Shown piece after piece: positions 1-64,000 of a DNA stretch of 64,000 nucleotides. The notes under the pieces were generated by a model. The model made no database searches. It was not told the origin of the DNA and worked only from the letters and a program-made list of their open reading frames with translations. The first letter of the stretch is position 1. The number at the start of each line of letters is the position of its first letter. The position numbers were made by a program, and so were the translations under genes. Location of the stretch: positions 1 to 64,000 of the forward strand of contig NZ_CP041661.1 of the NCBI RefSeq assembly GCF_007289895.1, in the 5' to 3' direction. The stretch comes from Catenovulum sediminis. Its GTDB lineage: Bacteria > Pseudomonadota > Gammaproteobacteria > Enterobacterales > Alteromonadaceae.

Positions 1-1103
1 ACGTTCATAACACGAGAGCTTGCTGAATAACCTTGTTGCGCAATCAATAGCTGGGCAAATTGCTCTGTGAGCTCAACGTTAGATAACTCCAACTTACCCG
101 CTAAGATTTTTCCATTTACGCCTTCTCCAGCCACACCCATTTCCATCTGACTTGATGTCGCTTGATATAAACCGTTACCCGCATGAGTTAACTTAGAGAT
201 ATCGTTAAAACTAGCTATCGCAATGCGTTGACCAGATTGCTCTTCACCATTGCTATATGTAACCTTAATCTGACCTAGTTCATCAAACTCAATACTGGTG
301 TAACCACTGGTTGCGCTGCCATCTTCAACTGTTGCGCCTAAATTACTTGTACCTGATGCCACTTGAATTGCGTTCGCAAAGCTACTGCCTTCACCCAAGG
401 AAAATTCAATTGTTTGAGTTGAGCCATTAAAGGTGAAGTCTTGATTAATTACATTAGCGCCATCTAACGGTGATCCATCCAGGTTAAATTGCACCTGATG
501 AGTACCTGCAGATGTCGAGTCGCTCAAAAATATCTCTGCTTGCCAAGTGTTGTTATTCTGATTGGTGAACTCTATGGAGATAGTATGACTCTTGCCAGAC
601 TCATCAAATATTTTGATATCAGAAACCGTGTGATTTGTATCCGAGCTGGCTAATTGACCAGAAAGTTGCACCTGTGTAGTCGCTTCTGGTGCCATTATTT
701 TCAAATCGCTAAAGCTGACCTTTGCTAAATTTCCGGCATCGTCCAACGCCATCACATTGTAGTTGCCGGTACTGTCAACTAACTCCAAGTTGTCATTAAA
801 GGTAAACTGTCCTGCGCGAGTGTAGAAATTTTTGCCATCCGAATCTTGCAATACAAAATAACCCTCACCATCAATTGCTAAGGTTGTTGCATTGCCAGTA
901 TCTTGGTAATCACCGGCTTGGCGTTGCAACTCGGTACCTACAACTGACGAACCAATGCCGCCTTCACCACCACTAAAGTCGCGAAAAATAGCGTTGTTGC
1001 CTTTATAGCCAGGTGTATTCATGTTTGCTATGTTTTGGCTAAGAACGTCAATTCCTTTTGAGAAACTGAGCATTCCACTTAAACCATTAAAAAATGACTG
1101 CAT
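1..1103 (-). CDS. flgE: Flagellar hook protein FlgE (3' end outside window)
   Basis: Polymerises into the flagellar hook outside the cell. The reading frame starts at the ATG at 1103 and stays open to the left edge, giving about 367 codons; the C-terminal few dozen residues are off the window. The N-terminus has the rod/hook signature (LSQNIANMNTPGYK), and the last visible part (TEQFAQLLIAQQGYSASSRV) is the conserved C-terminal helix shared by FlgE, FlgF and FlgG. It follows flgD by 11 bases as the last visible gene of the operon. The call is firm from the N- and C-terminal motifs. Whether the gene is intact beyond the edge cannot be seen. Confidence 0.93.
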   Translation of the reverse strand, partial: MQSFFNGLSGMLSFSKGIDVLSQNIANMNTPGYKGNNAIFRDFSGGEGGIGSSVVGTELQRQAGDYQDTGNATTLAIDGEGYFVLQDSDGKNFYTRAGQFTFNDNLELVDSTGNYNVMALDDAGNLAKVSFSDLKIMAPEATTQVQLSGQLASSDTNHTVSDIKIFDESGKSHTISIEFTNQNNNTWQAEIFLSDSTSAGTHQVQFNLDGSPLDGANVINQDFTFNGSTQTIEFSLGEGSSFANAIQVASGTSNLGATVEDGSATSGYTSIEFDELGQIKVTYSNGEEQSGQRIAIASFNDISKLTHAGNGLYQATSSQMEMGVAGEGVNGKILAGKLELSNVELTEQFAQLLIAQQGYSASSRVMN

Positions 1104-1114
1104 GTTGATTTTCC

Positions 1115-1537
1115 TTAATTATCTGATTGTTCTTGGATTAATGTAATTTGTGACATTTTTATACTTGGAATAAAGTTTCCGTCAGCTTGCCTGATGGTTA
1201 GCTCTGCACCATCTGTGGTATAGCGAATAGCAGTAACTTCCCCGGAAACATTGCCAACACTAGTGTTAACAGCAATGCTCTTACCCAATAAACTCAATGA
1301 TTGCTGGCTTGAACTGATAGTCGCTAAACCAGATACACCTTCGTTAACTTGTCGCTGCTGATCGAGTGCGGCAAATTGAGCCATTTGTGCTAAAAAGTCT
1401 TCATTTTTTGTTGGCTCTAACGGGTCTTGGTAAGTCAACTGGGTAATAAATAGTTTTAAGAACCCTTCCAAATCAATAGAGTTGACCGACTCACTGGACG
1501 TTGAACCAACCGTACTACCTATTGCATCAACCTGCAT
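1115..1537 (-). CDS. flgD: Flagellar hook assembly scaffold FlgD
   Basis: Caps the growing hook so that FlgE subunits can assemble. 140 residues, with the FlgD N-terminal signature at residues 24-60 (FLKLFITQLTYQDPLEP, then FLAQMAQFAALDQ). It is short compared with the roughly 220 residues usual for enterobacterial FlgD, and the tudor/FnIII-like C-terminal part appears reduced. I chose the ATG at 1537 over an upstream one at 1585 because AGAGGT lies 7-8 bases before it and the protein then begins directly with family sequence. The start overlaps the end of fliK by 11 bases, suggesting translational coupling. Confidence 0.9.
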   Translation of the reverse strand: MQVDAIGSTVGSTSSESVNSIDLEGFLKLFITQLTYQDPLEPTKNEDFLAQMAQFAALDQQRQVNEGVSGLATISSSQQSLSLLGKSIAVNTSVGNVSGEVTAIRYTTDGAELTIRQADGNFIPSIKMSQITLIQEQSDN

Positions 1538-2882
1538 TTTGATTACCTCTTGATAGTGCTGAATAAACAGGTTTTGCCTGACCATTTATGGTGAAAGACA
1601 CGACTTGTTTACCGAGAAATTCGAACATTTGAATTATTTCTTGTTGTAGTTTTACGAGATCTTTTTCAGACAACTTATAGTCTCTTAATACAATGGCTAC
1701 TTCGGATTCCGATGTATTGTAAAAAGATAGGTTTCTCTGCAAGATTTCATAACTGTAAGCTGTTTTGGCATCAAAATTAGCTAAAGTTACAGAATCCAAC
1801 TGAGCGACCTGAATCGTTTTGTTTGTTTTAACAATTTGACTGAGTATTGGATTCGATTCAGTTTCTCCACCTACCAAGGCCTGGCGGTGATTTAAATACA
1901 AGGCTACAGACTCAGTGGTTAATTTTTGAGGTAAATTGGGTTGGGTAGATATCATTTGCCCAATATTGAACTGAACTTTATCCAAACTATTTGCCGACAA
2001 ATAAGAGAGCTTACCAAGCGCGAAAGAAGTAAATTTAAACAAAACACTCTCACTAGACTGCGTGGAGCTAGCTTGCAAAGAGATGGGCTTCATAACATCA
2101 GAAAATGTAACCTGTGGATTTAAAAAAACTGTTTCCGCAAGTAGCAAATCTACTTGATCTACCTGTGTAATTAACGGCTCAAATTCGACCTCTAAATCCT
2201 GGTGCGTTGTTTGTGAAGGATGTGTGGTGATATGTTCAAGAGCCGCGTGCAAATTGCTTTGATTTGCATTTACTAGTGTATTTGCAGGCAACAACAAGAT
2301 TGATTCATTGATAGAAGTAAGTGATCTCCACAAATCTTCTACCTTAGAAGGCTCAACGGTAACTTTTTCAACTCGATTGGGTAATTCATTTTCAACAATA
2401 AGGCTACTAAACTCATATACTTCAAACGGCAGAACACGCTGGAAATAACGCCCTTCGCTCTCTTCATATGTGGCTGTCGTTAATAACGGCGTGAAATTAT
2501 CTTTAAGCGTTTGTGATTCACTGGAATGCACGTGGACAAAATCAAGTTGCGGCTGCTCATAAACTGAAACGGCGTAGCGCGCTCTTAGTTGCTGAGTTTC
2601 CGGAGCTAAAACATCTGAATTTATGAATTGATTAATTTCTATATTTTCAGCGCTGGATTTCAAAGCATGCTCAGCAGACAAGGTTAAGCGAGCAACGTCA
2701 GATTTTTCTTGAGCTGTTTCTGATTCTGTTTGTCTATTATTTAATTCAGTTATCTTGTCTTCAATTTCGCCATTTTTGACAAGTTGCAAAAACGCTAAAC
2801 TGTCTCCCATATTCGATGAACTCTGTTTAGCCAGCAGCTTGAAATTATTTGACTGATTTAATAGTTGATTAATTAAGTCCAT
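1527..2882 (-). CDS. fliK: Probable flagellar hook-length control protein FliK
   Basis: 451 residues. FliK is secreted and acts as the hook-length ruler, switching export specificity through FlhB. Most of the protein is low-conservation, polar, Ser/Gln/Glu-rich sequence, as expected for the ruler region. The last roughly 70 residues (VAIVLRDYKLSEKDLVKLQ ... VVSFTINGQ) are more ordered and fit a FliK C-terminal substrate-switch domain. The assignment leans on position, since fliJ-fliK-flgD is a standard order, because sequence similarity is weak by eye. It begins one base into the fliJ stop (TAATG). Confidence 0.72.
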   Translation of the reverse strand: MDLINQLLNQSNNFKLLAKQSSSNMGDSLAFLQLVKNGEIEDKITELNNRQTESETAQEKSDVARLTLSAEHALKSSAENIEINQFINSDVLAPETQQLRARYAVSVYEQPQLDFVHVHSSESQTLKDNFTPLLTTATYEESEGRYFQRVLPFEVYEFSSLIVENELPNRVEKVTVEPSKVEDLWRSLTSINESILLLPANTLVNANQSNLHAALEHITTHPSQTTHQDLEVEFEPLITQVDQVDLLLAETVFLNPQVTFSDVMKPISLQASSTQSSESVLFKFTSFALGKLSYLSANSLDKVQFNIGQMISTQPNLPQKLTTESVALYLNHRQALVGGETESNPILSQIVKTNKTIQVAQLDSVTLANFDAKTAYSYEILQRNLSFYNTSESEVAIVLRDYKLSEKDLVKLQQEIIQMFEFLGKQVVSFTINGQAKPVYSALSRGNQNAG

Positions 2883-3289
2883 TAATTAATCTCCTGTTGT
2901 GTATAAATATCATGCAGTTCAGCGGTTACTTCACTCGCCTTTTGTTCAGCTAACTCAGATTTTCCATAAGCTAATACTAGCTTTTTGGTAGTCGTATCTA
3001 CTTGAGTTTGATTAGCATTGAGCTTTTGTTTCGCTGATTCAACAGCTTTATACTGCTTATCAAGCTCGCGAGAAAAAGAACTATGGAGCTGAGGAGACTT
3101 ATAAATATACGAACTATCAGTTTGCTCTAACTGCAACATTAATTCGCTTTGTTCTATGTAGTGTCGCTGAGCCTCTGCCATAGCTTGATTTTGCTTATTT
3201 AGCGCTTTTTTCAATTCAAACAACTCTACCCCTCGGATACGCTGTAGAGTTTGCAGTTTTTGCTTTTTCCGTACTAATGCACCGTTCAT
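2882..3289 (-). CDS. fliJ: Flagellar export chaperone FliJ
   Basis: 135 residues, almost entirely predicted coiled coil (many Gln, Lys, Glu and Ala; no membrane segment). FliJ is the stalk-like subunit inside the FliI hexamer and an escort for export substrates. The basic N-terminus (NGALVRKKQKLQTLQRIRG) is typical. It overlaps fliI by four bases (ATGA). Coiled-coil proteins diverge quickly, so the call rests on length, composition and the invariant fliI-fliJ order. Confidence 0.8.
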   Translation of the reverse strand: MNGALVRKKQKLQTLQRIRGVELFELKKALNKQNQAMAEAQRHYIEQSELMLQLEQTDSSYIYKSPQLHSSFSRELDKQYKAVESAKQKLNANQTQVDTTTKKLVLAYGKSELAEQKASEVTAELHDIYTQQEIN

Positions 3290-4599
3290 TTAGCTGTATC
3301 CAAAATGTTAGTTAGCACAGACCAAGCTTGTTGGGTGTCAATTTTTTCAGAGGTGTTTTGTTGCAAAAATTGCAACATCTCGTCTTTCAACTGCAATGCC
3401 AAATCTATCGATTTATCGTTACCTTTTTGATAAGCACCCATTTCGACTAGGTCTTTGGCGTTTTCATACACAGACAAGGTCTTTCGAAACGATTGAGTTA
3501 ATTTAACTTGCCTGTCATCTAACAACTTAGTTGTTAATCGACTGACGCTTTTTAGTACATCAATAGAAGGAAAGTGACCTGCTGCAGCTAATTCACGAGA
3601 AAGTACGATATGACCATCGAGAATTGAGCGCATGTGATCGGCCACAGGCTCGTTCATATCATCACCTTCAACCAAAATGGTGTAGATAGCAGTTATACAT
3701 CCTCGTTTTTTGAAAGCCCCCGCTCGCTCAATTAAAGCCGGTAACTCATTAAATACCGACGCAGGGTAACCACGAGCGCCTATATGTTCGCCTGCGGCTA
3801 CACCTATCTCCCGCTGCGCGTAAGCAAAACGAGAAACTGAGTCCATAATCAAAAGTACATCTTTGCCTTGTTTACTAAACCATTCAGCGGTTGTAGTAGC
3901 AGTTATCGCAACTTTTTTACGCATAGTGGCAGGTTGGTCTGACGTAGCAGCAAAAACTATTGTTTTAGCTTGAGCTTTTCCATGTAAGGTTTGATCAACA
4001 AACTCGACCACTTCGCGGCCACGCTCTCCGACCAAAGCCACAATAACAATGTCAGCTTCAGCATTGCTAACTAGCATATTGAGCAAAGTTGTTTTACCCA
4101 CACCACTACCAGCAAATATACCGATTTTTTGACCTTTACCTAAAGGCAGCAGAGTATCAATTGCTTTTATTTTTGTTTGCATAGCGCTGTCAATTTGTGT
4201 TCTAGACAAAGGATTGATTTCCGTATTGTCTAAAGCACAGAATTCGGTATTACTTGGAGGTGGCAATTCATCCAGCGGTCTAGCATTTGCGTCAAACACC
4301 CGCCCCAACATTTCATAACCAACTCGTACAGCGCTCGCACGATTTAACGGCTTCACTCTGCTGTTAAGGCATAGTCCAGTAGATCGACCTTCCGCAATGA
4401 GTTGAATTTTCCCGTCTTTTAATCCAATCACTTCCGCTGTGCTTTTTTGTTTGTTTAACGCATGTTCAATTTCAACAATATCTCCCAAACGGACTTCGCA
4501 ACCAGTTGCTTCAAGTAATGAGCTAGAAACAGCCGTTAACATGCCGTAATCTTCATTAAATGTAATTTTGCGAACCGCTTGTTTATATGCTGCAATCAT
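3286..4599 (-). CDS. fliI: Flagellum-specific ATPase FliI
   Basis: ATPase of the flagellar type III export apparatus, cytoplasmic, related to the F1 beta subunit. 437 residues, normal length. Walker A GSGVGKT lies at residues 164-170, GERGREV at 191-197, and a Walker B region (DVLLIMDSVSRFA) and the conserved ARGYPASVF/EGDD motifs follow. It overlaps fliH upstream and fliJ downstream by four bases each, so it is probably translationally coupled. All catalytic motifs are present, so the export ATPase should be functional. Confidence 0.97.
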   Translation of the reverse strand: MIAAYKQAVRKITFNEDYGMLTAVSSSLLEATGCEVRLGDIVEIEHALNKQKSTAEVIGLKDGKIQLIAEGRSTGLCLNSRVKPLNRASAVRVGYEMLGRVFDANARPLDELPPPSNTEFCALDNTEINPLSRTQIDSAMQTKIKAIDTLLPLGKGQKIGIFAGSGVGKTTLLNMLVSNAEADIVIVALVGERGREVVEFVDQTLHGKAQAKTIVFAATSDQPATMRKKVAITATTTAEWFSKQGKDVLLIMDSVSRFAYAQREIGVAAGEHIGARGYPASVFNELPALIERAGAFKKRGCITAIYTILVEGDDMNEPVADHMRSILDGHIVLSRELAAAGHFPSIDVLKSVSRLTTKLLDDRQVKLTQSFRKTLSVYENAKDLVEMGAYQKGNDKSIDLALQLKDEMLQFLQQNTSEKIDTQQAWSVLTNILDTAK

Positions 4600-5330
4600 C
4601 GAGCTTCATTCCTGTGCTGAAATTGCTCTATTAACGCCAATGCACATTGCTCGTAGCGCTTGAGTAAATCGACGGATTTAATGGATTTACCACTGACAAC
4701 TTCAAACTGCATGTCATGTAATGAATCACTTATTTGAACGTCAAATTGTGCTAATTTTTGCTTATCAATTTGCAACAACTGCTGGTAAAGGTTTGCAGAA
4801 ACCAGCAGTCGACCGAGTGGCTTATCACCTTCTGTGTCTATATTTTCAAGAATGGTTTGTTGAATAAGCGTGTGAGATAACTCTCTATCACCTATAATTT
4901 TGGCGATAATGCCAATGGTTAACTCTACAACATTAGCTTCAAGATCGAGTTCAAAGGACTCGACCTTCTGTTTGAATAAATCTTGTGCTTTTTGCAAAGA
5001 GGCTGTCGATAGCTCAAACGCCTGTAGTGATCGCTCCAAGTTACTTACAAGTGTGTTGTGCTTATCTTCATACGTTTTTTCAAGCTCGGCGGTTACTGTA
5101 GCTGTTTCCTCAGCAATTAATTTCTCAGCATCTTTTATCCCTTGCTTAAACCCCTCTGCTCTTGCGTGTTCATGCAATTCTGCTAATTCTTGTTTAAATA
5201 ATACCTTAAGCTCCTCTAAGTCGGGCGTTGAAGGAGATGAGGCAACACTTGGTTTTGCTGTTGCAATCGCCATGCCTCTGGGTAAAAGCACCGTATCAGT
5301 TGCAGGATTTGACTGCTTTAACACTGTCAT
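4596..5330 (-). CDS. fliH: Flagellar export ATPase regulator FliH
   Basis: 244 residues. FliH binds FliI and links it to the export gate or C-ring, as SctL does in injectisomes. The protein has a disordered Ser/Pro-rich N-terminus, a long charged coiled coil (about residues 38-130) and a C-terminal FliH/SctL-like domain (ANVVELTIGIIAKIIGDREL). It overlaps the small gene X and fliI by four bases each. In rotary flagella FliH attaches through FliN, and no fliN is visible in this window. Confidence 0.9.
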   Translation of the reverse strand: MTVLKQSNPATDTVLLPRGMAIATAKPSVASSPSTPDLEELKVLFKQELAELHEHARAEGFKQGIKDAEKLIAEETATVTAELEKTYEDKHNTLVSNLERSLQAFELSTASLQKAQDLFKQKVESFELDLEANVVELTIGIIAKIIGDRELSHTLIQQTILENIDTEGDKPLGRLLVSANLYQQLLQIDKQKLAQFDVQISDSLHDMQFEVVSGKSIKSVDLLKRYEQCALALIEQFQHRNEAR

Positions 5331-5689
5331 TTTTGCTCCTGATAAGTAATTTTTGCTAAATGTTGTTCCGCTTGTTTGCGGATTTCAGATAAAGCCCGAC
5401 TAGTAAGCTCTGGTGGCGGAGTTACACTCATGCATGACTGCCAAACAGCATCTAGCTTGTTTATATGTGCAAGCGAATTTATTTTCTTACCCAATGTTTG
5501 GTTAACGCTGCTATCAGACAGGGCGAACAATCGTTGACGTAAACTCGCATCTTGTGCAACCCCCATTTCTTTGGCTTCGCCAATCAAAGGCATGAGCTTT
5601 TGCTGTTGCTCACTCGTTAAGTGAGACATTAACCAATTTGTATCCTGCTCATTTAAACAGGCTATTTTCAATGCAAGTGTTCGTATCAT
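5327..5689 (-). CDS. Unknown 120-residue protein in the fliG position
   Basis: I do not recognise a named family. The protein is cytoplasmic, helical and without a membrane segment. An N-terminal helical stretch (ACLNEQDTNWLMSHLTSEQQ) reads loosely like an LxxLxxxD/E-type helical repeat, and a Pro-rich break at about residues 87-92 precedes a C-terminal helix. It sits exactly where fliG normally lies, between fliF and fliH, with four-base overlaps on both sides, so it is an integral operon gene. FliG is about 330 residues; the armadillo and charged C-terminal torque domains of FliG are absent here. It could be a reduced FliG N-domain, an SctK-like sorting-platform piece, or a new adaptor. Confidence 0.85.
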   Translation of the reverse strand: MIRTLALKIACLNEQDTNWLMSHLTSEQQQKLMPLIGEAKEMGVAQDASLRQRLFALSDSSVNQTLGKKINSLAHINKLDAVWQSCMSVTPPPELTSRALSEIRKQAEQHLAKITYQEQK

Positions 5690-7095
5690 ACTTTTTGACC
5701 ACTTGCTTCAATGGTTTTGGCCTCTTCTGCTAACCATTCTTGTACTTGTAGCAACAACTGTTGTTTTTCATCTTCGTTTAGTGATGTTCCCACTTGCGGA
5801 TTCTTACGAGACCGTTTATTAAACACTACAATGAAAAATATAAAGAGCACCGCTGCAATAATTCCATAAGGCAACCATTTAACTAGGTTAAATTCTTGGT
5901 TCGTCGTTTGTGCTGGAGCGGAAATTTTGTTGATATTTTTGTTGTCTGGTACAGGTAAAGATACCGCACTATTTTCATTTATTGTGTTGACGGCACTCAT
6001 TCCAGTGACAACTTCAATCGAGTCACCTCTTTCAACCGATAAACCCAAACCACTTGAAACGACGGCAACAATTTTATCTTTAACATCAGCTGCGATTGGT
6101 GAAGCAATAACAATTCCGACATTGATTTTTTCAATTTGCCCAACAGCATACTCCACCTCTGATATTTCTTTTGAGAAGAGGAATTCTTCATCTGAACGGA
6201 CAATCTTTGGCGGCGTGTTATTTTCAGTTGTAGCTGATGCATCTTGTTTTGCTTCTGTTTTTCGTTTACTGATATATCCAACTGTTCCTGTTGCGCTGTT
6301 TGGAATAAATTGCTCTTGTTTTGCAATGCGTTTGTCTAGGTTAATGACTGTGCTCACCACAACAGAAATATTATGGTGGCCAATCATTCCAGATACGAGT
6401 TTGCTGACCTTTCGCTCTAATTGCTGATTGTGCTCAGAAATATTTTCAACTTGCTTTAGTTTGCCAGTTTTAATTAATTTGTTACCTAAACTATCTAATA
6501 CAATTACCTGTTCAGCAAACAATTCAGATACTGAAGCCGCTACAAACTCCTGAATGCTCGCCACCCAACTAGATGTCACCTCAACGCCTTGTTCGAGAGA
6601 TAAAACGACCGATGCTTTGGATGGATGAGTCACTTTTTGAAATAAAGTTTTTTTCGCTAAGGTGAGATGCACTCTTGCACTTTTAATCCCATGTATTGAA
6701 CGTAAAGTATTAGAAATTTCACCTTCTAAACCTCTTTGATAGTTTATCTGTTGAGAAAATTCGGATTGTCCATAGTCGCTGTCGGTAAATAATTCCCATC
6801 CAACATTGTGTTTTTCAGTTACACCAACACTTTCTAACTTATGGCGCAATTCAGCTAAATTTTGTTGCTGAACTAAAATCTCTCCTGTTTCTGGGTCAAC
6901 TTGGTAATCAACTTTCCACTCCATCAATAAAGCATGTGCTTTATTCTTATTGGCTTCAGACAGTCCACTTGGCAATAACGATTGGTATGTAGGCACCAAT
7001 AGCCACCAAATAGCAACACAAGTCATGACAGCTAAGCCAATTATTAAAGCTGTCAGCATTGGCTTTTTACGTAAATCTGATACTAAATTTTCCAC
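5686..7095 (-). CDS. fliF: Flagellar MS-ring protein FliF (short form)
   Basis: Inner-membrane ring on which the rod and export gate are built. 469 residues against the usual 540-570. The first membrane helix is at about residues 15-35 and the second at about 405-427. Between them are the YscJ/FliF ring-building domains (VDYQVDPETGEILV; LRSIHGIKSARVHLTLAKKTLF). Only about 40 residues follow the second helix. That tail ends in an acidic helix (EWLAEEAKTIEA) where a FliG-binding helix would normally be. The next gene is the unknown protein X instead of fliG. Confidence 0.94.
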   Translation of the reverse strand: MENLVSDLRKKPMLTALIIGLAVMTCVAIWWLLVPTYQSLLPSGLSEANKNKAHALLMEWKVDYQVDPETGEILVQQQNLAELRHKLESVGVTEKHNVGWELFTDSDYGQSEFSQQINYQRGLEGEISNTLRSIHGIKSARVHLTLAKKTLFQKVTHPSKASVVLSLEQGVEVTSSWVASIQEFVAASVSELFAEQVIVLDSLGNKLIKTGKLKQVENISEHNQQLERKVSKLVSGMIGHHNISVVVSTVINLDKRIAKQEQFIPNSATGTVGYISKRKTEAKQDASATTENNTPPKIVRSDEEFLFSKEISEVEYAVGQIEKINVGIVIASPIAADVKDKIVAVVSSGLGLSVERGDSIEVVTGMSAVNTINENSAVSLPVPDNKNINKISAPAQTTNQEFNLVKWLPYGIIAAVLFIFFIVVFNKRSRKNPQVGTSLNEDEKQQLLLQVQEWLAEEAKTIEASGQKV

Positions 7096-7121
7096 GGTTT
7101 ACTTCTCTTACTAAACGCTTG

Positions 7122-7415
7122 CTAAATTTGCATGCTGGTAATTTCTTTGTACGATTCCACTAACTTGTTTCTAATTTCTATTGTAGTTTGTAGCGACAAT
7201 TTAGCTTTTTCCATTGCTAGCATGACATCGTGAACAGCAATATTGCTGCCTTGTGAGTATTCGGTCATTAAATCTGTAGCGGCTTTTATATCCGAATCAA
7301 CTACGCTGATGTAATTGGTAAATACACCACTGTTGGCTTGCGAGCTAGGAGTGATATCGATAGTTTCTAACTTGTCCATTGCTCCAATGCGCTCAATTGC
7401 ATGAATTTCGTTCAT
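7122..7415 (-). CDS. fliE: Flagellar MS-ring/rod junction protein FliE
   Basis: 97 residues, normal for FliE, which joins the MS ring to the proximal rod. The C-terminal half (NIAVHDVMLAMEKAKLSLQTTIEIRNKLVESYKEITSMQI) closely follows the family pattern for helices that pack under the rod. It overlaps flgC by one base (TAATG) and is 26 bases before fliF, the one short gap in this part of the operon. The flgB-flgC-fliE-fliF order is common in Firmicutes, spirochaetes and deltaproteobacteria. Confidence 0.93.
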   Translation of the reverse strand: MNEIHAIERIGAMDKLETIDITPSSQANSGVFTNYISVVDSDIKAATDLMTEYSQGSNIAVHDVMLAMEKAKLSLQTTIEIRNKLVESYKEITSMQI

Positions 7416-7795
7416 TAGTTACCTCCACCAATTTGCAAAGCAGCAGCGTTCATTTCGCTTGACGTGTTATAGGCCCTAACATTTGCTTCATACGCACGTA
7501 ATGCTGTGGTTAATCTCGCCATTTCAGAAACATGATCTACGCTTAGAAAGTACACATAACCGTCAGAGTTGGCGGCTGGGTGTGATGGATCATGTTTCAC
7601 TCTAATATCCGCATTAGCCACTTCTCTATTCGAGGTGTTTGAACTTGCTTGTAGTTGAGTAAAGGCAGCTTGTGCATCAGCAATACTCGAAAACGCAACA
7701 TTTGCCAATGCCAATTTCCTTGATGCGAGTTCCATGCTTGCTCTTTCATACGCCATACCGGATTTAGCAACAGAGCCAATCGTTTCTATTTCCAT
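7415..7795 (-). CDS. flgC: Flagellar proximal rod protein FlgC (divergent)
   Basis: 126 residues, proximal rod subunit. The C-terminal part (KHDPSHPAANSDGYVYFLSVDHVSEMARLTTALRAYEANVRAYNT, split here by family blocks DPSHP, GYV and YEANV) is clearly FlgC. The N-terminal rod motif is altered: LASRKLALANVAFSS replaces the usual ASNIANAxT sequence, so this FlgC is divergent. It overlaps flgB by one base and fliE by one base. Confidence 0.9.
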   Translation of the reverse strand: MEIETIGSVAKSGMAYERASMELASRKLALANVAFSSIADAQAAFTQLQASSNTSNREVANADIRVKHDPSHPAANSDGYVYFLSVDHVSEMARLTTALRAYEANVRAYNTSSEMNAAALQIGGGN

Positions 7796-8163
7796 TATTT
7801 ATTCCCTCCTGAAACGGCCAATGACATTAGACCGAGTTTACTGTTTAGCACTTTAGCAATAGCTTTGTACCGCCCTTGAGCTTCCGACAGTGCAAGCACT
7901 TCAGAATCCAAATTTGTTGACGTCTGTATAGACTGACCAATGAATGCCTTTAACTCAGTCGAGTTTTTTAGCAAATGTTTAGCTTCATCGACATTCCCTG
8001 ATGTTATGTGTTGCGAAACGGTTTGCATCAATTGTTCAAATTTTAAGTTTTGTACAATCGCACCTGGCTTGTTTATCGTAGCAATATTTTCTGCTGCGAT
8101 TTTGGCTTGTATCTGCCTTACAGCAAGTGCCGCTTGCGCTTGCTCTATTGAATAATCAGCCAT
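7795..8163 (-). CDS. flgB: Flagellar proximal rod protein FlgB (divergent)
   Basis: 122 residues, proximal rod subunit. The N-terminal helix with AAENIATINKPGA is a variant of the LANNIANxxTPGY rod motif. The C-terminal helix (LALSEAQGRYKAIAKVLNSKLGLM) matches the FlgB end. It lies 10 bases after flgI and overlaps flgC by one base. The divergence parallels that of flgC, as expected for directly interacting rod proteins evolving together. Confidence 0.87.
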   Translation of the reverse strand: MADYSIEQAQAALAVRQIQAKIAAENIATINKPGAIVQNLKFEQLMQTVSQHITSGNVDEAKHLLKNSTELKAFIGQSIQTSTNLDSEVLALSEAQGRYKAIAKVLNSKLGLMSLAVSGGNK

Positions 8164-8173
8164 ATTTTTTTCC

Positions 8174-9283
8174 TTACTGAATTACCAACTGTGCATGAAG
8201 TGCACCCGCTGCTTTAATTGATTGGAGAATGGTAATGATGTCACGCGTCGATAAATTTATTTTTTGTAGCGACTGAACCAAGTCCGCAACACTTGTACCA
8301 GCAGATACACGGACCGAACGATTGTAATCTTCTTTAATTTTGATATCTGGCTCTGCTACAACCACAGACTGAATGCTACTGCTCGGTCGTGACAATAACT
8401 GAGGCTGCGAAACTTGATAACTCGTATCAATTTCAATGCGTAAATTGCCATGGGATATACTGACTTCGCCAATTAATACGTTTCCACCGGCAACTATGGT
8501 GCCCGTTCGTTCATTAACCACAACTCTTGCATCTACATCAGGGTTTACACGGACATGTTCCAATTGCGCCATGAATTTCATTGCTGAAATATTGGATGGC
8601 ACGATGATACGGATTTTTCCAGGATGGACGGCGTCCACCCATTCCACGCCTAATTGCGCTTTTATGCTTTGAACTACACGTTCGGCCGTGGTGTAATCTC
8701 GCTCGTGTAATATGATCTTTATTTCATCAGATAATTCGGAGTTGATAGGCGATGCGCGCTCGATAATTGCGCCTTGAGAAACAGTTCCCGCCGTGGTGTG
8801 GTTTTTTTGCGACAAATCGTCAAAAGCCTCGACTTTATAACCACCAACAATAACGGTACCTTGACCTAATGCATATAGTTTTTCATCTGGTCCATATAGA
8901 GGTGTCAGCAATAAAGTACCACCACTTAAACTTCTCGCGTCACCCAATGACGAGACTAAAATATCAACGCGATCACCTTCTTCAGTAAATGCAGGAACTT
9001 CTGCTGTCACCATAACAGCGGCCGCGTTGCGGCTGCTAATTTGGCTTTTATCAACTGTTAGGCCAAAACTTCTGAGCGTATTGGATAATGATTGTAAAGT
9101 TGCTTGATTGCGTGGACTGTCACCACTGCCTTCAAGACCAACCACGATGCCATAACCAACAAGTGCAAATGACCTTTCGCCTTCAACTCGCGCTAAATCC
9201 TTTAATCGGACTCCATATCCTTCGATAGCAAGTGAGTAAAAGCTGCTAACAAGCAGCAAAAACATCACAATATACCTAACCAT
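8174..9283 (-). CDS. flgI: Flagellar P-ring protein FlgI
   Basis: Forms the periplasmic P ring, the bushing of the rod in the peptidoglycan layer. 369 residues, normal length, with a signal peptide (about residues 1-19) followed by the hallmark RLKDLARVEGERSFALVGYGIVVGLEGSGD. The C-terminus is typical (LNVS/INLSTRDIITILQSIKAAGALHAQLVIQ in two blocks). Start at 9283 is supported by AAGGTG eight bases before the ATG. The gene begins inside the end of flgH (19-base overlap). Presence of P and L rings implies a machine that crosses a Gram-negative outer membrane. Confidence 0.97.
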   Translation of the reverse strand: MVRYIVMFLLLVSSFYSLAIEGYGVRLKDLARVEGERSFALVGYGIVVGLEGSGDSPRNQATLQSLSNTLRSFGLTVDKSQISSRNAAAVMVTAEVPAFTEEGDRVDILVSSLGDARSLSGGTLLLTPLYGPDEKLYALGQGTVIVGGYKVEAFDDLSQKNHTTAGTVSQGAIIERASPINSELSDEIKIILHERDYTTAERVVQSIKAQLGVEWVDAVHPGKIRIIVPSNISAMKFMAQLEHVRVNPDVDARVVVNERTGTIVAGGNVLIGEVSISHGNLRIEIDTSYQVSQPQLLSRPSSSIQSVVVAEPDIKIKEDYNRSVRVSAGTSVADLVQSLQKINLSTRDIITILQSIKAAGALHAQLVIQ

Positions 9284-9834
9284 GAAAACACCTTGTAAAA
9301 AATACTTTGTTCTTGCGCATCACTGACGTCACCAACACCCTGGATTTCTATCTTAGCGTTAGCAATTCGGTTGGACATTAGCGTATTGTTTTCGCCAATA
9401 TCTCTAACTCTAACTAAACCTGTTAATTTAATTGTTTGAGATTCACCATTCACAATTAGGTTGTGGTTTGCTTCAATCTCAACCATTTTGTTGGGTAACA
9501 CCTTCTGAATAACGGCACTCACTTGGGTGGTTGCCATTCCTTTGCGAACAGTCTGCCCATTGCCATCTCCTGAGCCAGATAAGCCAAGCGCTAAGCCTAT
9601 GTTATTGTGACTATCTGAAGCATCGGCAGAAATACCAACTCCCTTACTCACCCCCGTGCCTGCTGAAGATTCAGCACGAGTAGACTCAACAACCAAAATA
9701 ACCAGCGATTCACCTACTCTGTAAGCTCTATCATCACTGGTCAGTGCGCGATAATTGTTGACATCTATAGCCATTGCTGACGCCGATTGAAATAATGCCA
9801 TCACCAACAGTGATTGAATTAACCTAGTGCACAT
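9265..9834 (-). CDS. flgH: Flagellar L-ring protein FlgH, without lipobox
   Basis: Outer-membrane L-ring subunit. 189 residues from the ATG at 9834, preferred over an upstream GTG-type start at 9864 because AGAAGGA precedes it at the right distance. Family features include SLVILVVESTRAESSAGTG, GMATTQVSAVIQKVLPN and the IKLTGLVRVRDI block. FlgH is usually a lipoprotein with a Leu-x-Gly-Cys lipobox; here the signal peptide ends ALFQSASAMA with no cysteine, so it would be cleaved by signal peptidase I. It overlaps flgA by 11 bases and flgI by 19. Confidence 0.94.
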   Translation of the reverse strand: MCTRLIQSLLVMALFQSASAMAIDVNNYRALTSDDRAYRVGESLVILVVESTRAESSAGTGVSKGVGISADASDSHNNIGLALGLSGSGDGNGQTVRKGMATTQVSAVIQKVLPNKMVEIEANHNLIVNGESQTIKLTGLVRVRDIGENNTLMSNRIANAKIEIQGVGDVSDAQEQSIFYKVFSWLGIL

Positions 9835-10507
9835 ATATAATTCCTTCTGCAGCAACCAAACCACTTATCGACTTGTTGCTATCTGTAATTAAAGCTCTGA
9901 CGCTGTCACCAATTTCCCACCCAGCATCAATAGAAGTTCCTAGTGTTTCTAACGTTAAGCCCCTATTTTTAAGTACTATCGTTATTTGTTGCCGCGGAAA
10001 TATCTTCGGGCTAACAGCAACTGTCGCCTGTGTCAAAATTTGTCCTTTTCTTACATTTTTGCGTGTTACAAGCTCACTTAGTGTGTTCGTTAAAATGAGA
10101 GGTTCTGGAAGCAAAGCAGCCACGTCTAACTTCTTTAATTTAACAACTTCTTCAGTCAGCATACTCAGTTGAGGCAGATCTTGCTCAAATACCCAAACTT
10201 CTTTTAGCACCTTAATTTTCAGCCATGCTTGTGTTAATTTTCCTTCTTGGTCTTGCCAACTAAACTTGCTTCGACCCGAAATTAATGCACCCAACTCAAA
10301 TTTTGAGTGATTTGATGAATTAGGTTTGTTTACAGTGATAGGCTGGCTAATCACTGCGATAGACACTTCTTCACCGAGATACGCAAAATGTTTGCATACC
10401 TTTGCTTGCCACTCTATTTTGGTTGAACCAGTAAGTGGTTCGCTGTTAGTGGGTCCACAATTAAATTCAGTGCCTAACGCAAGACTTAATAAGCTTGATA
10501 ACAACAT
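9824..10507 (-). CDS. flgA: Flagellar P-ring assembly chaperone FlgA
   Basis: Periplasmic chaperone for P-ring formation. 227 residues with a short N-terminal signal sequence (MLLSSLLSLALG) and a C-terminal SAF domain (LVTRKNVRKGQILTQATVAVSP, then VRALITDSNKSISGLV), which is the FlgA hallmark. It lies 2 bases after flgG and overlaps flgH. In gammaproteobacteria flgA is normally apart, divergent from flgBCDE; here it is embedded as flgG-flgA-flgH-flgI, an order more common in delta- and epsilonproteobacteria and Leptospira. Confidence 0.92.
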   Translation of the reverse strand: MLLSSLLSLALGTEFNCGPTNSEPLTGSTKIEWQAKVCKHFAYLGEEVSIAVISQPITVNKPNSSNHSKFELGALISGRSKFSWQDQEGKLTQAWLKIKVLKEVWVFEQDLPQLSMLTEEVVKLKKLDVAALLPEPLILTNTLSELVTRKNVRKGQILTQATVAVSPKIFPRQQITIVLKNRGLTLETLGTSIDAGWEIGDSVRALITDSNKSISGLVAAEGIIYVH

Positions 10508-10509
10508 TT

Positions 10510-11283
10510 TTAACGTCGAATATTGTTGGTTGTTTCCATTATGCTATCCATTACTTGTACTAATCTGGCATTTAGTTGGTAAGCACGTTGGGCTAAAACT
10601 AGGCTCGTCATTTCTTCAACTAAATCGACATTTGAACCTTCAACAAATCCCTGCAAAATACTCCCGGCACCTTCTTCACCTGGCTTTTTGATAGTTGGAA
10701 GTTCCGATCCTTCTGCCAGGGTATATAATCCTTGGCCCATCGACGTCAGTGCTTGTGGATCATTAAAAGTAGCAAGGTTTAATTGTCCAACCTCAATTGA
10801 ATCTTGGTTGCCTGGCACTCTAATTTCGACAGAGCCATTTGGTAGAATAGTGATACTTTGTACATCCGGTGGTATATATATTGAATCACTCAACGGATAC
10901 CCAGATGCGGTAACTAGCCGACCATCCTGATTAAACGCCAACTTGCCAAGGCGGGTGTACGCAAATTGCCCATCTGCTAATTGCACTTCTAAAAATCCGT
11001 TACCACTAATTGCAAAATCTAACGCCTGACCCGTTGCTTGAATAGAGCCTGCTGAGAAATTTGTATAAGTCGCATCTAACTGTGTACCCAGTCCGGTAGA
11101 TTCACTGTCTGTTACAGATGCTTTTTGGTTAATTTCTTGGCCGCCCTTAACTAAGTCAGTAAAAGTCACACCTGATTTTTTAAAACCAGCAGTTTGCATA
11201 TTTGAGATATTATTTGAAATAACATCTAGCCATTCTTGTGTGGCTTTTAACCCTGTTTGGGCAATTTGCAGCGCTTCAATCAC
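10510..11283 (-). CDS. flgG: Flagellar distal rod protein FlgG
   Basis: Distal rod subunit. 257 residues, close to the usual 260. The N-terminal motif LDVISNNISNMQTAGFKKS and the C-terminal EGSNVDLVEEMTSLVLAQRAYQLNARLVQ are diagnostic, and the D1 region includes GNGFLEVQLADGQFAYTRLG. It is 2 bases from flgF and 2 from flgA. No oddity apart from its position in the operon. Confidence 0.96.
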   Translation of the reverse strand: MIEALQIAQTGLKATQEWLDVISNNISNMQTAGFKKSGVTFTDLVKGGQEINQKASVTDSESTGLGTQLDATYTNFSAGSIQATGQALDFAISGNGFLEVQLADGQFAYTRLGKLAFNQDGRLVTASGYPLSDSIYIPPDVQSITILPNGSVEIRVPGNQDSIEVGQLNLATFNDPQALTSMGQGLYTLAEGSELPTIKKPGEEGAGSILQGFVEGSNVDLVEEMTSLVLAQRAYQLNARLVQVMDSIMETTNNIRR

Positions 11284-11285
11284 AA

Positions 11286-11984
11286 CTATTTTCCTATTTG
11301 ATTTATTCCAGTCTTGAGCATTTCGTCGTATGTAGACATCGCTCTTTGCAATGTTTCTATGTGTCTTGTTTTTTCTATCACTCTGAGCATTTCAGCGGAT
11401 ACATCCACGTTTGAGGTTTCCAACGCCCCTTGTAAAATTTTGAAATTTTCTACTTCCTTTAATTGACCTTGGCTTGTATACAAACCGTCGCCAGCCGAGA
11501 ACAATTTTTTCGTGTTGGTTTGGTAAATAATGAACTGATCGACCATTTTCCCCTGAGAGAAGATTTGCCCCTTGACCGATATTTCGAGCGAATTTGCATC
11601 TAATCCTGTTGCATAACCACTAGACGTTATTACAGGGTCGCCAGCCTGTGTTACCAGCACTCCCCTCTCGTTGATTGAAAACTGGCCATTACGTGTCAAA
11701 TGGATAACACCGTCTTTATTAACCGCAAACCAACCTTGGGTTAACAATGCCAAATCAGTCAAGTTGCTGGTAATTTTTGCACTTCCCGATTTTAGATCTG
11801 TGGATTTGGTGAGCTCAACGCCTGAAATTAAATCAGAAAAATTGGAGCCAGATGTAACCTGAAGATCAGCCAACTGAGCCTTATAGCCAATTGAATTCAC
11901 GTTGGCCGTATTCTGCGCTGTAACATCAATAGCTTTGATTTCTGTCTGCATGACACTTGATAATTCGTTGATTAATTGACTCAT
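11286..11984 (-). CDS. flgF: Flagellar proximal rod protein FlgF
   Basis: 232 residues, rod subunit paralogous to FlgG. It has the N-terminal signature (DVTAQNTANVNSIGYKAQ), the core GWFAVNKDGVIHLTRNGQFSI and the C-terminal LETSNVDVSAEMLRVIEKTRHIETLQRA in separate blocks. It is shorter than FlgG and lacks its central insertion, which supports FlgF. The start overlaps the flhA stop by four bases. Confidence 0.92.
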   Translation of the reverse strand: MSQLINELSSVMQTEIKAIDVTAQNTANVNSIGYKAQLADLQVTSGSNFSDLISGVELTKSTDLKSGSAKITSNLTDLALLTQGWFAVNKDGVIHLTRNGQFSINERGVLVTQAGDPVITSSGYATGLDANSLEISVKGQIFSQGKMVDQFIIYQTNTKKLFSAGDGLYTSQGQLKEVENFKILQGALETSNVDVSAEMLRVIEKTRHIETLQRAMSTYDEMLKTGINQIGK

Positions 11985-14050
11985 GCTGGCTTACCCTGTA
12001 ACTGCAAATCCAAGTCAATGACAGATGCAGCTTGTACCTCGACTTGCTGACTCACTTCGTTGATGGACATCACGCTAATTTGGGGGACCGCTCTAGCCAA
12101 TAGGTCTCTAATTGATTTACGGATAGGCGCAGCACACAATAAAACGGGTTGGATATTTTGCGACAATAGCTTTTCGTATTCTTTTGCCACTTTTGCGATA
12201 AATTGTTCTAGCTCTTGCGGTAAAAGATCACCTGTAGAGCTATTTGCTTGTCCAGATAAAAACTTCCGTTCCAGTCTAGGTGCCAGAGTAATCATGTTCA
12301 ACTTACCATTTGAGTCTGCGAGCATGTTGCAAATGTGAGTACTCAGACCTGTCCTTACTTTTTCAGTCAGAATTTGTATGTCTTTGTTATGGCGGCCATG
12401 ATCGACCAGTATCTCTAATATGAGGCCTAGGTTTTTAACCGGAACGCGCTCTACGACTAACGCCTTTAACACATTTTGGATATCAGAATAAGATAATATT
12501 GCTGGAATAAGCTCATCGATAGTCGAGCCAATATCCTCTCGCTTACTTTCAACCAAATTTTCTACATCGTTACGTGACAAAAATTTATCTAAGTTAGCTT
12601 TGGTGATTTCTTGAATATGCGTGGATAACACAATCTCGGGCTCTACTAGAGTATACCCTGCTGAATGAGCAATAGTCTTTTGCTCTCGCATAATCCATTG
12701 GGCCGCTAAACCATAGGTTGGCTCAACGGTTTCTTCACCGTCTATTTTAATTTTTGCGGCGCCACCGTTAATGGCCAATAATTTATCCGGTCGAATAACG
12801 CCTTTTCCCATATCAATACCATGGATACAAATACGATATTGGCCATCTTTCAGTTTATTGTCGGTATTGATGGTTAGAGCAGGTACAATTACGCCAAATT
12901 TACTTGCAATTTGCTTCCTTAATAAACCGATTCGATTTTCCATATCTTGGGTTACGGTAAAGTACTCTTTTGCTATATTTTTCGATACAACCAGTTCGTA
13001 AGGTGCTATTTGCATCAAGGATTTAAACTCTACATCCAAAGGATCTGAATCTAAGCTATCATTGGTTTTCTTATTTGTTAACGCCTCAGCTTTATTGTTT
13101 CTAAATATCAACCATGACATGCCAAGCAGAGCGCAAGCCACTATCGCTACAGGGAAAACGGGAATGCCAGGCAATAACATAAAGATGCCTAAAGTACATG
13201 CAACTATTATTAATGTTTTCGGATGTGCTGAAAACTGACTAGTTATTTCCTGTGCCAGACGAGTGTCTGTTGCAGCACGTGTAATTATAATACCAGTTGC
13301 AACGGCTATTATAAGGGACGGTATTTGTGTAACAATGCCATCCCCAACCGTTAACAGCGTATATTGGTGTAACGCCTGCCCCCAAGGCATACCATTTTGC
13401 ACTATACCAATTGATAAACCGCCGATGATATCAATCAGTATAATAATGATACCTGCAATTGCATCGCCTTTAACAAATTTAGAAGCGCCATCCATGGCAC
13501 CATAAAAGTTAGCTTCTTTTTCTAGCTGGGCTCTGCGCATTTTAGCTTCATCTTGATCGATAAGTCCCATATTTAGATCAGCATCGATACTCATCTGTTT
13601 ACCCGGCATAGAATCTAATATAAATCGAGCAGCAACTTCCGCTACGCGCTGTGCACCATTAGTTACAACAACATATTGCACGACGATTAATATTAAAAAG
13701 ACGACTAAACCAATAACGTAATTACCGCCAACAACATGCTCTCCAACAGAGCCAATAACTTTACCCGCATCAGCATCGTTCAATATGAGTCGTGTAGCTG
13801 CAATATTAAGTGCTAATCGAAATAAAGTTGTCATCAATAGAAGTGACGGGAAAGTCGAAAACTCAAGCGGTTTTTCTGTATAGAAAGTAATCAGCAATAT
13901 CAACAAAGCAAATGAAAAATTGATCACCAACAAAAAATCTAATGTTGCTGAAGAGATGGGCGTAAACAGCACCATTAAGATACCAATCATCCCTGCTACT
14001 AATAAAAAGTCGTTTATGCCTGAAAACAAAGATTTAAAGGACGAATTCAT
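11981..14050 (-). CDS. flhA: Flagellar type III export gate protein FlhA
   Basis: Inner-membrane export gate subunit. 689 residues, normal length. The N-terminal half has about eight membrane helices with the conserved FHIPEP-type loop (RLALNIAATRLIL; DSMPGKQMSIDADLNMGLI). The C-terminal half is the cytoplasmic ring-forming domain (RMPVKNL-like ERVPVKNLGLILEIL). It overlaps flgF by four bases and flhB by one. With FliQ, FliR, FlhB, FliH, FliI and FliJ nearly all of the export apparatus is encoded here; only FliP is missing. Confidence 0.97.
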   Translation of the reverse strand: MNSSFKSLFSGINDFLLVAGMIGILMVLFTPISSATLDFLLVINFSFALLILLITFYTEKPLEFSTFPSLLLMTTLFRLALNIAATRLILNDADAGKVIGSVGEHVVGGNYVIGLVVFLILIVVQYVVVTNGAQRVAEVAARFILDSMPGKQMSIDADLNMGLIDQDEAKMRRAQLEKEANFYGAMDGASKFVKGDAIAGIIIILIDIIGGLSIGIVQNGMPWGQALHQYTLLTVGDGIVTQIPSLIIAVATGIIITRAATDTRLAQEITSQFSAHPKTLIIVACTLGIFMLLPGIPVFPVAIVACALLGMSWLIFRNNKAEALTNKKTNDSLDSDPLDVEFKSLMQIAPYELVVSKNIAKEYFTVTQDMENRIGLLRKQIASKFGVIVPALTINTDNKLKDGQYRICIHGIDMGKGVIRPDKLLAINGGAAKIKIDGEETVEPTYGLAAQWIMREQKTIAHSAGYTLVEPEIVLSTHIQEITKANLDKFLSRNDVENLVESKREDIGSTIDELIPAILSYSDIQNVLKALVVERVPVKNLGLILEILVDHGRHNKDIQILTEKVRTGLSTHICNMLADSNGKLNMITLAPRLERKFLSGQANSSTGDLLPQELEQFIAKVAKEYEKLLSQNIQPVLLCAAPIRKSIRDLLARAVPQISVMSINEVSQQVEVQAASVIDLDLQLQGKPA

Positions 14051-15120
14051 TAGCTATATACCTTGTGATTAGGCATAGATACAATCCAGCTATACACTTT
14101 AGCTACTTCGAGCTGTTGCTCATCTTTAATTGGCATACCAACCTTAACCAATTTATTTAATTTTCGGGCTAACATTTTCTTCCTTAAAATAGGAACCTGA
14201 TGCTTTCTAGCTTGCCGACATATTATTTTCGCTATCATGCCGCTCCCTTTTGTTAAAACAATTGGGACAGCCATAGATTGAGGACGAAATTTCAATGCAA
14301 CTGCAATATGCGTTGGGTTCGTTATAATCACATCTGCATCACCGACATTTTGAATATTGGACAATTTTGCCAATAACTCATTTTGATTTTTCTTAATTTT
14401 TGCTTTTACTTCTGGGTTACCTTCACGTTTTTTATGCTCATCTTTAACATCTCTTTTGCTCATTCGCATTTGTTTGGCGAATTCAAACTTACTGTACCAA
14501 AGGTCAAATAGCGCAAAAATTGCGAACACAACCAATAAACTCGTTAACAGTTTAATTAAAATGTGCTTCCAACTTACTAACACGTGATTTAATGACGCTT
14601 GAGTATTAGATAGAAGGATTGCCAATGAGGGTTTAAGCACGAGGTACACGACTGTTGAAAATACTGCTAACTTTATGATTAATTTAAACAGTTCTACTAA
14701 GGAACGTTTTGAGAAAATTTTCTTAAAGCCTTGAGCTGGATTTAGTTTTGAAAAATTTGGTTTGATAGGAAAAAAAGAGAAGGCTACGCCACCATATACA
14801 AACGAAATAGCAACGACAGAGATAAAACTAGCGGCAACAGCTATTAACCAAAAATGAGATAATTCCACCGTAAGACCAATAAAATTATTCATGAGCATAG
14901 TATCACTCTCTGCCATTTGATGTGCATTACCAATCCATTGAGCTAAAAGGCGCAAAGAAGTTTTAACCAACTCTGAGCCAAATACGTACAGGACCAATAC
15001 GATAGCGAGTAAACTAAAAAACGCTGGAAATTCTTGGCTTTTGGCGATTTGCCCTTTCTTTTTAGCTTCACGCAACTTATAGGGTGTTGCTTGTTCACTT
15101 TTATCGAATTGCTCTTCCAT
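14050..15120 (-). CDS. flhB: Flagellar export switch protein FlhB
   Basis: Inner-membrane export component that self-cleaves to switch from rod/hook to filament substrates. 356 residues. The N-terminus EQFDKSEQATPYKLREAKKKGQ is typical, four membrane helices follow (about residues 30-200), and the autocleavage motif NPTH is at residues 268-271, so the switch should work. It follows fliR by three bases and overlaps flhA by one base. Confidence 0.97.
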   Translation of the reverse strand: MEEQFDKSEQATPYKLREAKKKGQIAKSQEFPAFFSLLAIVLVLYVFGSELVKTSLRLLAQWIGNAHQMAESDTMLMNNFIGLTVELSHFWLIAVAASFISVVAISFVYGGVAFSFFPIKPNFSKLNPAQGFKKIFSKRSLVELFKLIIKLAVFSTVVYLVLKPSLAILLSNTQASLNHVLVSWKHILIKLLTSLLVVFAIFALFDLWYSKFEFAKQMRMSKRDVKDEHKKREGNPEVKAKIKKNQNELLAKLSNIQNVGDADVIITNPTHIAVALKFRPQSMAVPIVLTKGSGMIAKIICRQARKHQVPILRKKMLARKLNKLVKVGMPIKDEQQLEVAKVYSWIVSMPNHKVYS

Positions 15121-15123
15121 GAT

Positions 15124-15846
15124 CTATACCGTAAGTAAATTAGTCCATTGAGGGACAACCGACCTCAACATATGATGCAAAGCATCTACGGCGGGTCGGC
15201 TTAGCCAAATTAACATCAGTACACCCATTGCTATCTTCACGGGTAAACCAACAAAATAAATTTGAGCTTGAGGTAATGACCGGCTGACAAACGCCAAAGA
15301 TAAATCGATTAGCCAAAGTCCAATAATCACAGGGCTTGCAAATACAAAGCTCGTTACGAAGAAAAGGCCTAAAATTTTGTACCATTGTTCTGACAATACA
15401 AAGGGTTGAAATAGAGGTACATATTCAAATAGCAGATGCAAACTTTCTATTAGCTCTAAATGCACATTGAGCAAAAAAAAGATAGCAGCAACCATTAATG
15501 AAAATAACTGTGCGATTGGTGTGGCGACACTATTAGTGTTGGGATCAAATAACGAGCCTGCGGCAAAACCTATCTGCACATCAATTAGATGCCCCATAAA
15601 ATGAACTGCGGCGTATGCAAAGTGAAATCCTAAAGCTAATGTAGCACCAATCGCAAACTCGTTGACTAGTGCCCAAACAAGATCACGTTCAGGTTGTAAA
15701 GTGCCTGACGTATACCCACTTGCTAAACACAAAGCGATAGCACCAACAAATATAGTGCGAATGAGTACAGGAACTTGAGTAAAAGAGAACACTGGCAAGA
15801 TTAGAAAAATGGGCAGTAAGCGGAAACTAATACACAGAGTCAACAT
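15124..15846 (-). CDS. fliR: Flagellar export protein FliR
   Basis: Inner-membrane export gate subunit. 240 residues with about six hydrophobic helices. The family block GAxLALGFHFAYAAVHFMGHLIDVQIGFA and the conserved DPNTNSVATPIAQLF are visible in sequence pieces. It lies 3 bases after fliQ and 3 before flhB. FliR assembles with FliP and FliQ into one gate complex, so the absence of fliP nearby matters for function. Confidence 0.95.
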   Translation of the reverse strand: MLTLCISFRLLPIFLILPVFSFTQVPVLIRTIFVGAIALCLASGYTSGTLQPERDLVWALVNEFAIGATLALGFHFAYAAVHFMGHLIDVQIGFAAGSLFDPNTNSVATPIAQLFSLMVAAIFFLLNVHLELIESLHLLFEYVPLFQPFVLSEQWYKILGLFFVTSFVFASPVIIGLWLIDLSLAFVSRSLPQAQIYFVGLPVKIAMGVLMLIWLSRPAVDALHHMLRSVVPQWTNLLTV

Positions 15847-15849
15847 TAA

Positions 15850-16104
15850 TTAGAATCCTGAGGCCAATATGAACACTTCTTTTGCAAACTGACCAATTGA
15901 AGTTAGCATCCATGAACCAAGAAGTATAATTACCATCACTGCAGCAACTAACTTTGGTACAAACGTTAACGTCATTTCTTGAATTTGCGTGACTACCTGT
16001 AAGATGCTGATTAATAATCCTACGACCAAGCTAGTTAGTATTACGGGAGCTCCCACATACGCAGCTAGAACAAGCATTTTACTAAACAATAATGAAACTT
16101 CCAT
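15850..16104 (-). CDS. fliQ: Flagellar export protein FliQ
   Basis: 84 residues, two membrane helices, with the family pattern (APVILTSLVVGLLISILQVVTQIQEMTLTFVPK in blocks). Export gate subunit normally directly after fliP. Here it is the first gene of the surviving operon: upstream lie only about 140 bases of non-coding DNA and then an IS remnant. No clear Shine-Dalgarno sequence precedes the ATG (TTTCTTGTTTGAATG), consistent with the upstream context having been replaced. Confidence 0.95.
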   Translation of the reverse strand: MEVSLLFSKMLVLAAYVGAPVILTSLVVGLLISILQVVTQIQEMTLTFVPKLVAAVMVIILLGSWMLTSIGQFAKEVFILASGF

Positions 16105-16247
16105 TCAAACAAGAAACAACTATATATCAACAAATGCTAGTAAAATACCACTCATGTCTACCGGTGGCAATAAGAATCATGCGTTTTATTCCAATTAAAA
16201 TAGTTCGTAAACTCAAGTTCTAAACGAATCATTACATCTTTGCCCCC

Positions 16248-16268
16248 TCAAAAATTACTTGATTCAGA
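16248..16268 (+). repeat. Left terminal inverted repeat of the IS
   Basis: TCAAAAATTACTTGATTCAG begins the element; its counterpart at 17814-17834 is the imperfect reverse complement (shared ACTTGA core and flanking A-tract). Confidence 0.6.
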
Positions 16269-16336
16269 CGTTGCACCGACATTGATCAGACCCCAAGCTC
16301 AAAATCATTAATTGTATCCGATCTTCCGCACCACTT

Positions 16337-17774
16337 TTAGGAATAAATTTTTTGGTAGTGATGACCTAAGCAATTAATGATGGTGCGGTTACGTTCTTCT
16401 AAATTGGCAACGAATTTAGTTTCTTCGTTGATATATATGATGGTGATCCCTTGAAAGCATTGGAACACCCAGCGAGCGGTTGGTTTCTGATGGGGTTTGT
16501 ATTTCATATCCGGGAAGTACTGCTCTTGCTCTACAAGTTGTTTGCGGATCTGATGCTCCAAGGCTGCATACACCATTAAACAGACCGTCATCACCATTAA
16601 TAACGCTTCTATTCATTCTGGCTTTTTCAAGAAAATGGCGTTGGTTAAAAAGTCTGGGCTCTTCAGAAAGCGGAAGCCTTTTTCTACTAATTGCTGTGAT
16701 TTATACGTGCTGAGCATTTTATCCATGGTTAACATTCCACTCATGTCATTGGTGGCAATGATAAACAACCCCAATTGTTCCAGTGCCGCTTGACGTCGAG
16801 CCAGCGGGGTTAATAAACGCCCTGTAATTTGGTAATCAATCCGTATCGGGTTTTCATTTTGTTAGGTCGCCCTTTTCCGGCAAATACGGGGACTTGCTCA
16901 ACTTGCCCTTCAACATCACAGAGTATTTGTTTCTTTTTCCATTCCTCCAATGACTTTTGTGCATCAACTTCGCAAGCAAATATTTTTTGGCTGAGTTGTT
17001 TAAAGCTTTTACGTGCTTGCTCTGCTTGTTTGCTTGTTTGTGCATGCGCTTACTTAACGTATGTGTTTCGCGTTTAGCAGCTTGCTCACTGCGTACTAAT
17101 AACCACTTTTGCTTTACGCCACCATATTCACATTCATGAAACACGCGTTCGTAGCCTGACGATAAAGGTGTAAAACTATCTTTTTAAACCCATCCATATC
17201 ATTGCAGTTGCCACTGGCGGGTTTCATATAAACCGGAATGCCGGATTGATTTTCACAGATGAGGTTTAAAACCACTTGGTTTAAGTCGAGGCGGTGGTCG
17301 CGAGAATACCCTTTGGCAATGTGGATAGTATTAACATCATCATCCACATCGTTTGATTGACCATCATAATGGAAGCTAGTGGAGTCTAAATGCAGTGATT
17401 CTCCGCCCAGACCAAGGCGACTCACAACCGTTTCACCGAGATCTTGGTATAGACTTGATACACCAAATTCATACAGCCTGTCTAAACATCGACCTAACGC
17501 ATCATCATTGATTTGCTCAGCCTTAACGCCTTCACCAATTAAGCGCTCAAGTGGCTTATCTTTAAAAGTACTCACTGTACATGTGTAGCGTTCGGCCAGT
17601 AAACCCCAAGCCATTTATCACCATAGCCAAAACCAGTTGACCAAAGCTTAAAGTGCGATCGTTTGATTTGCCGAATTTACGGTCAATTAAGTCGACCAAT
17701 TGGATTTCATGACAAAAACCAGCCACCAAGCCGTGATGTTCAAGTGTTTTAGTAAAAGGGTTAGGCATTGTGAT
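16337..17774 (-). pseudogene. IS1634-family transposase, multiply frameshifted
   Basis: Reads on the minus strand from an ATG near 17774-17804 to a stop at 16337, but needs at least three frame changes (joins near 17600, 17130 and 16600-16850). The first piece (TLEHHGLVAGFCHEIQLVDLIDRKF) is the DUF4277-type N-terminal domain of IS1634 transposases. The second (LHLDSTSFHYDGQ; IHIAKGYSRDHRLDLNQVVL) carries the DDE region with the first Asp and the RPD-like block. The last (EKGIT... ERNRTIINCLGHHYQKIYS) is the C-terminus. Not functional as it stands. Confidence 0.85.
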
Positions 17775-17813
17775 CACCACTCTCAAAAGAGAGTAATAGA
17801 TCAAGATCTGGGA

Positions 17814-17834
17814 TCTAGGTCAAGTCTTTTTTGA
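17814..17834 (-). repeat. Right terminal inverted repeat of the IS
   Basis: Read inward on the minus strand this starts TCAAAAAAGACTTGACCTAG, matching the left end at about 16 of 21 positions. It lies 10 bases upstream of the longest possible transposase start. Confidence 0.6.
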
Positions 17835-17934
17835 AATAATGCGATCAACTGAAGAAAAAAACACCAAGATTAATTAAAAACTAGGTACGGAATGACGGAT
17901 GTAAGTATAGCGATATAAAAATCTCTAAGTATTA

Positions 17935-17970
17935 CAACCGCTCACTATACGAGCGTATAGTGAGCGGTTG
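17935..17970 (-). terminator. Strong hairpin after the beta-helix protein gene
   Basis: Perfect 16-base inverted repeat (arms 17935-17950 and 17955-17970, loop GAGC) 12 bases beyond the stop of the 17983 gene. The stem is long but no T-run follows on either strand, so it may stabilise the mRNA 3' end instead of acting as a classical intrinsic terminator. Confidence 0.6.
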
Positions 17971-17982
17971 CGTTGTTACTGA

Positions 17983-20919
17983 TTATTCAGCGCATCGTGC
18001 ACGAGTACATAAATTGCGTAATTTACTAACATCGCTTTGATGTACTTTTCCGTCGCCATTAAAATCAAATTCAGGTCGGTGTAACGCTGGATTTCTCAGA
18101 GCGCGTACAAAGAAAGAAACATCTTTGCGATCAACGTCATTGTCACCGTCAAAGTCGCCTAGTACCCCATAAACTGCATCATGTGGAAAATCATCCATGC
18201 TATCCGGAACATTATCATTGTCGTCGTCTGTGTCGGTCATATCACCGATACCATCATTGTCAAAATCGCTGTCAATAATAACGGGTGATGCACTGACCGT
18301 ATAGGTTTTACCGTCAGACGACTTAAAGCGTGCATACAAGTAATAGAAGTTGCCCGCCGGTAACTCAGATGAAGGAGTCACGCCAAACAAAGGTACAGAA
18401 ACTGTTGGATTGGCCGTTTGATTACCGACAACACTCGCATCGTGCGCCGAATAATCTTTAACCACACTCCAATTTGAACGTAATTCCCGCAATAAAATTT
18501 CAACGCCGTCAAAGTCAGAGGTGATGGTTTGGCTTGAGCCTGCATCAATATTTAATGTGATATCTAAAAAATCATTGTTCAAAAATGGCGTATTGCGATA
18601 TTTATTAACGTCATCCCATTCGATTAATGCAGGCGTTGGTTCAATTACATTAATGGGTTGCACACCTAATGATTTAACGACCCCTGCGGATGTCTTGAAT
18701 TGAACAAACACAAAATAAAATTGATCTGGCTGTAATTCAGCAGTGGGTACTAAATCGGTTAACGGTAAACTGGCTGATGCTGTGCCAGCACGCTGACCAA
18801 TCACAGTGCTATCGAACACAATCGTATCATTCAGTGATACCCATTTGCCTGAAGATTTATCAATTAAACGAAGGTAAAATTTAACACCCCTAAATGCATC
18901 GCTGATGGTATTACCTGTGCCTGCATCAAAGTTTACGCTCACATCGAGTGCGCCGCCTGCTAAATAGGCATTGGACAAATATTTTGCACGATCATCAAAA
19001 GCAAGCGAGGCCGCAATGGGTGGATGAACCGGATTGGCATTCGGATCAGATGCACAGCTATTGCAAATATCTTCAATTGCGTTTACCCCGGCTGTCCACT
19101 GTATACCGCCTGCTTCGTACGCCCCCACATCCGGCGCTGGACCTGCATAAGGTTTGCTTAAATCATCAATAATTTTGCCCGAATCTAACAAACTTGAAGT
19201 TGCGTTAGGCATAAAATTTTGATTTGCAGAATCAACAAATTGATTAATTGCAGAAATAATATTGCTATCTAAATCGTAAGCGTCGCTGCGCAACCAGTCT
19301 GCATGTGAACTATAGTTATTCCAAACTCTATTGTCTCTTGGGTTTCGGCCATTTATCCATTCGCCCATAGCTTGACCAACATCGACCAACGTATTATGGT
19401 AAATATGGTTGTCCCAGTTATCCCAGTTTAATTGAATGCCGCTCCAAGGCACATTCCAAACTACATTGTGGTGAACTAAAAAGCCTTTGCTGTCATTATC
19501 TAAATAAATACCTGCGGTACGTTTGTCGTGATAATCCCGTTGCATTGCATCGTGGAACCAATTGTGATGGATCTCGATATTGCGATATTCAGTGTTACCG
19601 ACGGTATAAAATAGTCCACCGTCGTTGTTGATCATCGCCGCATACGAAATGTCATTGTAGGCAACTTCAGAACCTTGACCGATCACATAAATACCATCTC
19701 GCCCCGTATGTGATATTGTGTTTTTTAAAATTTTAACGTTTGCCGCATTCGAACGAATAGGGCTTGAATGGATACCTAAAGTATCAAAATAACGAATTTC
19801 ATTGCCCTGAATAACTGTATTGGTGCCCGCTCCCGACCAACCCGCAACGTGTATGCCGTTGATTGAACCGAACTTAATTACGTTATTTTCAACAATGTTA
19901 TCTCGCCCTACAATCATAATTGAGCCATCAAATACACCTGAACCTGATGTGCTAGTATGGTTATCAAATCTTTGTTTACCATGCATGACTTCGGCACCGG
20001 CATAACGGTTAAAATGCCCGTCAAGGCGAACGTTTGCGCCACGTACATTTATACCTTCCATATCAACATAGCTGCCGTTGATTTGAACGGCACGTTCACG
20101 AGCGGCATATTCCACTGAACCCGGCGCAGGCAATTGACCATCAGCCGGTTTAAAATATAAAGTTTGTGTTGTGCTATCGTAAAACCATTCACGCTCGTTA
20201 TCTAACAAATCTAGTTTGCCGTAAACGTAAAACCGGCCATAACCACCATCAATTTTATGCACCGGATTGTGATTGCTATATGGCCACTTTGTGATATCAA
20301 TTGGGGTGAAATTAATTTCACTTAAGGTGTTAGACGTAATTTTTTTAGTCCAACTGGTGCCCGAATGCTGGCCTAAATACCATAGGTAACCTTCTGTTAA
20401 ATCAACGTCTGGAATACCGTCTACATACAGTCGGCTTTCAGTTCCTGCCGTATTAACTTGATGCGCATCGATAGTAAATACATCATTGTCTGAATCATTT
20501 GGCCAGCGCGCAATTTGCATCAACTCTTGGTTTTGGTAAATTTGTCGTGAATGCTCTGCAATACTCATATTAACTGATGTTGCATAAATTCCATCACCTT
20601 GTGCAACCCAGTCGTTAATCGGGTTTGTACCAACAATCACAACTTTTTCGCCGTCTGCAGGGCGAATAACAATTGGATTTGTGTCCGTACCGGATTGGGT
20701 TATTCTCATCGTCTGGCGATATTCCCCGCCCTCAACGATCAAAGTGTCTCCAGCTTGTAAATTTGCATTCGCCTTGGCAAATGTCGCCCAAGGTGCGTTT
20801 TCAGTTCCGTTGTTTTGATCAGAACCATCTGGTGCAACATAAACAGTTTTCGCACTCACATTTAAGCTAAATAGCAAAGATGTGGCCGCAACTGCCAAAC
20901 AAAAACGGTTATTAAACAT
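17983..20919 (-). CDS. Secreted right-handed beta-helix protein with dockerin-like tail
   Basis: 978 residues from the ATG at 20919 (GGGG precedes it; an in-frame TTG at 20934 is less likely). Signal peptide residues 1-23. Then KTVYVAPDGSDQNNGTENAPW opens a DUF1565/pectate-lyase-like right-handed parallel beta-helix (about 25-605) rich in NNxI and HHN repeats. Two related domains of about 120 residues follow (about 630-885; each with DAGxxxTIxxxFxGVxxxLR). After them come a thrombospondin-3-like Asp-rich stretch (883-919) and a dockerin-like pair of calcium loops (DFDGDNDVDRKD, DFNGDGKVHQSD), ending LCTRARCAE. A polysaccharide lyase or hydrolase is likely; the family and substrate are not assignable by eye. 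Confidence 0.88.
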   Translation of the reverse strand: MFNNRFCLAVAATSLLFSLNVSAKTVYVAPDGSDQNNGTENAPWATFAKANANLQAGDTLIVEGGEYRQTMRITQSGTDTNPIVIRPADGEKVVIVGTNPINDWVAQGDGIYATSVNMSIAEHSRQIYQNQELMQIARWPNDSDNDVFTIDAHQVNTAGTESRLYVDGIPDVDLTEGYLWYLGQHSGTSWTKKITSNTLSEINFTPIDITKWPYSNHNPVHKIDGGYGRFYVYGKLDLLDNEREWFYDSTTQTLYFKPADGQLPAPGSVEYAARERAVQINGSYVDMEGINVRGANVRLDGHFNRYAGAEVMHGKQRFDNHTSTSGSGVFDGSIMIVGRDNIVENNVIKFGSINGIHVAGWSGAGTNTVIQGNEIRYFDTLGIHSSPIRSNAANVKILKNTISHTGRDGIYVIGQGSEVAYNDISYAAMINNDGGLFYTVGNTEYRNIEIHHNWFHDAMQRDYHDKRTAGIYLDNDSKGFLVHHNVVWNVPWSGIQLNWDNWDNHIYHNTLVDVGQAMGEWINGRNPRDNRVWNNYSSHADWLRSDAYDLDSNIISAINQFVDSANQNFMPNATSSLLDSGKIIDDLSKPYAGPAPDVGAYEAGGIQWTAGVNAIEDICNSCASDPNANPVHPPIAASLAFDDRAKYLSNAYLAGGALDVSVNFDAGTGNTISDAFRGVKFYLRLIDKSSGKWVSLNDTIVFDSTVIGQRAGTASASLPLTDLVPTAELQPDQFYFVFVQFKTSAGVVKSLGVQPINVIEPTPALIEWDDVNKYRNTPFLNNDFLDITLNIDAGSSQTITSDFDGVEILLRELRSNWSVVKDYSAHDASVVGNQTANPTVSVPLFGVTPSSELPAGNFYYLYARFKSSDGKTYTVSASPVIIDSDFDNDGIGDMTDTDDDNDNVPDSMDDFPHDAVYGVLGDFDGDNDVDRKDVSFFVRALRNPALHRPEFDFNGDGKVHQSDVSKLRNLCTRARCAE

Positions 20920-21166
20920 TAAAATAAACCCCAAGATGATGATATGAATTTGGTTACAAACAGGTAACCAAGTTGCAAAAACGTTACAACCCTATCAACT
21001 TTATGATTAACCGTAAACAATAAACAATTATTTTCATAAAGCAATAAACCAACCGCCAGGTCAAGATGCATTATGATTAGACTTGGTCAGCACAAAAAAA
21101 CCGAACGAGTGGTGAGTTTGTCAATAAAATTTGGTTTCAGTGCAAAATATAGTTAAGACAAACAAC

Positions 21167-22843
21167 TTAAGATGAACAGCTATAATGGCTCACACCACCC
21201 ATACCAAAAAATGTTTCTGGGCGCAGTTGATAATACTTCTCTTCAATTTCTTTGCTGTGTTCGGCGTACGGGTTATTTAACACCTGCTGTAGCTCGTTGA
21301 TTAGCTGATAATCCCCTTTAGCCGCCGCTTGGTATGCTGGTACAACTAACCATTCGCGCCACGTGTATTTGGGATTAATTTGTTTCATCTGTTCACTGAG
21401 TTTTTCAGCGTTATCTTGCGCATTAACCAAAGCACGCCATGTTTGTAGCCACTCTGTCCATTGCTGTTGCAACTCTTCTGAGGCTGGCGCGTAAAAGCTT
21501 TTTTCCAGCGCAGAAACATGCTGGGGTACATGTGACAGTTCACGAAAGAACATATTAAAATCAACTTTGGTGTTTACCATAAGTTGTAATAGATTGATTA
21601 ATAGATCTGAATTGTAAGCTGTCAAGGCGAGCTTTTCTGTCCACATTTTTTCTAATTTTTGCTGCATCACAGCTTTAAAACCGTCACGAATATCAGCCAA
21701 TTTTTCACTTGCTTCGGGCTGCATTTGCAATAAAGGTTCAAGACTACGACAAAACATTTTGAAGTTGGTTTCGGCCGCAAACGGTTGATTAAGAAACGAG
21801 AAGTGGCGGCCACCGCCCGTCCATGGCTGATATGTAGGCTCAAATAATTCACAAAAACCGAAGGGGCCATAATCCAGTGTATAACCACCGGCTGCACAGT
21901 TATCGCTATTAAAATTGCCCTGACAAAACCCCACACGTAGCCAGTTGGCAACTAACGAGGTTAAGCGTTCGCGAAACTCAGAGGCCAACAGCAGTATTTT
22001 ATCGGGCATTGGCAGTTGTGGATCTATATCTTGGTATTCGCGTGAAATCAGGTGTTCTACAATTTGCTCAAGCTCGTTCAGCGCGTTTTCATGTTCCATC
22101 GTGCGTGCCCGGCGCGCAAATAATTCAAGTTGGCCCACGCGTAAAAAAGAAGGCGCAACACGGGTAGAAATAGCCACAGGGTTTGAAACCATAGTTTCCG
22201 GATCGTGCGAGCGAGAATCTTCAAAATACCAAGGGCGGTCAACGCATTCGGTTTTAGAAACAAATAAACTTAACGAGCGCGAGGTGTTAATTCCCAATGC
22301 ATACATATGCTCTTGTGCTAAAAATTCACGCACACTTGAACGCAATACCGCTCTGCCATCCCCACCTCGACAATAAGGTGTACGCCCCGCGCCTTTTAAC
22401 TGCATTTCCCATCTTTTATGATTAGCGACCAATTCTAAAACCGAGATAGCACGGCCATCACCGTAACCGTTACCGGTTCTAAAAGGGCATTGTTGAATAT
22501 ATTCGGTGCCATAAATAGAAAGGGCATAACCCGTTGCCCAGCCTATTTTTCGCATGCCGGCTGGCAGATTAGTCACATCCCCAGAAAATAGCTGAATAAA
22601 ACCGGGCTCAAGTGCTAATGTATCGTCAAAACCTAATTCTTCGAACAATACTTTACTGTGACTGATATATTCAGGCTCTGGTAATGGCGTCGGTAAAACA
22701 GGCACATAATGGCCGGAAAAAACTTCTCTTGGCTGGTGATCGTGGCCGGTTTCGGTTGCATCGGGATCAGCCGTTAAATTATCAAGTAACGAATAGTCAG
22801 CGAGTTTTGCGAGCTCTGTGAGATTACATATTTTATGTTTCAT
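21167..22843 (-). CDS. selO: Protein adenylyltransferase SelO (YdiU/UPF0061)
   Basis: 558 residues. SelO is a pseudokinase-fold enzyme that transfers AMP from ATP to protein Ser/Thr/Tyr, linked to redox stress. The conserved core is clear: [25 protein letters not shown], then [26 protein letters not shown] in blocks, and [21 protein letters not shown], which carries the metal-binding Asn/Asp residues. The C-terminus [27 protein letters not shown] ... SCSS fits the family, including the C-terminal Cys near the end. It stands alone, divergent from the DUF1456 gene. Confidence 0.95.
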
Positions 22844-22945
22844 AACGTGTGAGCGGTTTTATTCAAAATATCGGGAAACTGTAATGTGTAGTAAACGCGA
22901 TTAAACCACAATTTACAACACTCGATAATTTAATACGCAACACCG

Positions 22946-22984
22946 GATGCAAATAAAAGATGCAAATGAAAGATGCAAATGAAA
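22946..22984 (+). repeat. Three tandem copies of a 13-base unit
   Basis: GATGCAAATAAAA followed by GATGCAAATGAAA twice, upstream of the DUF1456 gene and in the divergent promoter region with selO. The array ends 77 bases before the ATG at 23062. Confidence 0.85.
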
Positions 22985-23061
22985 GCTACATTATTATTTC
23001 AATCCGTTATAATTTAAAAAAGTTAGTTACAGATCAGCATTAACCAGCCAATGGACATTTC

Positions 23062-23523
23062 ATGACAAATAACGACGTACTTCGCCGCCTTCGCTACGTA
23101 TTCAATTATACAGATGCCACTATGATAAAAATATTCGCGTTAGCGGACGTTAAAGTAGCACAAGAGCAAGTCACAGCTTGGCTGAAAAAAGATGACGATG
23201 CGCGTTATCAAAGTATGTCAGACACAAACCTAGCCGTGTTTTTAAATGGATTAATTATACAAAACCGAGGTGCAAAGGAAGGCGCTAAACCTGAACCAGA
23301 ATCGCAACTGACGAATAACTTGATTTTACGTAAATTGAAAATTGCACTAGAGTTGGATTCTGAACAAATTTTGTCAATTTTAGTGCTCGCTAATTTTAAT
23401 TTAGGTAAACATGAACTCAGTGCGTTTTTTAGAAAACCCACCCACAAACATTACCGCGAATGTAAAGATCAGGTATTACGCAATTTTTTAGTGGGTTTGC
23501 AAAAACAGTATAGAGGCGCTTAA
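23062..23523 (+). CDS. DUF1456 family protein (YehS-like)
   Basis: 153 residues built of two homologous helical halves (MTNNDVLRRLRYVFNYTDATM... ending NGLIIQNRG, and LTNNLILRKLKIALELDSEQI... ending VGLQKQYRG), the hallmark of DUF1456/YehS. The biochemical function is unknown. It is soluble, with no signal peptide. It stands as a single gene divergent from selO; the three-copy 13-base repeat lies upstream. Confidence 0.93.
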   Translation: MTNNDVLRRLRYVFNYTDATMIKIFALADVKVAQEQVTAWLKKDDDARYQSMSDTNLAVFLNGLIIQNRGAKEGAKPEPESQLTNNLILRKLKIALELDSEQILSILVLANFNLGKHELSAFFRKPTHKHYRECKDQVLRNFLVGLQKQYRGA

Positions 23524-23598
23524 TTGGCGTTGCCTCAATAATACGGTGCCAAAAGCGGACAGGATCTTAATAAAAAGGCTTGGAATTTAGTGAAGGTT

Positions 23599-23772
23599 TT
23601 AAATTTCTACAGTTTCATAGAGCATTATAATCATCACAGGTGTTGAGTTTGCAAGCCATTGTATAAATTTGCTAGTTGTCATCTCTGTGTTAGAGCGCAC
23701 TTTTGGGTTTGAATTAATACAAACCTGAATAGCATTTTTGGCTAAATCAACACCTACGATTGCATTTTTCAT
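23599..23772 (-). pseudogene. IS110-family transposase, N-terminal remnant
   Basis: From the ATG at 23772 the frame reads MKNAIVGVDLAKNAIQVCIN and then KVRSNTEMTTSKFIQWLAN, the DEDD-type RuvC-like N-terminal domain of IS110 transposases (first catalytic Asp in VGVDLAKN). Only about 57 residues remain of the roughly 340 expected, and the C-terminal Tnp_20 domain is not seen nearby. It fills most of the 340-base gap between the DUF1456 gene and the TRL lipoprotein gene. Confidence 0.75.
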
Positions 23773-23863
23773 AACAGACTCCAAATCAAATATTAGACAT
23801 GAACAAGATAGCTCACTGTTTCTAAAAGGGGAGTCCAATTATCTATCCTTATTTATTATGTGA

Positions 23864-24166
23864 TTATTCGCCAGTAACTATTGTGCAATATTGGCCGTAA
23901 AAATAAAGAATATTTATTGTTGAATGATCAACAGATGATACTTTAGTAACTCCACCATTTTTTTTAGCTTTTTCAATTGATGCATCACCAAAAGCTGCTA
24001 ACCCAAGTACGCTATTGGCACAAGCTTCACCTGATTTAACAGAATTAACTTCTGGGTTGCTAACATTACCATCCCACTTAGTAACAGTTATAGCTCCATT
24101 AATTGGTGATGTTGCACACCCCGAACATGCTAACGCTACAAAAGCAGATAAGATTAATTTTTTCAT
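23864..24166 (-). CDS. TRL-like family lipoprotein
   Basis: 100 residues. The signal peptide with lipobox CSGC (MKKLILSAFVALACSGCATS) predicts a lipoprotein anchored at Cys17. The rest follows the TRL-like family pattern: GEACANSVLGLAAFGDASIEKAKKNGG, then KVSSVDHSTINILYFYGQYCTIVTG. The function is not established for the family. AAGGAAGTAAA precedes the start, a good ribosome binding site. It is a single gene between IS debris and the VapBC module. Confidence 0.85.
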   Translation of the reverse strand: MKKLILSAFVALACSGCATSPINGAITVTKWDGNVSNPEVNSVKSGEACANSVLGLAAFGDASIEKAKKNGGVTKVSSVDHSTINILYFYGQYCTIVTGE

Positions 24167-24323
24167 TTTACTTCCTTTTTAGTTAATAAATATTTGAATT
24201 TTGAATAGTCACAGTCATGGTAAAACGACAGATTACTGAGCCAGCCCCATAGAGATCGGCAAACCTAATTGGTCGATAAAAGTGAGTTGGTTTGTGACTT
24301 CAATCATGCCCGTTTTCCAATTG

Positions 24324-24758
24324 TTACGGTTTCTCAGTTCCATCTATCTCTAACGCGGCCTTATCAAAAGTGAAAATAGCTGAAACTTCATTTTTAGTTA
24401 ACTGACCGTGACGCTTCGCTTTATTTACAATAAGCGCATCCGGAAAGTCAGCTTGCTTTGTCTTGCCACCTGATTTTATGGGCTTTGCATTAGAGAAGTC
24501 TTTTAATGCGCCCCATACCGACAGACCATCTTCAAACTTTAAATTCGGCTCTGCAAAAAGCGCATGAACTACATCAATAATTTGCTCCTTGCTTAAGTTG
24601 TAGCGTTTACCTTTTAACGTCCAGACCGTTTCTGTCAATACTACATCAGTAATAAGGACAGGCTCAGTACCTAAAATTAATTTTGCAGCTTTTGATGCTT
24701 GCTTTTCATCGTCTTGCAATAAGTAACGAAGCAATACATTCGTATCTATTGCGATCAT
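24324..24758 (-). CDS. vapC: PIN-domain toxin, VapC type
   Basis: 144 residues. PIN-domain ribonuclease, the probable toxin of a type II pair. The acidic active-site residues are present: MIAIDTNVLL (Asp4), LTETVWTL (Glu), QADFPDALI (Asp) and a final FTFDKAA (Asp). The start overlaps the antitoxin stop by four bases (ATGA), the usual antitoxin-first, translationally coupled order. It appears intact. The RNA target cannot be deduced. Confidence 0.9.
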   Translation of the reverse strand: MIAIDTNVLLRYLLQDDEKQASKAAKLILGTEPVLITDVVLTETVWTLKGKRYNLSKEQIIDVVHALFAEPNLKFEDGLSVWGALKDFSNAKPIKSGGKTKQADFPDALIVNKAKRHGQLTKNEVSAIFTFDKAALEIDGTEKP

Positions 24759-24976
24759 TTATCTAAAGCACTCTCTAATGATTCTTGCTCACTAACTTGA
24801 GTGTTACCTGCAATACCTTTTAACAAGCCTCTTGCTGCGCCAGATTGCTTTTTAACGATAGAAATAACACCTTGTCTATCGACAAAGCTTTCTACATCAT
24901 CACCTGCGTTAATGTGTGCGATTGCGCACTGTTCAAGCGGCAATGTAATCTGTCTTTTTGGGCTTACTTTAGCCAT
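24755..24976 (-). CDS. vapB: AbrB/MazE-type antitoxin (VapB)
   Basis: 73 residues with the swapped-hairpin AbrB DNA-binding pattern MAKVSPKRQITLPLEQC... INAGDDVESFVDRQGVI, then a C-terminal toxin-neutralising tail. The ATG at 24976 is preferred over 24982 because the AAAGAG ribosome site is six bases before it but directly abuts the upstream ATG. It probably represses its own promoter. Confidence 0.88.
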   Translation of the reverse strand: MAKVSPKRQITLPLEQCAIAHINAGDDVESFVDRQGVISIVKKQSGAARGLLKGIAGNTQVSEQESLESALDK

Positions 24977-25112
24977 AAACATCTCTTTACTAATGTTTGT
25001 TTAGTAAAGAATATCACATCTTTACTATAGTGCAATATGTAAAGATACTCTGTAAGGTGATTTACACGACTAGCGCATTTTAATCCCTGACTCTAACAGG
25101 GTTGAGCGATAA

Positions 25113-25307
25113 TTATCGTTTAGCCCAGCCATCTTTATTCATCTTCCCTAAACGTTGTTTCCAACGTGACACTGTTGACTTGCCTGCGCCTGCTATTTCT
25201 TCTACCTGTCGATTGCTGTAACCTTCGTCAACCATAAGCTTGGCGTATTCCAATAAATAGTTTGCTAAAATAAGCATTAAACTCTTTTTTACTTTGCTGC
25301 CGTCCAT
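25113..25307 (-). pseudogene. IS3-family OrfA-like HTH fragment
   Basis: 64 codons reading LLEYAKLMVDEGYSNRQVEEI and AGAGKSTVSRWKQRLG, the helix-turn-helix of an IS3-type OrfA (or related transposase) DNA-binding subunit. No OrfB catalytic domain is seen nearby, so this is a remnant. The start shown is the first ATG and may not be the original one. Confidence 0.6.
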
Positions 25308-25547
25308 GTTTTGAAGATAGATTATGTTGTCCTATCGGAGTTGTACCACTATTAACATATTGCTTTACAGCAGTTAACGTAGGTAAAGGACCAAAATCTT
25401 GCTGTTGTTCACTATTTAGTACGTACCAATTTGATCATTGTTTGCAACTTTATTTCCGATTAGCGCAGCGAAATCTGATACAACCCAACGAGCTTTTTTA
25501 TTGGTTTTATTGCTTTGAAAAAAGCCAACCATGACGAACAGCCTATT
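25308..25547. other. Degraded non-coding patch between remnants
   Basis: No intact gene. On the minus strand a short open stretch (about 25430-25525, reading NKTNKKARWVVSDFAALIGNK split by a nearby stop) looks like a gene fragment that I cannot assign. The patch separates an IS3 remnant from a truncated PIN-like gene. Confidence 0.5.
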
Positions 25548-25700
25548 TTATTTCCTTATATAAACAGAACTCAACACCGGGCTTGTGAGGTGCAAGGGTG
25601 CACTAATAGCACCAACAAAAACAACCACTCTTTCATAAACAGATAAGTCTATTTTACTCAAGCAACCAATGTTCTCATAATCTATAAATGCCCACCTCAT
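25548..25700 (-). pseudogene. N-terminal fragment of a PIN-like domain protein
   Basis: From the ATG at 25700: MRWAFIDYENIGCLSKIDL and SVYERVVVFVGA, the start of a NYN/PIN-like nuclease-fold protein (first acidic residue in FIDYENI). After VGA the sequence becomes unlike the family and stops after 50 codons, where about 200 would be expected. It was probably truncated by the rearrangements that left IS pieces on its 3' side. Confidence 0.6.
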
Positions 25701-25784
25701 GTGACGACCCCTCCTAAAATTAAGAACGAAGTTACGCAAGTCAAGCTTTTTACGTCCTTTGTTAAGGCGTTTGTTATCTTTTGA

Positions 25785-26087
25785 TCACGCAATTGCTTCA
25801 AGGCCTTTTTTTTCAGCTAGAGATAACATTTTTAATGCCGCACCTCTAGGCTTACTCTCACCTTGCTCCCACTTTTTGACCAACTTATCACTAACATTTA
25901 AATAGCGAGCAAACACTGGCTGGGAAAGATTATTTTTTTGTCTAAGGGTGCGCACTTGCTCGGCGGTAAACTCATGAACAGTTGTTAAACACAACGCATC
26001 GAACTTTCGCATTGTGGTTTTGTCGATAGCACCTGATTTTTGCAAGCCTTTTGCTGTTTTGTGCACTGCTTTTAAAATGTCACTCAT
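25785..26087 (-). CDS. HigA-like XRE-family antitoxin
   Basis: 100 residues. The C-terminal half is an XRE helix-turn-helix (EQVRTLRQKNNLSQPVFARYLNVSDKLVKKWEQGES in blocks), as in NadS/HigA-type antitoxins. The toxin gene precedes it and overlaps by four bases, the HigBA order. Expected role: binds and neutralises the upstream toxin and autorepresses the operon. Confidence 0.88.
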   Translation of the reverse strand: MSDILKAVHKTAKGLQKSGAIDKTTMRKFDALCLTTVHEFTAEQVRTLRQKNNLSQPVFARYLNVSDKLVKKWEQGESKPRGAALKMLSLAEKKGLEAIA

Positions 26088-26464
26088 AATTTACCTACCT
26101 CAATGAGCTCACCATTTTCAATTAATTGGTTAAGCTCATCCTGACTAAATTCTAAAAACTCTTTTGCTAATTCTTTTAGGGCTAATTTCTCTTTTGCGTT
26201 AATATTAGCTCTATCTCTTTTAGCAAACGCGTATAGGAAAAAATACTTATTTCCTAAAACTGCACCGACAATTGTGCGGAATCCTCCGCTTTTGCCTTTA
26301 TTTCCTGATGCGATACGCTTCTTGTAAACATTACCACCTAAATCAGCATCAAAGAGTCCATTATTCATTTCCTTACAAGCATTAATAAGATCATTGTCTG
26401 ATAGAGCTTCTTTTTTTGTTAAAGAAGCAAAAACTTTGGTCTTATAGATCAAAGTATACTCCAA
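26084..26464 (-). CDS. RelE/HigB-like toxin (DUF1044 type)
   Basis: 126 residues, fitting the RelE-like toxin family formerly DUF1044: NNGLFDADLGGNVYKKRIA, GFRTIVGAVLGNKYFFLYAFAKRDRANI and a C-terminal helix KLALKELAKEF. Such toxins are mRNA interferases, often ribosome-dependent. It lies upstream of its antitoxin (HigBA order) with a four-base overlap. It appears intact, and is the second toxin-antitoxin module on this flank of the galactan operon. Confidence 0.88.
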   Translation of the reverse strand: MEYTLIYKTKVFASLTKKEALSDNDLINACKEMNNGLFDADLGGNVYKKRIASGNKGKSGGFRTIVGAVLGNKYFFLYAFAKRDRANINAKEKLALKELAKEFLEFSQDELNQLIENGELIEVGKL

Positions 26465-26628
26465 TAGGGTATGTTTTCAACATGTGGGAATAAACGCCAT
26501 TCCAATTAGTTATAAATAAATCATTTCATAAACTTAAGCCGTGGTTGACTAATATGCAACAATAAGCGTTTAACAAGTGCTGAGTAACCGGCAACCCGGT
26601 CACTTTTTTCAACGTGAATGTTATGTAT

Positions 26629-28356
26629 CTAAAAACTAAACTTATTGCTCTGCATCAGTTGTTTTATTTGTTGTTGTTCAAGCGCGGTATCAAATACATA
26701 CAACTCGTCGACACTGCCTCTAAAGTATTTATTAGGTTCGTGCTCTGCTTCGTAACCAATATTTCGGCCAAGTGCGAGCGGGCGCGAATTTTTTTGAGTT
26801 ATTTTGGTATCGACTTTGGCAAAAGATTTACCATGTGTTTTTTCCAGTTCACCGTCTACATACATAAGCACATGTGTAGAAATATCTGAAGATTCGCCGC
26901 CATACAAAACAACCGCAACATGGTGCCATTGACCATCGCGCAGGTCTTTCGTGCCGACCACTTGGGCATTATAAGTACCAATTCTCAGCGCCCCTAAAGG
27001 CCCATTTTGTGGGTACGGATTAGGTGATATTTGCCAAGCAGAATAAAACTCTTGTGTGCCCCAACTGACAATACCAAACACTTCATGCTTTTCGATATCT
27101 TTTGGTACTTTAACCCAAAAGCTAACGGTTCTGGGCGCATCGCCTGCAATACCGGGAAAGTCTGTTTCTAGCCAATTGTTCATGCCATTAAAAGCAATGG
27201 CTTGTCCAAACACACCAACGGTTTGTGCTATCTCGCCCTGTCCTGCTGTCGTTTCTGGTGTTTTATCATAGGCTGGATATTGTTTACCTGAAATGCCTTT
27301 TCCGTTCGATAAAAAAGCACCCGCTTGCTTATTGCCAAATTGCTTGTCTAATTGCTTGTCTAATTGTTTGCTGTCAAATGACCAGTGCAAATAATCTGAA
27401 TTAGCAACGGATTTACCCGGTAAAGCGCGCATAAATAAGTTGGGGCTGCTTTTAATAAATTCGACTTTTTCATCTAAACTAAATGACAACGCTTGGTTTT
27501 TTCGCAGCATTTTATAAGCTTGCAGCTTTGATGAGCGGGCTTTAACTTCGCCTTCTAAAACATGTACTTGGCTGTCGCCTCTATCGTTTACATCGACTGC
27601 AAACTCAGTGCCTAAATCAATAATTTCAGAGCTGGGTGTATCCACTCTAAAACCGATGGCTTGTGGCGGTACTTTTGCCACCAATTTGCCTTTTTCTAAA
27701 ATCACCAAATCTTGCGAGCGAATATCTAAACGAATCGGTGCTTCGAGCAGTAATATCACCCCATTGCCCATTTTAATTTCACTGTAACCCGCATCCAGTG
27801 AAATTTTACCGCGGTTAATTGATTGGCCCACAACCAAATTATTCACGGCAGAAACAGCGGCGACTTTTGTCACAACCGCCAAATTATTTTGAACAAACAG
27901 AAAACTTGTAATAAAAAAACCAACAACAAATACCGCAACACTTGCAGCCAGTGCGTAGAAAGTACTGAACCAATTACGCGGCTGTTTTTTATACTGATTG
28001 AAGTTGGTAATTTTACCGGTTTCAGACGCCTGTTGAGTTGGCTTATGTTGAATCGGCTTATGCAGAATCGATTTAGGTGCCCTGCCTTGCGTAATAATTT
28101 TATTCATAACAGACGCCGAAAAGCCGGCCTGTTCATCCACACTTTGACTTTGCTGAGATGATTCAATTTCAAAACGGATAAGCCTGTCGTTAGCGATTAA
28201 TTTTGCCAGTTCTTGTTTTACATTCGGGTTGTTTTTACATGCTTCAATAAGCTGTGCTTGTACGTCTTTGCCAGCCAGATAATCGGCAATCAGGCGTTTC
28301 TGTTCTTTGCTGAGTGTTGAAGCTTGCGGGTTGTTATCTTGATCGGATGCACTCAT
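26629..28356 (-). CDS. Membrane FecR-LamG protein, probable anti-sigma factor
   Basis: 575 residues. The cytoplasmic N-terminus (1-130) resembles an anti-sigma region. A single membrane helix lies at about 133-154, a periplasmic FecR domain at about 205-275 (LEKGKLVAKVPPQAIGFRVDTPS; IDLGTEFAVDV), a linker, and a C-terminal LamG/concanavalin-like domain at about 385-565 (TVSFWVKVP; DGQWHHVAVVLYGG; YVDGELEKTHG; RGSVDELYVFD). It overlaps the sigma gene by one base (TAATG type), the standard sigma/anti-sigma coupling. FecR-LamG fusions are best known in Planctomycetes and Verrucomicrobia. The LamG domain may bind a polysaccharide and set sigma activity; that is inference. It ends the galactan operon. 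Confidence 0.88.
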   Translation of the reverse strand: MSASDQDNNPQASTLSKEQKRLIADYLAGKDVQAQLIEACKNNPNVKQELAKLIANDRLIRFEIESSQQSQSVDEQAGFSASVMNKIITQGRAPKSILHKPIQHKPTQQASETGKITNFNQYKKQPRNWFSTFYALAASVAVFVVGFFITSFLFVQNNLAVVTKVAAVSAVNNLVVGQSINRGKISLDAGYSEIKMGNGVILLLEAPIRLDIRSQDLVILEKGKLVAKVPPQAIGFRVDTPSSEIIDLGTEFAVDVNDRGDSQVHVLEGEVKARSSKLQAYKMLRKNQALSFSLDEKVEFIKSSPNLFMRALPGKSVANSDYLHWSFDSKQLDKQLDKQFGNKQAGAFLSNGKGISGKQYPAYDKTPETTAGQGEIAQTVGVFGQAIAFNGMNNWLETDFPGIAGDAPRTVSFWVKVPKDIEKHEVFGIVSWGTQEFYSAWQISPNPYPQNGPLGALRIGTYNAQVVGTKDLRDGQWHHVAVVLYGGESSDISTHVLMYVDGELEKTHGKSFAKVDTKITQKNSRPLALGRNIGYEAEHEPNKYFRGSVDELYVFDTALEQQQIKQLMQSNKFSF

Positions 28357-28955
28357 TATGAATACTCCTTGAGATTATTCTCAATACATTCACGTAATTT
28401 TTGCCGGATGCGAAACATACGCATTGTCATAGCAGAGTGACGTACACCGTGTTTACGCGTCAGTTCGGCGATGCTAAAACCTTCACCATAATGTTCTAAT
28501 ATCAATTGTTTTACTTTATCTGTTAATTTGCTCATGCAATCTTGCAGCGCGTTTACTGAAGCAACTTCGTTATCGGCTGTATAATGTGTGTCTATTTGCT
28601 CGTTTATCATCAATTCAAGTTCGCTATCGCTACCAATTGTTAGCGGTTTTAGCTTTCTGATATGATTTTTAAGTAAGTTTATCGCAATGCCCCGTACCCA
28701 CGCCCCAAAGGGGCGTGATTCGTCAAATTCATTCAGCTTGTTATAGGCCGTTATAAAGGTTTCTTGCGCTAAATCTTCAGCTTCGCTGGTATCATGCAAG
28801 CGCACCCGCAAAGCCGCACGTACTGAGCATTCGTAGCGTTTAACCAAGTGCGAATATGCGTTAGTCTCGCCGCTGCGCACTCGATCAATCAAGTTGATGT
28901 CATCTACGCTGTCCGCTTGTATACCCGCTTGCGCGTTTGCCTTAACTGCCGTCAT
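28356..28955 (-). CDS. ECF-type RNA polymerase sigma factor
   Basis: 199 residues. Region 2 (HLVKRYECSVRAALRVRL; EAEDLAQETFITAYNKL; FGAWVRGIAINLLKNHIRK) and region 4 with helix-turn-helix (SIAELTRKHGVRHSAMTMRMFRIRQKL) are clear; no region 3. It resembles the ECF groups paired with FecR-LamG proteins in the PVC bacteria. It starts five bases after the FAD oxidoreductase stop and is coupled to the anti-sigma gene. It probably activates this operon, and perhaps other glycan genes. Confidence 0.93.
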   Translation of the reverse strand: MTAVKANAQAGIQADSVDDINLIDRVRSGETNAYSHLVKRYECSVRAALRVRLHDTSEAEDLAQETFITAYNKLNEFDESRPFGAWVRGIAINLLKNHIRKLKPLTIGSDSELELMINEQIDTHYTADNEVASVNALQDCMSKLTDKVKQLILEHYGEGFSIAELTRKHGVRHSAMTMRMFRIRQKLRECIENNLKEYS

Positions 28956-28960
28956 GAAAA

Positions 28961-31246
28961 TTAATTCACTTCAATTTCAAATAAGCTTGCTGGCACAGTT
29001 TTGCTTGGGTGCTCTAGTTCAATTATCACTTCTGATACCTCGATTGCTTGCTCAAGTATAATTCGATTAACGGTTTGATAATTGCCTTTCACTTCATGCA
29101 ATATCGTGCCATCTGCAAGCTTAACCTTGTAATTTTTAACACAATAAGGCATTTCATTTTCTGGATGTTCCATTAAAACCGTTTCCAGCGCATGATCGGC
29201 ATCTGTATCAAAGAATAGGATTAATTCTTTAATTGATACAGCTTTTTCCCAGCTAAGACGAATACTTGGCTGCGGGTCGTTTAAATCAGCGACCCAAGCG
29301 TTACTTTTTAACCAGGGTCGTAAATGGCCATTCGCCAGATTATTAACGTTAAATGCAGCAATAGCGGGCGTAAATTTTAAAGCTAAGTTTTGCCCTTTTG
29401 GCCTGCGCTCTGGTGTCCAGAATTCAAATGCTTCAATTCCTGAATTTTCAGGTGCAGTTTGTTTACCTGTATTTGAAACCGCTTTATGTACTTTGTTAAA
29501 AACAGGCATTGTAGCTGTAATTAACTGCGCTGAAAGCGCGATAGATACCTGCTCGTTTGCATAAAACGTGATAAACGCATATTGATCTGCAAGATTAATA
29601 TCAGAAAAATCAAGGTGAATAATTTGCTCGCCGCTTACAAGCTCCACTTCAATCTCTTTTAAATTCTTTTCAGGGGTATAATTTTGCGCTTTGGCACTTA
29701 CACGCAACGCAACTTTTAACTGGGTTGGCCTGCTCGCTTTTACTTTAACAGTCACTTTAGGTACAGCGCCTTTTGTCAGCGGTACAAGTTGGGCGCAGGC
29801 TTGGCTTAAACGCATATATTCACCACTTGGGTAAAATTCAGACAGGTTAAGCTCGCTGCTTGCACTGATTTGTGCAAGTTTAGTTAAACCATTTTGTTTA
29901 TTAAGTGGAATACCGGGTATGCCATGGCCAAATTTGTTTAACCTGTATTGCAAATCAGTCATAAGTTCTGCTGATAACAACTGTTTGGGTGATAATTGTT
30001 TTTCAATACACATTGCCGCCGCAGTGCCAACGGCTTGCCCACCATGCGCACAAGTGATCATCACTCGGGTCGAGCCATATGCCATATGCGTCGCGCTGAT
30101 ATTGCGGCCTGCAAAATAAAGGTTGTCGATATCTTTACTAACAAAACAGCGATAAGGTATTTGATATACGCCTTTTGAATGAAACTGGCTACAGGCGGGT
30201 TGATCGCTGTAAATACCTTCCGATGGGTGAATATCAATCGCCCATCCGCCAAAAGATACCGCATCGTTAAACTCAACTTGTTCAACAATATCCTGCTGTT
30301 TAAGCATATATTCGCCATTAAAACGCCGGCTTTCGCGTTTGCCCGGCACGGTGCCCACCCACTCGAGTGTTAAGTTTTCAACGTCCTCAAACTTGCCACT
30401 ATTTTTTATATAATCCCAAATACCATAAACAATTTTCCACAACTCCCATTTAATATCTTCTGTTTGATAAATCGTGTCATGAATTCCACCGTATTCTATC
30501 CACCAGAATTTTATACCTGAGTCTTTACCTTGGATATTTTTTGAGCGTGGATTAGCGCCAATTTCTTGATGTGTGTAAGCAAATTTAGGCGCGGTGTATT
30601 TAACTGGTTTTTCTAATTTTTTACTGTAGAAAAATAGCGTATGGCCTAACAGTTGATTGTTTGCTTTCACTGGCGCAAGTTGCTCATCAAATTCATCGCG
30701 CGATTCCGCACCAATTCGAAAACTTGCACCGGCATTAAACGCAACTAAACCATCGCCTGTTGCATCGCAAAATAGTTGCGCGTTAATTTTATATTCTGTT
30801 GAGTTTTGGCTACAAAAAGCCTGCACACTGTCTATTGTGCGCTCATTTGATTTGTTTACTTGATACGCAGCGGTATTCAATAACAGCGTAATATTGGTTT
30901 CAGCTATGACTTTATCTAACAAAATCGCATCAAATATAATGGGGTTGCCATCGTTATTCACTTTTAAATTCTCAAGCATGATTTCGTCAATAATGCCGCC
31001 TTCGCGTGACCATCGGTTATTATTGCCCATGTGAGAAGTTGCACCCAATGCCCAAACTCTAACTTCACTCGACGCGTTACCACCTAATACCGGTCTGTCT
31101 TGTATTAATACCACTTTAGTGCCAGCTCTAGCAGCGGCGATAGCAGCGCATACCCCTGCTAAACCGCCACCTGCTACGACAAATTCAGTGGTTAATTCTA
31201 GTGTTTTGTTTTGTCTGGTTTGGGCGCTAAATTGCTCTACTAACAT
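28961..31246 (-). CDS. FAD-dependent oxidoreductase with C-terminal beta domain
   Basis: 761 residues. The Rossmann FAD motif VAGGGLAGVCAAIAAARAG at about 25-43 is followed by PVLGGNASSEVRVWALGA, typical of the FAD_oxidored (PF12831-like) family; CDATGDGLVAFNAGA and LYFAGRNISATHMAYGSTRVM are the second FAD-binding parts. From about residue 480 come beta-rich regions, the last (about 640-760) discoidin-like (SIRLSWEKAVSIKELILFFD). No signal peptide, so cytoplasmic. It overlaps the GH117 stop by seven bases. Substrate unknown; in this operon an oxidation of a galactan-derived sugar is plausible. Confidence 0.9.
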   Translation of the reverse strand: MLVEQFSAQTRQNKTLELTTEFVVAGGGLAGVCAAIAAARAGTKVVLIQDRPVLGGNASSEVRVWALGATSHMGNNNRWSREGGIIDEIMLENLKVNNDGNPIIFDAILLDKVIAETNITLLLNTAAYQVNKSNERTIDSVQAFCSQNSTEYKINAQLFCDATGDGLVAFNAGASFRIGAESRDEFDEQLAPVKANNQLLGHTLFFYSKKLEKPVKYTAPKFAYTHQEIGANPRSKNIQGKDSGIKFWWIEYGGIHDTIYQTEDIKWELWKIVYGIWDYIKNSGKFEDVENLTLEWVGTVPGKRESRRFNGEYMLKQQDIVEQVEFNDAVSFGGWAIDIHPSEGIYSDQPACSQFHSKGVYQIPYRCFVSKDIDNLYFAGRNISATHMAYGSTRVMITCAHGGQAVGTAAAMCIEKQLSPKQLLSAELMTDLQYRLNKFGHGIPGIPLNKQNGLTKLAQISASSELNLSEFYPSGEYMRLSQACAQLVPLTKGAVPKVTVKVKASRPTQLKVALRVSAKAQNYTPEKNLKEIEVELVSGEQIIHLDFSDINLADQYAFITFYANEQVSIALSAQLITATMPVFNKVHKAVSNTGKQTAPENSGIEAFEFWTPERRPKGQNLALKFTPAIAAFNVNNLANGHLRPWLKSNAWVADLNDPQPSIRLSWEKAVSIKELILFFDTDADHALETVLMEHPENEMPYCVKNYKVKLADGTILHEVKGNYQTVNRIILEQAIEVSEVIIELEHPSKTVPASLFEIEVN

Positions 31247-32472
31247 GTTTTTTTACTCTCTCTTGCATTTTGTTCACGCTGCTTTTTTTGTTGCGGGCTG
31301 AGCTTTTGGGCAAAATAAACGCTGGGGTGATGAATCACATCCGTTTCTTTCATATCTTTATTGCCGCCATTTTGCATTAAGTTGCAATCAAATCTGCCTA
31401 AAAAGCTGTGTTTGGTTGTCGGGTCAGTTTTATCGCTAAAGTGTGATATCCCCCAACTAATACCCTGTCCGTTGGCTGTTGTATCGCTATCTAAATTGGT
31501 AAAAGCATCTGGTACAAAAGGCCCTGCGGCAATTGGCATCAACGAGGTGACAGATGCAAGGTGAAAATTAACGCCATCATCCGCATATTGAATGCTGTTG
31601 TTTTCATTGCCGTTTCGAATAGCAAATGCCGCAATCCCTTGTTTAAACAGAAAATAAGTGGTTTCGTGACCGGAATTTAAAATTGGGTTTAGTGGGTGTT
31701 TGTGAAATGGCCCGAGCGGATCGTCCGCGGTCGCTAAACCATTCGCCACCAAATAGTCAGGCCGGTCGCCAAATGCTGATTTGTAATAAAGGTGAATTTT
31801 ACCTTTGTATACCAGCAAGTAAGGATCATGAATTGAAAACTGATCCCAACTCCCCGGCTCGCCATTTTCTACCACGATATGATTACATGGCGTCCAAGGG
31901 CCATCCGGCGAATCGGCATAAGACAAAGTGACCGGACAATGATCACCTTTAATTCCACTGGCTTGCATAAAGGCTTGGTAATACAAATAATATTTACCTT
32001 TCCACACTAAAATGTCCGGTGTCGAAACCGAACGCCAGCCGGGCTGGGGTTTAGCAGGACGAGCAATAGCGCAGCCTTGCTCTTGCCAGACAAATCCATC
32101 TCGACTGGTTGCATACCAAATTTCAGCTAAATCCCAATCTGTCGAAGGGATGCTGTCTGTGCATTTTTCAGCACCTTGAGGTGGTGTTTGTGTATCACGC
32201 TTGGTGTACCACATATAATAAGTATCACCGACAAGAATCACTTTAGACGGATCTCTGCGTGATACTGTGCCATCGTGCCCGTTATAATTAAATCCCACTA
32301 ATTCGGTATATTTAAAGCTGGTAAAAAGTGGGTTATCTTCCGGCCTTGGCGTTAAATAGTTGGCATATAGACGCGACATTGCCTGACTTAGCGCTCTGTC
32401 TGGCTTGGTTTGCGGAATATCCCAAGGAAAACTCCTGTTGTTATTATTATTGCTGTTGTTATTGGTACTCAT
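31240..32472 (-). CDS. GH117 family alpha-1,3-anhydrogalactosidase-like enzyme
   Basis: 410 residues, five-bladed propeller family GH117, whose characterised members release 3,6-anhydro-L-galactose from neoagaro-oligosaccharides. Family blocks: SRRDPSKVIL (Asp74), WYTKRDTQTPP, TDWDLAEIWYATSRDGF, GWRSVSTPDILVW, SIHDPYLLVYKGKIHLYYKS (Asp216), NSGHETTYFLF (His269, Glu270), AAGPFVPDAF. These acidic residues correspond to the GH117 active site. There is no signal peptide, so it is cytoplasmic. The N-terminus has an Asn-rich run (NNNSNNNNNR). It overlaps the symporter by 14 bases and the FAD gene by 7. GH43-like members exist as alternatives, but the match to GH117 is strong. Confidence 0.88.
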   Translation of the reverse strand: MSTNNNSNNNNNRSFPWDIPQTKPDRALSQAMSRLYANYLTPRPEDNPLFTSFKYTELVGFNYNGHDGTVSRRDPSKVILVGDTYYMWYTKRDTQTPPQGAEKCTDSIPSTDWDLAEIWYATSRDGFVWQEQGCAIARPAKPQPGWRSVSTPDILVWKGKYYLYYQAFMQASGIKGDHCPVTLSYADSPDGPWTPCNHIVVENGEPGSWDQFSIHDPYLLVYKGKIHLYYKSAFGDRPDYLVANGLATADDPLGPFHKHPLNPILNSGHETTYFLFKQGIAAFAIRNGNENNSIQYADDGVNFHLASVTSLMPIAAGPFVPDAFTNLDSDTTANGQGISWGISHFSDKTDPTTKHSFLGRFDCNLMQNGGNKDMKETDVIHHPSVYFAQKLSPQQKKQREQNARESKKTC

Positions 32473-34153
32473 ATTTGACCTCAGCTTTCTCTTGCTTGTT
32501 AAACTTCACCAACAAAAACCCACCCAGCGTTATTACGATTAAGGCCATTGCACCAACAACAAATGCCCCTTTTTCAGCCAGCAAGGCTAAACAAAATAAA
32601 ATCAGGCCAGTGACTAAAATGCCAAAACCAATCACTCTGTTACCTTTAGAGTTATCTGCTTCATGCTGCCCAGCATCCTGCTGCTGCGCGACATCTTCTT
32701 TTTGTTGCTGTGATTTTAGGTAGCTTTGATATAACGGCGCGGGTTGCTTTTGGCTGCGATAAATAAGCTCAAATACCGTTAATATTGCAACGGGTGCCAG
32801 CACCCCGAGCAGCATTTCTTGCGCGCGGTTTAACGAAAAGTCGAATAACCAAGGGGTTATAAATTTGAATGTGCCGTTAATGGCCAGCGTTAAAATTGAG
32901 GTGGTTAAAATAGAAAAGCCACGCTGATATTTTGAAAACAACAACCAGATCGGCGGTAAAAATAACGCACCACCAGTTAATGCAGCCATTGTCATTACCA
33001 CTTCAACCACGCCGCCCATATAAGGCACCAGCAGCGCAATCACTATGGTTACCAAACCCAATAAAATGGTTGACAAGCGGCCGACTCTAACTAACGTTTT
33101 TTGATTGGTGTTGGGATAAAATTGTTTAAAAACATCATTGGTAATAACACCCGCCGTAATATTTAACGCCGTATTTATTGAACTTGAAGTGGCGAATATC
33201 ATCCCGCCCAGCATTAAGCCCAGCATGCCAACAGGCAATACCTCTTTACACATTAAAAGGTAAGCACCTTCGTTATCTGAACCGGCTAAATCAGGGTTGA
33301 GCGCGCGATAAACCATAGGCGCAAGCATCCAGATAACCGGGCTAATAAGATAAAGGCCGCCAAACAACCAACCTACGTTTTTTGCATCTTGTGGGGTGGC
33401 AACACAGGTATATCGCTGAATATAAGCCCAGTTTCCGGCAATAAAAAACAGATTGTATAAGGCAAACGCGAAAATAAAGCCCCAAGAATATTCACCGCTG
33501 GTTAATGCAAAAAAGTTTTCAGGTGCTTTGTCGATAAAATTTGCAACACCGCCAATTTCATTCAGCGATAATGGCACAACCACTAAAACAGCTGCAGTTA
33601 ATACCACAAATTGCAATATATCTGTGACGATTACTGCCCATAAACCGCCCACAGCTGTGTAGAGTAAAATAAGCACACCTAAACCAATTATGGTGTTGGT
33701 AATAGGTAAGCCGGTTGAAACTTCCACAATTTTTGCGACTGGGTACAAAAACGTGCCGGTTGAAAAGGTAGCGATTGCCAAAAAGATACTGGTATACACT
33801 TTTTGCACGCGCCGGCCTAAACGTGCTTTAATAAATTCGGCCGCGGTTAATACATTTGTTTTTTGCCATTTTGGCGCAATAAAAAAACCAATCACCAGCC
33901 CCGCAATACACATAGTCCATTGTATTGTTACAGCAACCCAGCCTTGCGAATAAGCAATTGATCCCCAGACAACGAATGTGCCAGCTGAAAAAAAGCTCAT
34001 AAAAAGAGATAACCCACTCATCCACCAAGGCAGCGCACCACCTGCTGAAAAATAGGACTTCATATTTTTACCCGAGCTGGAAAAGCTTAAACCACAGCCC
34101 ACCACCAGCAGGGTAAATATCACTATGACACTAATATCAATACTATTCATCAT
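32459..34153 (-). CDS. Sodium:solute symporter (SSS family)
   Basis: 564 residues with about 14 hydrophobic helices. Family features: the N-terminal FSSSGKNMKSYFSAGGALPWW, the GTFVVWGSIAYSQGW core, and the helix LYTAVGGLWAVIVTDILQF. Such SLC5-like carriers import sugars or sugar acids with Na+. Placed between secreted GH16 and cytoplasmic GH117, it probably brings the oligosaccharide or its products into the cell. It lies 16 bases after GH16. Confidence 0.93.
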   Translation of the reverse strand: MMNSIDISVIVIFTLLVVGCGLSFSSSGKNMKSYFSAGGALPWWMSGLSLFMSFFSAGTFVVWGSIAYSQGWVAVTIQWTMCIAGLVIGFFIAPKWQKTNVLTAAEFIKARLGRRVQKVYTSIFLAIATFSTGTFLYPVAKIVEVSTGLPITNTIIGLGVLILLYTAVGGLWAVIVTDILQFVVLTAAVLVVVPLSLNEIGGVANFIDKAPENFFALTSGEYSWGFIFAFALYNLFFIAGNWAYIQRYTCVATPQDAKNVGWLFGGLYLISPVIWMLAPMVYRALNPDLAGSDNEGAYLLMCKEVLPVGMLGLMLGGMIFATSSSINTALNITAGVITNDVFKQFYPNTNQKTLVRVGRLSTILLGLVTIVIALLVPYMGGVVEVVMTMAALTGGALFLPPIWLLFSKYQRGFSILTTSILTLAINGTFKFITPWLFDFSLNRAQEMLLGVLAPVAILTVFELIYRSQKQPAPLYQSYLKSQQQKEDVAQQQDAGQHEADNSKGNRVIGFGILVTGLILFCLALLAEKGAFVVGAMALIVITLGGFLLVKFNKQEKAEVKYEYQ

Positions 34154-34169
34154 TTAACCCCAATGTGCT

Positions 34170-35495
34170 TTATGGTTTGCGCTGATAATAACGAACCCAA
34201 TCAATTTTCATGCTCGTGCCATCAATTGCATCCGTTACCGGTCCCGCAATATCGGCTTTTAATATTGCTAAGCTGAATAAAATCGTTTGTTCGCTAAAAC
34301 AAACATCATTGCGCATGGTGTGAAATAGCTCGCCATCAAAGTAGAACTTAAAATAGTCTTGATCCCACTCTAATCCGTAGGTGTGATATTCTTGACCAAA
34401 ATTCGCCACTGCTTCAGCTGCTTGATATTTTTTAAGTTCAATCCACGCTTTGCCATTGTGATACTCAAGCACATAGTCTGATATCAAATTACGGTAAATG
34501 CCTTGAGAGTCGCCATACTCTTGCTCCCAACCATTTACAAATTGAATCGCACCAATATTTTTAGGTGTATCCCACTCTAATTGCAGCCATTTTTGACCAT
34601 GTTTTTCAGACACCCAGCGGGTGTTCAACTTGCCGTCTATGGCAAATTCTTCTTTTGATGGAAGCTTGTTAAATACCCCATTAGTCGTTAAATGAGTATC
34701 CGCAGACAGCGCATGATTTAACGGGCTGTTTTGCGGTAAGTCGTCTTTCGCAGACGGATATCCAGCCGATGAAGGTTCAAATACCCTAAATTCAGAAATA
34801 TGAATAGACGCGGGATTCAGCGAAGTTAAACGCACTTTTTTTGCTTTAATCGCTTGTTTTAATTCTATTGTGTGATCGGGCTGCCCTAACAGTGTCCAAT
34901 GTTTTTGGTCGTCACTGTGACTAATTCGACCATTGGGTAAGGTGTATTTGTCTGTCCAGTTATGTACATTAGTATTAATAATATTAGGGTAATGACCTTC
35001 GTTTATATCTATCTCACACGCTTTTTGCCCTTCATCAACCCCTTGTTTTGGCCAGAACCAAAATGAATTATTGGTGCCGTATGCTTCAGCATATTTAAAT
35101 CTTGCTTCAAAATAACCATAACCAAAGGTGCGTTTACTCCAGACATTTCCGGTTGTCCAATCTTGACCACCGCGGGTTTCTTTAATGCTTTTTAAGTGTA
35201 AAACACCCTCTTTCACTTGCGCATTTTCACGCCAGCGACTACTGTAAACCCAAGGGTTTTCCGTTGGGCCATTTTGTGAAATCCAATTTTTATCTAGCTG
35301 TTTATCTGGGTAGTTAAATTCGTCCTGCCAAACGAGTTGCCATTGAGACAAGTCGATACTTTTTTTACCTTTAAATTGAGTCGAACTAGCCGATTGATTG
35401 CCTTGCGTATCTGTATATGTATGTGTATCTGCATATGTGTTAAATCCAAAACCAGCGATAACAACAGCAAACGCCGTCTTTAAATAAAGTTTCAT
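34170..35495 (-). CDS. GH16 glycoside hydrolase with inserted discoidin-like domain
   Basis: 441 residues. Signal peptide about 1-22. GH16 begins at about residue 50 (WQLVWQDEFNYPDKQLDKNW), with VWSKRTFGYGYFEARFKYA and NNSFWFWPK; catalytic motif EIDINE at 161-166 with both Glu and the Asp. GH16 is interrupted at about 192: 196-240 reads like the C-terminal half of an F5/8 type C domain (KAKKVRLTSLN, SIHISEFRVFE) and 255-358 like its N-terminal part (FAIDGKLNTRWVSE; WLQLEWDTPKNIGAIQF; YVLEYHNGKAWIEL). GH16 resumes at 367 (FGQEYHTYGLEWDQDYFKFYFDG). Family activity includes beta-agarase, porphyranase and carrageenase; the operon suggests an agar/porphyran-type galactan. Confidence 0.9.
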   Translation of the reverse strand: MKLYLKTAFAVVIAGFGFNTYADTHTYTDTQGNQSASSTQFKGKKSIDLSQWQLVWQDEFNYPDKQLDKNWISQNGPTENPWVYSSRWRENAQVKEGVLHLKSIKETRGGQDWTTGNVWSKRTFGYGYFEARFKYAEAYGTNNSFWFWPKQGVDEGQKACEIDINEGHYPNIINTNVHNWTDKYTLPNGRISHSDDQKHWTLLGQPDHTIELKQAIKAKKVRLTSLNPASIHISEFRVFEPSSAGYPSAKDDLPQNSPLNHALSADTHLTTNGVFNKLPSKEEFAIDGKLNTRWVSEKHGQKWLQLEWDTPKNIGAIQFVNGWEQEYGDSQGIYRNLISDYVLEYHNGKAWIELKKYQAAEAVANFGQEYHTYGLEWDQDYFKFYFDGELFHTMRNDVCFSEQTILFSLAILKADIAGPVTDAIDGTSMKIDWVRYYQRKP

Positions 35496-35769
35496 ATTTT
35501 TCTCGTTCTCATTAGCCAGTAAATTTATTTATATGCTGTTCATTGTGTTTAACTGCTCAAAGTGACACATAAAAATTTTCGTATTTCTGATAAACCTAAC
35601 CAGGTAAAAATGGAATGGATGAAAATTGAATAGATAAAAATGGTGATAGGTACCGAGCTAAATAGGGCTTGATTGAATTGGAGTTGATGAGCTGTAATAG
35701 TGAGTTGGATTTCAGAAGTTGCAGTCTAGGGAGGGTTCTCAAATCCTTATAGGTCAAGCGTTATATTTT

Positions 35770-36063
35770 TCAGAGCGCGCGGTTAATATCCATACTTTTA
35801 TGTAATATTCTTACAATTAAAATTTGGTTAGTTTTATGCTCTTTATAATATATTACGTGGCTACCTTGAGGGCGTTTTCTGTAACCTTCTTTAATATAAT
35901 CGCAACTAACCCCTAGCATAGGTTCGCTGGCTAGTTGACGGAAAGTATTGTCTAACTGTTTTAAATAATCATTCCTTTGCGATATTCCCCAAGTTAATTG
36001 AGTATATTTGGCTATGTTAATTAAATCGTTTTTGGCTTTTCCTGATAATTCGAATTTCGACAT
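35770..36063 (-). CDS. parE: ParE-family toxin
   Basis: 97 residues, RelE/ParE fold: FELSGKAKNDLINIAKYTQLTWG, YLKQLDNTFRQLASEPMLG and the C-terminal GSHVIYYKEHKTNQILIVRILHKSMD. ParE toxins poison DNA gyrase. The start overlaps the parD stop by one base (TAATG), antitoxin first. It appears intact. Confidence 0.92.
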   Translation of the reverse strand: MSKFELSGKAKNDLINIAKYTQLTWGISQRNDYLKQLDNTFRQLASEPMLGVSCDYIKEGYRKRPQGSHVIYYKEHKTNQILIVRILHKSMDINRAL

Positions 36064-36302
36064 TAGCGGTTATCTTTGTCCAGCTCTGAAATCAAAGAAT
36101 CATACGAGTAATCTGCAACTCCACTGTTTTCACCTTCAACTAGCATATTGCGTAAATTCATTAGCTTTGTTTCCTGATCTTCTAGCGCTCTTAAGCCTGC
36201 ACGCACTACTTCACTTGCTGAGCCATAACGACCTGATTTAACTTGCTGATTTATAAAATGATCGAAATGCTCGCCTAATGTTACGCTTGTATTCTTAACC
36301 AT
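36063..36302 (-). CDS. parD: ParD-family antitoxin
   Basis: 79 residues. Ribbon-helix-helix N-terminus (KNTSVTLGEHFDHFINQQV; SGRYGSASEVVRAGLRALED), then a flexible acidic tail that should wrap ParE. It is coupled to parE. Expected to repress its own promoter; the AT-rich DNA at 36303-36360 is the likely operator. Confidence 0.93.
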   Translation of the reverse strand: MVKNTSVTLGEHFDHFINQQVKSGRYGSASEVVRAGLRALEDQETKLMNLRNMLVEGENSGVADYSYDSLISELDKDNR

Positions 36303-36507
36303 AATGTAAAACCTTAAAATACCAATATATATTGAATTATGGTATAAAAAATATAATCAGGCAATTAAACGAACAAAATTTACTAGTGAACCCACAAGCA
36401 ACGGCGGCTTGCACATTTGTTACCAATTCGAAAGTTAATAAAGCCAACATTGTTTATCTATGTTCCCGTGCGGAACATTTTCAATATTACGAAAGGTAAA
36501 AAGACAT

Positions 36508-36680
36508 ATGGGGACAAATGAAGCACAAAAGCAAATACAAGAAATAATTGCTAGTTTAGGGTGGACACAAAAAAAATTGATATTGTTCTACCAAATTACA
36601 AGCCGACTCATTTTATTTCTAGCTTTCTTGTTAATGAAATGAAGGCAACTTCAGAGTCATTAGATGAAAATTTAAAGTAG
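36508..36680 (+). pseudogene. Internally deleted small HTH-type gene
   Basis: AAAGG and a start at 36508 open MGTNEAQKQIQEIIASLGW then TQKK, a helix typical of a small XRE-like regulator. From 36579 a second frame gives DIVLPNYKPTHFISSFLVNE and MKATSESLDENLK, ending at the TAG at 36678. The two halves read as the two ends of one protein whose middle is missing and whose frame is broken. The family is not named with certainty. It lies in the 420-base gap between two toxin-antitoxin modules, on the opposite strand. Confidence 0.5.
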
Positions 36681-36723
36681 TGTGATTATAACAACGCCCA
36701 AAAGGACAAAAAACAGTTGGCTT

Positions 36724-37002
36724 TTAATCTTGTGGAAATTTCTGCTTCTGGTGTAAAACCCGCATAATACGAATGGTTTCACCATCAATCCAATATGAAA
36801 CTATCATTGATACTTCAGGGATTATTAATATGTGTCCTCTAAAACTATCTCTTTGAACGTCCATTAAGGGCTGCTCAATAAGGTTTTCAACTTTAGACTC
36901 AATTATTTGATCGGTTTTTTCTGCCACGTCTGGGTTAAAATCAAATAAAAATTCAAATATCTTTTCGCGATCATTTAGTGACTCTTCTTCCCAAAAGATC
37001 AT
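36724..37002 (-). CDS. RelE/ParE-superfamily toxin
   Basis: 92 residues: FWEEESLNDREKIFEFLFDF, the central NLIEQPLMDVQRDSFRGHILI, and the strand VSYWIDGETIRIMRVLHQKQKFP, fitting the RelE/ParE fold. The adjacent RHH antitoxin overlaps by four bases. Whether it cuts mRNA or targets gyrase cannot be told. Confidence 0.87.
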   Translation of the reverse strand: MIFWEEESLNDREKIFEFLFDFNPDVAEKTDQIIESKVENLIEQPLMDVQRDSFRGHILIIPEVSMIVSYWIDGETIRIMRVLHQKQKFPQD

Positions 37003-37283
37003 GTTTTATCTCTATTACGGATCTTATTCTTTCTAGCATCCATCTGAGATTTTGCTTCATTATGCTCAATAAAGTTAGCTTTGCCGCTATCAAATTTTTC
37101 AAATGCAGCATTTATTTGTTCTGTTAACCACAAGTCATGAGCCATTTTTTTTCGTTGTTCTTCCGCTAAGCCTACAGTGAGCTCTCTGCATGCATCACTT
37201 AATGTCCGTCCTTGGCTTTCTGCCATTAACTGTGCTAACCGTTTAGTTTCTTCATCAACTCTAAATTGTATGCGAGTGTCCAT
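36999..37283 (-). CDS. RHH antitoxin, RelB/DinJ-like
   Basis: 94 residues. N-terminal ribbon-helix-helix (DTRIQFRVDEETKRLAQLM; SQGRTLSDACRELTV), then a long charged helix and a basic tail (DARKNKIRNRDK). Antitoxin-first order with a four-base overlap to the toxin. This is the fourth toxin-antitoxin module in 13 kb. Confidence 0.87.
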   Translation of the reverse strand: MDTRIQFRVDEETKRLAQLMAESQGRTLSDACRELTVGLAEEQRKKMAHDLWLTEQINAAFEKFDSGKANFIEHNEAKSQMDARKNKIRNRDKT

Positions 37284-37356
37284 AATGTATTGCCTAAATC
37301 TAACTTGTACTCACAAATGTTAGCACCACTATTGAGTATAGGCAACTCATAAAAAA

Positions 37357-38550
37357 TCATATCCCACTGGTATACAGTTTTGCGTTTGACCAAAATTCTG
37401 AAGACAAGCGGCCAATGACGTTCGATTCAGCATTCATCAACATGGCGAAACCAATCCCTAATTCCGGCGCGTAACCAATATCCGCTCTATATCCTTCAAC
37501 CCAGCCAGAGTGGTAAATTAACTTAAAATCTTTCATTTGATAGATTCGCCAACCATATCCGTAGTGTGCATCTTGTAGTAAGCGGCGCCAATATCGTTTG
37601 CGCAAATCACGTTTGGTTCTAATTCTGGGCTCGGTTATCTCTGTGAGTAATTCTTTCGAGAGTATTTCAGGTTTATAGCCTAAATTTGCAATAAGCCATT
37701 TGGCCATATCTAAGATACTGGCATTCACGCCCGCGGCGGGTGAAACTTTATAATAATCGGGTGCAATTGACACAGTGCGCCAAACATACTGTTTTATCGA
37801 TTTACCATGTCGATTATATTTCCCGGTATTAATGCGTTTTTTAAGGATATGGGGTTTGGCGATATTATGACTTTGGATAAAGGGTTGATAGCCCACCGAA
37901 GCATTCGCCATTGCCAACGGGGTAAAAATTTTATGCTGTAATAACTGTGCATAGGTTTTAGGTTGACTGGCTTCTATTGCTGGCTGCACTAAAGAGTACG
38001 CTATATTTTGATAACCATAACATTGAGCTGGTTTGCACAAAGGTTCAATTTTACTAAACCTGTCTATTATTTTGTCCATGCTCCAGTTTTCATGCAACAA
38101 GTTATCATAGGCATTAGGCATTAAACCGCTAGAATGACTTAATAAATGTTTCAGTGTTATCTTGTGCGCAGCATCAACCTCCGCCAGTTTAAAATGCGGT
38201 ACAAAACGCGTCACCGGATCATCTAAATTCAGGTATCTTTCCTGACCTAGCATAGTTGTTAACGTGCCAGCAAAGGTTTTAGATACCGATGCTAAACGAA
38301 AAGCGGTTTCAGCATTCACTGTGCTGGATTTCGTTAAATCGGTATAGCCTATCGTTTCGAGCGCGACGATACGATCGTCTTTAATCACAACATAAGCGCC
38401 ACCCGGAATGCTGAATTTAGCAAAATCATTTAAAACTTTATGATGAAATTTTAGCTGCTGAGAAGAGTAGATCCCATTACTGAACGCATTGGGGATAATT
38501 AAAAAAGCTAAACTGACACAGCATAAAAGAAGTTTAATTCTATTAAACAC
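37357..38550 (-). CDS. Serine hydrolase, beta-lactamase/class C type
   Basis: 397 residues from the GTG at 38550, chosen because a signal peptide follows at once (VFNRIKLLLCCVSLAFLIIPNAFS); the frame is open further upstream to an ATG at 38676, but that N-terminus is not signal-like. Active-site motifs: SVSK (within RLASVSKTF), YQN (within YGYQNIAYS) and HSG (within IYHSGWVEG). The family includes class C beta-lactamases, DD-peptidases and esterases; the substrate is unknown. A single gene, divergent from metY. Confidence 0.85.
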   Translation of the reverse strand: MFNRIKLLLCCVSLAFLIIPNAFSNGIYSSQQLKFHHKVLNDFAKFSIPGGAYVVIKDDRIVALETIGYTDLTKSSTVNAETAFRLASVSKTFAGTLTTMLGQERYLNLDDPVTRFVPHFKLAEVDAAHKITLKHLLSHSSGLMPNAYDNLLHENWSMDKIIDRFSKIEPLCKPAQCYGYQNIAYSLVQPAIEASQPKTYAQLLQHKIFTPLAMANASVGYQPFIQSHNIAKPHILKKRINTGKYNRHGKSIKQYVWRTVSIAPDYYKVSPAAGVNASILDMAKWLIANLGYKPEILSKELLTEITEPRIRTKRDLRKRYWRRLLQDAHYGYGWRIYQMKDFKLIYHSGWVEGYRADIGYAPELGIGFAMLMNAESNVIGRLSSEFWSNAKLYTSGI

Positions 38551-38687
38551 GATTTCGCTCTTATAATCTAAAACCCGATATTGTATCGTTTTAGGCACTA
38601 AATATACAGTTATATGACAAATTGTAATATTTTCGTTATTTTGGAATTTACCGGTATTTAGCGGGTCATAGATCAAATTATTGAGCT

Positions 38688-38701
38688 AACCTATATAGGT
38701 T
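38688..38701. promoter_or_regulatory. 14-base palindrome upstream of metY
   Basis: AACCTATATAGGTT is a perfect palindrome 53 bases before the metY ATG, in the divergent region with the serine hydrolase. It could be an operator for a dimeric regulator. It does not look like the MetJ box (AGACGTCT repeats). Confidence 0.4.
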
Positions 38702-38754
38702 TTGCTTGCATTTAAAATTCAGTCGTACAACAAGAAAAACATAAAGGGGAATTT

Positions 38755-40026
38755 ATGAAATTAGAATCTTTAGCTTTACATCATGGCTATGAATCAGAAG
38801 CCACCACTAAAGCCGCTGCAGTGCCCATTTATCAAACAACCTCGTATACATTCGATAACACTCAGCATGGGGCTGATTTATTTGATTTAAAAGTTCCGGG
38901 CAATATTTACACCCGCATAATGAATCCAACAACGGATGTATTAGAACAACGGGTTGCAGCAATGGAAGGTGGAATTGCCGGGCTCGCACTGGCTTCCGGC
39001 ATGGCCGCCATCACGTATGCCATTCAGTGTATAACAGAAGTCGGTACTAATATTGTTAGTACCAGCCAATTATATGGCGGTACGTATAATTTGTTTGCTC
39101 ATACTTTGCCACGCCAGGGTGTTGATGTGCGTATGGTATCGGCAAACGATTTTGCCGGATTTGACGCAGCTATTGATGAAAATACACGCGCTGTTTTTTG
39201 TGAGTCAATTGGTAATCCGGCAGGTAATGTTGTCGATATTGAAAAATTGGCCGAAATTGCGCATAAACACGGTGTACCGCTCATTGTAGACAATACAGTT
39301 GCAACGCCATTTTTGTGTCGTCCAATTGAGTTAGGAGCTGATATTGTTGTGCATTCTTTAACAAAATACATCGGCGGTCATGGTACATCTGTCGGCGGAA
39401 TTATCATTGATTCGGGTAAGTTTGATTGGGTCGCCAATAAAAATCGCTTTAAATTGCTTAATGAGCCAGATCCTTCGTATCACGGCGTTGTCTATACTGA
39501 AGCGTTAGGCCCAGCTGCTTACATAGGTAGATGCCGAGTTGTCCCTTTAAGAAACACAGGTGCGGCTATTTCTCCGATGAATGCATTTCAAATTTTGCAA
39601 GGCTTAGAAACGTTAGGTTTACGCATGGAACGGCATTGTGAAAACGCTGAAAAATTAGCCAGCTTTTTAAGTCAGCACGAAAAAGTAAGTTGGGTTAACT
39701 ACGCAGCCTTAGCGGACAGCCCTCACAATAAAAACTGTCAGAAAATCTCAAACGGCAAAGCTTCCGGTATTTTAAGCTTTGGTATTAAAGGTGGTGCTGA
39801 AGCCGGCGCTAAATTTATTGATGGATTACAAATGATATTGCGTTTGGTCAACATTGGCGATGCTAAATCATTAGCTTGCCACCCAGCCAGTACGACGCAC
39901 CGTCAATTAAACCCTGACGAATTAAAAAGCGCAGGTGTGAGTGAAGATTTGGTTAGAATTTCTGTAGGTATTGAAAATATCGACGATATTATTGCAGATG
40001 TGACACAGGCATTAGATGCGGTTTAA
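38755..40026 (+). CDS. metY: O-acetylhomoserine sulfhydrylase (MetY)
   Basis: 423 residues, PLP enzyme of the Cys/Met metabolism family. Converts O-acetylhomoserine plus sulfide to homocysteine. The start LESLALHHGYESEATTKAAAVPIYQTTSY, the Schiff-base lysine in DIVVHSLTKYIGGHGTSVGG and the C-terminal LACHPASTTHRQL are typical of the longer MetY subfamily (about 420-430 residues), compared with about 390 for MetB/MetZ. AAAGGGG precedes the ATG. A single gene. Confidence 0.95.
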   Translation: MKLESLALHHGYESEATTKAAAVPIYQTTSYTFDNTQHGADLFDLKVPGNIYTRIMNPTTDVLEQRVAAMEGGIAGLALASGMAAITYAIQCITEVGTNIVSTSQLYGGTYNLFAHTLPRQGVDVRMVSANDFAGFDAAIDENTRAVFCESIGNPAGNVVDIEKLAEIAHKHGVPLIVDNTVATPFLCRPIELGADIVVHSLTKYIGGHGTSVGGIIIDSGKFDWVANKNRFKLLNEPDPSYHGVVYTEALGPAAYIGRCRVVPLRNTGAAISPMNAFQILQGLETLGLRMERHCENAEKLASFLSQHEKVSWVNYAALADSPHNKNCQKISNGKASGILSFGIKGGAEAGAKFIDGLQMILRLVNIGDAKSLACHPASTTHRQLNPDELKSAGVSEDLVRISVGIENIDDIIADVTQALDAV

Positions 40027-40049
40027 AAACTGAGTGTTGATTAAAAAAC

Positions 40050-40087
40050 GAGTATTGGTTTTTAACTTGATGTATAAACCAATACTC
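40050..40087 (-). terminator. Intrinsic terminator after the L-galactose-type operon
   Basis: A 12-base stem (GAGTATTGGTTT / AAACCAATACTC, loop 14) followed on the minus strand by TTTTTT. It ends the minus-strand operon at 40096; on the plus strand the same hairpin follows metY by 24 bases but without a T-run. Confidence 0.75.
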
Positions 40088-40095
40088 AAAAAAAT

Positions 40096-41094
40096 TTACA
40101 CGTCACAATCCATTAATCCGGCATTGCGCATGTCCTGCCAAAACGCTTGTGGTACGCGGGAATTTACAAGCTCGGTGTTACTTGTCACTCTACTTGGTGC
40201 ACTCGAATTCAGTGCAATAGATTTCACTTGTTCAAACAAAAATGAGAACTGAACACAGGCTTCAGCAGGTCGAATATGATGTTTGTCACACAAAGCTTGA
40301 AACTTGTCACGCCATGCATAAGCCTCGGGATGGCTGCTACGATCAACTTTTTTATAATCGAGGTTATCACTCCCTAATAAAAAGCCGGCGTTAAATACCG
40401 CTGAATTAATAATAGTGACATCTTGTTTACCCAGCTTCTTTAGCAAGTTAAGTGCTTTTTCGGGATGTGTAAAAGGTGTTAAAGAGCAAGCAAACATCGC
40501 CCAGTCGAGCTTTATATGATCGCTGATAAAATCTATCACGGATACATCTTTAGATCCCACTCCGACCGATTCTACTTTACCCTGCTCTCTTAATTCTAAA
40601 AGTGCTTTATACGCATCTAAAATATCCTGCTGTCGTTTTTTATAATCATCATCATTTTCGGCAGCGGCTAAATACTCGTCAGGATCATGCACTGAAACAA
40701 TTTGCGCTTTATAGGGTGCTAATAATTCGTTGCCTTGCTGGTAACAATTTAAAATGCCCTGATACGAAATATCCTGCACGGCATCATGTTTTATATTTAT
40801 CCATGCACCGGGTTCAAAGGTTGGTTCAGCTGTGGTGAGCTGGGTTCTTTTCCAGCCCAATTTATTACTAATTTTGACGCTGTCTGGGTTTACATCTAAT
40901 TGCTTTAAACTCTGCGCTAATGACTCCAGCGCTAAACCCGCACCATATTTACCGGCACTATCAAAAACAACGGGTTTACTGCCAGAGTTCAAAGCGGCAT
41001 CTACCAATTTGAGTTTGGTTTGTTCGTCCAGTTCAACAAATAAATTACCTAAACTGCTGGTACCAAAAATGATTTTCGGGAATGGTGTATTCAT
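40096..41094 (-). CDS. Aldo/keto reductase, probable L-galactose (L-fucose-type) dehydrogenase
   Basis: 332 residues, AKR barrel. Catalytic tetrad visible: Asp and Tyr in FDSAGKYGAG, Lys in KISNKLGW, His in IVSVHDPDEY. Similar to L-fucose/L-galactose 1-dehydrogenases (D-threo-aldose type) that oxidise the aldose to the 1,4- or 1,5-lactone with NAD(P). It is third in an operon after a sugar-lactone amidohydrolase (31-base gap) and an LgoD-like dehydrogenase. The neighbours favour L-galactose over L-fucose, since a fuconate dehydratase is absent and a tagaturonate-type reductase is adjacent. Confidence 0.85.
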   Translation of the reverse strand: MNTPFPKIIFGTSSLGNLFVELDEQTKLKLVDAALNSGSKPVVFDSAGKYGAGLALESLAQSLKQLDVNPDSVKISNKLGWKRTQLTTAEPTFEPGAWINIKHDAVQDISYQGILNCYQQGNELLAPYKAQIVSVHDPDEYLAAAENDDDYKKRQQDILDAYKALLELREQGKVESVGVGSKDVSVIDFISDHIKLDWAMFACSLTPFTHPEKALNLLKKLGKQDVTIINSAVFNAGFLLGSDNLDYKKVDRSSHPEAYAWRDKFQALCDKHHIRPAEACVQFSFLFEQVKSIALNSSAPSRVTSNTELVNSRVPQAFWQDMRNAGLMDCDV

Positions 41095-41125
41095 AGGATA
41101 TTACTCTGTTTAATGAATTTAGGCA

Positions 41126-41959
41126 CTAGTCAATCTGATAGAACTTGGCTGCGTTTAATCCAAATATTTTGTCAAAATCAGCTTTATAGTTTGCGTTTAC
41201 ATACGCTTGTACAATTGATTTGATTTGCGAGTAATCGCCACCTAATAAACAAACCGGCCAATCCGATCCGTACATAACCCTGTCAGCGCCAAAATTGCCA
41301 AAAATGACATCGAGGTAAGGATAAAAATCTTCTGCTTGCCAGTTTTGACAATCGGCTTCGGTGACCATGCCTGAAACTTTACACATCACATTTGCATACT
41401 GGCTTAATTTTTCAATGTTGGTTTTCCAGTCTGCAAAATTATGGCCTGTTTTGATATCTGGTTTGGCTATGTGATCTAAAACAATTGGCAAATCAGGGAG
41501 TTGTTTAAGCAGTTGCAAAGCTTCCGGTAGCTGATTCGCAAAAATTAACAGGTCATAACGATACCCCTGCTCTGCTAATATTTTTAGCCCTCGCACAAAT
41601 TTTTCGCGCAACATAAAACCAGCTTCGGGTTCATCTTGTAATACGTGTCGAAAGCCTTTTAGTAATTTATTTCCCTGATACTGTTTAAGTTGCTCAGGCA
41701 AGTTGTCTGCGGCAATATCTATCCAGCCGACAACCCCTTTAATAAAGGTGTTTTGCTGCGCGAGTTCAAGCAACCACTGAGTTTCAATATCAGATTGACG
41801 TGCTTGTACCGCAATACAAGCATCTAGGTTATTCTGCGCTAATACGGGTTTTAAATCTTGCGGAAAAAAATCACGGCGCAAAACAGATTGGTCCTCACCA
41901 ATCCAACCATAATCTTCTTCGGTAAACTGCCAAAAATGCTGGTGGGAATCAATTTTCAT
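41126..41959 (-). CDS. Amidohydrolase-2 family sugar lactonase
   Basis: 277 residues. Metal-dependent hydrolase: KIDSHQHFWQF near the N-terminus, VGWIDIAA, LDHIAKPDI and YGSDWPVCLLGGDY near the end. Members next to aldose dehydrogenases hydrolyse L-fucono-, L-rhamnono- or L-galactono-lactone to the acid. Here it should open the lactone made by the adjacent AKR. It is 14 bases after the LgoD-like gene. Confidence 0.87.
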   Translation of the reverse strand: MKIDSHQHFWQFTEEDYGWIGEDQSVLRRDFFPQDLKPVLAQNNLDACIAVQARQSDIETQWLLELAQQNTFIKGVVGWIDIAADNLPEQLKQYQGNKLLKGFRHVLQDEPEAGFMLREKFVRGLKILAEQGYRYDLLIFANQLPEALQLLKQLPDLPIVLDHIAKPDIKTGHNFADWKTNIEKLSQYANVMCKVSGMVTEADCQNWQAEDFYPYLDVIFGNFGADRVMYGSDWPVCLLGGDYSQIKSIVQAYVNANYKADFDKIFGLNAAKFYQID

Positions 41960-41973
41960 CTTGTTATTCTCTT

Positions 41974-42987
41974 TTAGTCCATTTCAACTACGGCCTTAAT
42001 CACGCCTGATTCTGGTTTAACCCAAGTTTGAAAACTTTCGATTAAATCACTGAATTTAGCGGTATGCGTCACTAACGCCTGACTGCTGACTTGACCGCTT
42101 TTCAGGCATGCTACAACATGCTCAAAGTCTTGCAACGTTGCATTACGACTACCCAATAAGGTGGTTTCTCGTTTATGAAATTCTGTATCGGTAAATGAAA
42201 TTTCACCTTTAACGACACTAACAAAAACAATCGTACCGCCATGTGCCAGTTGTGTAAATGCAGCTTTCATGGCCGATACATTACCTGTGCAATCGATAAT
42301 GACAGTTGGAAATTCACCTTGTGTGAGCTGTGCTAACTGGGCTTCTACATCGCCTAACGCATTAACGGTACCGGCAACGTTATACTTTTCTTGACAAAAC
42401 TTCAGCTTGTCTTCTTTCACATCCGAGATCAAAACTTTAGCACCGGCAACTTGTGCAAATTGCAATGCACCTATTCCGATAGGCCCGGCACCCAACACCA
42501 AAACGGTGTCTTGTTCACTGATGTTAGCGCGTCTAACCGCATGTGCGCCGATTGCCAAACATTCAATAACTGCCAAATCATTAAAATCCAATCCTTCACT
42601 TTTAACAACGGCCGTTTCGGGCACACATAAATACTCGCACATTCCACCGTCTCTGTGCACACCCAATACATTTATATCAGTGCAGCAATTGGGTTTGCCA
42701 TTGCGACAGGCAATACATTCACCGCAACTTAAATATGGGATGATGTAAACAGATTGACCAACCGGTAACTGACTCCCTTCCCCGACTGATTCGATAATAC
42801 CCGAAAGCTCGTGTCCCAATACACGGGGGTAGCTGAAAAATGGCTGGTTGCCGCCGAATGCGTGAATATCTGTGCCACAAATTCCGATAGATTTAATTTT
42901 TACCACAACTTCGCCTGCTTTCGGCACTGGTTTATCTGATTCATGTTTTTCCAGTACACCTGGCTCTACACATACAATCGATCTCAT
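41974..42987 (-). CDS. Zinc alcohol dehydrogenase, LgoD/YjjN-like (L-galactonate 5-dehydrogenase)
   Basis: 337 residues, medium-chain dehydrogenase. Zinc sites: GICGTDIHAFGG, GHE at about 58-60, and the structural cysteines CGECIACRNGKPNCC; NAD Rossmann motif VLGAGPIGIG. Strikingly like E. coli LgoD (from memory) in GICGTDIHA.GGNQPFFSYPR, AHAVRRA and FHKRETTLLGSRNAT. LgoD oxidises L-galactonate to D-tagaturonate. First gene of the operon; AGAGAG precedes its ATG. Sorbitol- or threonine-type activity is an alternative. Confidence 0.87.
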   Translation of the reverse strand: MRSIVCVEPGVLEKHESDKPVPKAGEVVVKIKSIGICGTDIHAFGGNQPFFSYPRVLGHELSGIIESVGEGSQLPVGQSVYIIPYLSCGECIACRNGKPNCCTDINVLGVHRDGGMCEYLCVPETAVVKSEGLDFNDLAVIECLAIGAHAVRRANISEQDTVLVLGAGPIGIGALQFAQVAGAKVLISDVKEDKLKFCQEKYNVAGTVNALGDVEAQLAQLTQGEFPTVIIDCTGNVSAMKAAFTQLAHGGTIVFVSVVKGEISFTDTEFHKRETTLLGSRNATLQDFEHVVACLKSGQVSSQALVTHTAKFSDLIESFQTWVKPESGVIKAVVEMD

Positions 42988-43418
42988 GTGTTTTCTCTCT
43001 TTTATTCACTTAAGTTTGTCAATTTTAACACCGAGTGTGTATTTTTCCACTATAAATTCCATATATAAATTTATATATTTATATTTAACCTTTAAATTTA
43101 GATTTAAAAAACATTCAATTGCGTGTTGAATAACTCATAAAAATTTCATATCAACCTGTTTTTAAAGATATTTTAAAATCATACAGAACCGTAAAACAGC
43201 AAAGCGAGAACATGAGTTAATTTTTACATACACAACAAACAATCCACATAGGAACAATAAAGATAAGACAAACATTCAAACTAAAAATTTTTAAATACCG
43301 TGTAAAAAAATATAAATAATTACTAAAAAACACCCAAAATTTCACATATAAACATTAACAAGCACATACAAACTATGTATGATAGCTGTAAATACGCCAA
43401 AATTGAGGATACTCAACC
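42988..43418. other. AT-rich divergent promoter region
   Basis: No gene seen. This region of about 430 bases drives the LgoD-like operon leftwards and the UxaB/UxuB-like gene rightwards. It is very AT-rich, with A-tracts at 43300-43345. The only clear element is the promoter/palindrome at 43355-43383, described separately. Confidence 0.7.
43355..43383 (+). promoter_or_regulatory. Sigma70-type promoter overlapping a palindrome
   Basis: TTAACA (43355-43360), 17-base spacer, TATGAT (43378-43383), placing transcription start near 43390, about 29 bases before the GTG at 43419. The palindrome CATACAAACTATGTATG (43365-43381; six-base arms, five-base centre) sits in the spacer and -10 box, where a bound regulator would block polymerase. 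A GntR-type hexuronate regulator would fit; none is in the window. Confidence 0.5.
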
Positions 43419-44909
43419 GTGCAGCCATTAAATGTGCAAACACTAAACAACATAAACGAATTTTCAGTGCCCAATTACCGTACAGCAGATAACAAGCCCG
43501 AATCTGGTATTGTTCATTTAGGACCCGGTGCATTTTTTAGAGGTCATCAAGCTTGGTATACACACCAAGTCATGCAGAAATTGGGTGGTGATTGGGGTAT
43601 CACTTGTGTTTCAATGCGCTCAACGGGTGTTTGTGATGCGTTATCACCGCAAGATGGTTTGTATACTTTAGCGGTATTGGATGCCCAAACTTCTTATGAA
43701 ATATTAGGTTCAATTAACGAAGTGTTCGTTGCCGGCAGTCACCATCAACAAATTTTAGATAAATTAACGTCGCCAGCATGTAAATTGGTTTCAATGACCA
43801 TTACGGAAAAAGGTTATTGCCTGAACAACAAAGGCGAACTTGATTTAGATAACGTCGAAATAAAACAAGATTTAAGCGCAAATAACCAGCCTGTTACAGC
43901 TATTGGTTTATTGATAAGTGCGTTGGCCATACGTAAAAACCAAGGTTTAAAGCCTTTTACGGTTTTAAGCTGTGACAACCTCACCGACAATGGTAAAAAG
44001 CTAAAAGCAGCCATTGTTAAATTTGCCAATCAGGTGGATGAATCATTGGCTTTGTGGTTGGACGACAATCTTATTAGCCCCTGCACTATGGTAGATAGCA
44101 TAACACCTGCAACAGACGATGCGTTGCGCGCTCAGGTGCAGGATAAATTGGCAATTCAAGATAACTGGCCAATTAAACGCGAAGCATTTGTACAGTGGGT
44201 TATTGAAGATACTCTGCCTGCTGATTGTCCAAAATGGTCTGAAGTAGGTGCAACTTTAACATCTGATGTGCGTGGTTTTGAAAATGCAAAACTGAGGTTG
44301 TTAAATTGTCCGCATTCAACGCTTGCGTATTTAGGTGTTCTGGCTGGAATTGAGACCGTTTACGATGCAATGCAAAACCCTGAGTTGGTTTCGCTTATTC
44401 AGCAATTGATAAAAACGGAGATTATTCCTTCTTTTGTTGCCCCCAAAGAATTAGATGTAAATGCATATAGCCAAGCAATTTTAGACCGATTCAGAAACCC
44501 GGCAATCCGCCATTTATTAAGTCAGATCGCATGGGATGGTTCGCAAAAACTACCGATGCGCATCATTCCAATTGTTGAGCATAACGTAAAAGCTGGGATC
44601 AGCATCGATTATCTGTCAGTCGCATTAGCGGCATGGTGTTTGTTTTGTCGCAAGCGCTTTATTGAACAAGAAACTTTAGTTGACCCACTCGCCGATCAGC
44701 TATTTGAGATTGCACAAAATTGTGTTGATGATGCGAACAAAGATGTTAAACAATTTCTGACACTCGAAGCTGTTTTTCCACCTGAGTTAGCCAAGAATGA
44801 AAAATTTGTCAGTAGTTTAACAAATGCTTATCAAGTGTTGCTGCCAACCTTGCGCGATGCTAATGCGTTAGATTTAACGCAGTTATTACCGCAAACAGCT
44901 GAAGTTTAA
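43419..44909 (+). CDS. Mannitol dehydrogenase family reductase (UxaB/UxuB-like)
   Basis: 496 residues from a GTG start with GAGG 12 bases before it. Polyol-specific long-chain dehydrogenase family: VHLGPGAFFRGHQAWYTHQV (NAD-binding), FVQWVIEDTLPADCPKW, and the catalytic Lys region AKLRLLNCPHSTLAYLG (KLR.LN..HS). Members reduce D-fructuronate (UxuB), D-tagaturonate (UxaB) or fructose. Divergent from an LgoD-like gene whose product would be D-tagaturonate, so reduction to D-altronate is the best guess; UxuB activity is possible. Confidence 0.87.
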   Translation: MQPLNVQTLNNINEFSVPNYRTADNKPESGIVHLGPGAFFRGHQAWYTHQVMQKLGGDWGITCVSMRSTGVCDALSPQDGLYTLAVLDAQTSYEILGSINEVFVAGSHHQQILDKLTSPACKLVSMTITEKGYCLNNKGELDLDNVEIKQDLSANNQPVTAIGLLISALAIRKNQGLKPFTVLSCDNLTDNGKKLKAAIVKFANQVDESLALWLDDNLISPCTMVDSITPATDDALRAQVQDKLAIQDNWPIKREAFVQWVIEDTLPADCPKWSEVGATLTSDVRGFENAKLRLLNCPHSTLAYLGVLAGIETVYDAMQNPELVSLIQQLIKTEIIPSFVAPKELDVNAYSQAILDRFRNPAIRHLLSQIAWDGSQKLPMRIIPIVEHNVKAGISIDYLSVALAAWCLFCRKRFIEQETLVDPLADQLFEIAQNCVDDANKDVKQFLTLEAVFPPELAKNEKFVSSLTNAYQVLLPTLRDANALDLTQLLPQTAEV

Positions 44910-44993
44910 CAGGCCGTAAAATTTTAAACTGGACACGTTTGATGTAAAAGCTGGTGTTTAATAGGTTTGCTGACGAATGCTTCAGATTTGAAC

Positions 44994-45034
44994 AAAAAAA
45001 TGCTCTGTAGTTTAGGAATTACAGAGCATTTTTA
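44994..45034. terminator. Bidirectional intrinsic terminator
   Basis: Stem TGCTCTGTA / TACAGAGCA (45001-45009, 45020-45028) with A7 before and T5 after, so it can end both the plus-strand reductase gene and the minus-strand MFS gene that converge here. Confidence 0.85.
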
Positions 45035-45060
45035 ATTTGCGGTGTTAATGATAATTTACT

Positions 45061-46440
45061 TCAACCATTTCCGATCAGCCGTTGATACTTTTTTAATCTA
45101 TAAATAGCAACTAATGCAAGTACCGCTGATAATACGGTTCCGATAGATAAAATAACGCGCATTGCAACAATAGTTGAAGCGCTTTGCTGCCCACCTAGCT
45201 GCGCATCAAAATTTATTTGATTTAAAGTAAAACCAGAAAACAACATTGCGCCGCTAATACAAAGCTGGGTAACAATATTATGTACAGATACAAATACACC
45301 ATTTAAATTAGTAGAATGTATTGCTTTGTTAGCTGCGGTATCCGCCACTAAAGAGTGTAATAATATCGCCATTGAAGCCCATACGACGCAACCTAGCATG
45401 GCGTCCAGAAATAACCAATATTCAGCGCCCGGTGTATAGACAAACCATTTTACAGCGCCACCTAAGGCAGTAATAAGATAAACAATGATAAAACCATTCA
45501 ATCGCCCATAAGATGAAACTAACTTTAAAATCAAGGGGACAGATAGTAACCCAAATCCAGCATAAGCGGTTGAGACAATGCCTTTCCAGTATGCACCGTC
45601 AGCCAATTCTCCAGCCTGCATATAATAAACGATCAGGTAATAATCCATAGATGCAGCATAAACTGAAATAAAATATTGTGAAAAAGTAATCAACAACAAC
45701 AGAACAAAAGCTGGATTGGCTAACACTTGATCTAGATTTTTTATTAAATCGCGTGGCGGTTTACTGGCCGGGACATATTCTGATCTAGAAGTATGTGTAG
45801 ATTGCTGCCAAAAAGCCGGTAACATGCCAGCCAAAGCAATAAATATAATGGCAATGCCCCAGCCAACCCATTTAATACCCATGAACAAACCGCCAAATAA
45901 ACTCATTTGAGCAAGCGGAAACGCCCATTGGTAAATCAGCGAGCAAACTTTACCAACTATCGAATTAAGTGCCAGTAAGTTTACGCGTTCTTGGCTACTG
46001 TCAGTCGCTTCATATACCAAACAAATATAAGGAATTAAAAAAAACTCTGCGGCAATACAAAACAATGAATACGCAATTGTAAAGTAAACCAATTGATTTT
46101 CACCCTGCCAACCTACAGGTACTTGCCAAATTGCACCATAACAAATCGCGGTAATCAGTGCACCGAAAACAATAAATGGTCGCCGATGGCCATATTTTTG
46201 CTGACATGCATCACTAAATTGCCCAACCCAAGGACCAAGCAAAGAAGCAAGTAACAAAGGGATCATCATGGCCGCGGCTAACAAAAAAGGATCTACGGCC
46301 AATGTCATTTGATAATAAGGGATTGCCAGTACACCGACACCTTGACGAATAAAAAAAGCACTAAAGGTACCGCTTGATATCATCAATTTGTCTTGCAAAT
46401 TCAGCGTGTTTTTTTGTTGCTCTTGCACATACTCAGCCAC
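45061..46440 (-). CDS. MFS/GPH-type transporter
   Basis: 459 residues, about 12 membrane helices. DACQQKYGHRRPFIVFGALI is the loop 2-3 motif of the GPH/SLC45-like sugar carriers within the MFS. The start is a GTG (46440) without a good ribosome site, so the exact N-terminus is uncertain. It is 108 bases after glpD on the same strand; between them is a TTTGGGT/ACCCAAA inverted repeat at 46486-46501. Substrate unknown; a sugar or glycoside is likely. Confidence 0.85.
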   Translation of the reverse strand: MAEYVQEQQKNTLNLQDKLMISSGTFSAFFIRQGVGVLAIPYYQMTLAVDPFLLAAAMMIPLLLASLLGPWVGQFSDACQQKYGHRRPFIVFGALITAICYGAIWQVPVGWQGENQLVYFTIAYSLFCIAAEFFLIPYICLVYEATDSSQERVNLLALNSIVGKVCSLIYQWAFPLAQMSLFGGLFMGIKWVGWGIAIIFIALAGMLPAFWQQSTHTSRSEYVPASKPPRDLIKNLDQVLANPAFVLLLLITFSQYFISVYAASMDYYLIVYYMQAGELADGAYWKGIVSTAYAGFGLLSVPLILKLVSSYGRLNGFIIVYLITALGGAVKWFVYTPGAEYWLFLDAMLGCVVWASMAILLHSLVADTAANKAIHSTNLNGVFVSVHNIVTQLCISGAMLFSGFTLNQINFDAQLGGQQSASTIVAMRVILSIGTVLSAVLALVAIYRLKKYQRLIGNG

Positions 46441-46548
46441 TTAAAGAGTTCTAATGCAAAGTGTAACACAATCCGCTAAGGTCGCTTTGGGTTCACCCAA
46501 ACCTACCTCATAAAGCGTTTTGTTGAAATATGTTTTTAGTAAAGATAC

Positions 46549-48078
46549 TTACATATCTTTAGTGTATAGGTAGTCTGCTAACTTTTGTTTTTCGATGTGA
46601 GTAAGTTGTAACCCAAGTTTTGTCCGTCGCCAAAGGATATCATCAAGCGTTTTCGCCCATTCGTGAGCGATTAGATAATCTACTTCGGCTTGATAAAAAT
46701 AGTCACTAAATTGTAGACCCAAGTCTGAGATAGATAATTTTCCGTGCAGTATTTTAAAACTTAATGTGCCATAACTACTGACAAATCTCGCAATTAATGG
46801 TTTTGGTAACCAACCATACCGACGATTAAGTTCTGCAGCTAGCTGTTGTTTACTGCTAAAGTCTCCACCCGGTAAGTGTTCGCGTAACGTCTGGCTGGCT
46901 GTTACTGCTGAAAAATAAGGTTTCAGTTTATCGACGGCCTTCTGGGCCAGTTTACGATAGGTTGTAATTTTTCCACCATAGACAGATAACAAGGGCGCGA
47001 CATTTTGGTGATCCTGGCCAATATTTTGCGAACCAATATTTTGCAAAAATAACGAATAGCCTCGAGAAGCGGATTGTGCATGTTTATTTTGCCCGTCAAC
47101 TAATGGCCGAACACCGGAATAACTGTGTACTATATCGGATACATGGATCTTATGTTTAAAGTAAGTATTACAAACGTTCACTAAGTACTCAGATTCAGCA
47201 CTTTCGATTGAAACATTTGCTGGATCTCCCTGAAAATCAATATCTGTTGTGCCAATAAGCGAATAATTCTTTAAATACGGGATCACAAATACAATTCGTT
47301 TATCTGCGTTTTGTAATATATAGGCTTGCGGGTCGTCGTGAATTTTGGGTACGACAATATGACTGCCTTTTACTAATCGTATATGACTGGGTGCGTTAAG
47401 CGGGAAAACACCCGTGAAGAGGCTTTCGACCCATGGCCCGGCCGCATTTACGATGGTTTTACATTTTACCGTTGTGACTAAATTAGTTTTTGAGTTGGAT
47501 TGTAATTTAACTTGCCAGCCATTTTTATCCGTAATGCGGCGCGCTTCTATACAGCGGGTTTGGGTGAATATTTGTGCGCCTTTTTGTCGCGCAGACATCG
47601 CATTGAGTACGACCAGCCGCGCATCGTCAACCCAGGCATCTGAGTATTCAAAGCCTGCTGTTATCCCGTTTGCTAAAGGGCTATTTTGATCAAATTTAAT
47701 ATATCGTGAGCCATTAAAGCTTTTTCTTTTGCTTAAATGATCGTATAAAAACAATCCTAGGCGAATCAGCCATGCTGGGCGCAAATGCGATTGGTGTGGC
47801 AAAATGAAACGCAATGGCGAAATAATATGAGGGGCGTTTTGTAAAAGTATTTCACGCTCTTGCAGAGCTGATCTCACTAAAGAAAATTCGCAGTGCTCTA
47901 AATAGCGGAGCCCACCATGAATAAGTTTTGAGCTGGCAGATGACGTTGCACTGGCTAAGTCATTTTGTTCACATAATAAAACTTTAAGCCCTCGCCCTGC
48001 CGCGTCATTTGCAATACCGACCCCATTAATGCCACCCCCTATCACCAACACATCAAATTCTTCTTGTTGTTTGTCCAT
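46549..48078 (-). CDS. glpD: Aerobic glycerol-3-phosphate dehydrogenase GlpD
   Basis: 509 residues from the ATG at 48078, chosen over 48120 because AAAGGG precedes it and the FAD motif then lies near the N-terminus (FDVLVIGGGINGVGIANDAAGRG). Also present: SSASSKLIHGGLRYLEHCEF, NAAGPWV, and IGTTDIDFQGDP. A membrane-associated flavoenzyme that oxidises glycerol-3-phosphate to DHAP and feeds the quinone pool. No glpF, glpK or glpR is adjacent. Confidence 0.95.
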   Translation of the reverse strand: MDKQQEEFDVLVIGGGINGVGIANDAAGRGLKVLLCEQNDLASATSSASSKLIHGGLRYLEHCEFSLVRSALQEREILLQNAPHIISPLRFILPHQSHLRPAWLIRLGLFLYDHLSKRKSFNGSRYIKFDQNSPLANGITAGFEYSDAWVDDARLVVLNAMSARQKGAQIFTQTRCIEARRITDKNGWQVKLQSNSKTNLVTTVKCKTIVNAAGPWVESLFTGVFPLNAPSHIRLVKGSHIVVPKIHDDPQAYILQNADKRIVFVIPYLKNYSLIGTTDIDFQGDPANVSIESAESEYLVNVCNTYFKHKIHVSDIVHSYSGVRPLVDGQNKHAQSASRGYSLFLQNIGSQNIGQDHQNVAPLLSVYGGKITTYRKLAQKAVDKLKPYFSAVTASQTLREHLPGGDFSSKQQLAAELNRRYGWLPKPLIARFVSSYGTLSFKILHGKLSISDLGLQFSDYFYQAEVDYLIAHEWAKTLDDILWRRTKLGLQLTHIEKQKLADYLYTKDM

Positions 48079-48324
48079 ACATGCCAGCCCTTTACGTACC
48101 TTTAATGTTAAGCATAGCACTGACCTGTATTTAGAATTCTGCTAATTTTCGACTTGATGATACAAACCTTGTTCTACACTCGTTTTTTGTTGTCAATTAA
48201 ACTTTGACGGCCTACCATTATCTTTATCTGCATTTCGTAATAAACCAACCAATTGATAATTCGTTTTGACTTAAAGTAGTAAATCTGGCGATAGAAAAGC
48301 AGTGGGAAAAAACAAGGATATTAA

Positions 48325-49002
48325 ATGATTTATCTCGTGTTATTGGCCGCCGGACAAGGTGCTAGATTTGGCGATATTAAGCAGCTTGCGCCGATATACG
48401 TCAATGCTAAAGCAAATTCGCAACACAATGAACACAAACTCACGCATACCGAGGCGCAGCTCATTAACGTACAACTGCAAAAGTTCAGTTCGCTGGCAAC
48501 GCCAATCGTTTTAATTTTAGGTTATCAACAACAGTTAATTAAAAACGCGATTAAAGCGGAATATAAACAGCATATTACCTGTGTAAACAACAACAGTTGG
48601 CAAACTGGCCTGTCGAGTTCTATTCAGTGTGCCGTCACAACCGTGCGCAATTTAACTAAGCGCAACAATCAAGATGACTCACAATCTGCGCTACTTTTTG
48701 TGCCATTGGATTTACCTTGTTTACAAGCCAGCGACTTACAAAAACTGATAGATCAATATCAAACATCTCCAACACAAATCTGTTGCAGTGAATATCAAAA
48801 CCAGATTGGCAGTCCGGCTATTATTCCAGAGCAATATTGGCCACAACTGCTCAAATTAAAAGGTGACCAAGGCGCACTTAAACTCATCAAAAATCAAGCC
48901 CATTATCAAAAAGTAGCACTTCCTAACGCTGCATATGACATTGATACCCAAGCCCAGTTGAAAGCAATGCAAGCACTGAATTTTCACATAGAGTCTCCAT
49001 AA
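48325..49002 (+). CDS. MobA-like nucleotidyltransferase
   Basis: 225 residues, NTP_transf_3 fold. Start LVLLAAGQGARFGDIKQLAP is the nucleotide-binding loop, followed by NNSWQTGLSSSIQCAV and FVPLDLPCLQASDL (metal-binding Asp), and QIGSPAIIP, typical of the MocA/CoxD-like molybdenum cofactor cytidylyl/guanylyl transferases. A Gln/Asn-rich insertion lies at about residues 28-45. CAAGGA precedes the ATG. No molybdoenzyme genes are adjacent, so the substrate is uncertain. Confidence 0.82.
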   Translation: MIYLVLLAAGQGARFGDIKQLAPIYVNAKANSQHNEHKLTHTEAQLINVQLQKFSSLATPIVLILGYQQQLIKNAIKAEYKQHITCVNNNSWQTGLSSSIQCAVTTVRNLTKRNNQDDSQSALLFVPLDLPCLQASDLQKLIDQYQTSPTQICCSEYQNQIGSPAIIPEQYWPQLLKLKGDQGALKLIKNQAHYQKVALPNAAYDIDTQAQLKAMQALNFHIESP

Positions 49003-49077
49003 AATAAGTTTTGCTTTGCATGTACTAAACCAAAGTTTATTAAAGCTTTAATGCAGATATTTATTGTTATTCACACT

Positions 49078-49098
49078 GACGGGGCAAATTAGGTAGTA
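49078..49098 (+). repeat. Motif copy 1 (katG-upstream array)
   Basis: GACGGGGCAAATTAGGTAGT plus A. Consensus over copies: CACG-GGG/TAG-GCAAATTAGGTAGTA. 197 bases before copy 2. Confidence 0.85.
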
Positions 49099-49274
49099 TT
49101 CTTTTCAAAATCTAATCAGCCCTTTTCTGACAAACACATAGCGCAATATTTTGCTTTTAAAACCGAAAAGTTAAACAAGTCCTTTAACAACTGTTCACCT
49201 TTTCAATTTAACATTAACAACTTCATATCAATAAACCGTAAAACTCTCCATTAAAAACCGTTTTAATCTTATCT

Positions 49275-49295
49275 CACGTAGCAAATTAGGTACTA
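49275..49295 (+). repeat. Motif copy 2 (katG-upstream array)
   Basis: CACGTAGCAAATTAGGTACT plus A; TAG variant, and GTACTA in place of GTAGTA. 42 bases before copy 3. Confidence 0.85.
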
Positions 49296-49316
49296 TTGAA
49301 TGTCAATTTACGAACT

Positions 49317-49337
49317 CACGGGGCAAAATAGGTAGTA
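49317..49337 (+). repeat. Motif copy 3 (katG-upstream array)
   Basis: CACGGGGCAAAATAGGTAGT plus A; GGG variant. 52 bases before copy 4. Confidence 0.85.
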
Positions 49338-49368
49338 AATAACAAATATTGGCTATTCCTGGCTCCGG

Positions 49369-49389
49369 CACGTAGCTAATTAGGTAGTA
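49369..49389 (+). repeat. Motif copy 4 (katG-upstream array)
   Basis: CACGTAGCTAATTAGGTAGT plus A; TAG variant. 116 bases before copy 5. Confidence 0.85.
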
Positions 49390-49484
49390 ATATCCAACAT
49401 TGCACGCGTTTTGTGGCTAATTTTCAGCCAAAAGATATACTATTTATTCAAAAATAAGCCGCTCTAAAGGGCATAACGTCTCAC

Positions 49485-49505
49485 CACGGGTCGTTTTAGG
49501 TAGTA
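49485..49505 (+). repeat. Motif copy 5 (katG-upstream array)
   Basis: CACGGGTCGTTTTAGGTAGT plus A. Its TTAGGTAGTA (49496-49505) forms a perfect 10-base inverted repeat with copy 6, spacer 14. Confidence 0.8.
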
Positions 49506-49519
49506 ATAATAGATATCAA

Positions 49520-49540
49520 TACTACCTAATTTGACATCCC
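49520..49540 (-). repeat. Motif copy 6, inverted (katG-upstream array)
   Basis: On the minus strand it reads GTCAAATTAGGTAGTA; only the 3' 13 bases match the other copies well. It pairs with copy 5 to form a potential hairpin. Confidence 0.75.
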
Positions 49541-49653
49541 GCTAAGCCCTGCAAAACTTAGCATGATAGCTTCACCGCAAATCGAAATTTAGCTTTGTAG
49601 TGAACCTTAGCCAAACGAACTTCGTTTAAAACCAGATAGGTTAATATTAATAA

Positions 49654-51876
<2,223 letters not shown>

Positions 51877-51889
51877 TGGTTCATTATCG

Positions 51890-51924
51890 ATGTCGTGTTT
51901 ATTGCAGTGCAATAAACACGACAT
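51890..51924. terminator. Hairpin between converging katG and isomerase genes
   Basis: Perfect 16-base stem (arms 51890-51905 and 51909-51924, loop AGT) between convergent stops. There is no strong T-run on either side, so termination strength is uncertain. Confidence 0.65.
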
Positions 51925-51928
51925 AACC

Positions 51929-52774
51929 TTAAATATTCTTCAATTGGTGGCGCATAAATGCCTGGACTTGATGAATGTTTTCTGAGTTTGTATTTTCTAA
52001 AATAGTATGTATAAGCGGTTTCTCGCGCGCCAACCAATTCAACAAATAGGCATGGTCAAATTCGCCTGTACCAGAGGGCAAATCGCCTTCTTTTTTTCCA
52101 TTTTCAATGACAAAGTCTTTACAGTGTACTGCAACAATTTTGTCACCAAACATTTCAAATGCTTTTTCCATCAGTTCGTGTTGACGAGTGCACTGACCCA
52201 GCGGGAAAAAATTGACAGGGTCATAAATCACCTGAACATTAGCAGAGTTTACCAACTCTAGCAGACGTACCATTTTTTCGTATGAGTGAATGGTGTGATG
52301 ATGCGCAACCCCTTCAATCCCAACAATAGTACCGTATTTTTCTGCTGTGTCAGCCAATCTTCGGATAGAATCAACCAACTCTAAAAAAGCAGATTCACTT
52401 TGGCTTTTCGGGTGATAACTGCAATCTGCGTTGCACGAGCCTGTTTCGGTGCCGACAATCGCGCAACCAAAATCGCGGGCAAATCTGAGATGTTCTTCAA
52501 ATCGCTGTAAAGATAACTCTTTCTGTTTTGGGTCGGGGTGAATAGGATTAATATAACACCCTAACACAGCAATATTAATGTGATATTGAGCAAAAGCATC
52601 TCTAATATGTTGAGCGAGTCCGGGCGTTATTTGGCCAGGTTTTTCTTGTATAAACGGGAAAGATTTTGCTAATGCCAGTTGAATACAATCCGGCTTATAA
52701 GCTGCTAATTTCTGAGCAATATGGGCCGGTGTACCCGTACCATAATCGTGCGCTCTTAAGCCTAAGCTAATCAT
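51929..52774 (-). CDS. Sugar phosphate isomerase/epimerase (AP-endonuclease-2 fold)
   Basis: 281 residues, TIM barrel of the xylose-isomerase-like family. Metal-ligand pattern: VGTETGSC, IVGIEGVAHHHTIHS, VQVIYDPVNFFPLG, VAVHCKDFV and HTILENTNSEN. No signal peptide. It is 12 bases after the tandem esterase gene, so the last gene of that operon. The substrate is not predictable from sequence; epimerases of this fold often act on keto-sugars or inositol derivatives. Confidence 0.85.
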   Translation of the reverse strand: MISLGLRAHDYGTGTPAHIAQKLAAYKPDCIQLALAKSFPFIQEKPGQITPGLAQHIRDAFAQYHINIAVLGCYINPIHPDPKQKELSLQRFEEHLRFARDFGCAIVGTETGSCNADCSYHPKSQSESAFLELVDSIRRLADTAEKYGTIVGIEGVAHHHTIHSYEKMVRLLELVNSANVQVIYDPVNFFPLGQCTRQHELMEKAFEMFGDKIVAVHCKDFVIENGKKEGDLPSGTGEFDHAYLLNWLAREKPLIHTILENTNSENIHQVQAFMRHQLKNI

Positions 52775-52786
52775 TTGATCTACCTT

Positions 52787-54322
52787 CTAGTGGGCTAAAA
52801 TATATTGTAGTTCGGCTGCAACTAAACTGGCTGACAATCGCGCGCCTTCATAACTGGTATGCGTATGTTTATCGGCAAATAGCTTATCTACTTTTAATTG
52901 TCCAAGCTGGTTGTATTCCTGCGCAACTTGATTGTGTAGATCAATTAACGTTGTACCACTTTGTCGTGCAACCTGCTTAGCCCATAGTGGATATCGCTCG
53001 TTATCTAATTTTATTTGTGCTGTATCTTTCTGCCAAATTTTTCGAGGGACTGGCGTAACTATGATGGGTTTAACGCCAAATGCTAATGCTTCACCAATCA
53101 TTTTGCGCAAATAACCACCATAACTTAGAACTTTCTCTTGCTGTTTGGTAAGCATGTTGTTGATTTCTTCATATTCAACACCAATACCATTAATCGTGCC
53201 ACGTGCTCTGTGATTGTCGTTTAGAGCAGCGGCGTCGTTGTGGCCAAACTGTATCAAAACAAAGTCACCCGGTTTCATCATATTTAACGCTCGCTGCCAA
53301 TGCCCACCTGTAACAAATGTTCTGCTACTCAAACCACCAATGGCGCGATTGACTAAATTAACTTTATTAGTATCGACAAACTCTCCCAGCAACGAGCCCC
53401 AACCCCACTCAAGATTAGCGCCATCTCCAGCACCGTTTCTCACCGTCGAGTCACCTACCATAAAGACACTACGCAATGACTGATCAGCAACCACGGGCAG
53501 ACGCAACCACGTCCAATCATAAGATTCAATAGTAAGACCTCGCTCACTAAAATAGCTTTTATTTAATTTGGGTTTGATTCCTTTTAATACCGCGACAACT
53601 GATTGAGCGTGTATATGTGCACCCATGTGATTGAAGTGTGTATGGTCTTTGGGATAAAAAGCAGCCGTTTGCGCTGCGCCTAATGTTTCTAATTTATCCG
53701 CAACAGCATTGGTAACATCCAGATAAGCTGTATTTAACTCCCATGCTAACTGATACATCCAATAGCCGTATTTGCCGGAACCTCTTTCAATACGATGCCC
53801 GTACCACTTATTTCTAACAGTCAAAGACATCAGTACGGGCGTCGCATTTTTCTCGCGAACGTCCGAGACCATTTGTCGAATATAATGCCCAAAAGTATAA
53901 ACACGCTCTTGTTGTCCGGTTAGTTTATTTTGAATATCAACAAACTCCTCTTTAATACCTGCTAATGTTCCGCGTGCCCGTCGTGCATCATTCACCGGAC
54001 TTGCATCATTATGACCAAACTGGATAAGCACCAAGTCACCTGCCTGAACATCATTTAATAACTGCTGCCATAAACCTTCCGTGATAAATGTCCGGCTACT
54101 ACGTCCCCCTCTTGCTCTGTTATCTATTTTTACTTTTGTTAAGTTGAAATAGCTTTCGAAAACACCTCCCCAGCCTTGCTGATCTTCTTTGTTGTATCTT
54201 GCAGCTGTTGAATCCCCGGCAATGAAAATTGTTTTTGGCATTAATTCTGTTTCTTCTGCACACACCCAATGCGTGCACAACAGCAGACAAATTAAAATTT
54301 TGTTGATGATGTTCTTTTGCAT
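52787..54322 (-). CDS. Secreted tandem SGNH esterase (CE12-like, two domains)
   Basis: 511 residues from the ATG at 54322 (GGGGGG precedes it). Signal peptide about 1-22. Two homologous SGNH domains in tandem: the first with IFIAGDSTAARYN, ARGGRSSRTFITEG, QFGHNDAS and the Asp-His pair in PKDHTHFNHMGAH; the second with VFMVGDSTVRNGAG, AIGGLSSRTFVTGG, QFGHNDAA and DKHTHTSYEGA. Both have all four SGNH blocks, so both should be active. CE12 members are rhamnogalacturonan or xylan acetylesterases. Placed beside alginate lyases, it could remove O-acetyl groups from alginate or another acidic glycan; that is inference. Confidence 0.9.
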   Translation of the reverse strand: MQKNIINKILICLLLCTHWVCAEETELMPKTIFIAGDSTAARYNKEDQQGWGGVFESYFNLTKVKIDNRARGGRSSRTFITEGLWQQLLNDVQAGDLVLIQFGHNDASPVNDARRARGTLAGIKEEFVDIQNKLTGQQERVYTFGHYIRQMVSDVREKNATPVLMSLTVRNKWYGHRIERGSGKYGYWMYQLAWELNTAYLDVTNAVADKLETLGAAQTAAFYPKDHTHFNHMGAHIHAQSVVAVLKGIKPKLNKSYFSERGLTIESYDWTWLRLPVVADQSLRSVFMVGDSTVRNGAGDGANLEWGWGSLLGEFVDTNKVNLVNRAIGGLSSRTFVTGGHWQRALNMMKPGDFVLIQFGHNDAAALNDNHRARGTINGIGVEYEEINNMLTKQQEKVLSYGGYLRKMIGEALAFGVKPIIVTPVPRKIWQKDTAQIKLDNERYPLWAKQVARQSGTTLIDLHNQVAQEYNQLGQLKVDKLFADKHTHTSYEGARLSASLVAAELQYILAH

Positions 54323-54545
54323 AATCCCCCCAAATACAAACAACCCTTAAGATTGTATTTGAGTGATAATGAATAATCAAGATTGATATTGAAGTTTTGG
54401 TGGTACACCCTAAGCCTAGATCTGACAAACTAGGTATAACGAGAGCCAAAACTTCAAATAATATGAATGAATGTTTGTTACTTTATTAGGCCGACAAACA
54501 TGCTTAATAAAGAAAAAGATAATTGAAAACACAGATAGTGAAAAA

Positions 54546-54572
54546 ACAAAAAGGAGCGTAAACGCTCCTTTT
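54546..54572 (-). terminator. Intrinsic terminator after the Ig-PL6 lipoprotein gene
   Basis: AAGGAGCG / CGCTCCTT stem with a four-base loop, followed on the minus strand by TTTTGTTTTTT. It lies 42 bases beyond the stop at 54614. Confidence 0.88.
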
Positions 54573-54613
54573 CTAAATACTTTAAAATTACACTCGTTAA
54601 CGATAAAGAAGTA

Positions 54614-56932
54614 TTAAAGTGACCATGTCCAAGTAGAACCTGGGCCTACTTCATCAGCAGATATTTTATAAAGTTTAGATACATCGGCACCTACACCTGC
54701 TTGAGCGCCCGTACCACTCACTAGACCATCTGCATTGGTTGTCGTTTCGGCACCATCTACGTCGCCTGAGACAGTAGAGATATCAACTGAGCCACCATCT
54801 GTGACATCTGAAACAAATACATGGTTATTTGTCTTAACTGAGTTAGAGTTTAACGAGCAACCGATACCGGTGAAATCGTTAGACTCAGTACCCACTGTTT
54901 TACTTAAACCGCTGTCAGAAGTTGCAGCAATTAAGTTATTGCTGGTATTCAAATAAGGCGGGAAAGTAAGACAACCTGAGTCTTTGTCATCAAAGCCAAA
55001 CGCTTGAGCAACATTTAAAATAGTATTGTTGTTAATAGTTACCGCTAACTCTGCATCGGTATAATTAGCAATGGTTAACTTATTACCACTGTTACCCAAC
55101 ATATCGTCGTGGATATAAATACCACCACGGTCACCACCGGTATAAGCATCTTCAGCAATATAGTTATTGCTAATCGTATGGCCTAACGCAGACAAACCAA
55201 TACCACCAGTTTTCAAACCAGAGCCAGCAATAATAATATTGTCAGAAACCGTATTAAAAGCACCGTCTTCTAATGAAATCATACCCACAGAGTTAACAAT
55301 GGTATTGCCTTTAATGGTATTTTGAGAGCCTTGAACACGGAACAAACGCTCTTTAACCTGCACAGTATCAAACAAGTTATACTGAATTGTGTTTTTACCC
55401 AAGTGGGTTGAACCTTCACCGGTTGTACGACCAACCTGCATGGCAAAAGCCTCACTGGCAGCTGAACCATCCGTAGTGAAATTAGTGAAGTGATTGTACT
55501 GAACAGTATGCCCTTCTTGGTCACCATCTGTTTCATTGTGCCAGATTGAAATAGCACCACTCTTGTTAATAGAGGCATCCGTACCACTAAACAAGTTGCG
55601 CTCAACGATACTATTTAGGCCTTTAATCTCAATCCAGAAGAAACCTTGATCACCTACATGATCTTTGAAAGTTGTATTGCGAACGACAACACCGTTGCCA
55701 TCCATTTTTAACATTGCATCGGTAGAGCTTGAAGAGTCACAAGCGGTATCACCAGAACCACCACCTGCAAAGAATGCTTCATTTTCTTCAAAAACCAGCC
55801 CGTCGATAACAACATTATCACCCGTTAGTGCAAAACAGGTTTTGCCTTTGATAACCGCGTCACTATCTTTAGTGCGCGTTAATTTAACACCGTTTGTTGA
55901 TACCACTAAACCAACGTCTGATCCTGTTGTATTCGCATCAAAAGCGATATCTGTATAGGTACCCCCTATCGCACTACCCAATGCGATAACATCATTTTCA
56001 GCGGCGTTTTGCACGGCTGAAATCAGTTCTGCAGCATTTTTAACAACCGCCGAATAAACAACATCCGTTGCAGTTTCAGTTAAATCTTTACTACCATTTT
56101 GGTAGGTTACTGTCACCGACAAGGTTTTCTCTAAGTCCGTCGCTGCAACCGTATAATTTGCGCTTGTCGCTCCGGTTATAGCAACATCATCTGCATACCA
56201 CTGATAGGTGGCTGTCGCATCGTTAACGCTCAAGGTAGCCGTTAAATCCATGCCTACAGTAATATCTGAAGTTTGACTTAAGGTAAGGCTATATGAAGTT
56301 GGATCAATGATCGGATTCGTCTTATTAGAAACAGGCATTTCAACTAAACCAAATGAATCAGTGTAAGTTGCCTGCACAGAAATCTGTTTGCCCACTTCAT
56401 TTATTGTTGTTGTGTAACTTGCTGCCGTTGCGCCGGTAATTGCCGCATCGTCTGCATACCACTGATAACTAATACTACCGTCAACGCCATCAGCGTCAGT
56501 TACATCAGCCGTTAATTCAGCGCCGAATAAAATAACACCATCATCTGGAATGCCAGAAATTGTAATCACACCGTCACTGACCATCTCTGGCACTGGATCG
56601 GTTGTTTTAATTAACAAGCTTTCAGCCTGACCTGCATCATCCGTATATTCTGCTTTTACCGAAATATATGAGCCAACTTCGTCAGCGGTTAATGTATAGC
56701 TGTTACCTGAAACACCACTAATTTGCGTCTCACCAGCCCACCAAGTGTAATTTACCGTTCCGCTCAAACCGTCTATGTCTGCTACGTCAACGGTTAGATT
56801 ACTACCAACTTCAACATTTCCGTTTAATTCTATCGTGCCATGTGCATTTGCCGGATCAAAATTGTCATACACCCCATTGCAACCTGTTGTCAGCAACGCT
56901 GTGACAGACAACGCTATTATTTTTTTATTCAT
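54614..56932 (-). CDS. Lipoprotein with Ig-like repeats and PL6-like beta-helix
   Basis: 772 residues. Lipobox LTTGC near residue 18 (MNKKIIALSVTALLTTGC) predicts an outer-membrane or surface lipoprotein. Three Ig-like repeats of about 85-95 residues follow (each with YxWxA-D/G-xxxITGxxxxSYT). From about residue 300 there is a right-handed beta-helix (AAELISAVQNAAENDVIALGS; GLVFEENEAFFAGGG; NTFKDH...; EGHTVQYNHFTNF; NKSGAISIWHN), resembling the PL6/chondroitinase-B fold. Lyase of alginate or a related uronan is likely; the exact family needs a profile search. It is a separate transcription unit between two terminators. Confidence 0.82.
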   Translation of the reverse strand: MNKKIIALSVTALLTTGCNGVYDNFDPANAHGTIELNGNVEVGSNLTVDVADIDGLSGTVNYTWWAGETQISGVSGNSYTLTADEVGSYISVKAEYTDDAGQAESLLIKTTDPVPEMVSDGVITISGIPDDGVILFGAELTADVTDADGVDGSISYQWYADDAAITGATAASYTTTINEVGKQISVQATYTDSFGLVEMPVSNKTNPIIDPTSYSLTLSQTSDITVGMDLTATLSVNDATATYQWYADDVAITGATSANYTVAATDLEKTLSVTVTYQNGSKDLTETATDVVYSAVVKNAAELISAVQNAAENDVIALGSAIGGTYTDIAFDANTTGSDVGLVVSTNGVKLTRTKDSDAVIKGKTCFALTGDNVVIDGLVFEENEAFFAGGGSGDTACDSSSSTDAMLKMDGNGVVVRNTTFKDHVGDQGFFWIEIKGLNSIVERNLFSGTDASINKSGAISIWHNETDGDQEGHTVQYNHFTNFTTDGSAASEAFAMQVGRTTGEGSTHLGKNTIQYNLFDTVQVKERLFRVQGSQNTIKGNTIVNSVGMISLEDGAFNTVSDNIIIAGSGLKTGGIGLSALGHTISNNYIAEDAYTGGDRGGIYIHDDMLGNSGNKLTIANYTDAELAVTINNNTILNVAQAFGFDDKDSGCLTFPPYLNTSNNLIAATSDSGLSKTVGTESNDFTGIGCSLNSNSVKTNNHVFVSDVTDGGSVDISTVSGDVDGAETTTNADGLVSGTGAQAGVGADVSKLYKISADEVGPGSTWTWSL

Positions 56933-57391
56933 ACCTTCAATCCTATTTAATGACTCTTACAATTAACATTACAAATCAATATAAGTGACTTACAATTAGT
57001 ATCAATTTGTAATACACAAATGTCAACATATTTTCAAAATAAATAAAACAAAATATTTCAACTGGGCTTAAATAACGGCCATTAAAAGCAGAAAAAACAT
57101 ACTAACTATAGTCTATTACAGCAAACAGGCTAGAAAATCCGCTGTTTTTTATAAAAAAACAAGCCAAATTTGTAAAACATTTAAAGTTAATAGATGTGCA
57201 TCAACCGACTAGATGTAAGACAGAAGAATCAAGTAGAAAGGTATAAATGTAACTCGAAGTGACATTAAATAAAAAGAAAGATTACAGATTGAACTAAAAG
57301 CAATTACCAGCGCATGATCACCTTTACAAAACAAATGTCTGACAATAAAAAAGCTCGTCCTTGAGCTTACACGACACTCAAACTTTAATAA
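56933..57391. other. AT-rich intergenic region of about 460 bases
   Basis: No gene seen. It contains the terminator of the MFS gene (57347-57368) and, presumably, the promoter of the Ig-PL6 gene. The rest is AT-rich with no repeat that I could recognise. Confidence 0.7.
57347..57368 (-). terminator. Intrinsic terminator of the alginate operon
   Basis: On the minus strand AAGCTC-AAGGAC-GAGCTT followed by TTTT, 24 bases after the MFS stop. It separates the TonB-PL6-PL17-kdgF-MFS unit from the Ig-PL6 gene. Confidence 0.85.
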
Positions 57392-58735
57392 TTAATGTTC
57401 TGTTACGCTATGCGCACCATTCATAGGTTCGTCTTTGCGTTTAACAGGTTTAATTTTACCGCCAACCAACAGTACCGCGATCAACATCAATGGCACCAAA
57501 GATGCGCCTAAAATAAAGAACGGTAAATAATATGTTCCGTCTTGCGTGATAATAGGCACTATCTGTATTGCGGTAATAACACTGACCACACCAACCGCAC
57601 CACTAATACCGGCAAGTGAAGCGACACTTTTACCTGAGAAATAATCGCTCGGCAAAGTTTGGATATTGTTTATCGCAGTTTGGAAACCAAACAAGATAAT
57701 TGCAATTAACCCCATCGCCAACATCGGGCTACTGGCAACGGAAGTTGCAAGTAAAGCAGGCAACATACACGCGCCACCTAAAGCAACAACCGTCTTACGC
57801 GCTTTATTTACACTCCAACCACTTTTGATTAAGCGACCGGACAACCAACCGCCAAAAATCGCGCCGATTGCTGCACCAACGTAAGGGATCCAAGCTGAAG
57901 CACCGATTTCTTTAACATTAAATCCAAACTTATCGTTTAAATACAAAGGCAACCAAGCAACAAATAACCACCAGATAGGTTCTATAAAGAAACGACCTAA
58001 AATCACGCTCCAGCTTTGACGATGTGACAACAACTGTTTTAAAGTTGGCACATATTCATCTACTTTAAGCTCATCAATTTTATCATCTAACTCAACTGCT
58101 TTTTGACCGGTTAAAATGTATTGACGCTCTTCTTCAGTAATCCAAGGGTGCGCATCCGGACCACATTTATACACGATTAACCATGGAATCAACCAAACAA
58201 AACCTAAGCTTGCAACAATGATAAAGGTTGCCTGCCAACCGAAAAAGGCATATAAAGCAGCGACTAATGGTGGCGCAATAATGCTCCCCATAGAAGCACC
58301 GGCACCGAATATTCCCTGCGCCAAGGCACGCTCTCTAATTGGAAACCACTCGGCATTAGCCTTAGTCGCACCCGGCCAGTTACCGGCTTCACCCAGACCT
58401 AGTAAAACCCTGAATAAACTGAAAGAGGCCACTGAAGTTGCAACCGCATGCAGCGCAATTGAAACAGACCAAACAACGATAGAAAGCAAAAAGCCAATAC
58501 GCGTGCCCACTAGGTCAAATATTTTACCAAACAGAGCCTGACCCACTGCATAGGCAATTAAGAAGACACTCATGATATTGGCATAATCGTGACTATCCAT
58601 GCCTAAATCTTCAGCAACACTAGGCCACATTACCGATAAAGCAGTTCTGTCAATATAGTTAATAATGGTTGCAAATGAGACCAGGCTGACAACCAACCAT
58701 CTCAAATGCTTCATTTTAAAAGAAGAGTTTTTCAC
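57392..58735 (-). CDS. MFS transporter, ACS/hexuronate (ExuT-like)
   Basis: 447 residues, about 12 helices. ACS-family features: YIDRTALSVMWPSVAEDLGM in helix 1, AVGQALFGKIFDLVGTRIGF in the loop 2-3 motif, LGLGEAGNWPGATKANAEWFP in helix 4, as in hexuronate transporters. It probably imports the unsaturated uronate (DEH) or other uronic acids made by the secreted lyases. It starts one base after kdgF. Confidence 0.9.
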   Translation of the reverse strand: MKNSSFKMKHLRWLVVSLVSFATIINYIDRTALSVMWPSVAEDLGMDSHDYANIMSVFLIAYAVGQALFGKIFDLVGTRIGFLLSIVVWSVSIALHAVATSVASFSLFRVLLGLGEAGNWPGATKANAEWFPIRERALAQGIFGAGASMGSIIAPPLVAALYAFFGWQATFIIVASLGFVWLIPWLIVYKCGPDAHPWITEEERQYILTGQKAVELDDKIDELKVDEYVPTLKQLLSHRQSWSVILGRFFIEPIWWLFVAWLPLYLNDKFGFNVKEIGASAWIPYVGAAIGAIFGGWLSGRLIKSGWSVNKARKTVVALGGACMLPALLATSVASSPMLAMGLIAIILFGFQTAINNIQTLPSDYFSGKSVASLAGISGAVGVVSVITAIQIVPIITQDGTYYLPFFILGASLVPLMLIAVLLVGGKIKPVKRKDEPMNGAHSVTEH

Positions 58736-58736
58736 A

Positions 58737-59078
58737 TTAAGCTCCTAAAAAGTCTTCGCGGACAGGGCTAAAGGTATCCAGTAAAACCCCTTCACTTTGA
58801 CAGACTGCCCCATGCTCCACATGTGGCGGGATATAAAAACTATCACCGGCTTTTAAACGCTTAATTTCTCCACCAACATTGACATCAAATTCACCTGACT
58901 CAACGTAAGTTACCTGAGAATGATGATGGCTATGCACATAACCTTCAGCGCCTTTTTTAAACCAAACTTTAACGACCATTAGGCTATCGTTGTAACCCAG
59001 TATTTGACGAGTAATACCTCCACCCAAATCTTCTACTGGAACTTCGTCGGCATATACAAAACATTTACTTTCGCTCAT
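58737..59078 (-). CDS. kdgF: Cupin, KdgF-like unsaturated uronate linearisation
   Basis: 113 residues, single cupin barrel. Metal-site motif HSHHHSQVTYVESGEF (His cluster plus Glu) and HVEHGAVC. KdgF catalyses opening of 4,5-unsaturated galacturonate or mannuronate/guluronate to DKI/DEH. No signal peptide. Eight bases after PL17 and one base from the MFS gene, which agrees with a role just after lyase cleavage. Confidence 0.9.
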   Translation of the reverse strand: MSESKCFVYADEVPVEDLGGGITRQILGYNDSLMVVKVWFKKGAEGYVHSHHHSQVTYVESGEFDVNVGGEIKRLKAGDSFYIPPHVEHGAVCQSEGVLLDTFSPVREDFLGA

Positions 59079-59085
59079 AACATTC

Positions 59086-61332
59086 TCACTTCTTTGCTAA
59101 CTTAAATAATTTAACCGTTTGATTGAGTGCATAGGTGTGCCCATCCACTACAAACGACTGTGATTGACCGGATTGATTGTGATAAGCGATAACAAACTGA
59201 CTATTGTCATCTCTTTCTACATAAACCATGTGAACTGCACCTTGTTGTTCATAGCTCAACGACTTGATGCTACTTTTACTTTTTAAGGTGTATTCTTTTG
59301 AAGGGTTATACTCGCCATGCGCTTCTAACAAACTGACAAACTGATAATCTGTTTGCCCTTTAGCACGTAAAATAAAAGCTTTGTCTTCACGTAAGTTAAA
59401 ATTAGGATCATTTGCGCCAGCGCGTGTAAACAACACTTCTAAATTGGGCGAGTTGACCGCATTCAGACTATAAAATCGGCCATTATCGTTTAGCCAAGTG
59501 ATTTTTCGAATCTGTTGCTCATCTGATGGTTGAGCTTGCGCGGTTAACCACAAATGTTGATAACCACTTTTAGTGCCTAAAGCGTTTAAGCTTTCAGCAT
59601 GCGCTTGGTAGTCGAAGTTGGCTTCAATAAAATGCCCACTATAGTGAAATGGCAAATCATATTGATGCTGGGTTTTAGATTGAGCCGCAAATATATCAAT
59701 CACCCAATCGATGTTTTCTTCTGGCACGGCCACTAATGCAGTCGTGCGCGTTAAACCAACGCCTTGGTAAGCAGTATCGATAGAGGCTGAAGCCAATTTA
59801 ACTTGCTTGTCATTAGCAAACAGCTCAAGTTTAGGATGATGCTGATTGCCAACTTCGGTAATACCATCAAAATGACTGGTTTCGTCTACAACCAATGTAT
59901 TATGCGCAACCGTTTGCTGTGCATATGAATCATTTTCAGGTAAATAGCGACCACCAAATTTTGCCACGACATTTAAAAAGCGCGCTGCGCCATAGTCTGT
60001 CAAAATTTCTGCGCCATTGTCATAAAATGACAAGCCCATTTTATCAAAATGACCGTGGCCTAACCCCTGAGAGGTTGCTTTAAAAGTGACGACACTGGCT
60101 TTTTTGCTGCTATCACTGCGTAAAACAACAAATGCACCTTCGTTTCCGCTTGCACCATCACCAAACGCTTGCGTTTTGAATTGATAGTCAGTTTCTTGGC
60201 CTTTATCCAGCGCTTTTGCAACTTGTAAACCATCCCCTGTCAATATCACGCGCCCTTGTTGTTTGGCGATATCTAACAATCCAGTTTCACCGGTAATCCC
60301 GTACGCAATTGCAATGCCATGAACAAGTTCAATCGTGTCGATACCTTTATCTTTTATCGCGTCATTTATCGGAAAAAATAACCCGTTATAACTTAATTGC
60401 GCCGTGGTATTAATCGCTTTTAATAACACTTGATCGCGATATTCAAATATTTTTCGCTCTGGCTGATTGTTTTCAATTGCTTTTGCAAAGGTTACAAATG
60501 GCATCAAAGCATAACGCTGATAATAGGGCCCTTCATTGTAGTAACCGTTTGGCGAAAACAGCTCATCTAGCTGGCGCATAAAACCGCCAGTGCCGGATTT
60601 ATCCAAACCATATAGCGCTTTTTCAACCCACTCGGGTTTATCCAGTACGTAGCCGGTCATGCCCACAGCACATGTTGCCCAAGTACCATGGTTATGAACT
60701 TTATTAAAAGTTTGTGGTGACTCTTCTGATAAAAATAGCGCGACTGGCTCTAACACACCTTTTTCAATCGTTTCACGTTCTGACTCTGACAAATGTGGCA
60801 ACACAGCGTCATAAGCCTGAATAGTATGTACTAACCAAACCGCTTCGTTTAACCCCTGCCAGAATAGCTGTCCCGGATTAGAACTTTTAACCTCTGGATG
60901 CAGTGACAAGGTCGGATACAACTTAGCGTATTCAAATAACACGTCTTTGACATAGTTAGCATATTTAGGATCTTGCGTGATTTGGTACAAAATCCCGGCA
61001 TCGTACATCAAACGATAGTTGTTTTTGTGTACTTCGTGCGTATAACCGCCGCCCGCATCTTTTGGATACGGTACATTTAAAGGCTGCTCAATTGCTTTGT
61101 CTAAACGAGCCTGTTTATTTAAAAATTCAGTTTGAAAACGTCCTGATACTTTAATGGCTTCACGCATTGCCATTACATCTTCAAAGGTGTTCACCAAATT
61201 AGGGTGCTCGACCAGCTGCTGAGTATTCTTACTCAACAGTTGACCCGCATAAGCTGATGAGACTGGAGCAATGCCAACATATGAAATCGCAAGGCCCAAC
61301 ACAACATATCGATTAAATTTAGATAATTTCAT
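59086..61332 (-). CDS. PL17 oligoalginate lyase
   Basis: 748 residues with a signal peptide (about 1-29). N-terminal alpha/alpha toroid and C-terminal beta-sheet domain (heparinase II/III-like). Active-site blocks: KVHNHGTW (Asn214, His215), GYYNEGPYYQRYAL (catalytic Tyr about 270-271), GLGHGHFDKM. These correspond to Asn201, His202, Tyr258 of Alg17c (from memory). Exolytic, releasing unsaturated monouronate from alginate oligosaccharides. It lies 15 bases after PL6. The signal sequence suggests a periplasmic or outer-membrane location. Confidence 0.93.
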   Translation of the reverse strand: MKLSKFNRYVVLGLAISYVGIAPVSSAYAGQLLSKNTQQLVEHPNLVNTFEDVMAMREAIKVSGRFQTEFLNKQARLDKAIEQPLNVPYPKDAGGGYTHEVHKNNYRLMYDAGILYQITQDPKYANYVKDVLFEYAKLYPTLSLHPEVKSSNPGQLFWQGLNEAVWLVHTIQAYDAVLPHLSESERETIEKGVLEPVALFLSEESPQTFNKVHNHGTWATCAVGMTGYVLDKPEWVEKALYGLDKSGTGGFMRQLDELFSPNGYYNEGPYYQRYALMPFVTFAKAIENNQPERKIFEYRDQVLLKAINTTAQLSYNGLFFPINDAIKDKGIDTIELVHGIAIAYGITGETGLLDIAKQQGRVILTGDGLQVAKALDKGQETDYQFKTQAFGDGASGNEGAFVVLRSDSSKKASVVTFKATSQGLGHGHFDKMGLSFYDNGAEILTDYGAARFLNVVAKFGGRYLPENDSYAQQTVAHNTLVVDETSHFDGITEVGNQHHPKLELFANDKQVKLASASIDTAYQGVGLTRTTALVAVPEENIDWVIDIFAAQSKTQHQYDLPFHYSGHFIEANFDYQAHAESLNALGTKSGYQHLWLTAQAQPSDEQQIRKITWLNDNGRFYSLNAVNSPNLEVLFTRAGANDPNFNLREDKAFILRAKGQTDYQFVSLLEAHGEYNPSKEYTLKSKSSIKSLSYEQQGAVHMVYVERDDNSQFVIAYHNQSGQSQSFVVDGHTYALNQTVKLFKLAKK

Positions 61333-61347
61333 TGCGATTAGCGCCCC

Positions 61348-63576
61348 TTATTTATATTCGTTTTGTTCAATGATTGCAGTGGGTGTTTGTTTAAAAACAA
61401 GTTCTACCGCTGTTGGTTTTTCCGTATTTTTAAATACGTTATTACGAATATAAGTTTGCGGATCGCCAACCGTATGCTCTATCTTGATAAGCTCGCTGTT
61501 GTTAAATAAGTTATTTTCAACAACTGAATGCTGAACCCCATGTAAACGAATCGATGCATCTAATTTATTGCGTTTACCTAAACCAACTTGACTCACTGTA
61601 TTGTCTGTCATGGCAAGGTGCGGACCAAATGTACTTTCATCTCGACCACCCCGGTACAAATCAATTAATACGCCTTGCACGCCGTCAAATTTATTATTTT
61701 TCAAAACAACATATTCAGCGTTATAGATGCCTAAGTCGTCTGTTTCTCGATTCAGGCGTAACAAATCACCCGTAATATTAATAAATTCGTTACCCTGTAA
61801 TTCAATTAAGTCAGCAAAACTGCGCGCACCCGCATCAAAAAAGTGGAATGAATGATTAATATCTAAATCGACAATTTTGCTGTTGTGCATAATAAAATCG
61901 TAGTTATTGTACATCCCCCATTTTTGCGTTCGGATAAGTACATTGCCGCTTGAATCCGGGCTACGCTGGCCGCTAATAGTAATCCCCTGTAACTTTAAAG
62001 AACCTAAGTTTTGGATTTCAAATAGTGAGCTACGCTCTGGGTAAATGACCACTTCAGCATTTTGTGCTGCTTTAAAAGTAATGGTTTTATGGACAGCCAA
62101 TATTTTACGTGCGACATATTCGCCACTTGCTAACTCAATAACATCACCAGACTGTGCTTGTGCTAACGTCTCTGACAACACGCTATCTGCAGGTTTAACA
62201 GCAATCACCTTTCCACTATCAAAAGATTTTTTCAGATCGGCTTTACTGTACCAGTTTGGACCTGCGTCATTTTTCTCTAATACTTTATCTAACTGTGCGC
62301 CGTATTTGCCGCCCTTTAATACCAATAAGCCGTTTTTATCTTTGCGTAACGATACACTTTTCTTTTTAAGACCCTGTTTGATAGCAGAGGGCTCAAAGTT
62401 GACTAAATTGTCAACAAAATCAATACCACTCATATCATCAAATACACTAAATGGTGACTTTTTGGTGTCATTTATAATTAGGTTATTTTTAAAACGAGAA
62501 TCTTTAGGGGTTGCAGTGCGCTCACTGTCAGAACCTGCTCCTAAATAAATATTTTCAACGTTGATTAAAGTATTGTTTTCAACTACCGCATTAACCACTT
62601 GGTGATAACGGTTAATTGGAGAATTAGGTACCCCATTCATGATAGTAAAGCCACTACCAAAACGATAACCGGTTAAACCTGATAAATAGTTATTACGCAC
62701 CACTTGGTCTCGGTTAATTACACGAATACCACCGGTATGCTCAACACCATTGCCTAAAAAGACATTATTCTCAATAACGTTACCATTGCCGTGACGCAAA
62801 GTTAATGTGCCACGCGATTCAAAAAATACGTTATTTTTAAGTTGGTTTTTACCTGACTTAACCGAAATAATTTCAACTTCACCATCGCATCGGTCAAAGT
62901 AATTGTTTTCAACACGCGTGTACGAATCGGTTAATGAATAATGACTGGTACCAATGCGCAAAGTTTCACCGCCATTTGAGCCAAACGTCGGACGGGGCCC
63001 AAAATAGTTATGGTCAATTAAGTGATGGTTTTGCTGGCTTGCTTCAGTATTCAAGCGCACAGCCATCGTCACACCTTTATTTCTTTTGCCGCGCAAAAAT
63101 GAATGGTCAAAGCGGTTATTTTTACCATACAGCGCAACCCAATAATCAGATTCAAACCTGTCTGGATTACTGAATTCGTCAATGACAACTTCTGTTACAC
63201 GGCTATTATTTGCCAGTTCTTTATCGTTATATTTAAATGAAATAACAGAGTTGCTCGGCGTATAGCCGTCTTTAAAAACCAGTCCTGAAACGACTAGATA
63301 TTCACCGGCTAAACGTAAGTTAGATTGCCCAGTTAAAACCACTTTACCTTTTGTTTCGGCTGTTAATGTAATAGGTTTTTCTTTCGTGCCCTTTCCTTTA
63401 AATACGATTTCAAAGTTCTTCCATTCACCACTTGCCAAAATAACAGTATCACCTGCAGACAGTTTTTGAGCTGCAATTTCGTATTCTGACTGGTTTGCTA
63501 CTTTATATTGTGCTGCCAGCGCTAAACTACTCGCAGCGGATAATAGGATACCGAGTAGTAATTGGTGTACTTTCAT
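61348..63576 (-). CDS. PL6 alginate lyase, two-domain
   Basis: 742 residues. Signal peptide about 1-22 (LLSAASSLALAAQYKV). Two beta-helix domains (about 25-430 and 445-742), the architecture of exolytic, polyG-preferring AlyGC-type PL6. Catalytic Lys240 (IISVKSGKN) and Arg261 (LTLRHGN) are 21 residues apart, the same spacing as the Lys220/Arg241 pair that I recall for AlyGC. CGGAG precedes the ATG. It follows the TonB receptor gene across a terminator-like hairpin. Confidence 0.93.
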   Translation of the reverse strand: MKVHQLLLGILLSAASSLALAAQYKVANQSEYEIAAQKLSAGDTVILASGEWKNFEIVFKGKGTKEKPITLTAETKGKVVLTGQSNLRLAGEYLVVSGLVFKDGYTPSNSVISFKYNDKELANNSRVTEVVIDEFSNPDRFESDYWVALYGKNNRFDHSFLRGKRNKGVTMAVRLNTEASQQNHHLIDHNYFGPRPTFGSNGGETLRIGTSHYSLTDSYTRVENNYFDRCDGEVEIISVKSGKNQLKNNVFFESRGTLTLRHGNGNVIENNVFLGNGVEHTGGIRVINRDQVVRNNYLSGLTGYRFGSGFTIMNGVPNSPINRYHQVVNAVVENNTLINVENIYLGAGSDSERTATPKDSRFKNNLIINDTKKSPFSVFDDMSGIDFVDNLVNFEPSAIKQGLKKKSVSLRKDKNGLLVLKGGKYGAQLDKVLEKNDAGPNWYSKADLKKSFDSGKVIAVKPADSVLSETLAQAQSGDVIELASGEYVARKILAVHKTITFKAAQNAEVVIYPERSSLFEIQNLGSLKLQGITISGQRSPDSSGNVLIRTQKWGMYNNYDFIMHNSKIVDLDINHSFHFFDAGARSFADLIELQGNEFINITGDLLRLNRETDDLGIYNAEYVVLKNNKFDGVQGVLIDLYRGGRDESTFGPHLAMTDNTVSQVGLGKRNKLDASIRLHGVQHSVVENNLFNNSELIKIEHTVGDPQTYIRNNVFKNTEKPTAVELVFKQTPTAIIEQNEYK

Positions 63577-63616
63577 AAAAACTCCGTTCTAACAAACAAT
63601 CTTCAGGCTTAAAAAA

Positions 63617-63649
63617 GGAGCGCACCTTAAGTAGGTAACGATGCGCTCC
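63617..63649 (-). terminator. Terminator hairpin between TonB receptor and PL6
   Basis: GGAGCGCA / TGCGCTCC stem (loop 17) followed on the minus strand by TTTTTT. It comes 48 bases after the TonB receptor stop, so it may end transcription or act as a partial terminator within the operon, lowering lyase levels relative to the receptor or vice versa. Confidence 0.82.
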
Positions 63650-63696
63650 GAACACTCAAGTCAGTGCATCATGTCGATACACTGGCAGGGACAACA

Positions 63697-64000
63697 TTAA
63701 AATTTAGCTTTTAAGCTTAAGAAGTATTTAGGACCTGAACTTGAAATCAGGGTTGGTGTGGTTTGTGTACCACGCGTCATGTATTGCGCTTCATCCAGTA
63801 CGTTTTGCGCTTTAAAATACAAGGAGAAGTTTTTGTTAATCTTGTATTTTGCAGTTGCATCCACATACTCAAACGGTTCTACGTAACGGTTTGCACGCGC
63901 GCCCGAGTTTGGCTGGAAGTATTTTGAACGTGATTTGTACAACACACGGAATTCAAAATCACCGATATCCCAATATACAGAGCCCGAGAAAACATGTTTA
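63697..64000 (-). CDS. TonB-dependent receptor, C-terminal part
   Basis: The frame is open to the right edge, so only about the last 100 residues are visible. They read like the closing beta-strands of a TonB-dependent receptor: VYWDIGDFEFRVLYKSRSKYF, EYVDATAKYKINKNFSLYFKAQNVLDEAQYMTRG, and a terminal SLKAKF ending in Phe, as in outer-membrane barrels. The adjacent PL6, PL17, KdgF and MFS genes suggest uptake of alginate oligosaccharides. Confidence 0.9.
   Translation of the reverse strand, partial: KHVFSGSVYWDIGDFEFRVLYKSRSKYFQPNSGARANRYVEPFEYVDATAKYKINKNFSLYFKAQNVLDEAQYMTRGTQTTPTLISSSGPKYFLSLKAKF

Follow-up and report, generated by a model that had tools for sequence, protein, structure and literature searches.

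Gene content and conservation of the operon

The window analyzed here (a 64,000 nt stretch of Catenovulum sediminis DNA) contains a six-gene operon. The genome (4.87 Mb) is in two contigs, and the window lies on C2, which has 759,041 bases. All six genes are on the minus strand, in the order GH16, SSF symporter, GH117, FAD oxidoreductase, sigma factor and anti-sigma factor. Two of the junctions are gaps of 16 and 5 bases, and the remaining three are overlaps. A sequence-only reading of this DNA had placed the sigma/anti-sigma pair at the end of a GH16/GH117 operon, which this tight array bears out; it made no mention of the symporter or the FAD oxidoreductase, nor of the promoter-like element described below.

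The GH16-type glycoside hydrolase (bp 34170-35495) contains an F5/8-type C-like insert, the motif EIDINE and what appears by eye to be a signal-peptide-like start. It matches Glyco_hydro_16 in Pfam (E-value: 6.8e-15), with F5_F8_type_C_2 below the cut-off, and GH16 structures in the PDB. It is followed by a sodium:solute symporter (bp 32459-34153; Pfam SSF, E-value: 3.8e-36) and by a 3,6-anhydro-galactosidase relative (bp 31240-32472) in which a signal peptide is not obvious by eye. This protein is GH43/117-like in Pfam and is assigned to GH117 based on its best solved relatives (4u6d, E-value: 3.3e-164; 4ak5, E-value: 7.3e-56), which include the anhydro-alpha-L-galactosidases 4ak5-4ak7. The fourth gene encodes an FAD-dependent oxidoreductase (bp 28961-31246; Pfam FAD_oxidored, E-value: 1.4e-96).

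Counterparts of the anti-sigma gene, all with full-length frames, were found in seven of the eight Catenovulum genomes searched (C. sediminis included), the exception being G005. The six-gene order is complete in four other Catenovulum genomes (G001, G003, G004 and G006), while the operon of G007 has no FAD gene. In Gayadomonas, the GH16, sigma and anti-sigma genes are retained and are followed by an agarase gene. Psychrosphaera and Agaribacter carry an extra lactonase-fold gene ahead of the sigma gene, and the Agaribacter operon has two GH117 genes. The added gene encodes a lactonase-type beta-propeller and occupies the interval between the FAD oxidoreductase and sigma genes (L064:8173-9396 and L065:8139-9425). 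Counterparts throughout most of the genus and a gene order that reappears in other genera show that the arrangement is not due to chance.

Several other gene groups lie on the minus strand of the window. Downstream of the anti-sigma gene (bp 25785-26464) are a RelE-family toxin gene (PF06296, E-value: 2.4e-42) and an HTH antitoxin-like gene. A probable flagellar cluster is located at bp 1115-15846, where four scanned ORFs match FHIPEP, YscJ_FliF, FlgI and a T3SS/flagellar-type ATPase. Chondroitinase-B-like and alginate-lyase/heparinase-like genes at bp 54614-63576 form a separate cluster, probably for alginate.

Domain structure of the sigma and anti-sigma factors

The sequence-only reading was correct as to the position of these two genes, and Pfam analysis confirmed their domain make-up. 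The ECF sigma factor (bp 28356-28955, minus strand, 199 aa) contains Sigma70_r2 (E-value: 1.5e-14) and Sigma70 r4_2 (E-value: 9.7e-07). It resembles TIGR02989, the Rhodopirellula/Verrucomicrobium family, with an NCBIfam score of 122.8 bits, just below the cut-off of 124.55; the next family scores 81.3 bits. The sigma and anti-sigma genes overlap by one base (TAATG).

The anti-sigma protein (bp 26629-28356, minus strand, 575 aa), whose closest named relatives are from Catenovulum species, consists of cytoplasmic helices, one transmembrane helix, a FecR domain and a LamG domain. Hydropathy analysis identified a single strong hydrophobic stretch near aa 129-155 (bp 27892-27972). The FecR domain was detected at aa 216-272 (bp 27541-27711; E-value: 3.4e-08, 34.2 bits against a cut-off of 24) and the LamG/concanavalin-A-like domain at aa 400-565 (bp 26662-27159; Laminin_G_3, E-value: 1e-17). 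In an AlphaFold model built from 17 sequences (mean pLDDT 74.3, pTM 0.52), the N-terminal region is helical and is followed by a long helix at aa 129-155; FecR forms a beta region at aa 160-302, and the LamG region, beta-rich between approximately aa 362 and 555, closes with a helix. As Lys/Arg residues precede the transmembrane helix and none are found just after it, we read the protein as oriented N-in/C-out. In a Gram-negative cell, this topology would have LamG face the periplasm. A profile match between the cytoplasmic part and RseA (1or7) was non-significant (E-value: 1.2). No RsgI domain was found among the Pfam matches of either protein at an E-value of 0.001, the partner sigma factor being of the Sigma70_r2 plus r4_2 type and not SigI. 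Similarly, Pfam did not detect DUF4880 or FecR_C in the anti-sigma protein; both were found in E. coli FecR.

FecR domain and TonB receptor coupling

The FecR region matches the fold of the putative anti-sigma factor BDI_1681 (4m0h/4m0n). When aligned with E. coli FecR, Gly249-Thr250 of the window protein (bp 27607-27612) corresponds to Gly181-Thr182, given as the self-cleavage site in a study that also includes an RseP step in FecR processing (PMC8144685). The Gly-Thr pair is kept in 24/24 aligned sequences, the window protein included, a conservation that was partly selected for because loci were found with peptide patterns adjoining this site. Two other papers state that Gly-Thr cleavage in FoxR is non-essential for activation (PMC9249621) and call these residues nonconserved (PMC7186176), respectively. 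The C. sediminis genome encodes one M50 site-2 protease. By homology with these regulators, the chances that a cleavage cascade operates in sigma release appear evenly balanced. A FecR protein also need not be a plain inhibitor, since the N-terminal 59 residues of E. coli FecR are required for sigma activity (PMC7406223).

There are 49 plug-domain matches in the C. sediminis genome. The nearest to the pair is at C2:66247, and no plug-domain (TonB receptor) gene was found within 37 kb. This genome has four further FecR-domain genes. Two of them (C2:252758 and C1:984647) are located 1-2 kb from a plug-domain match; the remaining two start like secreted proteins. It had been suggested that the pair needs neither a TonB receptor nor FecA. 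This holds for coupling, as the nearest plug domain is 37 kb away, but not for uptake across the outer membrane, which would still be needed.

The LamG domain as a putative sensor

Seven orthologues encoded in GH16 operons are 58-80% identical to the window anti-sigma protein in LamG and 56-78% in FecR, compared with 26-42% in the cytoplasmic part. The L067 protein, also encoded near a GH16 gene, follows the same pattern (51%, 48% and 24%, respectively). LamG thus equals FecR in conservation and greatly exceeds the cytoplasmic part. In a fold search with LamG, the top matches were AbnA, an arabinanase, and domain 4 of this enzyme on its own (5hon, E-value: 2.7e-9, TMt 0.72), the ligand of 5hon being reportedly an arabino-oligosaccharide. 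A profile search also identified AbnA domain 4 (E-value: 6.3e-07), along with an S-layer protein domain (E-value: 1.2e-14). Many other lectin-like sandwiches match as well, so that a ligand cannot be read from the fold.

LamG is probably a sugar sensor. The sequence-only reading had likened it to the carbohydrate-binding domains of RsgI and proposed that it could sense galactan directly. The sensor itself is plausible for three reasons: its fold matches a carbohydrate-binding domain, it is strongly conserved, and relatives of the anti-sigma protein have other sensor-like ends. The sensing of galactan outside the cell does not carry over. RsgI is a Gram-positive protein whose sensor is exposed outside the cell, whereas a periplasmic LamG would read imported oligosaccharides.

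An alternative that we consider unlikely is that the pair regulates the operon and LamG binds a partner protein or envelope polymer (for example, a periplasmic enzyme or TonB receptor) rather than a sugar. Proteins or lipids are also among the ligands of LamG-type folds, and any of the 49 plug-domain matches could act in trans; ordinary FecR-type regulators are governed by contact with a TonB transducer (PMC7186176; PMC11637429). However, FecR_C, like a nearby plug-domain gene, is absent, an arabinanase carbohydrate domain is among the top fold matches, and relatives carry CBM96 ends or CBM4/9-like ends below the Pfam cut-off. Sugar sensing is the preferred reading.

LamG sequences of related proteins fall into two blocks. 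The first has eight members (43-66% identity): six linked to GH16, GH117 or GH50 genes, the L069 protein, and the L066 protein, with linkage to genes for FAD oxidoreductase and sulfatase. The second comprises three fucosidase/DUF1552-linked proteins (47-55% identity). Identity between blocks is 17-21%, even inside Gilvimarinus and Agaribacter, each of which holds both blocks. This pattern was not counted as proof that LamG tracks substrate, since two old paralogous families account for it equally well.

A promoter-like element shared by the operon and separate genes

Alignment of DNA upstream of nine orthologous operons revealed a single block of strong conservation, GTGTCA or GTGTCG, and a second block, ACAWW, 16 bases downstream. 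The spacing is identical at orthologous operons of four genera. In the window, this putative ECF promoter (TGTGTCR-N16-ACAWW, bp 35542-35570, minus strand) is located 47 bp ahead of the GH16 start codon; no sigma-70 consensus was matched upstream of the GH16 gene on its strand (bp 35496-36000). Across 42 loci (831,382 bases, with some regions duplicated), GTGTCR-N16-ACAWW has 26 matches, 25 of which precede a gene or cover the first codons of its longest frame and one of which is intragenic. The distance to the start is mostly 30-90 bp (169 in L044), assuming a true start downstream in those cases in which element and longest frame overlap (e.g. the L044 agarase, L045, L052, L053, the L065 agarase and L143).

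When restricted to 19 separate loci (423,413 bases), the scan gave 18 matches, compared with a mean of 1.8 and a maximum of 6 in 60 rounds of shuffling. Spacers of 14, 15, 17, 18, 25 and 30 bases gave 1, 6, 2, 1, 2 and 2 matches, respectively, and the reversed motif gave 0. The 18 matches are not independent, as there are orthologues among them, and nine are the GH16 promoters that defined the motif. The other nine precede three paralogous sigma genes (L052, L053 and L054), a sulfatase gene (L054) and four beta-agarase-type genes (L044, L046, L047 and L065), except for one within an ORF (L056). Pfam detected Agarase_CBM in three of these agarases, and the L065 member was recognized by 62% identity to that of L047. 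The G007 agarase behind the element matches beta-agarase 4bq2 (E-value: 3.8e-246); the enzyme family is GH50.

In the C. sediminis genome, TGTGTCA-N16-ACAWW occurs at nine sites (reversed control: two), of which eight are on C2 (binomial p = 2.7e-6): at the GH16 operon, two sulfatase genes, two sigma genes, one split agarase gene and two intra-ORF positions. The ninth site is on C1. The split gene (L143:2765-5133, in the G000:C2:705765 region) consists of two overlapping frames and is intact in G007. Six genus genomes besides these two have one or two sites each; four of their GH16 promoters read AGTGTCA, and that of Gayadomonas reads TGTGTCG. Outside the genus, 60 sites were found in 52 genomes, with no more than four per genome. 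Only tight forms of the motif are informative, because loose forms are no commoner than their controls: WRTGTCR-N16-ACAWW (28 sites in C. sediminis against 26 for the reversed control) and the longer pattern TGTGTCACTT-N13-ACAAT with 2 mismatches (17 against 22) were both rejected.

The strict motif was absent from the 41-375 bases examined upstream of each of the sigma pairs of L071, L072, L049 and L073 (two pairs, the operon of the first starting beyond the locus edge). Pairs without it in these stretches include fucosidase- and DUF1552-linked ones. Near-matches that differ in the spacer or second block occur in L048, L051, L057, the L064 agarase and L067.

The element thus has the form of an ECF-type promoter, with two conserved blocks and a fixed spacer ahead of both a sigma operon and candidate target genes. 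Its presence at the operon and at paralogous sigma genes makes it very probable, as had been supposed, that the sigma factor controls its own operon, and a regulon of the GH16 operon and agarase genes is likely. It is improbable that the pair is a passenger at the operon end while another regulator controls the galactan genes through the TGTGTC site. Recognition of the element by the sigma factor is our deduction, and paralogous sigma factors share the element; on the other hand, the element is bipartite and promoter-like with a constant 16-base spacer, it is mostly located 30-90 bp ahead of a start, and it recurs at paralogous sigma genes whose loci are separate and have different neighbors.

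Paralogous pairs and related anti-sigma proteins

C. sediminis carries two further sigma/anti-sigma pairs, both on C2, with sigma factors that are 42-44% identical. Both paralogous sigma genes, like the window operon, bear the TGTGTC element. The first paralogous anti-sigma protein has a sub-threshold CBM_4_9 match and its gene adjoins a sulfatase gene. The second has no Pfam match but aligns with the tandem C-terminal region of the first, and its gene adjoins esterase and alcohol-dehydrogenase-like genes. In this sister class, CBM_4_9 was below the Pfam cut-off in three of seven scanned proteins, FecR was detected in none of the seven, and Gly-Thr was not seen in the alignment; the L053 and L057 proteins are too short in the FecR region to hold such a domain. 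FecR is therefore not needed family-wide. Among ten scanned FecR-type proteins, the C-terminal end is LamG or, in three, CBM96, and those of L077 and L081 had no C-terminal Pfam match.

Comparison with known regulatory systems

In Clostridium thermocellum RsgI/SigI, autocleavage is followed by RseP action. RsgI, like the window protein, is an anti-sigma factor with one TM helix, and it combines an extracytoplasmic domain that cleaves itself with diverse carbohydrate-binding sensors at the C-terminus (PMC12203970), features for which FecR and LamG are the candidate equivalents in the window protein. In contrast, the window pair has a FecR domain, a putative sensor that is periplasmic and a TIGR02989-like ECF sigma factor; the sigma factor and self-cleaving domain of RsgI/SigI are of other types. 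FecI/FecR and FoxI/FoxR share the FecR domain and the Gly-Thr at the equivalent place, and RseP takes part in the processing of FecR in E. coli (PMC8144685), but the window pair has no DUF4880, FecR_C or coupled TonB transducer gene, and LamG stands there instead. That the pair is an ordinary iron-type FecI/FecR cell-surface signalling pair, beside the galactan operon by accident, is scarcely credible, for beyond the common FecR domain and Gly-Thr bond it has neither of these E. coli FecR domains nor an adjacent plug-domain gene, its sigma factor scores best with TIGR02989, and its operon linkage is retained across genera.

Bacteroides also uses ECF/anti-sigma pairs to control Gram-negative glycan genes, often at loci with SusC/D transporters (PMC10766802), whereas the window locus has no coupled receptor gene and the anti-sigma protein itself bears the putative glycan-binding domain. 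FecR-LamG or FecR-CBM96 proteins of Planctomycetes, Verrucomicrobia and Lentisphaerae have the same architecture, and the sigma family is named after these phyla, but their sigma factors form a separate clade. No description of a regulon or promoter for these pairs was found among the papers that the searches listed. Similarly, titles and abstract beginnings in the open-access literature gave no description of a FecR-LamG and ECF sigma system for polysaccharides. LamG, FecR and sigma factor all occur in PMC10434189, and two Zobellia studies (PMC5613140 and PMC5698469) had no bearing on the pair.

Proposed mechanism

On balance, we favor a model in which the pair works as a transmembrane switch for the use of red-algal galactans. 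In the resting state, the N-in/C-out anti-sigma protein would hold the ECF sigma factor at the inner membrane through its cytoplasmic helices. Galactan-derived oligosaccharides in the periplasm would be bound by LamG, which would expose or loosen the FecR domain with its self-cleaving Gly-Thr bond. By homology with FecR and FoxR, processing in the periplasm followed by action of the site-2 protease RseP would free the sigma factor, which would initiate transcription at the observed TGTGTCR-N16-ACAWW elements. One target would be the GH16-SSF-GH117-FAD-sigma-anti-sigma operon itself, which would thus be under positive autoregulation; the others would be separate beta-agarase genes of the GH50 type. 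Sister pairs whose ends are carbohydrate-binding-like in other ways may use a similar element to control their own genes as well as sulfatase genes.

More tentatively, and at slightly less than even chances, this would be a widespread Gram-negative counterpart of RsgI/SigI, made up of single-span anti-sigma proteins whose glycan-binding ends in the periplasm are interchangeable (LamG, CBM96 or tandem CBM4/9-like), each paired with a TIGR02989-type ECF sigma factor. In marine Gammaproteobacteria, these would read TGTGTC-N16-ACAWW at their own operon and at separate algal-polysaccharide genes, and imported oligosaccharides would be sensed without a TonB transducer. To our knowledge, how marine bacteria outside Bacteroidetes recognize seaweed polysaccharides is largely an open question; it becomes testable with the concrete candidate receptor, promoter sequence and target genes supplied here.

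Distribution and origin

The anti-sigma protein is rare in the class sample: at an E-value of 1e-30, it was found in one of 369 genomes, that of C. sediminis itself. In 13 genomes chosen for holding a relative, and with single-domain matches counted, there were 4-65 profile matches per genome in seven from Planctomycetes, Verrucomicrobia and Lentisphaerae and 2-11 in six gammaproteobacterial ones. These counts fit the earlier statement that FecR-LamG fusions are mainly a trait of Planctomycetes and Verrucomicrobia. With up to 65 such matches in one genome, our results suggest a function for many lectin-ended FecR proteins of these phyla and of Lentisphaerae.

The accompanying suggestion of transfer was not upheld in its recent form. 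In a 31-row sigma tree, which takes in only fetched loci and whose root is weakened by the very long branch of the FecI outgroup, the window sigma factor groups with those of Catenovulum, Gayadomonas, Psychrosphaera and Agaribacter (99/98), and eight planctomycete-verrucomicrobial-lentisphaeral sigma factors form their own clade (99/97). The nearest sigma factors in the tree are from marine Gammaproteobacteria, and recent planctomycete transfer into Catenovulum was rejected based on the separate clades. An older exchange is possible given the rarity of the protein in the class and a Verrucomicrobia MAG with 47% LamG identity to the window. This MAG contig (L069) encodes a FecR-LamG protein and is short (4,041 bases), so that mis-binning is possible. 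In Gayadomonas and Agaribacter (L049 and L072), FecR-LamG pairs adjoin DUF1552 genes and cytochrome/PSD genes of planctomycete type, so that these Gammaproteobacteria show an arrangement resembling that of planctomycetes.
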